Made by a program: the position numbers and the translations under genes. A stretch of 64,000 nucleotides of DNA from Malus domestica (taxonomy: Eukaryota; Streptophyta; Magnoliopsida; Rosales; Rosaceae), in assembly GCF_042453785.1 (NCBI RefSeq), contig NC_091669.1:8816501-8880500 (forward strand). The letters are read 5' to 3'. The notes below the pieces were generated by a model that was not told the DNA's origin, ran no database searches, and saw only the letters and a list, made by a program, of their open reading frames with translations. Of the stretch, positions 1-64,000 are shown in pieces (position 1 is the first letter of the stretch; each line of letters begins with the position of its first letter).

Positions 1-12
1 TATAATGCCTAC

Positions 13-147
13 CTGGGTTATATCAGAGTTTGCTTTTCCACCATAATTTGCACCTGTTACATCATAGACACCAGATTGGGCATTAGATGAGGATACTAAC
101 AACAAGAACACAAACATTGACAAGATATTTTTCAGCTTCAAATCCAT
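13..147 (-). CDS. Exopolygalacturonase copy 1, first exon only (gene runs off the left edge)
   Basis: This is exon 1 of the leftmost copy of the polygalacturonase array. It starts at the ATG complementary to 145-147 and reads 45 codons to a GT donor at 11-12. The reading is a signal peptide (MDLKLKNIL, then a Leu/Val-rich core, then SSSNAQ) followed by [21 protein letters not shown] in part, which matches exon 1 of copies 3 and 4 in length and phase. The YGGKA segment is the usual start of a secreted glycoside hydrolase family 28 protein. The rest of the gene is outside the window, so function cannot be judged; exon 1 itself is undamaged. Confidence is high for homology and unknown for activity. 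Confidence 0.85.
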
Positions 148-2453
148 CTTGAGTTTTCAATTCAGAATGAGTTTCTTTCGTTTGGAAGTTTGATGAAAAC
201 TTTATTTTGGTTTCATCGCAATTTTATACTTAGACTGGAAAGCTTAACGTCCTCAAATTATTTAGCTAATTACTAGCTAGTTTTATGGAAGGTGCCTTAC
301 CCCCAAAAACCGTGCACGAAAAAAACTAGCAGCCGTTGAATAGTAAAAATATCTCAAAATTTCTTCAAAAGAAAGGCTTAATTACGAGCTTGAAATTTCC
401 TCACTCAGAATATTTCTTCCAAGAAACAAGGAAGTAGCCCCGAATTAAGATGTTTAATTGCAGTGTAGTTCAAGAATTATATCCTATCATTAGTAATTAA
501 TTAAGCTGCTTATAGAACATCAATTACCACTACTATGTATGGCCCTAGGTTAGTTCAGTATCAATTACCACTTCAACATATAGTTCTCCATGCTTTCTCC
601 CCAAGTCAGTACTCGAATTGTTTCTTCTAAGCAAACCCTAGTTGCTGCAGCCACCAGCACCCTGATCAACGCCAACTCCACCACCGCGACACACCTACAA
701 CTTGTTTTAACTTTACGGCGTGACTTGTGGGAATCCTCACAATAATAGTTTTAAACCTTATCATAGCATGGAAACAATACAAAGACAAATTGGTACATCA
801 TTTTACTTGCTAGATGGCACATCTCGGTGTCTCCCTTTATAGTCTACCTCTTCACTGACCGCAAATTGGTACATCACTTTACTTGCTAGAAAGACAAAGA
901 CAAGAGCATCTACTATGACGTACTCATGCAAGTCTCGTTTTCTTTCTAAAGGAGTTTCTCTCCATGACTAACGTTGTCGCTAACGGTTGTACCAAGATCC
1001 CATTCGTCTGAAGAATTAGAAGCTTGCGTGCCAGTGCTTCTGCCTCGTTGGTGTTAATTTGTCAAGGATTGAGTGGCGGCTGCTGTGGTTGAGGATTTGA
1101 GGGATGGAATCGTGGGGTTCAATGTGGCAGTGCAGGGTCGTTTTAGGGTGGAAAGAGGATCGCATTCCGTGGCTAGGCTTGCATGCATCAAAATTTCAAC
1201 GAAATAAATATTTACCAATACATTAAATTTCGACATGCCTGAGCTTATGGGGCATGCACCGAGGGTCGCACAAATCGTACACGTGACATGTGACTCATCA
1301 AAACCAGACAAGTCATCAAGTGACATGTGTTGACACTTGACGGAAAGTAATTAATGAATTATCTTTATTAATTCTTTGATTAATTTCAATATCGAAACAA
1401 ATTAATTGATTTAAAATGCCAAATCATGAAAAAGCCCAAAATTAAGTCTTGTGTTTCTTTCGTCAATAAATCAAGTCCACAATCAAGACCAAATCCAACA
1501 GTAGGCAAGACATGGAAAGCCTATAAATACGTGGCTCTAAGACAAACCCTTGTGGCATCCGTTCATTCAAGATTAAGTCATCGCCACCATTAAATCAACA
1601 ACATCCACATTTTTCAAACCAGGGATTGAAAAAGTGGATTCAAGTTTTGTAAAAAGATTATAACCCTAAATTTATTAATACAAATTATTACTTTGTAAAA
1701 GTGTTCATGTATTATTTGTCTATAAATCTTGAGTTTACAAGGCTATTGAGGGTTGATTGTGATTTTGTCAGGGTTGAGATGTCGAACAATGGAACTGATG
1801 GAGCCTTATGTGGTGGATCTTGTGTGGTGGATCAAGTAAATGTGATGTGGAGGGTAATTAAAAATGATCGTTCATTTTTATGTACTGCTTCAAACTATGC
1901 CCGTGCTACTTTATATATGTATTACTCTTTTGACTTGTGATGTGGCTCAATTGATTAAAAACATCTACCCCATACACCCGAGGTCATAAGTTCTATTTTC
2001 ACTTCCCCCAATGTTTCCTTGCCTAAAAAACTCTTGTAAAAGTCTAGGGTTCTAGTAAATAAATGTGACTACTTAAGTCCATCAGTTACAAGGAAATAAC
2101 TATCGTTAGAAGGTCTAAACAGACTAAACAGAGTGTCATATTCCAACAACTCGGATGTCCTTATCATTTTTATTTTTGTTAAAAAAAATGAAAAAGTTTG
2201 ACAGTTAACCTGTAAATGAAGTATTTTAAATTCAAATCACATATGAAAATTCACTACTAGCTAGGGAGACCTGGAGTAATGAACACAAAATATCTTTTGT
2301 CATGTTATTACAAAGAGAGGTTTGAACAAAAAACTCAACCGTCAACCCACGCTCATCTCATGCTATTTGAGAAAAGTCTTATGGGTAACTTATTGACAAC
2401 GCACGACAAAAACAAACAAAAAAACTTATTCACAACGAATAATTGGCTTGATT
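148..2453. other. 5' flank of polygalacturonase copy 1 / 3' flank of copy 2 (duplicated, non-coding)
   Basis: No gene is supported here. The segment is one unit of the duplicated spacer. Blocks near 190-300, 480-720, 840-1030, 1050-1320 and 1500-2450 recur in the flanks of copies 2 and 3 (for example near 19820, 21460, 22840 and 23600, and near 29900, 30180, 30290 and 33870). Short open frames in it, such as the one near 970-1011, are repeated with the duplication but show no protein family. Near 1935-2060 lies a SINE-like sequence that is listed separately. Confidence 0.6.
1933..2060 (+). repeat. tRNA-derived SINE-like sequence in the duplicated spacer
   Basis: The stretch begins GTGGCTCAATTGATTAAAA, which resembles a pol III A box, and about 35 bases later has GGTCATAAGTTCTATT, which resembles a B box. 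A related copy is at about 34025-34150, and another at 23777-25800 is split by a CACTA element. Because it is present in three units it was probably there before the tandem duplications. It may instead be a non-mobile spacer with chance similarity. Confidence 0.35.
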
Positions 2454-2638
2454 TTAAGAAGATGTAGCACAAGCAAGAGGCTTTGCCACGTTGTTAATGG
2501 TGGGCTTAACATGTTTACATTTAGAGGTAATAGAGCCTTTCTCTCCAGTGTATGTGAGATCAATGTCACTCGGTTTCACATTCTCACATGGCAGCTTTCC
2601 ACTACATAAAAGCTTGATACCAACTGGGCCTGAAGATG

Positions 2639-2858
2639 GGACTTGGATTGTCTGCCCTCCCATTTCGGTGCCTTCTCCGTGCCCTCCTGTTTTGTGTGAT
2701 CACGGTTAAGCCACGTTAATATTTTATATTATTTTTTTATAAAAATAATAAAACAAAAAGAAATAGTAATATAAAATGTTGACGTGGCTTAACCGTGACC
2801 ACAAAAACAGAAAGGCATGAGGAGGGCACCACAATTAGAGGGCAGACAATCCAAGTCC
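2639..2858. mobile_element. Mutator-like MITE in exon 4 of polygalacturonase copy 2
   Basis: The element is 220 bp with long terminal inverted repeats of about 85-100 bp that begin GGACTTGGATTGTCTGCCCTC-like at both ends. The target site CTGAAGATG is duplicated exactly (2630-2638 and 2859-2867). A 9-bp duplication with long inverted repeats is the mark of Mutator-type elements. Copies 3 and 4 have the empty site, so the insertion came after duplication. Confidence 0.9.
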
Positions 2859-3439
2859 CTGAAGATGAGCCCTTTATGTTCTTAAAGCTGACATCACTGA
2901 TCTTAATTTTGGATGAAACCTGCACACAATAATAGTACCATTAAAGTGTAATTTTAAAGTGTAATTTTAATTACAAAAATGTTTTAATTATAAATATGCC
3001 AAAAAAGTAATTAAAAATTCAAGTGTAATTTTTTGGAAAACCACACAGGAGTTCTTCCTAAAGAAATGTACTTCTTCATAAAGTGCTTTTAAGTTTTTAT
3101 ATCAAACATTGATAGAAGTGTTATTGGTCGACATAATTTTTTTTTAAACCTTTCATAAACAATCTCAAATAGGCTGGTGAACTCAAGTATCCATTCAAAA
3201 TAGTGGAGATTAGTGTCAATAGATCAAACGGTTATCAATTGTATTCTATTCTTCTAGCTAGATTAAGTATTTGACTAAGTAATAAAGAAACAATGATGTT
3301 AATTTGGTGTAAAATGGTATACCTCAGGTGTACACAGCTTATGTGGGCAATACTCTTGGTCTATGACGACAGGGTTTTTAACATTGTCCATGATAATATC
3401 CTCAAAGTGAACATCTGAGACAACAGTACCCTTTGCAGG

Positions 3440-3629
3440 TAGGGATGGGCAAAATATTCATGGGTATGGGTAACCGCGGTTACCTGCCCATTTAAAGTTG
3501 ATGGTTATGGTTATGGATAACCGTTTAAACAAATAAACAGTTATGGGTATAACCGTTTATCCATGAAATTTAAATGGACGGTTATGAGTATTATCCGCGG
3601 TTATAACGGGTATCCATCGGTTATGGTTA
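3440..3629. mobile_element. hAT-type short element in exon 3 of polygalacturonase copy 2
   Basis: The element is 190 bp, starts TAGGGATGGGCAAAAT, and is flanked by an exact 8-bp duplication TTTGCAGG (3432-3439 and 3630-3637). It matches about 190 bp of the right end (reverse strand) of the 1.2-kb element at 21595-22826, so it is a deletion derivative of that family. Its right end (GGTTATGGTTA) lacks a clear matching inverted repeat. The 8-bp duplication and TAGGG terminus suggest hAT. Confidence 0.85.
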
Positions 3630-4939
3630 TTTGCAGGTGAAGCAGGCCAGGTTTTGATCCTCACACCATTATCTGTATTTGTAATCGTGCAGTTCTTGAT
3701 AAAGATTCCGGACACAGGTTCTTCATCCTCAGTCCTTCCGAGGCTTCCGATGCTTATGCCGTGGCCTGGTCCGCATTTAACGTTGGTTACATGGAGTTGG
3801 TTGGTTCCGTGACCTATAGAGATGCAATCATCCCCAGTTCCAATGGTTGTATCTCTGATGTTGATCCCAGATGAACGTCCCATATGAATTCCTTTTGTAT
3901 TGACGCTCTCTTGAGGCGCTGAGACAGTAAAATCTTAGAATACCAGATTTTTGCAACCCATAAGATTGACGTGGGAATTTTTTGCTGTCTTTTCTTGTTA
4001 TATCTCGAATTATAGAATTGGTAACAGAATTGAACCTCAAATTCTGCCAAAGTGTGAAAACAGTTAAAACATATTAAGACAAGTAATGTCTCTTGCAAAA
4101 GTTATGTTGTCAGGAGAATTTTTTTATAGTCAGAATGAATCAAAATCGCAGATTATCCACATGATCCATGACTTAGAGTCGCTACCTAATATATACCCTT
4201 TTCACATGTATGGCTCGGGCTGTCAGGCACCATATATATATATATATATATATATATATTCTTAGAAGAGTATGATCAGCCAATTAGTTTCACAATCTAG
4301 CAATTGATTTAAAATATAAAAGAACAAGATTTAAATTATCTTACGATAGCTTTAGATTTGCAATCTTTGTTTTTGTGACAATCATTTTGCTTCCAAGCAG
4401 TTGCTCCTTGGCCATCGAAAGTTCCACCACCAGATAAGGTGAGCCCATCAATGCGCTCAAAAGCTACCCAAGTATCTTGTTTTGGGAGATCCTTGATATG
4501 TTCTGGAGCCTGCACTGTGCCTTTTAGCTGAAACTCAATAGCAGCTTTGCATGGTCCTTTGAAAGTTGCCCCTACAAACTTGTATGTCCCACTTGGAACA
4601 ACAATTTTACTTGCCGACGTCGATGCACATGCATCTGTCCAAGCTTTGCTCAAAGCCTAATTACAAACATTAAATAAAAATTAAAAATTAAAAATTGAAA
4701 TGATTCTGGTTAATTACGAACCAATTCTAGAACGGAAATGATTTTCCGCTTATTCATTTTTTTCCCATGCATACTTATTGCTTACTTCTAACTAAACAAA
4801 TCGAAAGAAAAAGCAAGAAACAAAAACAAGAATGTGCAAAGACTAAGTGTGTACGGAAGTAATTTTTCTTCTAGCCAAAAATATTGGTTTAGCATTTCAA
4901 GATGAATTATATAAGTATATATAATGCCTACCTCGGTTA

Positions 4940-5444
4940 GGTATAAAATATCGATGATATCGAAAATATCGGTAGTCCAAAAACACGGAAATTTTGATGG
5001 AAATATCAGGATATTATCGATATCGATAAAAATTGAATAAAAACCACGGAAATTGTAAGAAAAACTTGGAAATTTTTATTGAAACTTCGCAGGATGTTTA
5101 TTTAGTCAATTATCTATTAGTTTATCACAAAAAATTGGAAGGAAATGCATTGCATGATAGATATAATTGATTTAAGTTGATTATATAGCGAGTTGGCAAA
5201 CATTGTGAGTGTAGAAAATATGTATTAATTAATGAAAGAAGTTTAAACACATCATAATCATTTATATATAATGAATTAGTACAATATTTTACACTTTATA
5301 CATTGCATGGTAAGATACATGAGTGACTTAGCAAGGTCTAAAATATCGATGATATCGGAAATATCAGTAGTCCAAAAAATATCGATAGTCCAAAAACACG
5401 GAAATTTCGATGAAAATATCGGGATATTATGGATATTTTAGAAC
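4940..5444. mobile_element. Harbinger-like MITE in exon 1 of polygalacturonase copy 2
   Basis: This 505-bp insertion splits exon 1. It is flanked by TTA on both sides (4937-4939 and 5445-5447), while the intact paralogs have a single TTA there. The ends are imperfect inverted repeats, GGTATAAAATATC and GTTCTAAAATATC. A 3-bp TTA duplication fits the PIF/Harbinger group. A second copy of the left-end sequence starts at 5335, so the element is internally repeated (about 100 bp at 4940 and again at 5335). No coding capacity is seen. Confidence 0.8.
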
Positions 5445-5640
5445 TTATATCAAAGTTTGCTTTTCCACCATAATTTGTACTTGTTACATCATAGACACCA
5501 GATTGGGCATTAGATGTGGATACTAACAAGAAGGACATAAACATTGGCAAGATATTTTTCAGTTTCAAATCCATCTTGAGTTTTCAATTCAGAATTAGTT
5601 TCTTTCGTTTGGAGGTTTGATGAAAACTTTATTTTGGTTT

Positions 5641-6144
5641 TGTTTGTACCATACTTGACCAATTCCGAAACTACTGAGCACCGATCAACGTTATACCGTC
5701 AATGATCCAAAAGAGTTTCCCTCTAACCAGGAGGCCAATCACAGCGCACACGTGTCGACATCAGAAGCCAATCATAGCGCGACACGTGTCAACATCAGAA
5801 GCCAATGACAACACAACACGTATCAATGTCAGAACAAAACTAGAAACTCTCTTCTATAAAAGGAGATCATTCTCCCACAATATTTCCTAATGTCATTTGT
5901 ACTAAATAATTCACTAGTACTCACTAAATGAGAGCTTGAACCTACGTACTTGTGTAAACCCTTCACAATTAATGAGAACTCTTCTACTCCATGGACGTAG
6001 CCAATCTGGGTGAACCATGTACATCTTGTGTTTTGCTTTTCTGTCTCTATCCATTTACATACTTACCCACACTAGTGACCGCGAAGGTCATAAACTTGAC
6101 ACTTTCTGTTGTACCAAAGTCCTCGCCGATTTTGTTCATCAACA
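5641..6144 (+). repeat. 5' LTR of the gypsy element
   Basis: 504 bp, starting TGTTTGTACC and ending CATCAACA. It holds a TATA box (TATAAAA, 5855-5861) and upstream of it three copies of a 33-34 bp repeat with a CCAAT motif and an ACGTG or related core (5733-5832). It differs from the 3' LTR by many substitutions and by one repeat copy, so the insertion is not recent. Confidence 0.92.
5733..5861 (+). promoter_or_regulatory. LTR promoter: CCAAT/G-box repeats and TATA box
   Basis: Three tandem units begin GCCAAT at 5733, 5767 and 5800. The first two contain CACGTG and the third a degraded CACGTA. The TATA box TATAAAA follows at 5855. The same arrangement is seen in the 3' LTR (two units, 18999-19062) and in the solo LTR on the other strand (three units, 31866-31960). 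A bZIP/bHLH-responsive promoter is an inference from the motifs. Confidence 0.6.
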
Positions 6145-6164
6145 TTTGGCGCCATCTGTGGGAA
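6145..6164 (+). promoter_or_regulatory. Primer-binding site region of the gypsy element
   Basis: Directly after the 5' LTR the sequence is TTTGGCGCCATCTGTGGG. A TGGCGCC start right after the LTR is common in plant Tat/Athila elements and is usually assigned to a tRNA 3' end of the Asp/Glu type. The exact tRNA cannot be fixed from the window alone. Confidence 0.55.
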
Positions 6165-6250
6165 ACACATTTATTTCTACTTTCTTCAGCTTTGTCAAGC
6201 TGGTTTCCACCATTCATACACTCTCTTTTGACCAGGCATCCCTCTCCAAC

Positions 6251-7685
6251 ATGGGGAGCGAAGGAAGCCACAACATGCAGAACGACACCCCCCTCGCACC
6301 TGGTGCAAAGCAACAAAAAAATGAACAAAAGAAGTTTGCTCTTCAGGCTAAAACACACGAGCTCATCACCTCTATGAAAGTCAACCATCAACTGGGTGCC
6401 CCCCAACACGGAGGGTCATTTGCCTTCGACATGGGTATTCTTGTTGAGGAGCGAGCTACTCATTGAAATGGCGACCAACATGAGACTTCTCTCAACCCAG
6501 CTGCTTCGACCCGAAGCAGGAGAAGTTGAGGAAAGCACCTCCTTACAGAATGAGTGGAATGATTGAAAGCCGTCTTTCGCAACTGTCGAGACTTCCTAAA
6601 GCAACGTCGAGACAATCTCATCTATGTAAGCTCGAAGATCAATGACCCAAGGGTCTCTGAAAGACTCGGTCCCCTCCCATGTCTCAGGCCAACTACCAAT
6701 TTGGGGAAGGGGCAGCAAGTCCTAGAAAAACACGAAGGTATAGGGGACTCAGAGATGTTCCGACAGACATACCTTGGAAGTCAGTATGGCTAGTCCAGGG
6801 AAAAATCACATACTCTTGATCAAACCTTCCTACTTCCAAAAGGAGATGGAGATTTACGAAAGAAAGCTCCAGTGGTACATGACTCCACTCAGGACCATCT
6901 TGTCTTACAGCTCCTTAAAGAAGTAAACAAGTTGAAGGCCGAACGACAAGCTGAGATACCTGATTGGAACCAACCTAGGCTTGGCCCTCTTACAATGAGG
7001 ATCCTCGACACCCCCTTCAAGCAAAGACAAAACAAAAGCTTGGCTTGCAACTCTATACTGGAAAGAATGACCCGATTGAACACCTTAACCTCTTTGAGTC
7101 CACCATGGCATACCGGATGTACACCAATGAAGAACAATGTCTTCTCTTCCCCTCCACCCTCTCTGGCAGAGCTCTAAATTGGTATTGTCGTCTTCCACCT
7201 GAAACAGTAGACTCATTTAAGAAATTGAGGAAACAGTTTGTTTCTCAACACATTTTCCAGACCGATCGCTTACATTCTGCTGATGACTTGTACATTATTC
7301 GCCAGACGCCAGAGGAGTCATTACGTATGTATGCTGGCCATTTCAGTCATGAGAATTCCCGTTGTGCCGAGGCAGACGACAAGACTGCCCTCAAAACCTT
7401 CACGACAGGCCTACGTGACTGTTTCTTTAAGTACATAATCAATGCCAACACTTGAAAGACTTAGTATGAGGTGATGGCGCAGGCTTATAACCATGCCTCC
7501 GCCTAGGCAAGGACATACCAAGAGAAACCTTCAACAACCATCCCCTATCAGAAAGTTGGGAGTGGAAGCCAGACTCACCCAAATGAGAAGACCTCAACCT
7601 TCCAAACGGCAGCGGTGCCTCCCCCTGCCTTACTTAATACTTCACCAAGTCAACAGACATATCAATCTCAAGGCAAAAGGAAAGA
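6251..7685 (+). pseudogene. gag region, first (upstream) copy, broken
   Basis: The region starts with an ATG at 6251 (MGSEGSHN) and runs into stops at 6464. The retrotransposon gag core is readable later, at about 7045-7455, with motifs such as PIEHLNLFESTMAYRM, ALNWYCRLPPE and FVSQHIFQ. It is the left half of a tandem duplication (6204-7685 and 7686-9275). Compared with the right copy it lacks about 108 bp near 6350. Several frameshifts and stops make it non-coding. Confidence 0.85.
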
Positions 7686-7732
7686 TTTCCACCATTCGTA
7701 CACTCTCTTTTGACCAGGCATCCCTCTCCAAC

Positions 7733-9600
7733 ATGGGGAGTGAAGGAAGCCACAACACACAGAACGACACCCCCCTCGCACCTGGTGCGAAGCAACAAAA
7801 GAATAAACAAAAAAAGTTTGCTCTTCAGGCTAAAGTCGATGAGCTAGAGGCTTAGAACAACAGGATAGCGATGAAGAATGAGATCCTCCAAGAGCAGTAT
7901 GAGAAGGTCTTCGAGATGCTCCACAAGGCTAGATATACTAAAACACACAAGCTTATCACCTCTGTGGAAGTCAACCATCAACTGGGTGCCCCCTAACACG
8001 AAGGGTCATTTGCCCTCGACATGGGTATTCCTGTTGAGGAGCGAACTACTCATTGAAATGGCGACCAACATGAGACTTCTCTCAACCCAGCTGTTTCGAC
8101 CCGAAGCAGGAGGAGTAGAAAAAGGCACCTCCTTACAGAATGAGTGGAATGATCGAAAGCCGTCTTTCGTAACTGTTGAGACTTCCTAAAGTAACGTCGA
8201 GACAATCTCATCCATGTAAGCTCGAAGATCAATGACCTAAGGGTCTCTGAAAGACTCGGTCCCCTCCCATGTCCCAGGCCGACTACCAATTTGGGGAAGA
8301 GGCAACAAGTCCTAGAGAAACACGAAGGTATATGAGACTCAGAGATGTTCCGACAGACATACCTTGGAAGTCAGTATGGCTAGTCCAGGGAAAAATCACA
8401 TGTTCTTGATCAAACATTCCTACTTCCAAGAGGAGATGGAGATTTACGAAAGAAAGCTCCAGTGGTACATGACTCCACTCAGGACCCTCTTGTCCTACAG
8501 CTCCTTAAAGAAGTAAACAAGTTGAAGGCCGAACGACAAGCTGAGATACTTGATTGGAACCAACCTAGGCCTGGCCCTCTTACAAGGAGGATCCTCGACA
8601 CCCCCTTCAAGCAAAGACAAAACAAAAGCTTGGCTTGCAACTCTATACTGGAAAGGAGGACCCGATTGAACACCTTAACCTCTTTGAGTCCACCATGGCA
8701 TACCGGATGCACACCGACGAAGAGCAATGTCTTCTCTTCCCCTCCACCCTCTCTGGCAAAGCTCTAAATTGGTATTGTTGTCTTCCACCTGAAACGGTAG
8801 ACTCATTTAAGGAATTGAGGAAACAGTTTATTTCTCAACACATTTTCCAGACAGATCACTTGCACTCTGCGGATGACTTGTACACTATTCGCCAGAAGCC
8901 AGACGAGTCATTAGTATGTATGCTGGCCGCTTTAGCCATGAGAATTCCCGTTGTGCCGAGGCAGATGACAAGACTGCCCTCAAAACCTTCACGACAAGCC
9001 TACGTGACTATTTCTTTAAGTACATAATCAATGCCAACACTTGGAAGACTTACTCTGAGGTGATGGTGCAGGCTTATAACCATGCCTCCGCCGAGGCAAG
9101 GACATACCAAGAGAAACCTCCAACAACCATCCCCTATCAGCAAGTTGGGAGTGGAAGCCAGACCCACCCAAATAAGAAGACCTCAACCTTCCAAACGGCA
9201 GCGGTGCCTCCCCCTGCCTTACTTAATACTTCACCAAGTCAACAGACATATCAATCTCAGGGCAAAAGGAAAGATTTCCATCCTCACCAATCTCATTTTA
9301 GTAAAATGAGTAAGGGACACTATCGCGATAACCAAAGGTATCGTCACGATAATGCCCGCCCCCAGGTATTCAACATAGTGGGCCAAGCACGTGTCAAGAC
9401 AAGCCTTACCCCGAGGTATGAGACATACACACCTTTGAACGCCACATGCGTGGCCATTTACCCCAGCATAGCACACCTGATACTGAAGCCAATGCCGAGG
9501 TAGTCAGGTTACAAGCTCACGTAGAACACGGGCATATTTTGCTGCTACCACGAGCATAATGGCCATGACGACGAGAAGTGTATCACCCTTCGTGATCATA
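7733..9600 (+). pseudogene. gag region, second copy, with zinc-knuckle-like end
   Basis: The second copy begins with the same MGSEGSHN start (7733) and has the gag core at about 8635-9140 (PIEHLNLFESTMAYRM, TLSGKALNWYC, LKTFTTSLRDYFF). A frameshift near 8910 moves the reading to the frame that runs to 9503. Around 9540-9590 another frame gives CYHEHNGHDDEKC, a Cys/His cluster like the gag zinc knuckle. It continues into the protease region, so this is probably the copy that was once joined to pol. Confidence 0.82.
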
Positions 9601-9608
9601 TTGAAGTT

Positions 9609-10430
9609 TTGGCACGTGAAAGAAAAATTGATCAATTCCTTCTTCACCCTTCAAGGGATAACCGTAACCAACGCCAAGTGAATGTGATCAATTCCATAAG
9701 CGGCGGCACACCAATATCTGAATCTTTCTACAGGGCCATGAAAAACAGCGAACAAGCTTTAAGGCCTGGTCACCAAGTGTTTCATGTGGAAGACATCAGG
9801 GGAGGCAAGTACTAAAAGCCTAACTGGGATCCAATATGTTTCTACCCTGAGGAAGAAAGAGGTATCATCTACCCTTACAACAATCCACTAATCCTAGAAG
9901 CTCACATATCCAACTTTGAAGTACGATGAATCCTGGTAGACATAAGGGCTTCAGTCAATATCATGTTTGCTGAAGCTTTCAGGGCACTTAATGTAGCTGA
10001 ACACTTGCTCGATCGCTCAATTTCTCATCTAATAAGTTTCTCCGGTGATATCGTGCAACCTTTAGGGTGCATACACTTACCTTTCACCATTGGTACAGGC
10101 CTTTACACAGCTACCATTACCACTAACTACCTGGTGGTTGATTGCCCAATGGCATACAAAGTCATCTTTGTACATACAGACATCAATGATCTCAAGGCCA
10201 TAGTATCCACACATATGTTGTTGATAAAATTTCCAACCCTCTATGGCAATGGTTACATCAGAGGAGATCAACTTAGTGCACAGTCATGTTACAACACTTT
10301 AATCAAGCAACAACACTTGCATGTGCCCAAGGAAACCCTTTATATACATGACCAAGTCATAAAGACTAGCCCAGACAAAGCCAACTTGGATCTTCATGGT
10401 GGCAACAGTCAACCCGACGATCTTTGAGAT
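9609..10430 (+). pseudogene. Retrotransposon protease region, active site changed
   Basis: Between gag and RT the frames 9609-9815 and 9963-10427 carry the usual Tat protease context (NVINSISGG, then LVD-IRAS-VNIMF near 9932-9970, then ALNV, PFTIG, YLVVD, AYKVIF). The aspartic protease motif is normally D-S/T-G-A-S; here it reads D-I-R-A-S, so the essential Gly is gone. A stop near 9928 also splits the frame. Non-functional. Confidence 0.75.
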
Positions 10431-10466
10431 GACTCTTTCACCCAACAAGCACAACCCGCTGAAGAG

Positions 10467-11794
10467 TTGGAGAAGGTTTCTATCTCAAAAGATTATCCAG
10501 ATCGCATGGTAAAGATTGGCACCACCTTGTCACCACCCATTCGGTTGGCATTGATCTCTTTTTTACAAGAGAACATTGAGGTCTTTACCTGGTCATACGA
10601 GGACATGCCAGGCATCTGTCCCGATATTATATGTCATCATTTGAGTATTGACCCTAATACCAAGCCAGTGAGACAGAAGCGAAGATCTTATGACGTTGAA
10701 CGATACGAAGCGATGAAAACAGAAGTTGAAAAACTCAAAGGCATAGCCTTCATCCGCGAAGTCAATTACCCAACATGGGTAGCAAATGTGGTCATTGTTA
10801 AGAAAAATCCGACCAAGGAAAGTCTCCTGCTCCCAAATGATAGCTTTCCTCTTCCTCTCATTGACAGACTTATAGACTCTACAGCAGGTTGTGAACTTCT
10901 GAGCTTTATGGATGCTTACTCAGGATACAACCAAATCCTCATGAAACCTCCGAACCAAGAACACACAACCTTCACTACTGACAGGGGACTATATTGCTAT
11001 AAAGTCATGCCCTTCGGCCTAAAAAATGCAGTAGCGACTTATCAAAGACTAGTCAATTCAATGTTTGCCAACAGATTAGGAAGAGCATAGAAGTTTACGT
11101 TGATGATATGTTAGTCAAGAGCAAACATGCTGACCAACACATCACCAACCTATCTGAAACTTTCACCATTCTGAAGAGGTATCGAATGAGGTTGAACCCC
11201 AACAAATGTGCCTTCGGCATAGGCTCTGGCAAATTCTTAGGCTTCATAATAAGCCAACGAGGCATTGAGGCTAATCCTGAGAAGATCAAAGTAATCCTCA
11301 ACATGAAGGAACCGATAACTTCAAAAGACATCCAAAGCCTTACTGTCAAGGTGGCAGCCTTAATTAGGTTCATCTCTAAGGCCACAAACAGATGTGCTCC
11401 TTTCTTCAAAGTACTTAAGGGAAGTAAAAAGTACATTACATGGACTGATGAATGTGCCGAGGCATTCAAGAACCTCAAGGACTACATGAGTAAAGTTCAT
11501 CTGCTCTCCAAACCTGAGGTTGGTGACATTCTCATTATCTATCTATCGGTATCGGCTTCAACAGTAAGTTCCGTTCTCATTCAAAATGATGGTAATGTCA
11601 AACGGCCTGTATACTACGCTAGCAAGGCCTTACAAGATGCGAAGATACGATACTCCAACATTGAGAAATTGGCTCTAGCATTGGTCATGTCTGCTCGAAA
11701 ACTTCGCCCTTACTTCCAAGAACACTCCATCATCGTGCTTACAATCATCATCTTCGACAGATACTCTAAAGTCCTGACACTTCAGGGTGAATGA
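10467..11794 (+). pseudogene. Gypsy reverse transcriptase region
   Basis: Frame 10467-11090 carries RT fingers and palm motifs (YEDMPGI, PVRQKRR, FIREVNYPTWVANVV, FPLPLIDRLID, FMDAYSGYNQI, MPFGLKNAVATYQRLV). The YVDD catalytic box is at 11096-11107, but it lies in another frame because one base was lost just before it (stop at 11088-11090). Frame 11108-11794 continues with KFLGFIISQRGIEANPEKI and the RNase H-linked connection (RPVYYASKALQDA). The order and motifs are those of Ty3/gypsy elements. Confidence 0.9.
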
Positions 11795-12400
11795 TCAAAT
11801 GGGCGGCGATAACATTGGGTGAGTTTGACATCTCATACCAACCAAAGCCAGCTGAGAAGGGCCAAGCAGTGGCAGACTTCATCACCAACTTCACATATCC
11901 TATTGACATTATTTCTACGCCTAAAAAAGTGGTTTCATTACCCTCTGAAGCTCAGAGAATAGAACCAACAGCCCCAGCATGGAGTCTATATGTTAATGGC
12001 TCGTCCAACCAACAGGGTTGTGAAGCAAGACTAGTCCTTACGACCCCTGACAAAGTGGCAATGGAGTATGCTCTTCGTTTCAAAATCAAGGCATCGAACA
12101 ATGAGGCCGAATATGAAGCCCTCCTAGCAGGCTTACGTTTGGCCAAACACCTTGGGGTTAAACAAATTGATATCTTCAATGACTTCCAATTGGTGATTAA
12201 CCAGGTCACCAACAACCTTGACACTAAAGATAGCTTCGTGGCAGCATATCTGGCACAAACACAATTGTTGCTCAAGCACTTCCACTACCAGATCACCCAA
12301 ATTCCTCGAGCGGCAAACAGTCATGTAGACGTTTTGGCTCGCCTCGCCTCAGTAGTGGAAGACAAAATTGGGAGAAAAAATTCAGGTCGAATTGTTGGCA
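11791..12400 (+). pseudogene. Retrotransposon RNase H region
   Basis: A stop at 11791 separates this part from RT. The frame reads a connection segment (GEFDISYQPKPAEKGQAVAD) and an RNase H fold: YVNGSSNQQG, NNEAEYEALLAGLRLA, FNDFQLVINQ, NSHVDVLARLAS. The first catalytic Asp (usually YVDGSSN) is Asn here. The Glu and the two later Asp positions are kept. Activity is unlikely. Confidence 0.85.
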
Positions 12401-13692
12401 GCACCAAGCATCATGGCCACAGAAGTGTGCAACTTACAACAGGGGGATAGTTGGATTACCCCGGTTTATAAATTCATTGTGCATGGCACCCTCCCAAATG
12501 ATAAAGTTCAAACTAAGCAGATTCGATACAAAGCTACCCATTACTTGATCATTAATGACCAACTCTACAAACGGGGTTTTAACCTACCATACCTAAGATG
12601 CCTTACGCCCGCGGAGGCGGAAATTGTCCTTCGGGAAATACATGAAGGAATCTGTGAAGATCATGCTGGATCTCGATCCCTAGCACACAAGGTTGTTCGC
12701 CAAGGATATTACTGGCCAACACTCCACCAAGATGCCATCATAATATCTCGCTCATGTGATAAATGCCAACGCTACGCAACTATTCCTCATTCCTCTCTTG
12801 AGCCGCTCACTCCTATGATCAGCCCTTGGCCCTTCGCCCAATAGGGACCTGATTTAATTAGCCCAATGCCTACAGGGAAGGGCAAGGTCCGCTATGCAAT
12901 CGTTGCAATTGACTACTTCACAAAGTGGGCCGAAGTAGAACCTTGGCAACCATTATTGAGACAAAAATAGAAGACTTCGTATGAAAAAACATCCTTTGCA
13001 GATTCAGCATTCCCAATGCGATAGCCACTGATAACGGGCGATAGTTCAACAACAATAAGTTCAGGATGTTCTGCTCTAAGTTCAACATCAACTTATGTTT
13101 CGCCTCCCCAGCTCATCCCCAGTCTAATGGAAAAATTGAAGCCATCAACAAAATAATCAAGTGTACTTTAAAAACCAGCTTGGACAAGGCTAAAGGTTGT
13201 TGGCCAGAATTTGTACCCCAAGTTCTTTGGTCATACCGCACTTCATATCGGACTTCAACAGGAGAAACTTCATTCTCACTTACTTTTGGTACAAAGGCAG
13301 TTGTCCCAGTTGAGCTTGAGCAAGCAACGTTCCGAGTCCAAAACTACGTGTTAAGCGAAAATGACAAACAACTTACCCTCAACTTAGATTTAGTCGAGGA
13401 ACACAGAAACCAGGCTCACTTGAGGAATGTCGCTTACAAGCAATGCATCTCCAACTAATATGACTCAAGGGTCAAACCTCGTTCTTTCAAAATGGGGGAC
13501 TAGGACTGGGTATTGAAGAAAAGATTACTCTGCAACAGAGTCCCGAGTGAAGTAACACTTAATCCAAACTGGGATAGACCGTTTGAAGTTGTTGGCATCA
13601 GTCGCTCTGGCTCCTACAAGCTTAAAAGCACCGATGGCAAGACCCTTGGCCATTCATGGAACGCTGATCACTTGAAGTACTATTACAAGTAA
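12368..13692 (+). pseudogene. Gypsy integrase region
   Basis: The HHCC zinc finger is readable at about 12640-12775 (IHEGICEDHAGS, then SCDKCQRYA). A stop replaces a Gln codon at 12842. The core follows with the first Asp in AIDYFTKWAE near 12906, the second in ATDNGR at about 13024 (followed by an in-frame TAG), and the Glu in SNGKIEAINK near 13120. The C-terminal part ends with WNADHLKYYYK and a stop at 13690. At least four stops break it. Confidence 0.9.
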
Positions 13693-14776
13693 ACTCACAT
13701 TGTACAAGTGTTAAGCTTCAACCGTTCGGCATCCTATGTAACGAATACCATTTGGCATGAATTCAATAAAGTGGTGATTTAGACAACTCGGTCTTAATCC
13801 TCTTACATTCCTAGCAATGAAACACTCGGGTTCAAAGCTTCAACATGAATGCTTCCAACATGAAACAAAGTCTAAGTATATGTCAACAAGACTATACAAA
13901 TAAACGAATAGCTTCACAGTATATTCGTTCAATCATACATTCCAACACATTCATACATAAGCCAACTGTGCTTCAAAAGGGTTCAAAATACTTTGTGTCA
14001 TTCAGCACTTGCTACAATGTGCCTCGGCACCTTGCCCTTATTCTCACCAACTAGGTGATAAAGGAACTTACCTTCGTACCACCAACCAAGTGATGAAATG
14101 CACAACCCGTACTTTAATATTATTTGGCAACTTGCCACTCTTATCACCAACTAGGTGAAGAAGGAACTGATCTTTGTGCCACCAACCAGGTGATGAAATG
14201 TGATGAAGGAACTCACCTTCATACCACCAACCAAGTGATGAAATGTGATGAAGGAACTCACCTTCATACCACCAACCAGGTGATGAAAGCAACTCACCAT
14301 TCATTCCATCATCTAGAAGACGAGTGGTATAACTTGTACATGTAAACTCTTAGCATTCACAAATAATCAAAAACCCTCAAGCTTTACAACTCAACTAGGG
14401 GAGCACTTATACCCAACAAGAGTTATAGTTACCAACAAAGTCTTATTGCAAGCCAACAACAACTTCAGTGCATGGTATACGAAGATCAAACTATTCAGCC
14501 CTCTTGCATCTGCTTCAAACATTTCTCCTCTGTAACAATGCAAACACTACAACTCATAGAAAGCTTCACACACTCTTCATCAAGACTGCTAGAAGCAAAT
14601 TCAATTTATATTGTTCACCCAAACCTTCGACTACTACAAGGTGTGGCTTGTATATGTTGTCTCTCCTACATTTTCAAATTTCCAGTTTTCCCAAAAATAA
14701 AATAAAAAATCGAAAAAGGGAAATTGGGAAATTCAACAAAGCTTCATCAATGAAGGACAACTATAAACTCTCAAAA
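13693..14776 (+). repeat. Post-pol region of the gypsy element with a short tandem repeat
   Basis: No protein is recognised. At about 14070-14290 a unit of roughly 45-50 bp (ACCACCAACCAGGTGATGAAATG plus AAGGAACTCACCTTC, each shown only in part) is repeated three to five times. Around 14395 there is a polypurine-like motif (CTAGGGGAGCACTT). Confidence 0.6.
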
Positions 14777-15498
14777 GCTTCACACACTCTTGATCAAGAT
14801 AGTGTGAAGCAAAACCAATTTCTGGTGCCAACAAGAGCTTCATCAATGGAGGGCAACCATAATTCTCAAAAGCTTCACACACTCTTGATCAAGACAGTGT
14901 GAAGCAAAACCAATTTATGGTGCCAACAAGAGCTTCATCAAATGAGTTCAACCACAATTCTCAAAAGCTTCACACACTTTTGATCAAGACAGTGTGAAGC
15001 AAAACCAATTTATGATGCCAACAAGAGCTTCATCAACGGAGTTCAACCAAAATTCTCAAAAACTTCACATTCTTGATCAAGACAGTGTGAAACAAAACCA
15101 ATTTATGGTGTCAACAAGGGCTTCATCAATGGAGGGCAACCACAATTCTCAAAAACTTCACACACTCTTGATCAAGACAGTATGAAGCAAAACCAATTTA
15201 TGGTGCCAACAAGAGCTTCATCAATGGAGGGTAACCACAATTCTCAAAAGCTTCACACACTCTTGATCAAGACAGTGTGAAGCAAAACCAATTTATGGTG
15301 CCAACAAGAGCTTCATCAAAGGAGTTCAACCACAATTCTCAAAAGCTTCACACACTCTTGATCAAGACAGTGTGAATCAAAACGAATTTATGGTGCCGAC
15401 TAAACCTTCATCAATAGAGGGCAACTACAATTCTCAAAAGCTTCACACACTCTTGATCAAGACAGTGTGAAGCAAAATCAATTTATGGTGCCAACATA
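14777..15498 (+). repeat. 95-bp tandem repeat, 8 copies, each with a hairpin
   Basis: Eight copies start near 14777, 14872, 14967, 15061, 15155, 15250, 15345 and 15440, spaced 94-95 bp. Each holds an inverted repeat: GCTTCACAC, a spacer centred on TTGATCAA, then GTGTGAAGC. The remainder of each unit reads CAAAACCAATTTATGGTGCC and a segment with GCTTCATCAA. It lies between integrase and the 3' LTR. Confidence 0.88.
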
Positions 15499-16056
15499 AG
15501 CTTCAACACCAAAGTTTCACCTACAAATCTTTAACTCCAAAGCTTCAACTCCAAAGCTTCACCTACAAAAGCTTCAACTCCAAGCTTTGAGCTTCAACTT
15601 CAAAGTTTCACCTACAAAAGCTTCAACTCCAAGCTTTAACTCCAAGCTTTGAGCTTCAACGTCAAAGCTTCACCTACAAAAGTCTCAACTCCAAAGCTTC
15701 ACCTACAAAAGCTTCTTCAACTCCAAAGCTTCACCTACAAAAGCTTCAACTCCAAAGTTTCACCTATAAAAGCTTCAACTCCAAAGCTTCACCTACAAAA
15801 GTTTCAACTCCAATACTTCACCTACAAAGCTTCAACACCAAAGCTTACAAAGGCTTCACCTACAAAGCTTCAACCCAAAAGCTTCACCTACAAAAGCTTC
15901 AACACAAAAGCTTCATCTACAAAAGCTTCACACACTCTTAATTAAGATAGTGTGAAGCAAAATCAATTCATGGTACCCAACAAAGCTTCAACCTCAAAGC
16001 TTCACCTACAAAGCTTCAACACCAAAACTTCACCTACAAAGCTTCACATATAAAGT
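15499..16056 (+). repeat. Short tandem repeat of about 29 bp (AAAGCTTCACCTACA type)
   Basis: A degenerate array built from AGCTTCAACTCCAA and AGCTTCACCTACAA modules, with roughly 20 copies. It continues the GCTTCA word of the preceding 95-bp repeat, so it may have arisen from it. Confidence 0.8.

Positions 16057-16059
<3 letters not shown>

Positions 16060-16100
<41 letters not shown>
16060..16100. repeat. (TA)n microsatellite
   Basis: A run of alternating TA of about 38 bases inside the gypsy element, followed by AT-rich sequence and A-tracts. Confidence 0.9.
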
Positions 16101-16101
<1 letters not shown>

Positions 16102-16569
16102 GAAAATTCAAAAAAAAATTGAAAATTAAAAAAAAAAAAATTGCATAGGCCTCCTCTTCTTTGGGCCTAACAACTTTCATAACAAATATATATGAAAGGG
16201 GAGTTTTGGGCTACCACTTAGAAAGGAAAATGGTGAAATTTTGTTACTTTGGAAACTTGGCTACTAGCAAGACACCTCTTTCGTCAACTTCCTCGACCGG
16301 AGACTTGGGGGACTCCTACCATATGCTATTGCACCTTGATATTCGAAAGTCTCACGACCATTCAATGACTTGGATTTTTCAAGTCTCCAACCGAGAAGTT
16401 TTCCTCACTTGGGAAATTAAGGGAGCACTACCTCAACCTACATGCTTCACTCACAAAACTTCAACATACAAGCTTCAACAAAAGAAAAAATTCAAAGAAC
16501 TTAGTGAAGAAGACTTTGGTGTATTTAACACAATACGTTGAAATGAAGCAAAGCTTATTTATTGATATC

Positions 16570-17045
16570 TCTGAGAAGTTACAAATATGTACATATACAT
16601 GAATCAAAATAAACAAATAAGAAGGAGCCTTCACAAAGGTTGCTCAAGAGAAGTCTCAGCAGTCGGCAGAGCCCCAGAAAGAGAAGGCACCGGAGGGTGA
16701 TCATTCAGAGCCTCAGTACTGGGCAGAACCCCAGAAGGAGGAGGCACTGGAGGTTGATCATTTGGAGCTTCATTACGCGGTATAGCCCCAGAAGACGAAG
16801 GCAATAAATGCCTTTGGAACAAACCACAAACCTCTGATAATTAAGTAAAATCTGACCATCAGATTCCTGTAGCTGGTCAAGCTTCATCTTCATGTTTGTA
16901 GCATAGTCATGTGCGAGCCTGTGCAACTGTTTATTCACATGCTATAACCCTCTGATCTCCTGTTTGAGACTTATCGCTTCAGTCGCCAATGACTCAACTT
17001 GGCGGGTTCGAGCAAATAGGCGTTGGGTCATATTAGACACAGAAC
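16570..17045 (-). pseudogene. Antisense accessory ORF of the Tat-like element (coiled coil plus Pro-rich repeats), broken
   Basis: On the strand opposite to gag-pol, reading from about 17042 down, the frame gives MTQRLFARTRQVESLATE, then ISLKQEIRGL, a stop, then NKQLHRLAHDYATNMKMKLD. This has a heptad-like pattern and would form a coiled coil. After a one-base shift near 16820 it continues as FQRHLLPSSSG followed by three tandem Pro-rich repeats (PRNEAPNDQPPVPPPSG, PSTEALNDHPPVPSLSG and a shorter one) and ends at 16631. Tat-lineage elements are known to carry extra ORFs, often antisense, between integrase and the 3' LTR. The function is unknown. Confidence 0.6.
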
Positions 17046-17082
17046 CTGCACATTGAACACTAAGAGCCAGACTTCCAACAGG

Positions 17083-17594
17083 ATTACTTGCTCAAAAATC
17101 GAAAAGGCACCGGTCTCCAAATCTCGAGAGCTAGACTCCTACTAGGATTGCTTTCTCAAAAATCGAAGAGGCACCGCTATCCGAATCTCGAGAGCCAGAC
17201 TCCCAACAGGATTGCTTACTCAAAAATCGAAGAGGCATCCACTCTCCGAATCTCGAGAGTCATACTCCTAACAGGATTACTTGCTCAAAAATGGAAGAGG
17301 CACCGCTCTCCAAATCTCGAGAACCAGACTCCCACCAGGATTGCTTTCTCACAAATCGAAGAGGCACCGTTATCCGAATCTCGAGAGCCAGACTCCCAAC
17401 AGGATTACTTTCTCAAAAATTGAAAAGGCACCGCTCTCCGAATCTCGAAAGCCAAACTCCCAACATGATTGCTTTCTCAAAAATCGAAGAGGCACCGTTC
17501 TCCGAATCTCGAGAGCTATATCCCCGATAGGATTGCTTGTTTGAAAACCGAAAAGGCATCACTCTCCGAACTTCGAGACCCATATTTCCTTGGA
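17083..17594 (+). repeat. 64-bp tandem repeat, 8 copies
   Basis: Units start GATTGCTT or GATTACTT at about 17083, 17147, 17211, 17275, 17339, 17403, 17467 and 17531. Each contains CTCAAAAATCGAAGAGGCA and a TCTCGAGA palindrome. They give spurious open frames in all phases. The array lies upstream of the start of the antisense frame. Confidence 0.88.
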
Positions 17595-18905
17595 TAAAGC
17601 TTGTCTGCAATCTTCACACGCAACATCAGCTTTCCAGATACCACAGACCACTTTTTCAAAGTGCTGTGACAAAGTTAAAACACGTGAATCTTGCAGCTCC
17701 CACTACATTGCTATGATCGAGAAGGGTAAAGGAATATCGTTACTACTCACTGTTGGGACAATTCCTATATATGTCGACCTTCATCCTCCACAGCCAGGCA
17801 AACCTGCAAATAAAAAATATGCTCAACTTTTCTTCACATCCGAGAGAGCACTCTCAGCAGCGTCTCTTGAAATACTTAGCTTATTTTCCCCCGATAATAC
17901 CTCTGCAAACAAGCCATACCAGAGCAAGTGTGTCTCATATCATCAGCGTTAAAAGTAAGAGTATCTCATATCATGCTTTTTCCCTGTCTTTTCCTTCGCC
18001 CTTGTTCTTACCTGTAAGACAATGAAAAAGAGAGCAATCAGTCAGCACTTTGAATCAAGCTTCCAGTCAGGAACTGACTGCCTGGAACCCCTTGCCTGAT
18101 TACTTACCTGGCATTGCTCTTGAGTACTCATCTTCAATATCTTGTGCTTCCAGAGAAGATACCACATCTGCCTAAGGAACATATAGGGCAAGTGAGAATG
18201 ATACAAGGAAGCATGTGGAGACAAGCGCAACAGAACACGTACCGATTTATCTATTGCATTGTCAACAGCAAAAGTATCTCATATCATCAAGTTCGAACAC
18301 ACTCTTGATTTGATGAACTTGTATTGACCCTCAAATTCTTGAGTTGACCTTATACTCTGGAGGAAACCAGAAAACCCTCCAACCTAGTTCAAGAATAAGT
18401 CTGTGGAAAGTTACTTCTTCAAAAGCAAAAGTACATCATATCATCTATTCTCCATGTCCTTTTCTTTGTCCTTGTTGATGTCTACAGAACAAAGAGAATG
18501 AGAACAATCAGCCGGAACACGAGATCAAACTTTCGATCTGAGACTGACTGCTTGGAACTCTGATTGCTTACTTTGTCTGTCACCTCTTTCGGCAGATCTC
18601 CTCGCTCAGAGACTTAGGGGACTCCTACTATAGGGTTTGTATTGCACTTGACCAAGCCCAAAAGTACAAGTAAGCTTCAAGTGAAATTGATACATTACCT
18701 TGTGCATCTCCATCGGTTAAAGATATCACCCCTAGATGGAGGAAAAGTACTTCCAGAGAAGATGCCACATCTACTATGAGACAGATAAGGCAAGTGAAAA
18801 TGATACCACACTTCGGTACTTAAAAGTTTCGTAATTACTCAGCGGCTCGGATCTCGCAAGTCCCCAACCGAGGAGCTTCCCTCACTCGGGAACTTAGGGG
18901 AGCAT
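17595..18905 (+). repeat. Gypsy 3' non-coding region up to the polypurine tract
   Basis: No protein is recognised. Words such as AAGTATCTCATATCATC and AGACTTAGGGGACTCCTAC recur at several places. The polypurine tract proper is AACTTAGGGGAGCAT at 18891-18905, immediately before the 3' LTR. Confidence 0.6.
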
Positions 18906-19386
18906 TGATTGTACCATACTTGACCAATCTCGAAACTACTAAGCACCGATCAACGTGATACCGTCAAGGACCCAGAAGAGTTTCCCTCCAACCAGGAGGC
19001 CAATCACAGTGCGACACGTGTCAACATCAAAAGCCAATCACAACACGACAAGTGTCAATTCAGAACAAAGCTAGAAACTCTCTTCTATAAAAGGAAATCA
19101 TTCTCCCACAATATTTCCTGATGTCATTTGTACTAAATCATTCACTAGTACTCACTAAAAGAGAGCTTGAACCTATGTACTTGTGTAAACCCTTCATAAT
19201 TAATGAGAACTCCTCTACTCTGTGGACGTAGCCAATCTGAGTGAACCACGTACATCTTGTGTTTTGCTTTCCTGTCTCTATCCATTTACATACTTACCCA
19301 CATTAGTGACCGGAGCAATCTAGTGAAGGTCACAAACTTGACACTTTCTGTTGTACCAAAGTCCTCGCCGATTTTGTGCATCAACA
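18906..19386 (+). repeat. 3' LTR of the gypsy element
   Basis: 481 bp, starting TGATTGTACC and ending TGCATCAACA. It has a TATA box at 19086-19092 and two CCAAT/ACGTG repeat units (18999-19062), against three in the 5' LTR. The right flank AGTTT (19387-19391) is the imperfect partner of GGTTT at the left. Confidence 0.92.
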
Positions 19387-19981
19387 AGTTTCATGGCAAC
19401 TTTATACTGAAATTGGAAAGCTTAACGCCCTCAAGGTATTCAACCAATTACTAGCTGGAAGATGCCTTACCCTAAAAAACCGTGCACGAAAAAACTAGCT
19501 GCCGTTGAAGACGTAGTAAAAAAATCTCAAAATTTCTTCAATAGAAAAGCTTAATTAAGAGCTTGAAATTTCTTCACACTAAAAAAAGTAGCCCCGAATT
19601 AAGATGCCTTAATTAAGATGTTTAATTGCAATGTAGTTGAAGAATCATATCCTATAATTAGTAATTAATTAAGCTGCTTCTAGTTTTAGAACATGAATTA
19701 CCACCACTATGTATGGCCCCAGGTTAGTTCATTGTCAATTACCACTTCTTTAACATGTTGTTCTCCATGCTTCCTCTCCAAGTCAGTACGTACTCAAATT
19801 GTTTCTTCCAAGCAAACCTAGTTGCTGCAGCCACCAGCACCCTGATCAACGCCAAGTCCACCACCGCGACAACGCCTATAATTTGTTTAAACTTTATGGC
19901 ATGACTTGTGGGAATCCTCGCAATAATAATTTTAAAGAATTCTTCACATCATAGCACGGAATTCCAGCTCAACTCTATCTC
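19387..19981. other. Duplicated spacer (5' flank of polygalacturonase copy 2, continued)
   Basis: This continues the 5' flank of copy 2 after the gypsy insertion. It matches about 190-760 and about 29480-30050. No gene is seen. Confidence 0.65.
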
Positions 19982-21323
19982 GAAGTGACGGAGCCAAGGA
20001 CAAGGTTCCCTATAGGATATAGCATAGGGAGAGTTTTGGATTTTTAAGTTTAAAAATAGTAATCTTTTGGGCTATTTAATGATTTTTAACAGTCATTTTC
20101 CACTTAGTAAATGTAAATTTTGAATCTTAAAGATGTTTTTAAGGAAAATAAGAGCCACTAAATGTTAAATACTCATCATTTTAACTAATATTATAATTTA
20201 GTAACAATTTAAAACTTTCATACTACAAATGATTCCTTATTTTATTCACTTAAAAGTTTTGAAGACTACAAGCCTAGAAAACATAGTATATATTTCTTAC
20301 TTCAAAGAGTAAATTACATTTTACCACCTCAGGTTTGACTGTTTGAGGTCTATTGCAACCTCATACAATAACTTCAAAACATTTCACTTTCATACCTCAA
20401 GTACTATTTTATTTTAATATAATAGATCCGTTACATTTTTCATCCATTGATCCGTTAAGAGCTCACGTGGCTGCCAAATTTATGTCACGTGGCAAAAAAT
20501 AATTTTTTATACATTAAAAATATTATAATAATTTACCCTACTAAAAAAAATAAACTGAAAACCCAAAAACCCATTCCCCTTGACCACCTCCTTCTCCTTC
20601 CTCTCTTCAAACCCTCCACCACCAAAACCCTCAAAAAACCCTATTCCCACCGCAACCATCTTCGTCTTCTTCCTCTCCGACTCTGCTCATCGTTTACTGG
20701 GCATTCCCATTTGGGTAATGAAAATGCCCGATTACGATTATGGGAGGAAAGAGAGAAAGTGTGGGAACGAAGCCCCATGCTACTGGGTTGGGGAGTGAAA
20801 GAGAGGTCGGGGGGGGGGGGGGGGGGGGCACGTGGGTTTGCGGGGGAGGTGGGGATGGGGTGGGATTGGGGGTTTGGGTTGCGAGGAAGGGGAAGGTGTC
20901 GGGGAAGGATTTCTAGGTTTATTTATTTATTTATTTATTATTATTATTTAAATAGGGTAAATTATTATAATATTTTAAATGTATATAATAATAAAAAAAT
21001 TGCCACGTGGCACAAATGTGGCATCCACATCAGCTCTTAACGGACCAATGGATGGAAAATGTAATGCATGTATTATATTGAAATAAAATAGTACATGGGG
21101 TATGAAAATGAAATTTTTTGAAGATGTTGTATGAGGTTGCAATAAACCTCAAACATGAGGTGATAAAGTGTAATTTAAACTACTTGAAATTATTACTTTC
21201 AGATTTACTATTATATAACTTTATTTATGTAACAAAAAGATTATTGACAAAAAAAAAACAAAAAGATTAAAAGTTTAATTAACTTTGCCCACCCACGTCC
21301 GAAATTCTTGGCTACGGCATTGC
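19982..21323. mobile_element. hAT-like element with a nested Mutator-like element
   Basis: The ends read GAAGTGACGGAGCCAAGGA at the left and, on the reverse strand, GCAATGCCGTAGCCAAGAA at the right, similar to the widespread GTGGCGGAGCCA terminus of plant hAT elements. Flanks share an ATCTC word (left TATCTC, right CATCTC). The body is interrupted by an 874-bp Mutator-like element at 20307-21180, so the element itself is only about 470 bp and has no coding capacity. Confidence 0.6.
20307..21180. mobile_element. Mutator-like non-autonomous element, 874 bp
   Basis: Inverted repeats of about 220 bp flank a GC-richer centre. The ends are GAGTAAATTACATTTTACC and, reversed, GTTTAAATTACACTTTATC. 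The 9-bp target duplication is TACTTCAAA (20298-20306) and TACTTGAAA (21181-21189), one mismatch. The centre (20560-20900) has a coding-like composition and a G-run of about 20 at 20809-20828, and may be captured sequence, but I recognise no protein. Confidence 0.8.
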
Positions 21324-21594
21324 CATCTCAATTGTTCCCTTTATAGTCTACTCTTCACTGATCGCGAATTGGTACATCACTTTACTTGCTAGAAACAATT
21401 ACAAAGACGAGCATCTACTATTACGTACTCAGGCAAGTATCGGTTTTCTATCACAAGGAGTTTCTCTCCATGACTAACGTTGTCGCTAACGGTTGTACCA
21501 AGATCCTATTCATCTGAAGAATGAGAAGCAAGTGCGTGCCAGTGCTTCTGCCTCGTTGATGTTAATTTGTCAAGGATTGAATTGTAGCTGTGGT

Positions 21595-22826
21595 TAGGAA
21601 TGGACAACGCTTATGGCAGGCGGGTAACCGTGGTTATTTACCCATAACCGTTTACCCGTTGGATAATTGCATAAGCAGTTATACTTATAAACGGTTATCC
21701 ATACCCATAACCGTGTACCCATTTAAGCATAATCATTTACCCATTTAACCATAATCATTTACCCATTTACCCGTTTATCCTTTTTTTACTCATATACCCC
21801 TTTTTTCACACGTCTACATGTTTTTTTTTAACAACTTGAAAATTACAAAAGAAAAAAATTGCCATAATTTTCGTTTTCTGACAATTAAACACCGTTATAG
21901 GTACATTTTAGCATGCATTTTCCTATTTTAATCATTTAAATCCTCATACAATTTCAATAAATTGAAATAATAGTTTACGAACAATATTTTTCTTCTACAT
22001 CCAAGCAAGTCTTTAATTATAATCCATATGATTACAAAGTAAAGCTTCTAAAAACAAAAAGTAGTCATTATCTTGAATACTAGATGATTCAAAGCTACAA
22101 AATATTCTGAAACTAAACACTTTCGAACACATTCAATGACAAAGTATCATCGACTCGTTATAACAGCGGGTAATACTCATATAACTGTATAACCTAACAG
22201 TAAATGTTTTGATGTATTAAAAGCCCTATGTATCATCGACTCGTTATAACAGCGGGTAATACTCATATAACTGTATAACCTAACAGTAAATGTTTTGATG
22301 TATTAAAAGCCCTATAAAAAAAACTCACGGACTGAATTAAAAGCCCAACTAATAGTAAATGTTTTTTTTTTCCAAATTTACACCTGACAGAACCTAACCA
22401 AGCCAGTTCACTGTCTTTGCCTTTTTCTGTCGCATATGGGGCTTTTGGTGTTGCGGTTGCCTCCTTTTCCACACCCACCACTGTCAGTTACCTTTTTTTT
22501 AAAAAAAAATATTTTTTTTGTTGTTGTTTGTCAAGGGTACATTTGGAAAAAAAGCATTTACACTATAAAGTCCTTTTTTTTTATTTACATATATTAAATT
22601 AAATGGGTAAATAGATACCCGTATAATCGCAGGTAATACCCATAATCGGTGGATACCCGTTATAACCGTGGATAATACCCATAACCACCCATTTAAATTT
22701 CACAGATAAACGGTTATACCCATAACCGTTTATTCGTCTAAACGGTTACCCATAACTGTAACCGTGAACTTTAAATGGGCTGGTAACCGCGGTTACCCAA
22801 ACCCATAGGTATTTTGCCCATCCCTA
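21595..22826. mobile_element. hAT-type non-autonomous element, 1.23 kb
   Basis: The ends are TAGGAATGGACAAC and, reversed, TAGGGATGGGCAAA, followed on both sides by GGGTAACCGNGGTTA-type repeats that recur through the termini. The 8-bp target duplication is GCTGTGGT / GTTGTGGT (one mismatch). The centre is AT-rich with an exact 86-bp tandem duplication starting near 22144 and 22230. No transposase is seen. The 190-bp element at 3440 belongs to the same family. Confidence 0.85.
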
Positions 22827-23807
22827 GTTGTGGTTGAGGATTTGAGGGACGAAATTGTGGGGTTCAAATGTGGCAATGCAGGGTGGTTTTAGGGTCGAAA
22901 GAGGATCGCATTCCGTGAGTAGGCTTGTAGACGTTGAAATTTCAGTAAAATAAATGCTCACCAACACCTTAAATTTTGACATGCATGGGCTTACGTGGCA
23001 TGCACCGTTGGTCTCACATATTGTACACATTACATGTGACTCATCAAAACTAGACGAGTCATTAAGGAAAGTAATTAAGGAATTATCTTTATTAATTATT
23101 TAATTAATTTTAATTTAAATCAAAACAAATTAATTGATTTAAAATGTCAACCAAACCCAAAATCAAGTCTTGTGTTCTTTCGTCAATGAATCAAGTCCAC
23201 AATCAATGTCAAATCTAGTCGTAGGCAAAGACTTGGAGAACCTATAAATACGCGACTTCAAGACAAATAAAAGGGTCAGAAATACATCCAAACACACAGA
23301 TGCTCAAACTCCCAAATTACCAAACACTCAGAAAGCTCTTGCATTCTTCGCCACACTTGTGAAGCACCCCTACACATGTCCATTCTTCCATCACCACTAG
23401 CCAAACCCTTCCGGCATCCGTTCATTCAAGATCAAGTTATCGTGATCCTCGGATCAAAAACACCCCCATTTTTCACTCCGAAGATTGAATATGTGGATTC
23501 AAGTTTTGTAAAGAGATTGTAACTTTAAATTTATTAACACAAATTATTACTTTGTACTCATATTCTTGTGTTATTTGTTGCAGGAATCTCGTGTTTACAA
23601 AGCAATTGAGGGTTGATTGTGATTTTGTCAGCCTTGAGAATGGAACTGACGGGGCATTGTTTGGTGGATCAAGTAAATGTGATGTTGAGGGTAATTAAAA
23701 ATGATCGTTCATTTTTATGTATTTGCTTCAAACTATACTCGTGCTACCTTTATATATGTATTCTTTTGACTTGCGATGTAGCTCACTTGACTAAAAGCAT
23801 TTATTCA
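22827..23807. other. Duplicated spacer with plant-gene-like but non-coding sequence
   Basis: This matches about 1070-1960 and in part 30290-30400 plus 33870-34040. It holds short frames but no protein family. Nothing else is seen. Confidence 0.6.
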
Positions 23808-24695
23808 CACTAGTAAAAAAAAATCCCTTGTGCAACGAAGCACACATTATCGCGCAAAGTTACTTTGTGTGACGAAATTTTAAACTTCGTTGAGCAAAGT
23901 CCTGCACGATGAAATTTTATGCGACGAAACACACATCGTCATGCAAAGTCACTTTGTTCGACGAAAATTTAAACTTCATCAAGCAAAGTCTTTACAAAAA
24001 TAAATAAAATAAAATAAAATTTTAAACTTTTACGTGACGAAATCTAAATATTTCGTCGCCTAAACCCAATTTATTTTCTTTTTATTTAACTTTATATTTT
24101 AAATTGTAAAATAAATTATTTTTATAGTTTTTTTTTTTTTTAACTTTGTGCGACGAATATTAATGTTTCGTCGCCTAAATCCTATTTATTTTATTTTTAT
24201 ATTTTATATTGTTAACCTAAATTATTTTCTTTACTTTTTATCATTTTCTTTGCGTGACGAATCAACATTTTGTCGCCTAAACCCTATTTATTTTATTTTA
24301 TTTATATTTTAAATTGTAAAATTAAAAAAAAAAATTTAAACTTGCGCGACAAATACTAATATTTCATCACAAAAACCTTGTTTATTTAATTTTTATTTAA
24401 TTTTATATTTTAAATAGTCAAATAAAATTTATTTCTATAAATTTTGCATGACGAACCAATATTTCGTCACACAAAACCCTAAAAATTTGGGTGGGCACCA
24501 AAAATGGGGTGCGGGAATTTTTTTTTTATAATTTTTTTAAGACTTTGTGCGACCAATCTTTCGTCGCGCAAAATCGTATCCTTCATCGCGCACAGTGATA
24601 CGGATTTTAAAACCAAAATAACTCCTCCAAAATTTTCTCAATGTATCTCTCTAGTTCTCTTACCTCTTCTCTCTTTCCCTCACCCCAAATCCGAC

Positions 24696-24765
<70 letters not shown>

Positions 24766-25710
24766 TCATTTTTCCCTATCTCTCACTTACTCCTTTTTCC
24801 CTATCTCTCACTCACTCTCAATCTTGCCAAAAGGTATTTTCTCTCTAAACTTTAATTTATTTCTCATTAATATGTGTTTTTGGAGTTAATTTTAGGTTTG
24901 GGTGGGGTTTGGGGTCGAGTATAGGGTGAGGGGTGGAGTTTGGGGTATGCCGATTTTAGAGGAGGTTATGTCCATTTTTTGGTATTATTTTATGTTGTTC
25001 TTTTGGTTATTTGACCATTTTTTTTTTGTTGGGAATCGTCTGGACTTTGACGGTGAAAGTTGAGCAGTTGAGGATTATGACGCTATCAAACCATATCCCC
25101 CGCCACCACCACCACTACAATAGACTTGTATTAGGATTTTATTATTGTAATTTGTTAATTTATATGTACCTTTTGAATAAAATGTATATTATGGATAATT
25201 TGATCACTATTTTTCATATGCAATTTTATTTTAAATATGTCAATTTAAATTAAAGTAATTAAAAAAAATAAAGCCATATAATTAAATTAAATTTAAAAAG
25301 TAAAAATTCAAAACATCTTGCGCTACCAAATATTACGTCACACAAACAATTACTATAATTAAATTAATAATAGAAATAATAAAACAAAAAGTCAATTTAA
25401 TTAAACAAAAAAATAAAAACCAAAAACTTTCGTCACGCAAAATCTTGCGCTACCAAATATTTCATCACGCAATATATTAAATTAATTCAATTAAATCAAA
25501 AAATCAAAAACTTTGCGCAACAAAATGTTTCGTCGCACAAAGTACCATCACATGACGAAGATTAATTTTCATCACGCAAACACTATCTTCACGAGCTTAG
25601 CGCAACGAACCATGCGCGACAAAAAATTTTTGCGCAAGGTTTTAAGCGACGAAATCTTACTTTGCGCAACAAATCTTATTTCGTCGCGCAAAGTGTTTTT
25701 TGTAGTAGTA
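23808..25710. mobile_element. CACTA-type non-autonomous element, 1.9 kb
   Basis: It begins CACTAGTAAAAAAAAATCCC and ends TTTTTTGTAGTAG, near-inverted. Both subterminal regions are packed with copies of a TTTCGTCGCGCAAAG-like word in direct and inverted orientation, a feature of CACTA (EnSpm) elements. It splits the SINE-like piece of the duplicated spacer. A (CT)n run of about 60 bp lies inside (24699-24759). No transposase remains. Confidence 0.8.
24699..24759 (+). repeat. (CT)n microsatellite inside the CACTA element
   Basis: About 30 CT units, followed by less regular CTCTCA repeats and a GT-like donor context. The polypyrimidine stretch could be the 5' leader of a captured gene, but no coding exon is recognised. 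Confidence 0.9.
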
Positions 25711-26277
25711 TCGTACACTCGAAGTCATAAGTTCTATTCCCACTTCCCCCAATATTTGCTTGCATAAAAAACTCTTGTAAAAGTCTAAGGTTCTAGTAAA
25801 TAAATGTGACTACTTAAGTGCATCAGTTATAAGGAAATAGCTATCGTTAGAAGGTCTAAACAAACTAAAAAGTGTCATATTCCAACAACTTGGATGTCCT
25901 TGTAATTTTTATTTTCGTTTAAAAGATAAATGAAAAAGTTCGACAATCACCCAATAACACTGTTACACATTAGACGAAAGTAAAATTAATTTTAATTTAT
26001 TTAAAAATAAAAAATAAAAAATATTATGTGATTCAAAATATTCTTCTTAACTTGTAAGTGAAATATTTTAGATTCAAATCCCTTGTAAAAATTCATTACT
26101 AGCTAGGGAGCTCTAGAGTAATGAATACAAGATTTCTTTTGTCATTTTTTCTATAAGATAAGTTTGAACAAAAATCTCAATCGTCAACCCACACTCATCT
26201 CATGCCATTTGAGAAAGTCTCATGGGTAACTTATTTACAACGCACGACAAAACCAAAAAACAAAAACAAAAATTTAT
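25711..26277. other. Duplicated spacer, 3' flank of polygalacturonase copy 3
   Basis: Matches about 1975-2440 and 35350-35800. No gene is seen. Confidence 0.6.
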
Positions 26278-27278
26278 GGGAAAATTAGGTTCACATCCTT
26301 TTTTTTGTTACTCCATTGATTAAGATTCTATTCATTTTCAATTTTTGATCAAAGTCCTTGGGTATTAATAACATCATTAATTATTTGAATGATAAAATAT
26401 TTTTTATTTTTAAATATATTCCTTTAGTGTTAAAAATGTTATAATTAGTATATTTATATTTATGGCTAAATTTTTTATCATATTTTTTTTTTTAGTTTGT
26501 ACCTATTTTTAATTTGCAAATATTTTTTAATTTGTACCAATTTTCTTTTCATTTTTAATTTGTACCCATATATTAGTTTCTTTTTGTGCCCATATTTTTT
26601 AAAGTTTTATTTGTGTTTGTACCCATGTGTAAACCGTCACGTAACATTGTATATTTAATCAATGATAGAAACATTACATATGGTATATTTATGTTTTATG
26701 CCTAAACTTTGTATCATATATTTATATTTTTAGTTTGTACCCACTTTTAATTTGCAACATTTTTTTTAAATTTGTAGTATTTTCTTTTTAGTTTTATTTT
26801 GTACCCATGTATTAATTTCTTTTAGCGCCTATATTTTTTAAAAATTCATTTGTACTTATAATTTTTAATCTTTTATCTGTACCCTAATTTATTTATAATG
26901 TACCCATTCTTCTTTATTAATGTACCACTTTGTTATATATGAAATGTAAAATGTACCAATTTTTTTAACACTATGGATACATTCTTTTGCCATTTATTAT
27001 TTCTTATTTTTACATAGTTTTTATCCATTTATTCAATCAAAATGTTTGACTTTTTTTATTGTAACCGTTTCTAATAGTATTATAATGAGGGATTTTAAAT
27101 TTATAAGATTATAAATCTCAAAAAATATCAAACAATTAATGTCAAAACTATAAAAATATTAATATTAATAGTCATATAATGAGGTGTACAAAGTTAAGGG
27201 ACCTTGATCAAACTTTGAATACTATTAAGGTTTTAATCAAAGAATGTTAAGGATTAGGGGCCGCATCCAAAGTATCCC
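26278..27278. mobile_element. AT-rich DNA transposon, 1.0 kb, 9-bp target duplication
   Basis: The 1001-bp stretch is absent from the other units. It is bounded by exact copies of AAAATTTAT (26269-26277 and 27279-27287). The ends are GGGAAAATTAGGTTCACATCC in part, and GGGATACTTTGGATGCGGCC reversed, so the inverted repeat is short and imperfect. A 9-bp duplication suggests a Mutator-type element. Inside, TTTGTACCCAT-like words recur many times. No coding region. Confidence 0.75.
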
Positions 27279-27311
27279 AAAATTTATTCACAACGAGTAA
27301 TTGGTTTATTT

Positions 27312-29417
27312 TCAAGAAGATGTAGCACAAGCAAGAGGCTGCGCCACGTTGTTGATGGTGGGCTTGATATGTTTACATTCAGACGTAATAGAGCCTTCTT
27401 TTCCAGTGTATGTGAGATCAATGTTACTCAATTCCACATTCTCACATGGCAGCCCTCCACTGCATACAAGCTTAATACCAACTGGGGTTGAAGATGAACC
27501 CTTTATGTTCTTGAAGCTGACATTGCTGATCTTAACTTTGGATGGAACCTGCATACAATGATACAATAATAGTATTATTATAAAGCACTTTTACTGTTAA
27601 ATATTTTATATAAAATTGTTATTATAAATATGTCGAAGAAGTTATTACAAATTCAGTTTTTTTTTTTTTTTTTTTTTTTTGAAAAATGCTAGAAGTGTGT
27701 TTGGTTGATAGAAAATTTTTAAAACCCTTTCAGAAACAATCAAACGGTGCACTCAGGTATTTATTCAAAATAGTTGAGATTGGGGTCAAGAGATCAAACG
27801 GTCGTCGGTTGTATTCTATTATTCAAGATTAAGTATTTGACTAAGTAATAAAGAAAATATGATGTAACTTTGGTACTGTAAAATAGTATACCTGAAGTGT
27901 GCACTGATTATATGGGCAATACTCTTGGTCTATGATGACAGGGTTTTTAACATTATCCATGATAATATCCTCAAAGTGAACATCTGAGACAACGCCATTT
28001 GCAGGGGAAGCAGGCCATGTTTTGATCCTCACACCATTATCTGTATTTGTAATTGTGCAGTTCTTGATAAATATTCCAGACACAGGTTCTTCATTCTCAT
28101 ACTTTCCGAGGCTCCCGATGCTTATGCCGTGGCCTGGTCCACAAGTAACGTTGGTTACATGGAGTTGCTTGGTGCCATCACCAATAGAGATGCAATCATC
28201 CCCAGTTCCAATGGTCGTATCTGTGATGTTGATCCCAGTTGAACGTCCGATATGAATTCCATCGGTATTGATGCTTTCTTTAGGCGCTGAGACGGTAAAA
28301 TGTTGGAATGCCACATTGTTGCAACCCAAAAGATTTACGTGGAAATTTTTGCTGTCTTTTGTTGTTATGTCTCGAATTATGGAATTGGTGACAAAATTGA
28401 ATCTCAGATTCTGCGAATAGTGTGAAAAAGTTAAAACATATACAAACAAGACGAGTAATATTTCTTGCCAAAGTTATGTTGTCAGGAAAAATTCTTATAT
28501 TATCATACTGTGAATAAATATTGCAGATTACCAACATGTTCGATGGCTTAGATTTGCTCCCTGACATATACACCTTTTTCACATATATGGGATCAGCTAT
28601 CAGGCACCATATATTCATAGAAGAGTATGATCAACCGTATAGTTTCACAATCTAGCAATAGATTTTAATTATAAAAGAACAAGATTTAAATTATCTTACG
28701 ATAGCAATAGATTTGCAATTTTTGTTTTTGTTGCAGTCATTTTGCTTCCAAGCAGTTGCTCCTAGGCCATCGAAAGTTCCACCACCGGATAAGGTGAGCC
28801 CATCAATGCGCTCAAAACCTATCCAAGTATCTGCTTTTGGGAGTTGGCTGCCATCTTCTGGAGCCTGCAATGTGCCCTGAAGCTGAAACTCAATAGGGGC
28901 TTTGCATGGTCCTTTGAAAGTTGCCCCTACAAACTTGTATGTCCCACTTGGAACCACAATTTTACTTGCCGATGTCGATGCACATGCATCTGTCCAAGCT
29001 TTGCTCAAAGCCTAATTAAAACATTGAATAAAAATTAAAAATTGAAATGATTCTGTTTAATTACCCAACAATTCTAGAACGGAAATGATTTTCCACTTAT
29101 TAATTTTCCCCAAGCATATTTATTTCCTACTTCTAAATTAAACAAATCAAAAGAAAAATCAATAAACAAGAACAACAATGTGCAAAGACCAAAGAGTGTG
29201 TACGGAAGTAATTTCTGTTCTAACTCGAAATATTAGTTTAAAAATTCAAGAAGAATTACATGCATACATATATAATGCCTACCTGGGTAATATCAGAGTT
29301 TGCTTTTCCACCATAATTTGCACTTGTTACATCATAGACACCAGATTGGGCATTAGATGTGGATACTAACAACAAGGACACAAACATTGGCAAGATATTT
29401 TTCAGTTTCAAATCCAT
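27312..29417 (-). CDS. Exopolygalacturonase copy 3, intact, 4 exons
   Basis: A GH28 enzyme that removes galacturonic acid from the ends of pectin chains in the cell wall. Exons are 29283-29417, 28700-29011, 27892-28410 and 27312-27548: 1203 bp, 400 residues, all in phase 0 with GT/AG borders. Residues 1 to about 23 are a signal peptide ending SNA. The catalytic motifs are intact: NTD at 197-199, GTGDD with Asp220 and Asp221, GPGHG with His243, and RIK at 277-279. The plan and sequence match plant exopolygalacturonases, many of which are pollen-expressed; that expression is inferred. The start is the only ATG giving the signal peptide. Its neighbours are the pseudogene copy 2 downstream and copy 4 upstream, on the same strand. 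Confidence 0.95.
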
Positions 29418-30409
29418 CTTGAGTTTTCAATTCGGAATTAGTTTCTTACGTTTGGAAGTTCGATGAAAACTTTATTTTGGTTTCATCAGAACTTTATTCT
29501 CACATTGGAAAGCTTAACGCCCTCAAATTACTCAACCAATTATTAGCTATTTTTATGGAAGATGCCTCAACCCCAAAAACCGTGCACGAAAAAAACTAGC
29601 CGCCGTTGATTTATTCAAAAGAAAAGCTTAATTAAGAGCTTGAAATTCCTCACAAAATTTCTTCCAAGACAGGGAAATAACCCCGAATTAAGATGCCTTA
29701 ATTAAGATGTTTAATTGCAATGTAGTTCAAGAATTGTATCCTATAATTAGTAATTAATTAAGCTGCTTATAGTTTTAGAACATCAATTACCACCACTACG
29801 TATGGCCCTCGGCTAGTTCAGTGTTCATTACCACTTCTTTAACATATTGTTCTCCATGCTGCCCCTCCAAGTCAGTACTCAAATTGTTTCTTCCAAGCAA
29901 ACCCTAGTTGCTGCAGCCACCAGCACCCCGATCAACGCCAACTCCACCACCGCGACACAACTACAACTTGTTTAAACTTGACGGCATTACTTGTGGGAAT
30001 CTTCAACAATTCTTCACATCATAGCATAATATTCCAGCTCAACTCCATCTCGGTCTCTCCCGTTATAGTCTACTCCTCTTCACTGACCGCAAATTGGTAC
30101 ATCACTTTACTCAATTACAAAGACATGAGCATCTACTATGACTTACTCATGCAAGTCTCGGTTTTCTATCACAAGGAGTTTCTCTCCATGACTAATGTCG
30201 TCGCTAACGGTTGTACCAAGATCCAATTCGTCTGAAGAATGAGACGCAAGTGCATGCCAGTGCTTTTGCCTCGTCGGTGTTTGTCAAGGATCTAGTTGTG
30301 GCTGCTATGTTTGAGGATTTCAGGGATGGAAACGTGGGGTTCGACGTGGCAGTGTAGGGTGCTTATAGGGTGTGGAAAGAGGATCGCATTCCGCAAGTAG
30401 GCTGTTGAG
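29418..30409. other. Duplicated spacer, 5' flank of polygalacturonase copy 3
   Basis: Matches about 150-1150 and the split spacer of copy 2. It probably contains the copy 3 promoter. No other gene is seen. Confidence 0.6.
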
Positions 30410-30912
30410 TAGGGGTGGGTTTAAAAAACCAAAAACTAAAAAAAAATCGAACTGAACACCGAACCAAAGCCGGAAAAAAAAAAATCAAACCAAGTGAACC
30501 GAATCGAAATAGGTTGGTTTGGTTTCGGTTTTGATGGTCCAGAAACCGAACAGGATCGAACCGAACCGATTTATATTTAATTATTTAATTGGGTTAATCT
30601 CAGTTTACTATCATGAAGCTTCTTGGTTTTCAACATTTAATACATGAAGTTTTTTTCATCCTAGAGTGGTATATAAAGCCATAATTTTGGGACACTTTCA
30701 TATATCCGTTAAGTTTTCTGTTAAATCAGTGGTTAACTGGTGACATGGCACTCATATGGACAGTGACTAGGCACCACGTGTCATCGGGGCCCACATAAAT
30801 ATTAAAAAAATTAAAAAAATTAAAAAAAAATGTTTTTGGGCCTTCCAACTTAACCCTCGACCCCCTCCCTCCCTTCTCTCCACTAAGCCTTCCAGCTCCC
30901 ACCTCCTCCTAA

Positions 30913-31080
30913 CCGCTGGCGATCGCCAAGGCTGCATCATCCTCCTCGACCTCCACCTGTCTCCCATCCTCTGGTTCGATACCGACTCCTCCCCCTCCAA
31001 ACTCGCCATACAGGACCTCGCATGGGTCCAGGCCCGACCTGACTCCTTCTACATCTCCTCCATCTTCGTCTACAACAACT
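30913..31080 (+). pseudogene. Captured WD40 (WDR11-like) gene fragment, left arm
   Basis: The reading AGDRQGCIILLDLHL, WFDTDSS, LAIQDLAWVQARPDS is typical of the region of WDR11 that follows a WD40 strand. One residue is missing compared with the right arm (HLSPIL against RLKSPIL). The fragment has no start, no splice frame and no downstream part. Identification is by recognition and should be tested. Confidence 0.55.
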
Positions 31081-31538
31081 CCACTAGCAAGGAGCTTGCT
31101 TTTCCCCTCCACGGTTCGTATTGCAACTCTCATTCATCTTCTCACTATAGTTTTTCCCCTCCATGGTGATTCACTGAAACGAATCCAAACAACTCACTCA
31201 CACTCAGTCACTCATCTCTTTCCCCCTATCTCTCCATTTCTCTCTTTAAGGTTTTAGTTTGGGTTCAATTGGAGTGGTCCGAAGATCAAAAAAGGCGGCA
31301 GTGGCGGTGGGGAAGCAGAGGCATCGGAGGAGGTGATGGTGACCGATTAGCTAATGGTATACAGAGGGGCGAAGAAAGAGAGAAGGTGTACGGCAAAAGA
31401 GCACATCAGCAAAATGCCTTTGTGCGCTGCTGGAAAATGTAGCTCCATTTACCGTGGAGACACTCGGTAATTAAGCTCCTCTTTCTCTTTCTGTTTGGTT
31501 GCTGAGAAAAAAAAAAGAAAGGAATTTTGATTAGATTT

Positions 31539-32053
31539 TGTTGATGCACAAAATCAGTGGGAACTTTGATACAACAAAAAATGTTAAGTTTGTGACCTTT
31601 GCTAAACTACTCTGGTCACTAGTGTGGATAAGTATGTAAATGGATAAAGACAGGGAAGCAAACACAAGATGTACGTGGTTCACCCAGATTGGTTACGTCC
31701 ACAGAGTAGAGGAGTTCTCATTAATTGTGAAGGGTTTACACAAGTACATAGGTTCAAGCTCTCCTTTAGTGAGTACTAGTGAATGATTTAGTACAAATGA
31801 CATAAGGAAATATTGTGACAGAATGATCTCTATTTATAGAAGAGAGTTTCTAGTTTCATTCTGACATTGACACGTGTCGTGTTGTGATTGGCCTCTGATG
31901 TCGACACGTGTCACGTTATGATTGGCCTCTGATGTTGACATGCGTCGCGTTGTGATTGGCCTCCTGATTGGAGGGAGACTCTTGTGGGTCCTTGGCGGTA
32001 TAATGTTGACCGGTGCTTAGTAGTTTCGAGGTTGGTCAAGTATGGTACAAACA
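31539..32053 (-). repeat. Solo LTR of the same gypsy family, minus orientation
   Basis: 515 bp. On the minus strand it starts TGTTTGTACCATACTTGACC and ends TGCATCAACA, as in the full element at 5641-19386. Flanks are GATTT and AATTT, a 5-bp duplication with one mismatch. It carries three CCAAT/ACGTG repeat units (31866-31960) and a degraded TATA region (TATTTATAG). No internal domain follows, so it was probably left by LTR-LTR recombination. Confidence 0.9.
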
Positions 32054-32229
32054 AATTTGATTAGGAATTTGGGTATGGAAATGTAGGCATAGGTGGACAA
32101 GTCATTATGAGGCTCATCTCTAGGATAAAAGTACTTGGATTCAAAACCAGAATAAGAAAGGAATCCGATGTCGTCATCAAGAAGCTTCAGATTCAAGCCA
32201 AATCTGATGTCGGCTGGTGAAGCTGTTGT

Positions 32230-32440
32230 AGAGAGAGAGGGAAGAGAATCCGGAGATGAAGGCAAAGAGGTAGAAGTCGGGTCGGGCCTGGACCCATGCG
32301 AGGTCCTGGATGGCGAGTTTGAAAGAGGATGAGTCAATATCGAACCAGAGGATGGGAGACTTGAGGCGGAGGTCGAGGAGGGTGATGCAGCCCTGGTGAT
32401 CGCCAGCGGCGTGGAGGAAGTGGGAGCTGGAAGGCTCAGT
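32230..32440 (-). pseudogene. Captured WD40 (WDR11-like) gene fragment, right arm
   Basis: Minus-strand frame with STEPSSSHFLHAAGDHQGC, then LLDLRLKSPILWFDIDSS, KLAIQDLAWVQARPD, ISGFSSLSLYN. It is the inverted copy of the left-arm block and extends a little further in the SLSLYN direction, which again fits WDR11. No complete gene. Confidence 0.58.
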
Positions 32441-33862
32441 GGAGAGAAATGAAGAAGGGAGTCGGGGTTGAGCTGGAAGGCCCAAAAACATTTTTAATTT
32501 TTAATTTTTTAATATTTATATGGGCCCTGATGACACGTGGCACCTAGTCACTGTCCACGTGAGTGCCATGTCACTAGTTAATGGCTGATTTAACAGCAAA
32601 CTTAATGGATATATGAAAGTGTCCCAAAATTGTGACTTTACGTACCACTCTAGGATGAAAAAAAATTCATGTATTAAATGTTGAAAACCAAGAATTTCAA
32701 GGTAGTAAACTGAGATTAACCCTATTTAATATATATTAATTATATAAATTATATACAAATACTCAAAATCTAGAGGCAAAAGTTTTTGAACCCCTTATAC
32801 CTCCTGGTTGAGAGTTTTTTGCTTCAGCCAACTTGATAACAAGCTTTGTGTAGTTATAATCATATTAGTAAAATATTTATACTGATTCTAGAGCTTTAAT
32901 TCTTTATAAGATTTCTAAACACAAAACCCTAGCCGTCCCATTTACTCCCATTTCATCTCCTTGTTCTGACTTATCAGCCTCTCTCTTCGACCTTTGAATT
33001 CTTGCATCTCCATAATTTCTTTGTTGAACGCTCGAATGTTTGCAACTACAAGCGATTTATACAAGGATTTGCAGCAATCCATTCATCATTTTCAGGTGGG
33101 TCACCGCCGCGATGCCAAATTCAAGAAGTTCAAGTTTGAAAACGGTGCTCTCGCTGTATCAATTTCATCTATTTTGTTTCGAAAACGGTGCTCTCGTTGT
33201 ATCAATTTCATCTATTTTGTTCCCAATCTTGTAAATTTGTTTAATTTGTGATTGAATGATTGGGTTCATAATCATTACCCCTGCAATGCTGATAAGCAAT
33301 GCACAAACGTGGAGTTTTCTTATATGTAACCTGACCAGAACTCATAACCCTTTTGATGCAAATTTTGAAATGTGCATTTTTTGTGCAAATTGGTTCTGAT
33401 TGGGTTATGATGCATCTGTGCAATGTGCATTTTTGTGCAAATTGGTTCTGATTAGGTTATGCTGCACCTGTTTTGCTTTTCTTGATTGTGCATGCCTCCC
33501 TTTCTGAATGGTTCTTGTTCCTCCACTCTCCATCATAATTAAAAGAAATTGTTGCAGAAAAGAGGAAGAAAACAAATGGCAGATCTTGAAGATGCAGGGT
33601 CCATTAAAATCTAAAATTTTATGTACCCAAAATTGCAATGATGAAGATTAGAGCAATGCAAGAGTGTTCAGAGCAAAGAAGAATCTAAAAAACCCGAACC
33701 GATTGGAATGTGATTGTTCTACACTAATTGGAAATTTTTAGGAATTTTTTTCACCATTGAAGAAAAAAAAAAATCGAACCGAACTGAAATCGAATCGAAA
33801 AAAAAAAGAACTGAAATTTCAATTCGATTTCAGTTTTAGCAAAAAAACAGAACCCAACCCTA

Positions 33863-34178
33863 CTGTTGAGGGTTGATTGTGATTGTCAGGGTTGAGATGT
33901 CAAACAATGGAACTGATGAAGCCTTGTCTGGTGGATCAAGTAAATTTGATGTTGAGATCATTTTTATGTACTGCTTCAAACTATGCCCGTGCTACCTTTA
34001 TATATGTATTATTCTTTTGACTTCCATTTAACTCAATTGACTAAAAGCAACTACCCTATATACTCAAGATCTCAAGTTCTATTCCCACTTCTCCCAATAT
34101 TTGCTTGCATAAAAAACTTTTGTAAAAGTTTAGGGTTCTAGTAAATAAAATTTGACTAGCTACTTCAGTGCATCAGTT
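33863..34178. other. Duplicated spacer between two insertions
   Basis: Matches about 1750-2060 and 23600-23800, including the SINE-like piece near 34025. No gene. Confidence 0.6.
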
Positions 34179-35352
34179 TGTTTGGACCCAAATTTACACC
34201 ATCGGCCCGTGTAATCAAGGTCATTGAGTAAGCATAGTTCTCAACCGTCAGATGAAAAAGTGAAGATATTTTTATTAAAGGATAATATTATGGTTTTTGT
34301 CATAGTAATTATTTTTTATTTTGGATTATCTTAGCATTATATCTTCGAACAAGTACAGTTCGAGTGAACTTGGGATTACTGCTATCAGACTGGAGAAACT
34401 TGGTAGATGAGGTTTGAAAAGTCATGGTGCATGCACAGATGGATTATGAAGAAGTCTAGATAGGCTTGGCTTTAGTGGTGATGTGATAAGTCTAAGATTT
34501 AATAGTCTTAGATAATGATGACAAGCCTAGGTAGGCTAGGCTATGATGATAAGACTTTTATTTGAATAGGCTTTTGTGAGGTTTGGAAAATCGTGAACAT
34601 CTATCTGAAGGATATGGTAGTTCTCTGATGCGGATTAATTTTAGTTCCGTGGAAAAGAATTGCAGTTGGACTCTACAAGCATCATCAGGCTGTGCCAGGT
34701 AGATATCAAACGCTATAAATACATGAAGGTTGTGCAGCATTGAGGACAACTCCAACTCAACACACAAACTGCCATGCGCAAACCCTCGCTCTACGCGAAA
34801 CCTCTCAACAACCTTGAGATTTTTATTTTCCTTTTTCACCAACACATCTTCAGTTTGGATAAACAGCACTGTGAAGGCAACTGGCGAACATCTTCAGTTT
34901 AAATAAACAGCACTGTTGCCGTAGAATCAGCTGACCGTAAAGCACCTTTAGTTTGGATAACCAGCATTGCGACAGGGTCGACTGGTTATCTATCCAAGTC
35001 TCGATCGAGAAGGATTTTCGAATCCTTATTGGCAGAGGTCATCTCATTAGCCTTTTCGACGAAGTGACGTGTTACAAGTTATTACATTCGGCACATTGGA
35101 AGCTGAATTTGATATTGAACTTCGCAGAACTAGCAGCCTTATCTTCAGGCTCTAGAATCCGAAGGCCGAGAGTGTTCCTTCCTCGGCCGCAGTCGCGAGA
35201 TTCATAAGTCAGCAGCGTACCCAACGCAACATCAACAAATTTTACTCCTCGGCCGACGAGTTGGCACGCCCGCACATAACCGAATGACGTAGTTAGCTTA
35301 TTAATTACTCGGCATGCGCGCCACGTAGGCTTGGTAGTTTTTAGGGTCAACA
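34179..35352 (+). repeat. Solo LTR of an unrelated family, 1.17 kb
   Basis: It begins TGTTTGGACCCAAATTT and ends GGGTCAACA, with an exact 5-bp duplication CAGTT (34174-34178 and 35353-35357). The paralogous spacers have an empty site here. A TATA-like CTATAAATACATGAAGG lies near 34710, as expected for an LTR promoter. There is no internal region or partner LTR in the window. Strand is assigned from the TATA position. Confidence 0.8.
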
Positions 35353-35811
35353 CAGTTATAAGGAAATAACTGTCGTTAGAAGGTCTAAACAGACTAAACA
35401 GAGAATGTCATATTCCAAAAACTTGGATGTCCTTGTAATTTTTGTTTTCGTTAAAAAAATGAAAAAAGTTCGATAATTACCCAATAACCCTGTCACAAAT
35501 TACACGAAAGTAAAATTCATTTTTATTTATTTAAAAATAAATAAAAATTAACACATAATACTATGTATTCTTCTTTTAGCTTGTAAATGAAATATTTTAG
35601 ACTATTCACTACAAGTTAGAGAACAATGGAGTAATGAACACAATTCTTGTCATTTTTTTATAAAGTGAGATTTGAACAAAAATCTCAACCGTCAACCCAC
35701 AGTCATCTCATGCCATTTGAGAAAAGTCTCATGGGTAGCTTATTTACGACGTACAACAAAAATTAAAATAAATAAATAAACACTTGTTTATAAGGAATAA
35801 TTGGTTTCTTT
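35353..35811. other. Duplicated spacer, 3' flank of polygalacturonase copy 4
   Basis: Matches about 2085-2450 and 25820-26270. No gene is seen. Confidence 0.6.
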
Positions 35812-37773
35812 TCAAGAAGAGGTCGCGCAAGCAAGAGCCCGTGCCACGTTGTTAATGGTGGGCTTGACATGCTTACATTGAGAGGTAATAGGGCCTTTGT
35901 TTCCACTGTATGTGAGATCAATGTCACTTAGTTGCACATTCTCACATGGCAGCCCTCCACTGCATACAATCTTAATACCGACTGGGGTTGAAGATGAGCC
36001 CTTTATGTTTTTGAAGCTGACATTGCTGATCTTAACTTTGGATGGAACCTGCATGCAATAATAGTATTATTAGAAAACACTTTTTCTCATAAATATATTT
36101 AATAAATAGATCAAAAAATTCAAGTGGATTTTCGAAAAACCGGAGTGCTTCCTGAAGACATGTACTATTCCAGAATGAACTCAGGTAGGTAGTCATTCAA
36201 AGTAGTGGAGGTTGGTGTCAATAGATCAGATGGCCATCGGTTGTATTCTATTATTCAAGATTAAGTATTTGACTAAATGATAAAGAAATTATGATGTTAA
36301 TTTTTGTGCAAAATAGTATACCTTAAGTGTGCACTGATTCCATGGACAATACTCTTGGTCTATGATGACAGGGTTTCCAACATTGTCCATAATAATATCC
36401 TCAAAGTGAACATCTGAGACTACACCATTTGATGGAGAAGCAGGCCATGTTTTGATTCTCACACCATTATCTGTATTTTTAATTGTGCAGTTCTTGATAA
36501 AGATTCCGGACACAGGTTCTTCATTCTGATATCTTCCGAGACTCCCGATGCTTATGCCATGGCCGGGTCCGCAAGTAACTTTGGTTACATGGAGTTGCTT
36601 GGTGCCATCACCTATAGAGATGCAATCATCCCCTGTTCCAATGGTTGAATCTGTGATGTTGATCCCAGTTGAACGTCCGATATGAATTCCATCTGTGTTC
36701 ATGCTCTCTTTAGGCGCTGAGACGGTAAAATGTTGGAATACCACATTGTTGCAACCCAAAACATTGACGTGGAAATTTTTGCTGTCTTTTGTTGTTATGT
36801 CCCGAATTATGGAATTGGTGACAAAATTGAACCTCAGATTCTGCGAATAATGTCTCATGCCAAAGTTACGTTTTGTCATAAAAAAAATTCTTATATTGTC
36901 AGATTGTGTATCAAAATTGCAAATTATTAACATGATCGATGACTTAGATTTGATGCCCGACACATACCCTTTTCAAATATATGGTCCGGCATCAGCCGTT
37001 TAGTTTCACAATCAAGCAATAGATTTAAATTATAAAAGAACAAGATTTAAATTTCTTACGATAGCAATAGATTTGCAATTTTTGTTTTTGTTGCAATCAT
37101 TTTGCTTCCAAGCAGTTGCTCCTTGGCCATCGAAAGTTCCACCACCGGATAAGGTGAGCCCATCAATGCGCTCAAAACCTACCCAGGTATCTGCTTTTGG
37201 GAGTTTGCTGCCATCTGCTGGAGCCTGCAGTGTGCCTTGGAGCTGAATCTCAATAGGAGCTTTGCATGGTCCTTTGAAAGTTGCCCCTACAAACTTGTAT
37301 GTCCCTCTTGGAACAACAATTTTACTTGCCAATGTCGATGCACATGCATCTGTCCAAGCTTTGCTAAAAGCCTAGATAAAAACATTGAATAAACATTAAA
37401 AACTGAAATGATTCAGTTTAATTACCAAACAATTTTAAAACGGAAATGATTTTTCGTATGCTCATTTTCTCCCATGCATATTTATTTCTTATTTCTTGGT
37501 TAAACAAATCAACGAAAAAAATCAAGAAAGTAAACAAGAAGGTGCAAAGACTAAAGAGTGTGTGCAGGAGTAATTTCTCATCTAAAAATATTAGTTTAGC
37601 ATTTCAAGAAGAATTAAATAAGCATATATAATGCCTACCTGGGATATATCAGAGTTTGCCTTTCCACCATATTTTGCACTAGTGACATCATAGATACTGG
37701 ATTTGGCGTTAGATGTGGATACTAACAACATGAACACAAACATGGGCAAGATACTTTTCAATTTCAAATCCAT
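35812..37773 (-). CDS. Exopolygalacturonase copy 4, intact, 4 exons
   Basis: GH28 pectin-degrading enzyme, secreted. Exons are 37639-37773, 37060-37371, 36322-36840 and 35812-36048, giving 1203 bp and 400 residues with the same intron phases as copy 3. The signal peptide ends SNA at about residue 23, followed by [16 protein letters not shown]. Catalytic motifs NTDGIH, GTGDDC, CGPGHG and RIK are all present at the copy 3 positions. It differs from copy 3 by scattered substitutions, for example [11 protein letters not shown] in place of [11 protein letters not shown] in exon 2. Its 5' flank is the most diverged of the array, which suggests it is the outer or oldest unit. Probably functional. 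Confidence 0.95.
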
Positions 37774-38138
37774 CTTGAGTTTTCAATTCAGAATTAGTTT
37801 CTTTTGTTTGAAAGTTTTTTTTCTTTTTTTTCTTTTTTTTTTGAAAACCTTTTGTTTGAAAGTTGGATGTAAACTTTATTTTGGTTTTAGCGCAATTTTA
37901 TACTTGGATTGGGACGCTTAACACCATCAAATTATTTAGCCAATTACAACCTTTTTTTATGCAAGATGCCTTACCCCAAAAAGCCGTGCACTAAAAAACC
38001 TACCTGTCATTGAAGTAGTCAAAATATTTCAAAATTGCTTAAAAAAAAAAAGCTTAATTAAGAGCTTGAAATTTCCTCCCTCACAACATTTCCAAGAAAC
38101 AAGGAAATATGCCCGAATTAAGATGTCTTTATAAACCG

Positions 38139-38302
38139 TAATGCTAGGAAGACTAAATTTGTAGATAAAATCTACAAATTAAATGATGTGTCACCAATAA
38201 GAATGAACACATTTATCAATGTTTAAGTAATAATCTAATCATCAACTTTCATGTCATTTAGTTTACAAAATTTTATGTACAAATTTAGTTTCCCTAGCAT
38301 TA
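38139..38302. mobile_element. MITE, about 164 bp
   Basis: Inverted ends TAATGCTAGGAAGACTAAAT and, reversed, TAATGCTAGGGAAACTAAAT. The equivalent position in the flanks of copies 1 to 3 lacks it. Confidence 0.75.
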
Positions 38303-38388
38303 TAGTTTTAGATTAATTAAGCTGTTTATAGTTTTAGAATTATATCCTATATTAGTAATTAATTAAGCGGCTTATAGTTTTAGATTAC

Positions 38389-38603
38389 CAACTAATACCT
38401 AGGCACTTACTAATGAGTACCTTATATACTCACTTTCTGAGAAGGCTCAATTAGATCTTAACAAATGTTTTATTGATGTAAAAAATAATAGACATGTTAA
38501 TTAATTTTTTAACTTTAAAAAATAATGAACACATGACATCTTTTAATTGGCCAAATTAGAAAGTGAGTATACACATTACTCAAAGAGTACCTAAGTATTA
38601 TCC
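38389..38603. mobile_element. MITE, about 215 bp
   Basis: Inverted ends ACTAATACCTAGGCACT and, reversed, GGATAATACTTAGGTACT; the TACTCACTTTCT word is also inverted. Flanked by TTACCA at the left and TTACCA at the right, against a single TTACCA in the other units. Confidence 0.75.
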
Positions 38604-39101
38604 TTACCACCACTATGTATGGTTCTTGGCTAGTTCAGTGTCTAATTTGCACGAAAGATGTTCAAAACAGGATGATTGAAAACAAGAGACTGAAGTACTA
38701 TGCCATCAACCATGTATATCCAAATTTAGTGCATATGTTAACCAAAACAAAATAATTTTTTTTCATATCCAGTATATAATCAACATGAAAAGTCCACGTA
38801 TTATAGACGTGATGGTAATATAGTTAGAAAAAATGTGGTACAAATAATATTGGTTTAGATAATTATGTTCTAATGTCATATTTGGACCTTCTCTTGAGCT
38901 CAATAAAGATATAAATAGTCTTTCTACGTTAAAAATATAATTAATTTTCTAATTAGTACTATATAAAGCCATTCTTCATTGGGATTTTCATTGTCTAAAA
39001 CCCTCTTTAACATATTTTCTTGTTCTCCATGCTTCCCCTCCAAGTCAGTACTCAAATTCATATTTTATTTAATCCATACCATCCAGTTTGGGTGGGTGGG
39101 G

Positions 39102-39147
<46 letters not shown>

Positions 39148-39522
39148 TTTCTTTGTCATCAGTTAGCAGTATGAAAAAAGATGTTTAATCACTGCAAAAC
39201 AATTTCATATGCAACCCAGGTTAAGTGTTGATGGCCTTCCGGCTGACATTATTGCCCTTGGTCTATGAATATATACAAATAAAAGTGCAGCCAGTCATGA
39301 ACTTTGCGTCGATACCGACCTCAAGCTCTCTCCAAATCAACCTCCAATTGATGAATCAATCTTGGCATGACTGAACAATAAACGAGTATATGCTACTATG
39401 GTACATGACAAATGCAACAAAGTGCTTTTAAGTTATCTAATTTGTTTCATTTTTTTGTTTCCCTGTGATTAGACATCTTTCAAAATCGATAGGATGACCA
39501 CCCTTCGCCAACTGCAAGCACT

Positions 39523-42500
39523 TCAAATTGACGCTTTGCTTTCAATGGCCGACTTGATTGTACTGACAAAGTCATCAATTGGCATGGTGCCAAGATCGCC
39601 ACCAAACCTGGATCTTACTGTAACAGTGCGAGTTTCAACTTCCTTGGCACCGACAACAGCCATTAATGGAATTTTCTGCATCTCTGAATTTCTAATCAGT
39701 TTTGGAAGGCGTTCACCCTGGCAAAGTTCGCCGCGGATACCATTTGCTTTCAGTTTGTTGGTTACCTCTTTGCAGTAATCAAGCTGCACACATTCAAATT
39801 TCTGCTTTAGTGCAAAGATAATCATCTCTGGTAACCAAACAAAAAAATACATTTATCTAAGGTTCGTTTGCTTGTCTAGAGAAATTTGAATGTCCCTTCG
39901 CAATGCATAAATTCTGTCATCTTAAATGGATCCATCACTTTTGAAAGTGTTGGAGCGAAAACCCTTAAAAAATAATAGCATATTGAAAGAATTACAGGTG
40001 TACAATTCATGGCATGGATAATCAGCAATGAGATGTATGAAAAAATATACCCATTTTATCAATGAAAAGGTATGGTAATCCAAGGTATGATGAGCCATTC
40101 AAACTTCATGGGGCAACCAAAGAGGCCCTACGTAGGTGTGTTAACGGTTTCTTGAGTTAAATGAAACATAAACGAGTTCTTTACATACCTGAGTGTCGGT
40201 AACTGGTAAAACATGAGCTTGCACTGGCGAAAGCCATAATGGAAAATCCCCCGCATAATGCTCTATAAGGACTCCAAAGAATCTCTCCAATGACCCAAGA
40301 ACAGCTCTATGGATCATGATAGGCCGCTTCTTTTCCGAGTTTGAGTCAACATATGTTATGTCAAAACGCTGTGGTAGGTTAAAATCAACCTGTACAGTTT
40401 GGGAAATAAAATATCAAACAATTGTAAAAGACAAATAAAGTGGCTTTAGTTTATCCAAAAAAAAAAATCAATGTAATTCATTCCACTCAGAAATATGCTT
40501 AAAATCTCCTATGAACATTTTACAAAGTGATAGAGAGAGAGACAGAGAGACAATACCAAATTAAAAACATGCATTAAAATTTTGCCCGTTCAGGACTTAC
40601 CTGTATAGTTGAGCACTGCCACTTCCTTCCAAGGGCATCCTCAATCTTAAGATCAATCTTTGGACCATAAAAGGCACCACCACCTTCATCAATTTGATAG
40701 CTCCAACCTTTATCATCCAAAGCATCTCTAAGGGCAGATGTTGCTTTCACCCATATATCATCATCTCCAACAGCTTTCTCTGGCCTCGTAGATAGATTGA
40801 CTTCATAATTACTGAAGCCAAATTGCAACAAAAGTTCTTCGGTAAGATCTAGGACACCCCTGATTTCATCTTTGATCTGATCTTCTAGACAAAATATGTG
40901 TGCATCATCCTGCAAAATGGTCCTCAGGTTAAACAAAAAACACTTCGTAGATCTAGGAGTATAGACTAACAGTTCGGGAATGAGATACTGACACCATACC
41001 TGAGTAAAACCTCTTACACGAAAAAGGCCATGCAAGCTTCCAGATAACTCATACCTATATACGGTTCCCAACTCAGCAACTCGAATAGGGAATTCATGAT
41101 ACGAGTGACGCTTTCTTTTGTAAACCAAGATATGATAGGGGCAGTTCATCGGTCGAAGCTGATAAAGTTCATCCTCAACATTCATCTGATCATACATATT
41201 CTCTCTGTAATAATCCAGATGACCACTTATCTGCCAAAGGTTTGCCTTTGCAACATGTGGAGTATACAGCAAATCATAACCACATTCTATGTGGATCTTT
41301 TTCCACAAATCTTCTATTACATGCCTCACAATAGCACCCTTTGGATGCCAGAACACTAAACCCCCACCGGCATCATTCTGTAAAATTCACCAACTAAAAT
41401 GTTCAATGCAAGAACCCTCATACCAAATAATTGCCATTAATGGAACTGCTAATGATAAATCTGTGTAAACAACAAAAAGAGAGGCAATCCACTTCAACTT
41501 GACTACCTGTATAGAAAACAGATCAAGAACTTGACCAAGGCGCCTGTGATCTCTACGTTTAGCTTCCGCTTTGAAATGAAGATATGCCTTCAATTGTTCT
41601 TCGCTCTCCCATGCAGTGCCATAAATCCTCTGCAGCATGGGTTTCTTTTCATCACCTCTCCAGTAAGCACCAGCAATAGACTCAAGTTCGACAGCTTTTC
41701 TGTTAATTTTTCCAGTTTTTTCAACATGAGGCCCAGCACACAGGTCCCACCATTCATCGCCTATGAATAATTTAGATATAAGGTACTATGACATGAAAAC
41801 ATTTTACTCCAACTAGATGCCAGTTCAAAACAAGATCAAATCCCAGTACATGCATTATGCATATGGTACATCATTTAAGCACAGTTCGTGCATATGAAAT
41901 CATCATCTTTCATGCTACATTGAGAAATGTAGAAAACCTTACCAATGTGATATATGGTAATGGGATCTTCCTTAATACTATTCAAAATTTCCAATTTGTA
42001 TGGTTCGTTGAGAGCAGTTATTCTTCTGTGAGCTTCATCTCTTGAAACTTCCTCTCTTATAAGTGGTAAATTCCTACCAATGATGCGATCCTACAGATGA
42101 CATAAAAAACTAATGAATACTTGTCAATGCTTTCATGGTTCCCAACTTTTGAAAAAAAATATAGTAACTGAAACATAAATTTTACTTACCATTTCCTTCT
42201 TGATCCTCTTCAACTCTTTGTCCGTCAAAGGCTCCATATCAAAATCATAATAGAACCCATTTTCTATCCACGGACCAATTGTCACTTTTGCATCCGGGAA
42301 GAGCTTTTGAACAGCCATGGCCATCACGTGTGCACACTGCAGTCATACACATAAATGGTTCATCCTCATAGTAACTGGAAAGGCACCATCGATACCAAAT
42401 TCCGAGGAAATTCATACAAAGGAGCATAGCTCAAGCTCAACACTTTATTGAAAGACAGAAACCCAGGTAACTTCTCACATTCCCAACAACAGGATGAAAA

Positions 42501-43120
42501 ATTTACCATCTTATCTACTGCTGTAAACCCATTTTTCCGGGTCCTATTCGATCAAATTACCGAAAAGTAATGTTCTTTTTTCTTCTATCCCACTTCCTTG
42601 CTCTTCACAATAGAATTAAATAACAAGCAGTAACGTAGAACTTGAAATAGTTGCACAAAAGCATCAAGTTTCAAAAAAAAAAAACAAAGTTCCGAAGAAC
42701 CTAAGGATTCATATATTTCGACACGAAAGCACCTCCTACTTCAATTTAACATAACACAATCATAAATCCAATCAAAAAAATGAAATTTCAATGCGCAAAG
42801 AAAAATACCGTGTGTCGAATTCTGAGCAGGCTCTCCGAGGACTCGTTGGTTGGAAGCACGACTTTCTCAGGCTTATCAGTTACCTCCATCTGGGCATCCT
42901 TCAATTTGTCGTCTTGGGTCGAGACCTGAGCCTCCGTGGCCACTGCTGAGGAGGTGGAGACTCCATTTCTGCCGCCGTAGAGGGCCAGAGCCCTGAACTC
43001 GGAGTTCAGTGGCGAAACGCAGTGTTTAATCGGGGAAAGGAAAGAAGGGGGGGTCTTCAGGAGAGGGATTGAGAGGAAGGAAGAAGAAGTGGCCATTGCC
43101 ATTCTCTGAAGAATTAACAT
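39523..43120 (-). CDS. Threonyl-tRNA synthetase, organellar (chloroplast/mitochondrial), 8 exons
   Basis: Charges tRNA-Thr in organelles. Exons are 42809-43120, 42190-42336, 41943-42090, 41507-41760, 41000-41377, 40601-40909, 40189-40389 and 39523-39783: 2010 bp, 669 residues. The N-terminus ([15 protein letters not shown], Ser/Pro-rich) is a transit peptide; Met7 is an alternative start. No TGS domain precedes the editing-like domain, which starts HTCAH (spanning the exon 1/2 junction) and includes [12 protein letters not shown]. The class II core has Cys366 (RPMNCPYH), His403 ([11 protein letters not shown]) and His543 ([10 protein letters not shown]), the expected zinc ligands. Motif 2 is [15 protein letters not shown]. 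The C-terminal anticodon-binding domain starts near HVLPVTDTQ. It matches the Arabidopsis organellar enzyme EMB2761 (At2g04842). Confidence 0.96.
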
Positions 43121-43259
43121 TTGGGTTGCGTTTGAATTTCAGAATTATGGTTGTGTTTGTGTGCGACGGTGGAGGGTGAGTGAGAGTCGTGTTTGAGAAT
43201 TTGTGGTGGAGGTTTGGCTTTGGGTTTTCTCGACGGACTCGTTTAAAGGGTATATTTTT

Positions 43260-43412
43260 GGGAACTTTAACAAAAAGTTCTGGTACCGTTTATTTTAACG
43301 AAAAATCATATTTTTATACTGAAAAGTCAATTCTAGTACTATTTACTTTACTCTTTATTTTGTCCTTATCATTAAAACTCAAAGTTTTCAAGCCATTTTC
43401 ATTAGTTTTCTT
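43260..43412. mobile_element. Short repetitive element common in apple/pear-type genomes
   Basis: 153 bp beginning GGGAACTTTAACAAAAAG and ending CATTAGTTTTCTT, flanked by exact 9-bp copies of TATATTTTT (43251-43259 and 43413-43421). I recognise it as a very abundant short repeat of Maleae genomes, from memory. It lies just upstream of the ThrRS start. Confidence 0.7.
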
Positions 43413-43421
43413 TATATTTTT

Positions 43422-43859
43422 TTGTCTTAAAAGTATTTGTATTTTTTAAGGAGTAATACGTGTTTCAAAAGAAATTGTATTTTTTTAGAAGAGTAATTTT
43501 AAAAATATTTTGATCAAAAATATTTTCACTTATTTTAAAAACATTTTTAAACGAATTTTTAGAGCCAAATCTTAGGACCCAAAATAACAAATGAAGTCAA
43601 ATGGTGCGTTTTATAATAAGAAATGAAATACAGTGAAAATAAAAATAAAAATTTTGGATTCAAAATTTAAGAAAATACTATCATGATGAAATTTTACATC
43701 TTTAGAGGAAAATTGGGTAAACAATAGTTTCACACGCCTGAGGAATTTTACTCATATTCGCTTTTATGGGACTATAAACAAGAGTCTAGCCAAACTGAGA
43801 TCGTAATGTTTAAATTTGACTTGTTTAATTTATTTTTCAAGCTCAAATTAGATTGTTTT
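43422..43859. other. AT-rich intergenic DNA upstream of ThrRS
   Basis: No gene or repeat structure is seen apart from A/T-rich runs. Confidence 0.5.
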
Positions 43860-43918
43860 TGTAACATCCCACATCGTCCAGGAGAGTGATAATTAAATGT
43901 ATATTCTCATCCCTACCT

Positions 43919-44040
43919 AGCACGAGACTTTTTGGAAGCTCACTGGCTTCGGGTTCCGTTGGAACTCCGAAGTTAAGCAAGAAGGTGGCCAGAGCACTCC
44001 CATGATGGGTGACCCACTGGGAAGTTGCTCGTGAGTTCCC
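43919..44040 (+). other. 5S rRNA-derived domain in the left Cassandra LTR
   Basis: About 120 bp aligned by eye with plant 5S rRNA: AACTCCGAAGTTAAGC, then GATGGGTGACC, then CTGGGAAGT and CTCGTG near the 3' end. The pol III internal control region (A box to C box) is still recognisable. It is part of the LTR, not a ribosomal gene. Confidence 0.85.
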
Positions 44041-44393
44041 AAAAACAAAACCGTGAAGGCGTGGTCGGGGCCCAAAACGGACAATATCGTGCTACGGTGG
44101 TGGAGCGGGTCCGGGAAGTGGTCCGCCCCTGGCCGGGATATGACAATTTAGTATCAGAGCCTAACCCTAGCCGTGGTGTCCCGACGTCCTCCCAAAGCGG
44201 ACAATATCGTGCTACGGTGGTGGAGCGGGTTCGGGAAGTGATCCAGCTTGGGCCGAGATGTGACAATTGGTATCAAAGCCTAACCCTAGTGGTGGTGTGC
44301 CGACGAGGACGTCGGGCCCCTAAAGGGGGTGGATTGTAACATCTCACATCGCCCAGAGGAGTGATCCTTAAATGTATATTATCATCCCTACCT

Positions 44394-44515
44394 AGCACGA
44401 TGCCTTTTCGGAGTTCACTGGCTTCGGGTTCTGTCAGAACTTCGAAGTTAAGCGAGAAGGTGGCCAGAGCACTTCCATGATGGGTGACCCACTGGGAAGT
44501 TGCTCGTGAGTTCTC
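44394..44515 (+). other. 5S rRNA-derived domain in the right Cassandra LTR
   Basis: Same arrangement as in the left LTR, with a few substitutions (CTTCGAAGTTAAGCGAG, GATGGGTGACC). Part of the LTR. Confidence 0.85.
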
Positions 44516-44620
44516 AAAAACAAAACCGTGAGGGCGTGGTCGGGGCCCAAAGCGGACAATATCGTGCTACGGTGGTGGAGCGAGCCCGGGAAGTGATCCG
44601 CCCCGGGCCGGGATGTGACA

Positions 44621-45690
44621 GTTTTACTTTCAATTGTTATACGAGTCTATCTTTAGAAACAAAATAAGACAACATAATATCAATCTCCATCTTAATAAGA
44701 AAAAAACAAACCGAAGATGGTCAATCTAAACTTAGAGATAAAGTATTAAACATAATTCATCAAAAACAAAATTTCAAACATAACTTCCTATTCCAAGCAA
44801 ACTTTTTGAATAGAATCTAGTTCGAGTTGTCTCATAAAAAGTTGCGGCTACTCACGGTTTACCACTCAAACGTACGAATGTGAGAGCTTGTTTCTTATAC
44901 AGTCAAACCTAGACTTGACTTGTTTCTTTCATGAGCTGAGCTTCAATGAGCCAAACACAAATCGAACCTTAAGTAAACTCAAGTATTTCATGCCGATTTA
45001 CAACCTTAGGGTTCGACTCAAACCATCTGCAAGTCGGACTAGATTTGTCGACAAATTAAGGCAAATAACTCTAACTAGGGTTTCGAGACCAGTTCATGAA
45101 AGTTAGGGTTTGTCCAAAGAAAAGACCATCGTCGCACTCTATGTTATGTGCTAGGTAATCTTGTGTCTACAAGAACTTAACACAAAACCTAAAACGACAA
45201 CAATGTGTAAAACATTCTTAATTATTGTGTAACTTAAAAATTTAAGCTAAAAACATACCGATACAGCGAAAAAACAAATGCTCGTCTAATTTTATCTTCT
45301 TCTTATCCTTTTTGCCCTTGCATTCTAAGCCTGTATTTACTATTTTCTGGTTGTAGTAGTTGTAAATCCAACCTACATCTAGCTTTCTGTCCCTCTAGAA
45401 CCTTAATCCTCTGGCAGCACATATATCCTTCCAAGAAAATTGGCCCCTACTCTCATTTAGATTCCACGTGTCACGAATTGATTAGCAAGTTTATCCCCTT
45501 TATCAACGGTTCCTATATTTATAGATTCCAACAACTCTTTGTTGTCCCAAAAAAACCGGTATGGATTGTAGATTCTAAAATTTTCAATCTCTTCTCTTTC
45601 TTCCTGCCTTCCTCTTAAACCCTAACTGAAGTCGAATTCCAAATGTAAAGTAAGAAAAGTAGGCGTGGTTTGAATGAAGAGTCTATTGTA
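44621..45690. other. Intergenic DNA and promoter region of the MO25 gene
   Basis: No gene is seen. A G-box-like CCACGTGTCACG occurs near 45468. Leader sequence of the MO25 gene is presumably in the last 150 bp, with a CT-rich stretch at 45580-45620. Confidence 0.5.
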
Positions 45691-48173
45691 ATGGCGAAAA
45701 AGTTGACAATCAAAGGTCTTTTTAAGCCTAAGGCGAGAACGCCGATAGAGCTTGTAAAGCACATGCGTGAGCTTCTAATATTCGTTGATCAAAATAATGA
45801 TGTGCGCGAGCAAAAACGCAAAGAAAAGGTTTGCATTTTTCATTTGTATTGTAGATTTGTTTATGGAGCATGATTGTTTGATTGTTTTTTCTTTTTGGGT
45901 TTTGAAAAATTGAACCCTACGACGCAGAATTATTTTGCAATGCACTTAGACATGGAATTTAAATTTTTTTGGGTTGTGTAGCTTAATAAGCTTATAGAGT
46001 GAGTATGGTTTTGAAATTAATGAAATTGTTAGGTTAATGACATTTTGTTTGGACTTTGTGATAGATGGAAGAATTGACAAAAGCAATATTGGAGATAAGA
46101 ACTGTTGTATATGGAGATGATGATTCAGAACCAAATAAAGATTCTTGTGCACAACTAACACAAGAGTTTTTTAGGGAGAACACTTTCAGGCTCCTCATTG
46201 TTTGTCTTTCAAAGCTCAACTTGGGGGTAAGCGATAATTACATGAGTTTATATGCCCTATTGCATTATTTAAGCATGTTACATTTGCGTTAATATTTGAG
46301 TACATGTGTTGTAGGATCGTAAAAACGCTACCCATGTCATTGCAAATTTACAAAGGCAAAAGGTTCAGTCGCGTTCGATCGCGTTAGAGTACTTGGAGAA
46401 TAATATTGATATTATGGACATTCTGATAAAAGGGTAAGAATGTACCAGTAATGAAGTTCAAAAATGTATATGTCCATTACTGGAGTTAATCGTAATGAAC
46501 CGTTTGTTTTGGTTTGGTTTAGCTATGAAGACAGTGGTGATATTGCTCTATCTTATGGTGCAATTTCAAGGGAATGCATTCGTCATCAGAATATTGCAAG
46601 GTAACGTTTTGTTTTGTAATTAATTGAGTGTCAAAACCTATCTTTTTAAATGAGCTTGTATATTATATAATGAATCATTATTGTTGGTTAATGTCACAGG
46701 TATGTCCTCGAATCAGACCACATGAAGAAGTTTTTTTACTACATTCAAACTCCAAATTTCGACATAGCGTCGGATGCTGCGGCTACTTTCAAGGTTTGGT
46801 CAACTTCAAACACTTAACAGATTTTATCGAATGATCATTTCACTAGCTTGATCATTAACTCTTTGTCATACTTTGAATAGGAGCTCATGACTAGGCACAA
46901 ATCAACTGTTGCTGAATTCCTTTCTGAAAACTATGAGTGGGTAAGGATTCATAATCTTCATGAAAAAAAATTCTGGTTGTTTGGAAGTTGGCAACTATTT
47001 AGATGCTTTTAGCAATTTGGGCAGTCAGCAAATATCAGATAATAATTACTTAAATTTCCATATCTATCATGTTTTACTTTTTGCAGACTATAAGTTTCAA
47101 TATTTGAATTCTTAATTTATCTTTTTCTGTGATTTTGATTACAGTTTTTCCAAGAGTACAATTCCCAGTTGTTGGAGTCTCCCAATTATATCACCAAACG
47201 CCAGGCCATCAAGGTATTACAATTTACAGATTATTTTTCAGTTGATTTTCTTGCATACCATTCAATTTGTTTCTCTATGTTATTTTCGTCTTGAGAACCA
47301 TAATTGTTATTATTGACATGCATCTTGAAATTTTGTTTCAGTTGTTAGGAGATATGTTATTGGATCGCTCAAACTCCGATGTGATGGTTCGATATGTGTG
47401 CTCTCTGGATAACATGATAATCCTAATGAACCTTCTCAGGGTATAGAATCCCTCCCTCTTCCTCACACGAGAACTTGTCGTATAACCAGAAATATACACA
47501 GTGATATAGCAGAATTTCTCCTCTATTTACACGCAGACGCACGTCATGTTCGTGCAAAGTACAAACACATGCACCTGTATCATGCATGGCCATCTCTACA
47601 TATATTATATAGCACTTATTTAATTCCTTTACGTGTTTTTGTTTATAAATCACATTTTTGCAGGATCCAAAGAAGACAATCAAGTTAGAAACCTTTCAGG
47701 TCTTCAAGGTTTGTCCCGAATACCAACTTTTAACCTTTTAGTGCAATAAAGATAGAACTATTATTAGCACTCAAAAAATCTAATTTTTCACTTCTCACAA
47801 GTGTATTTAAAGTGCGATTAATTTCTTGTTTTTGTTAATGACAGTTATTTGTTGCAAACCAAAATAAGCCTCCTGAGATTGTTAATGTACTTGTCACAAA
47901 TAGAACCAAGCTTCTTCGTTTCTTTAACGACTTCACCATTGAGAAAGGTAGGGTTTCTTTGTTTCGATTCAAAATTTACTCCTTGTCGTTCGTCTTTCTC
48001 CTTCGAACTCATTTTTAATAAAATCAAACTACAATTTATATGCAGATGATGAGCAGTTTGAAGCAAACAAAGCTCAAGTTATCAACGAGATTTCTGTTCT
48101 TGAACTCAAACCGTGCAATCCCAAGATGTCATCACTCTTCAGCTTTAGAACCAACTGTGAGGTTCGATGCTAA
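45691..48173 (+). CDS. MO25/CAB39-like scaffold protein, 11 exons
   Basis: MO25 proteins are armadillo/HEAT-like helical scaffolds that activate STE20/GCK-type kinases, which act in polarity and cytokinesis. Exons are 45691-45828, 46065-46226, 46315-46433, 46523-46600, 46700-46793, 46881-46940, 47145-47213, 47342-47440, 47664-47708, 47845-47947 and 48046-48173: 1095 bp, 364 residues, all with GT/AG borders and consistent phases. Recognisable segments are [14 protein letters not shown] at the start, [53 protein letters not shown] and [20 protein letters not shown]. The tail [18 protein letters not shown] is slightly longer than in animal MO25 (about 341 residues). Start chosen at the first in-frame ATG (45691). 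Confidence 0.95.
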
Positions 48174-49862
48174 AATTGTACGGTTGAGCTATAAGCCTAT
48201 AAGCCTTGTTTCAAAACTCGATTTGAAAAGAAAAACTGAATTTCACTATCACTGATCAATTAAAGTTTTGTTTCCATATACCACCTACAGCTTAACTCCG
48301 TCTATTGTTCCGTTCAAAATGTTGCACTTGACCTTTTTTCAAAGATATTTTGATGTGCATTAAAATATCTTTAACATATTTTTTTGAAGGGTCATGGAAA
48401 TTCAATATTTTGAACGAAAAAATAAACAGAATTAATCTTAGATGCTACGTTGTATTAAAACTTTAATTAAGATGGTGGATGTGAGTCAAATTTTCTCTTC
48501 CCGAAGTAATCTGCAAATTGAGCCCATAATTTCATATTGTATTAGTATTCAATATAATTGAGTGTAAACAGAAGATGTAGCCCAATGTTGGACCTATCTT
48601 CTTTGAAATTCTAATAAAAATATATATTTGTTCTCAATTTTGCATGAGAATTTTAATAAGCTGCATTTATTCCCTTCTTTCTTCTTCAAATATGTTAAAC
48701 TATTGTTTCTATGTGATATTTGCAAATTAATATAACAACTCGTTTAATATTTTAGTTTCAATTACAAATTAAAAGACTTTTATAAGTTCATATAATACTT
48801 TAAAGATTTTGCCTCCTTTTTACTTAGAATTCGAATTTGCACCATCCTTACCAGGTAATGAGCATTACCACTCATTCTAAATGTGACATGTGTCATTGGC
48901 TCTTAACTAATTTTATTTTTACATGTAACAAAATAATTAAATAATTAAATAATTAAATAACAATTACTTCCCAATGTGTTGCCCTCAAATCTTGAGATTT
49001 TTTTTTTCTGTATTAAAAAATAATAGAAGACCAAATAATCCTTAGCTTTTCCTCCCCAATTTTGAAGTCCTTCCTACTTTTATCAAACTTCGGAAGTTCA
49101 ATAACAAAAAGAAAAAGAGGTTAACCACAACCACCGGTAACGGCCATTGCCGCCACTTGCGCCACGGCCACAGCAGCGGCCATGGCTGCATCATAATTTC
49201 CTTTTAACCATAGTTTTTTTAATTCCAAAATCTTATGAAGAGGTAAAATAAAAAGGATTTCAAAAGGGTAAAAATACAACATAAAAAGATCAGGATATGC
49301 GATTACTTATTGATGGGGGTCCCTAGATGGGTAAACCCTTAAAATGTTTCACACTAATAGTAAATCAACATTAATCTCAGCTCAGGTACAATAAAAACAA
49401 ACCAAATGATTGGGAAAAAAAGAAGAAGAAGAAGCATTCCCTGACCAGAACCCACAACTTGGCCAGAAGATTTTACAGATAAAATTCTAAGAGGGAAAAA
49501 AATATATATCAGTTTCTCTCTTTTTTTTCTTTCCTTTTCTCTCTTTTTCTTTTGGGTATCACCGCCTCACCGGAGATGCATGATACACTTCTGACTATAT
49601 CCCGCAATCTGATTTTACATCTCACTCATAGACCAAAACAAAACCGAAAAACCCTAAAATTGGTAACTCAAAACTCAATGCATTAACACAAAATCCATTT
49701 TTAGCTTCTAACTCTAACTTCTTTAAAACAGCCACTCCCAGTTAGCTCTTACTAACCAAATCTCTCTTACTGAGATATATAAACGGCGGTGGTGTGCAAA
49801 ATTCACAGTTCACCTGCTTCATTATCTTCACCTACAATGTCGTGATATCAGACATGACGATC
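48174..49862. other. Intergenic DNA; 3' UTRs of MO25 and the hnRNP gene
   Basis: No gene is recognised. A GC-rich patch at 49140-49195 (GCCATTGCCGCC-like) gives no sustained frame. The part from about 49400 is likely the hnRNP 3' UTR. Confidence 0.5.
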
Positions 49863-52800
49863 CTAGGCAGCAATTCCTGAAAAACAATAGGAACGGAACT
49901 TGTAAGGGTCGGCAGCAACACCCTTTCAGTTATATACAAACGTGCATGCACACACACTTTAAGTTGAACATAATAATATCAATGGCTCTGACTTCCAACA
50001 AAACTAAGCTATTAAAATAAAGATATTTGCAGTCCAACACACAAATTGCGAACCACTAGCCATAAGCCAACTCATGGGTACACAGCCAAAGAAATATTGA
50101 GTAAAACAGTATCCTAAGCAATACAAAATATCACTAACTTAGAACGGGCGCCCATACAAGAGATTAAGCTACGTAATTATAACAAAATGCTTTATCTTTT
50201 AGAACTGTTGCAAGATTCCAGCAAACAAGCAATATGCAGCCATCATAATCTAAGCTGTTAATTGTTCACTGATGGAAACACTGCACAACTAATCTGACCT
50301 CAAATCTGAAGAGACGAGGATCAAGAAATGATACTTTCAATGATAGCCTAATCTCTGTCCTTATTTATCTCTCCATTGTTACTTTGATACACACTCCTAA
50401 TTGCAGCAGTTGAACGTCCATGAGACAGCATACTTTTTAGCCCAACTACATCTTCCCTCTCCATTTCATGCCCTGATTAGTGATTTTATTACTTACGTAA
50501 TAATAAGCCAGACCCATACTTTGATTTGTTTCATGCCATAAATAAACTTGAAACTGACAGATGGAGTTTAAAGGTTAGGTACAGGGGTAATCGCTGCCAT
50601 TTGGTGAGGAAACACACATAGGCAAGAGAGAAATAGAGAGAGCCTAGACACATTTTAACCATAGGCTGAGCTGAATTTGTATTTTATAGACTCAACAATC
50701 TTCATCGTAGAATCATTTAGATTTCTAGATTTCTCATTTTCTTCCTTAAGGGTAAAAGATAATACTCAAAGCATCATATTACAGTATACTAATCTGCAAG
50801 GACCTTGTAGCTCAAGTAGCATTTATCCCAACACCTTAGGTCTTGAGTTTAATTCTCCCTCCCTAAGTAACGCTTGTATAGAAACAATAAACTTACACAC
50901 CATTGAGTATACTTATTGTGTGCCAAAGGTGTAGGAAAAAGAAAGCTCATACTTTAATATGCATGCCTTCAAGCTCAAGTTATGAACATCAAAGCCACTT
51001 TACTAGTGAAGATAACCTACAACGAAGAAGGAAAAGAAGCAACTTTATTTTGTCAATGGCACAGATGCTGGATCTCAGTAAAGACAAGGTGAACAAGTCC
51101 TTACAACAACAGATATTTTCAACCATTAAGGGCTAGAGATTTCAAAATAGAGAGATAAGCAGTGCAGCGGATAAAAGGGGAAAACACAATTTTATACATA
51201 TTTCTCATACAAAAGAAAAACAAATATTTGTGATCCAAAAACACACACGCCTACAGAGAAAAAAGAAAGAACTTGAAAATCTGGTGAAAAAACAGGGGAA
51301 AAAAAAACAAATAAACTCAATGTATTGGAATGAGACTAAGAGAGCAACATCCTCAAAAATATTCATATGCCTTTCATTCCAGCACATACGAGTCATTGAG
51401 GTAAGATGCATAATCTTCCTACCACATGCAAAAGGGAGCATAAGATAGATGTACAAGAACACAGGAGATCACATAATGCCTTATCAAGTATCAAAGCCAT
51501 GTCAGAATATAAGATATTGTCAACTGTCTCCATGCCCCTGCACACTCCACAATCAATAATCATTTGGGACCATCATCCCCTTAATTACTAAGACGTTGAT
51601 AATCATATTAGTTATCAAAAGTCACTGACCAGCTACAACCTCCACCAACACAAACAAAATCCAAATAAACTTAATTGACCGATACAACAAAATTGAAAAC
51701 CTTTTCCATTAATAGTCCATCCCATATTTTCCCCATTCCTTTAGTAAACTTGCCAAAAATCCTAACAAACCCAGGACTCCACAGCAATACACTTCATGAC
51801 CATTATGTATAATCCTAATAAGGCAACTAAACAGAATTGAGTGTAAAACAAGCTAGAGGAATTGTGATGAGTCCAACCTAAGTCTACTGAACTGCTGACT
51901 AGACAGTCACCTAAATCAACTGCACTATACATCAGAAGCTGCAGCGCCGTTTCTCTCTTGGATGGTATGCTAAACTAAATATAATCCAATACTACAGTAA
52001 TCAGCTCGATGGAACATCAGCTAGAGAAAAAATAGATTTCATGAACCTATTGCTTGAATGCAAAAATTCGAATCAGTTAAATATTGTGGATCAACTGCAG
52101 CATAGCCAGCCAAATAAGCAAGCTCAATAAGGTAGTGAGTTGTATGTTAGCAATATAAACTTATCCAAATTTGTATGGACCCATGCGAATTACTAGAAAA
52201 AAGAAAGTTCCCTATATTTCTATAAAAAAGAAACTAAAGAGAAAAACAAAAAAGATGAAAATATAATTTACGTCAGATATTGATCCCGTACCTGTATTTG
52301 GCTGTCTCTTATTAACACTATAACCACCAACATAACCAGGAGAACTTTTAGCTGATACATCAGAGCCTGCACCGCCAAGCCCATAACCAAAGGGACCAGG
52401 TCCATCTCGATCGGAATTTGATGAACGCCAAGTAGGATCTCCATATACTGAACCGCTACTGTAAAAGTCAGTGAAGGTCCCATCAAAACCACCATTTGAT
52501 GCAGCAAATGAAGATGTAGGGGCCACACTTGCACCACTGTTTCTTCCATACCCTCCAGTTCCCAGATTGTAACTGTTATCCCCAACTCCATAACCAAGAT
52601 TCCTGCTATTGTTAGAAACATTATTTCCTCCGACTTGAGCTGACATTGCTGAAGAAGGCCAATTATTTCCAGTATTTCCAAACGTACTTCCTCCAATGGT
52701 CCCACTTCCTGATCCGATGTAAGAATTGGCATTTGTGGAGTTTGTTCCATAATTAAGACCACCGTCATTCCCATTCCCATTCTCCCACAAGTTCCGAGTG

Positions 52801-54088
52801 ACTGAGCTGAAAAACGAAGATGTGTTTCCTCCATTACCGCCATCATACCCAATGGGGCTGCTAAACCTATTTGAATTATTGATATAATAAGGACTCAAAC
52901 CCCGCCCATAGCTCATAGTACTATTAAAATTTGCATTTCCACTAAATCCTGGACTCAACCCTGGCTCATAATTCATACCAATTCCATAACCAGAACCATA
53001 TGGAGGAAATCCACTTCGACCACCTGCAACTGAACTGAATCTACCAAGGCCATAGCCTCCAACTGTACTTGGATTATACCCCTGAGTGTAGCCACTAAGG
53101 AAGCTACTGACCCTACTGAGACCATAGTTGTATCCTGCAAGAGGGCTGCGACTGGGACCAGGTGATAACTCTTTCGGAACTGCTCGCTTTACCTCAACCA
53201 TTTTCCCGTTCAGTTCATGAAATGTCTTAAGCAAAACCCTGTCCACTGCCTCCTCTGAATCATAAGTGATGAATCCAAAGCCTCTCGGCCTCTGGGTGTT
53301 GTGATCATACATCACCACAACATCCGTGATTGTTCCAAACTGTTCAAAGTACTTCTTAAAGTCACTCTCCGTGACAGTGGATGCTAAACCTCCAACAAAA
53401 ATCTTTCTTGTGCGACCTGGACCTGGAGAACCCTGGATGCTGCCACTGCTTCTACCCAAAATATTCTGGTCATCCCTGGGAACAGCCTTTTTCGCTTCAA
53501 CCTGAGAATAGAGAATGCAAGGGTTAAAATCAAGATCAAATTATATAAGCACCTGGATTAATTTAACAGAGTATAAGAAGTGAAGAGCAAAGTAATGCAT
53601 CAACTAAAATGATCGCTGGAGAAAAATAAAATAATGACAACCGTGATTTACTCTAGCTCAATTTGAAATTTAGCTTAACACAGAACCATAGGAAATGAAT
53701 TTGTGCAGAAACATTCGCAGACTCCTAACTGTAACAAGGAAATGAATTTGCTTCGCCATTTCTGCTATCCAAAAAGAAAGCACAATGATGCTTGGTCATT
53801 GTGTAAACATTAAAGTGCAACTGAAGGACAAAACTACATTCATCAAAAACAAATTATTTTGATTACCATCCTTCCATCGATGTTGTGCTTCTCCATTATG
53901 ACACTGTCCGCCACAGCTGGGTCAGAAAAAACTACAAAACCAAAACCACGAGCACGGCCTGTGGTCCGATCCTTCATTATCACTGCTTCTACCACCTCCC
54001 CGAAACTGCTGAAATACTCTTTTAGCCGCTCCTCATTTGTATCCCAAGATATGCCGCCGATAAACAACTTACCACTATCGGATTGCAT
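49863..54088 (-). CDS. Two-RRM hnRNP (RNP1-like) RNA-binding protein, 3 coding exons
   Basis: A nuclear RNA-binding protein of the hnRNP A/B type. Coding exons are 53867-54088 (74 codons), 52292-53501 (1210 bp) and 49863-49876 (14 nt): 1446 bp, 481 residues. RRM1 (residues about 7-80) has RNP2 LFIGGI and RNP1 RGFGFVVF. RRM2 (about 106-183) has KIFVGGL and RGFGFITY. From about residue 190 the chain is rich in Gly, Ser, Asn and Tyr, a low-complexity region. The last coding exon adds the ending GIAA and stop: it is only 14 nt and lies behind an intron of 2,415 bp (52291-49877). This ending (NKRQ...GIAA) is as in Arabidopsis RNP1-type proteins. An acceptor (CTGCAG) just before the ATG suggests an intron in the 5' UTR. 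Confidence 0.94.
50780..50900 (+). repeat. tRNA-derived SINE-like sequence in the hnRNP intron
   Basis: TGTAGCTCAAGTAGCATTTA resembles an A box and AGGTCTTGAGTTTAATTCT a B box about 30 bases later. It lies within the 2.4-kb last intron. The assignment is tentative. Confidence 0.4.
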
Positions 54089-55080
54089 TTTCACTGCAGG
54101 CCACAAGCACGTCATCAATTAAGCTTCACAAATCAAACCCAACCCAAGGAAAAATGTAAACGTCAAATCAAAATCTCAATCCCAACCCGATAAAGATGGA
54201 GCATTTTACAATGGATCCGATAGAATTCTACAATATAAGTAGACCGATTCCAAAAAACAAAATGCACACAATCACCAATCCAATCCAATCCAATCCAACA
54301 TCAACACCGGCAGCTCAAAGTCTATATTTTTTTTTTTTATCAATCCACCTAACTAGAACCAAATGCAGAAAATAGATAACCAACCAAACTAGAAAGAATA
54401 GTACCTTATTTTTTAAATATTAAGAACACAGATTGTAGTCCGATTCAAAAACAAGTGTTCCTGGATTTAATTTAGAAGCATCCGATCCTTCACCGATCAA
54501 ATACAGGACCCAGAATTATGCACACCTACCAGAAGAAGAAAGAAGAAAAAAAAAACATAAACCAGAGAGAAATCAGAAAAATCACCAGGATCCGAACCCA
54601 AAACAAATTCAGAAAAAGCAAAAAAAAAAAAACCCAAATCAGATTTCCCCCCATACCGGCAGATTAACGAAAACCCAGATGCCAAATCGCGCAGAAAATT
54701 AAGATCTGAGAGGAGGCACTGTAAGAATAAGAACAGAGGGCATGTTCAACCTCCTCCCCATATACGCCCCCTCCAATCCTTTTGTTTGTTCTTTCGATGG
54801 TGATTAACCAATGCAAATTCAGTTACCAAACAGATGAGTATTACGAGATTAAAAAATGTGTCTTTCCAGAGAGAGAAGGAGAGGTTTGTGAGAGAGAAAG
54901 GGAGGGCATTGAAGGTCTCGGAAGAATATATAGCCACTGCGGAAAATGGGAAGCTCAAGATTTTCAGTTTTTCTCTTTTTTTTTCTATTATATTATCTTT
55001 TACAGGCTTTTTTTTTATTTTACGAACAATTTGATTCGAAAATTCATAGAAATGCAAAAAAAAAAAAAAAAATCTAGAAG
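54089..55080 (-). other. 5' UTR and promoter region of the hnRNP gene
   Basis: No other gene. It has A-rich and GA-rich stretches (54860-54905) typical of a plant 5' leader on the minus strand, and probably contains a 5' UTR intron. Confidence 0.5.
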
Positions 55081-58000
55081 AAAAAAAAATTGGAGAAATT
55101 AGTCATGGAAATATATGGTTTTCTCTGCTGTCATAAAATGGGAAGGATTACGTTACCATGTCGTTCCCGTCGCCGTTCATTCCTTTTATGGTTTTATCTG
55201 GCCCAATGTCATTCCTTTTATAGTATTGACAAAAACGGTGCCGTTTAGGAAATTTGAAACCACACTAAAGCCTGCCCCCAACACCATTCTAGGAGGCCAC
55301 AAGCCCTTTGATTTTGAGGACCTTTTTTTACCTAATACAAGATATTAGAGAGGGATAACTGAAGGAAGTAGAATATTTTTAACCAACTGAGTTATAATTT
55401 TTTTTATTTGAGTTTTTTTATTCTTGATTATTTTGTTTGCCCAGACAACGCACCTGAATTTGGGACTTTGTTTTGATTTGATGTATGAACTTCCTATCAA
55501 GTTTCAAGCATCTTAATCTTTGAAAACGTATTTCGTTAGCTCAACTTTTTGTCTATTCAAGCAGAGAAAGCTCACACAATAATAGTGGAAAATTTGACGC
55601 TTGGAAGATAATTGGCATGCTTTAGAAAACTAAGAAGCTCTTAACCAAATTGAAAGTCAACGAGACTAATTGAGAGAAGGTTGTTGTGGCGGATGATGGA
55701 ATTATTGCATGACCAAATTTAACCATGGAAGCAGTGCAATTGGGAATGTACCATTGTTAGGGTAGCAGTGGATCGGTTGCGAAGAGGGATGAGGGGTGGC
55801 TAACCCTAAAGATCATTAGACGACGAGGTTGGCAAGTTCTTTTTTGTCTGAGCTTATGGAGCGTGAAACGAAATTACAGTGGAGATGGTTGGAGTTTTGA
55901 TGGCATTTGATATTTATATCACTCACCTTCAAATTCATCAAAATCCTTCACTCATTAAAATCCTAACAAATCTATGGCATTTTATACTTATATTTGGATG
56001 TATTGTTTAAAACCCTAATCAACTACCTCTGGATTTGGATGTATTCTTTAAAATCCTCTTAAATTCAAATTTGACTATACTATGATTTCAAAATCTTTTA
56101 AAATCATCTTTTTAATTCATAACTGACTATATATTAATTTTAAAGTCTATTAAAATTCCATCAAATCCTAATTTGACTACACCCTTTATATATTTTTCTT
56201 TTGAATACTATGCATTAAAATAACTTGATGCAAACATTAAAATATAATGAAAATATTTAAAAAGAGGGAGTGAGCAACATGGAGTTGGTGAGTGAGTAGC
56301 ATCATTCATAAAATGTAAAATTTAAAACGACTTGGCATGTTCCAAAGCCAAATGTTGACTTTTCATTGAAAGAAAAGGTACTACAAAACCCAAATATTAA
56401 ATTAGAAATAATCAAACAAAAATAAAATCTACATTTAATTTATTAATCTTCTATACCAATCGACTTTCCTCTGTACGTTTTGTAAATAGGGATGGTTGTT
56501 GACCATCCATTGATATTGTTGGCCATGATTACTATTCCCCCTTTATATCACTTAAAGTAAATTAATCATCCTTTTTCTTGTCCCATTTTACATGATTTAA
56601 ATATTGTTTTGAATTTTTCAAACTAAGTACACAAAAATATTACTTAATTAGAATTCAACCATTTTTAAATTAACAAGCATTTATTGAAACTAGAAGTTTT
56701 GAAGCCTTATTTATCAATGAGATCAAAAGTTCACTACTAGAAATAGAACCCTATAGTTTAAGTTTTGATGACAGTTTAACAATTAAAGAAAACACACAAA
56801 CACCCTTTTGAAAAACACACGCACATATACATCATCAAGTTCATCGAGATCAAATGTTCTGCACCCATTTTGTGTGTGTCTTTTTTGTGGCATTTATTAT
56901 TGATTGACACATATTAAGTTTATGATAACAAAGTTAAAGATGATTAATTTTATTAACATGTGTCAATTAATGATAATGACTACAAAGAAGCCACACACAA
57001 AATTTCAACTCAATTTCATCACCCAAAAATACCACCGACCTTATTTATTATTTCACATTATCACCACCACCCAATAACACTTTAAAGCTTCAAGCAAATA
57101 TGAAAAGAATATAAGGAGAAAAAAAAAAGAGAGAATAAAGGTTTTTAGAGAGAAAGAAGGTTCATATAAGAAGTTTAAAATTACTTCTTTTTCATGAATA
57201 ATTCAATATAAAATAAAAAGTATCATACTATTCGAGTAGACTTTTTTGCAATCGATGATATATTTTATTGGACAAGACGATATTTTAGGATCTATAAATA
57301 AGAATTCGAACTCGCATGTAAAAGACAACGCTGCTCTAATTCAAAGTTGAATGTTAATTTAGGTATCCTTGCTCATAATTTCAAAATTTCAACACTGAAA
57401 TGGAAGGAAAAATAAAGCCTCCATTTGCTTTTAACAAGAGCAAAGAATTTCATGTTTTTAACTTAAAGAAGGTCACTTTCAGAAACTTAATACAATAAGA
57501 AAGGGGTTTGGATGAATTAAATTTAGTAAGATTGGGATCATGGAATATGATTAGCAATCAGCATCTTTCTTCGTGCTCCCCACGAAAGGGAGTTTGGTCC
57601 TTCCACTCGATCGTTACTGCTTACTGGCCTACACTACAACCTCCACGTATCTCTAACATTTACACTACCCTTTTCGTTATTGAAGGGTTTCTCATCATAA
57701 AACGCTACCTAATATTATTAACACGTTGGCGACATATTAACGTCATGTTTACTTATATTATATTAAAAAAATGTGAATTAGTAATATTACGTAGTTGTGT
57801 GAGTTGTGGGTGTCATATTTAAAAAGAAAAGAAAAATTCGTGGTTCCTCTTTGGAGTTTAATAATTTCTTCAACTTGTCGTGTTTTTAGCTTCTACAACT
57901 CTTTAATCAATTGACTGTTAACCTAATGATATTTCTCTTTCTAAAGTCTAAAGAGACCTAAGTTCAAATTCAAACTACTCCTATAAATAATGATAATTTT

Positions 58001-58780
58001 GAAAAAGAACAACTTTTAATAAATATCATTCATGTGTATTCAATGACTTTTATTAGAGTCTCTTTCCAAGTCTTTCTTTACCTCTTTTGCCATAAGCCTC
58101 TGTCTCAGGGCAAAAGGAAAGGGATTCCCATTTTTTGATAAAAATGGAGATTAGTTATTGAACCCGCTTTGCATCGAACTTTAGGGATCCGATCCGTTTG
58201 TTTTGTAATTCTTGATTCACACATCATCCTTATGAAAATTCAATTAAATCTAAAACTTTTTGCCCATTTAATTGTCATGATGAAATTTGAATGTTTTTCA
58301 TAACATAGTGCTCGTTAATTTTTTTGAACTCAATTAGATGTCTCAAATATTTTTGATTTAGCTAATAATTTGCAAGGATATCTTTGAAATGCAACTTAAA
58401 AAAATAGACGATTCATATCGTAACGTAGTAGAGGCCCCGCAACTAATTCGTTTTAAAAAAAAACAAGGAACGAGGACCCATTCCCTGTAAGCATACACCT
58501 ACATATTCTAGTTTTGTACTTGAAAGAGGAATGCATATACCTAGCTGTTGTTGTCCCCTTGATTCTATACTTCAAATTAATAACTTAATCACGCATTATC
58601 TTCATTGATTAATGTTGTACTTCAAGCTCAATATCCATTAATCCATGGCAATAACTGCAAGACCTTTTTTATTTTTGTATTTTTTGAAAATTTTCAGTTT
58701 CACCATTTTCTTGTGCTTACTTCGTCTGCTAAAACTAAAACCTGCTCTGATTTTGACCTTTTCGACCAACTGAATCTTCG
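55081..58780. other. AT-rich intergenic DNA
   Basis: About 3.7 kb without a recognisable gene. Degenerate repeats of a TTTGGATGTATT word occur at 55980-56170, and a palindromic MITE at about 56870-57004. The open frame near 57508-57822 has no family signature. Confidence 0.55.
56870..57004. mobile_element. Palindromic MITE, about 135 bp
   Basis: The left arm TTTTGTGTGTGTCTTTTTTG and the right arm (reversed TTTTGTGTGTGGCTTCTTTG) form a foldback of about 46 bp per arm, meeting in TTGACACAT words. No target duplication is clear. Confidence 0.65.
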
Positions 58781-58792
58781 GTTCTTGCAGTG

Positions 58793-59032
58793 ACGTCCAG
58801 GTACTACAACCCTACCCTCATAGGAACTTCATCCCATCCACCAGACGCGTCCAAATTTTGCCAGCAGAACTACTCAAGCTTCTACAGGATGGATTGCATT
58901 TGGCAGTCGATCCAACCGGAAGGCTATCATCGCTCTTTGCGCAGTTGTATCGGGAGTATGGCAGTTTATACATGAATCAAACAGGAGCTATTGCTTTCAA
59001 GTTTCAAACATCTCTGCAGACTAGCTAACAGC
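58793..59032 (+). pseudogene. Possible exon or gene fragment, family unknown
   Basis: After a good splice acceptor (TTCTTGCAG, 58783-58791) the plus-strand frame reads DVQVLQPYPHRNFIPSTRR, then VQILPAELLKLLQDGLHLAV, GRLSSLFAQLYREYGSLYM, ending at a TAA near 59026. The composition and helix-like pattern look coding. No upstream exon was found. Another frame continues coherent-looking sequence after the stop, so this may be a decayed C-terminal exon. I do not recognise the family. Confidence 0.35.
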
Positions 59033-59530
59033 AGTTACAGCACCACTTTCAATCTTACATGGCAAGCTGGGGATTCAGTTTCAAAGAATACCCCCTCAGA
59101 CTCACCCAACTCCTGGGCCAAATATTCAAACCGTCGGGATGAACTACTCTACTCGTCTTTACTACCAATAATTCAACCACATTTGTACATTCTAAAGTCA
59201 TGCGCTTTGCTTGCTTCCCCTCTCCCCTTGTTTTCTCTGTATTTGTTTACAGCAACAGTTTACTAATAAACCAGCTGGTGAAAAGAAATAAGATAAAGAA
59301 GGGTGAAAAATGGATAGAAAATTAGTAAACCAGCATGAATCATCTTCAAAATAGGATTGAATGTGAATTCTAGCCCGAACATTTTGACATAGCCCTGTTC
59401 AGTAAGGTTAAGTTCTATGATACGGTCGAGTCTAAACAACATTGTAGCTTTTCTGCATACCAAGCACTAGCAAAAGTGTTGAAAGTTGATTGTGAAGTGG
59501 AGAATTAGCATGATCATAGGCCCTTGACGG

Positions 59531-63759
<4,229 letters not shown>

Positions 63760-64000
63760 ATGCTCTTCCTCTTGTCCCTTTTCCTTCTCTTTTCCTTTCC
63801 CTATGTCACATTTTCCGCCCACTGCACCACCACCACCCCCACTAAAACCTTTCAAAAATGCATCACACTCCCTACCCAACAAGCCTCCATAGCATGGACT
63901 TTCCATCCCCACAATGCCACCCTAGACCTTGTTTTCTTTGGTACTTTCATATCCCCTTCCGGGTGGGTCGGGTGGGGCATCAATCCGACCTCTGCGGAAA
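63760..64000 (+). CDS. DOMON / cytochrome b561-type protein, 5' part (cut by right edge)
   Basis: The ATG at 63760 opens an uninterrupted frame of 80 residues to the window end. It begins with a hydrophobic signal peptide (MLFLLSLFLLFSFPYVTFSA), then HCTTTTPTKTFQKC, a Cys-containing stretch, then QQASIAWTFHPHNATLDLVF and SPSGWVGWGINPTS. These are the start of a DOMON domain as in plant CYBDOM proteins, which bind heme at the cell surface and transfer electrons across the plasma membrane. The b561 transmembrane part would follow outside the window. It resembles Arabidopsis At2g04850. Confidence 0.85.
   Translation, partial: MLFLLSLFLLFSFPYVTFSAHCTTTTPTKTFQKCITLPTQQASIAWTFHPHNATLDLVFFGTFISPSGWVGWGINPTSAE

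Follow-up and report, generated by a model that had tools for sequence, protein, structure and literature searches.

The element described here lies in a window of 64,000 nucleotides from the apple genome (G000:C9:8816501-8880500), and the genome searches reported below cover 651 Mb in 19 contigs. It is a non-autonomous Mutator-like element (MULE) of the Pack-MULE kind, in which one piece of a WDR11 gene is present in both arms of a long inverted repeat. The features are listed by their positions in the window, with strand where this applies.

30410..33862, no strand: outer hAT-like element holding the MULE, with the terminal inverted repeat (TIR) TAGGG(G/T)TGGGTT, 8-bp flanks CTGTTGAG at 30402-30409 and 33863-33870, and a repetitive right part
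30582..30590, no strand: left target site duplication (TSD) TATTTAATT, 8/9 identical to the right copy
30591..32722, no strand: non-autonomous MULE (Pack-MULE), recognized by its TIRs, near-identical 9-bp flanks, related TIR copies in the genome and an empty site in hAT-like copies
30591..30872, plus strand: left TIR proper, matching related TIRs as far as the WDR11 junction
30670..30677, plus strand: inward-pointing TATA-like site of the left TIR, at chance density
30873..31091, plus strand (sense on plus): captured piece of the WDR11 first exon in the left arm, identical to the WDR11 gene of contig C2 at 189/219 codon-aligned bases (PF23751)
31114..31538, plus strand: left part of the loop, a putative AP2-like gene locus piece, 76-77% to two loci on contig C12 and 82% to a partial match on C14
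31539..32053, minus strand: solo LTR inside the AP2-like piece
31831..31838, minus strand: TATA-like site in the solo LTR, pointing left, at chance density
32055..32163, plus strand: right part of the loop, in which the AP2-like piece continues directly after the left part, 91% to the C12 loci L039 and L040
32160..32194, plus strand: further 35-bp piece of WDR11 exon 1, opposite in orientation to the adjoining right arm and identical at 34/35 bases to positions 4687-4721 of the C2 host locus (L009)
32195..32209, no strand: 15-bp stretch between two WDR11 pieces, with no assigned source, delimited as the difference of the host matches
32210..32449, minus strand (sense on minus): captured WDR11 first-exon piece in the right arm, identical to C2 WDR11 at 214/240 codon-aligned bases (PF23751)
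32450..32722, minus strand: right TIR proper, matching related TIRs as far as the WDR11 junction
32723..32731, no strand: right TSD TATTTAATA, the form present once in aligned empty sites

The element starts with GGGTTAATCTCAGTTTACTA and ends with its reverse complement. Its arms span approximately 30591-31098 (508 nt) and 32193-32722 (530 nt), and 441 of 496 aligned bases are identical between them (88.9%), with higher identity in the outer TIR (91.3%) than in the WDR11 part (86.6%). The two arms are 86.3% identical over 498 in a MAFFT alignment and 85.7% identical by BLAST over 511 columns that include some flank, and the BLAST E value of 1e-163 excludes chance as the cause of the similarity. 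Arms of ~500 bp and a TIR proper of ~280 bp fall in the range of ~100-500 bp for MULE TIRs, and the 9-bp TSD has the length that is most frequent among MULE duplications of 8-11 bp. Among 10,404 pairs of 9-mers in the local flanks, only nine match at 8/9 or better. Thus, the Mutator-like element that an earlier sequence-only reading had placed at 30591..32722 is located there to the exact base by its TIRs, TSD and empty sites, and the inverted arms are present as proposed, albeit slightly shorter than the claimed ~540 bp. The idea that the inverted repeat is an assembly artefact, which could be entertained in that a single assembly was seen, can practically be dismissed, given that the arms differ at 55/496 aligned bases plus gaps and that the TSDs and empty sites are in order.

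There are seven hAT-like copies (the best of 51 matches listed, with the best 40 of 182 candidates scored) that were examined across the MULE insertion point, and all seven align straight across it. In the three copies that were aligned base by base, TATTTAATA is present once. Hence the insertion of the MULE into a hAT-like element is supported by empty sites. The outer element has the 8-bp TSD, short TIR and repetitive nature of hAT elements, and its own insertion is indicated mainly by TSD and TIR. Homology on its right flank begins at the TSD, and its empty site is not clean because paralogous host copies have ~570-680 bp more on the left. The window also holds a duplicated region in several diverged copies (~1-5640, 21300-23800, 25700-30400 and 33860-39060), in which a GH28 polygalacturonase (E 1.8e-65) is encoded by one open frame; another frame, at 36289-36972, looks similar by eye.

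Relatives of the TIR are common in the genome. A search with the left arm gave at least 55 matches (best 40 of 1641 candidates scored), mostly to the TIR only and often in inverted pairs. Eighteen TIR loci were fetched, three of which (L010, L020 and L027) have inverted arms of ~380 bp or more that reach beyond the TIR; no domain was found in the extended arms of four relatives, with one peptide frame scanned in each. Ends were set for 15 of the 18 loci (L017, L022 and L025 were dropped), and the TSDs match at 9/9 positions at the exact ends in six, at 8/9 in three, at 7/9 in one and at 6/9 or less in three, while two more reach 9/9 if the ends shift by up to four bases, a plain count to which no chance rate is attached. 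The TIR 20-mer gave no match in bacterial/archaeal and viral contigs. One locus, L018 (G000:C10:25239900-25243700), has four TIR matches, two of them side by side at its left end, and is reminiscent of the tandem-TIR MULEs that appear in the excerpted text of PMC3310237.

The captured piece matches the Pfam model for the first beta-propeller of WDR11 (PF23751) in both the right arm (E 1.5e-26) and the left arm (E 1.3e-18), and its DNA matches the host WDR11 gene on C2 at 175/200 bases in the left arm and 213/237 in the right. The proposal that a WDR11-like exon is captured in both arms is therefore upheld by a BLAST-type comparison with host WDR11, and the lack of host similarity that would have spoken against it is not what was found. 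The C2 gene (locus L009, minus strand) yields, in four open frames scanned, two matches to the first propeller (E 7.3e-173 and 1.9e-56) and one each to part of the second propeller and part of the WDR11 TPR domain. Its first exon is open across 342 codons, and the stretch captured corresponds to L009 5089 to 4850. A second WDR11 gene is located on C15, and its first exon is 92% identical to that of C2; presumably, C2 and C15 are homoeologues.

There are only five matches to the right-arm fragment in the genome: both arms, the WDR11 genes on C2 (90%) and C15 (87%), and a weak match on C12 (74%). The assembly thus yielded a single WDR11-bearing copy of the element. The 92-aa peptide of the right arm has no match up to E 10 in a PDB sequence search, and a WDR11 peptide search of viral contigs gave ten pattern matches, none of them confirmed. 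A diverged WDR11 exon-1 fragment is also present at positions 2854-2972 of locus L038 (G000:C12:2114000-2120000), where it is 77.5% identical to C2 over 120 bp. It lies beyond a pair of related TIRs (76-77%), at a distance of ~1 kb, and may represent another, older duplication.

The WDR11 frame is open in both arms, and dN/dS is 0.51-0.65. These features could suggest that the captured frame is expressed as a short protein. However, the nonsynonymous changes fit a neutral simulation, both between the two arms (22 observed against 22.5 expected, P 0.49) and between the host and the left arm (P 0.11) or the right arm (P 0.45), and the frames have neither a start context of their own nor a full propeller. 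Expression as a protein is thus highly improbable, and the captured frames appear to change in a manner compatible with neutrality. With dN/dS below 1 and gaps inside the WDR11 piece that are multiples of three, some coding constraint in the past is nevertheless possible.

In the relatives the family TIR ends ...CCCTCCCTTCTCTC, and the two arms of the present element switch from this TIR to WDR11 at an identical point, the motif TCTCC, which the family TIR and WDR11 have in common (three relatives were aligned, two of which extend to the junction). Compared with C2 alone, seven changed bases are common to both arms, 13 are left-only and 12 are right-only. When both arms, C2 and C15 are aligned over 196 columns, 152 columns are identical in all four sequences, and in four columns the arms share a state against both hosts. 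The arms agree with C2 against C15 in eight columns and with C15 against C2 in two, and the other columns comprise 13 left-only and 11 right-only changes, one in which C2 equals left and C15 equals right, two of other kinds and three with gaps. This distribution fits a single capture from the C2 lineage, after which the arms would have decayed separately. The alternative, two separate captures with one for each arm, draws on the 13 left-only and 11 right-only changes as a record of long separate histories, but the junction is the same in both arms, the arms have four states in common that neither host shows, and the likeness to C2 exceeds that to C15 by 8 to 2, which makes two captures very unlikely. 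The simplest reading of the two arms would be a strand switch during the copying of exon 1. The 35-bp WDR11 piece beside the right arm fits such a fold-back copy.

The loop between the arms consists mostly, outside its LTR, of the AP2-like piece. Both halves of this piece adjoin at the two C12 loci, and the C14 locus matches partly. Of five peptides, one, from two joined exons, gave a sub-threshold AP2 match (E 0.00096, 19.9 bits, cut-off 33.3), and the other four gave none. No Pfam match, to a transposase or otherwise, was found at E 0.1 in the loop frames scanned (4/6 of the left loop and 1/6 of the right loop). We consider the loop to be a second captured piece, tentatively from an AP2-like gene. 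As is characteristic of Pack-MULEs, the host gene fragments have parental loci, namely WDR11 on C2 and the loop loci on C12 and C14. The two C12 loci (L039 and L040, at ~8.87 and 9.25 Mb of G000:C12) are in opposite orientation on the same contig and are 93-94% identical in their two longest shared stretches and 75-88% in others. At 32160-32163, ~4 bp belong to both the AP2-like piece and the 35-bp piece of WDR11, possibly as the result of a microhomology join.

The solo LTR that had been recognized in the loop is present at 31539-32053. It has TG...CA ends and the flanks GATTT/AATTT (a TSD matching at 4/5 positions), and it matches, reversed, both LTRs of a full-length element elsewhere in the window. 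It is absent from L039 and L040, and these empty sites support its insertion into the loop; at the C14 locus, this position is occupied by different sequence. The full-length LTR retrotransposon (window ~5640-19387, plus strand) has LTRs that are 93% identical over 471 aligned bases and the flanks GGTTT/AGTTT, and is inserted in local duplicated sequence, of which a counterpart near 29480 is without the insertion. The solo LTR (31869-31968) and the full element's 5' LTR (5734-5834) each contain three 34-bp tandem repeats; approximately one unit is missing from the 3' LTR of the full element.

It had been suggested that the solo LTR brings its own promoter. A role of this promoter in driving the hairpin is not supported by its orientation. 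The LTR matches the LTRs of a plus-strand element in reverse, so that its promoter points left and reads through one arm only. The sense direction of WDR11 runs toward the loop in each arm, so that a promoter located between the arms would produce antisense RNA of a single arm. A transcript that crosses both arms would need to enter from outside or to start in a TIR. There are five TATA-like sites in the 3.5 kb, including the one in the left TIR that points inward and the one in the solo LTR that points left. This frequency is similar to that across the whole window (0.94 and 0.97 per kb on the two strands).

If such a transcript is made, it is predicted to fold into long double-stranded RNA, as had been proposed. 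The predicted fold of the plus strand contains 449 arm-arm pairs, of which 202 are between the WDR11 pieces, and it includes nine uninterrupted helices of at least 21 bp, the longest being 37 bp. Thus, in the predicted fold, the inverted duplication is able to form the long double-stranded RNA that is characteristic of hairpin loci. Exact 21-mers are shared with C2 WDR11 (23 in the left arm and 11 in the right) and with C15 WDR11 (9 left and 6 right), and small RNAs against WDR11 would be possible in principle.

Two further types of evidence were considered. CpG transitions between the arms are raised (12/36 versus 32/205, P 0.018), with P 0.0016 for the outer TIR taken by itself and P 0.58 for the WDR11 part. 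One of three host duplicate pairs shows a rise as well (P 0.0088; the others P 0.13 and 0.16), so the rise between the arms does not demonstrate silencing, and CpG decay was set aside as a trace of methylation for want of a clean contrast with host duplicates. An Rfam search of 29500-34500 gave only two sub-threshold matches to miRNA families (24.3 and 21.2 bits against a gathering score of 80), located at 33781-33836 and 34130-34192, outside the arms, and these are taken as chance.

One possibility is that the element is an active hairpin locus, wherein read-through or TIR-driven transcription yields long double-stranded RNA and, from it, small RNAs that repress one of the WDR11 genes or both. 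The predicted pairing, the long helices and the shared 21-mers are what such a locus would require, and Mu killer provides a published parallel (PMC3440606, as far as its excerpted text shows). On the other hand, the two arms have diverged by 11-16%, the LTR promoter reads through only one of them, the TATA-like sites occur at chance density and there is no sign of constraint, and we consider activity unlikely. The near-neutral change, the divergence of the arms, the LTR in the loop and the finding of no further copies all count against a present silencing role. In a rice MULE study, MULEs with diverged TIRs are proposed to fold into hairpins no longer, and TIR similarity, CHH methylation and 24-nt small RNAs from the TIRs fall with age (PMC4858842, in its excerpted text). 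A bolder version, to which we give even less credence, holds that the strand-switch capture itself built a palindromic host-gene hairpin whose small RNAs modulated the WDR11 genes in the past or do so now. If true, extended-TIR capture would lead directly to new loci for the silencing of host genes.

The reading that we consider probable as a whole is one of capture, nested insertion, decay and likely silence. A non-autonomous MULE acquired a part of exon 1 from a C2-lineage WDR11 gene, and strand-switch copying or TIR extension would have put this piece into both inverted arms. The MULE also took up a piece of a putative AP2-like gene, and we infer the order of the captures from the anatomy alone. 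The MULE inserted into the hAT-like element, and an LTR retrotransposon, now a solo LTR, landed in its loop. The element appears to be decaying with no visible coding constraint. An end-to-end transcript would fold back into an imperfect ~500-bp hairpin that includes a WDR11 segment, of the type that could be processed, as Dicer-like enzymes cut long hairpin RNAs. Most likely, however, the element is at present transcriptionally silent and gives rise to no more than 24-nt siRNAs against itself.

Among the literature matches listed, there is no printed account of this element or of WDR11 capture, which is no proof of absence. Extended-TIR capture is already described for MULEs, and this element is an unusually readable further case. 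Ferguson and Jiang (2012) mention MULEs with acquired sequence in extended TIRs and, in the excerpted text, the uptake of gene pieces by MULEs is called not yet understood (PMC3310237). The present element resembles those Pack-MULEs in its long TIRs, its 9-bp TSD and the presence of a captured exon in both extended arms. It differs from them, as they are described in that excerpt, in that the TIR, the donor-type gene, the junction, the second piece and two empty sites can all be read in one genome, and in its 35-bp remnant, the mark of a possible fold-back.

Other systems share some of these features. Turmoil-1 of C. elegans likewise carries host coding fragments in both inverted terminal repeats, but according to the excerpt it belongs to the Harbinger superfamily, resides in an animal host and has a full-length copy with a transposase (PMC2572040). 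Mu killer of maize is also an inverted duplication with Mutator sequence, whose proposed hairpin RNA serves as a source of siRNAs, whereas it duplicates a transposase gene and silences MuDR (PMC3440606, same excerpt); here a host-gene piece is duplicated, and the case is known from DNA alone. The maize transposon-captured sequences that are described as siRNA reservoirs in the excerpted part of a review (PMC13317346) similarly place donor-gene sequence in transposons, where it may feed siRNAs that act against the donor, but they are based on small RNA data and not on hairpins, and the apple element is read from its DNA. The model in which miRNAs are born from inverted duplications (PMC3237417) likewise starts from a potential target gene of which a part is present in inverted copies; in comparison, the arms described here are much longer and lie inside a transposon, and no miRNA locus is shown.

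The element also provides a natural test case for the question of whether an exon copied long ago from a host gene in inverted form is still a source of small RNAs. Since the family TIR, the donor-type exon, the junction, the left-over piece and two insertion sites are found together in one genome, a strand-switch model becomes concrete and can be tested in other copies.
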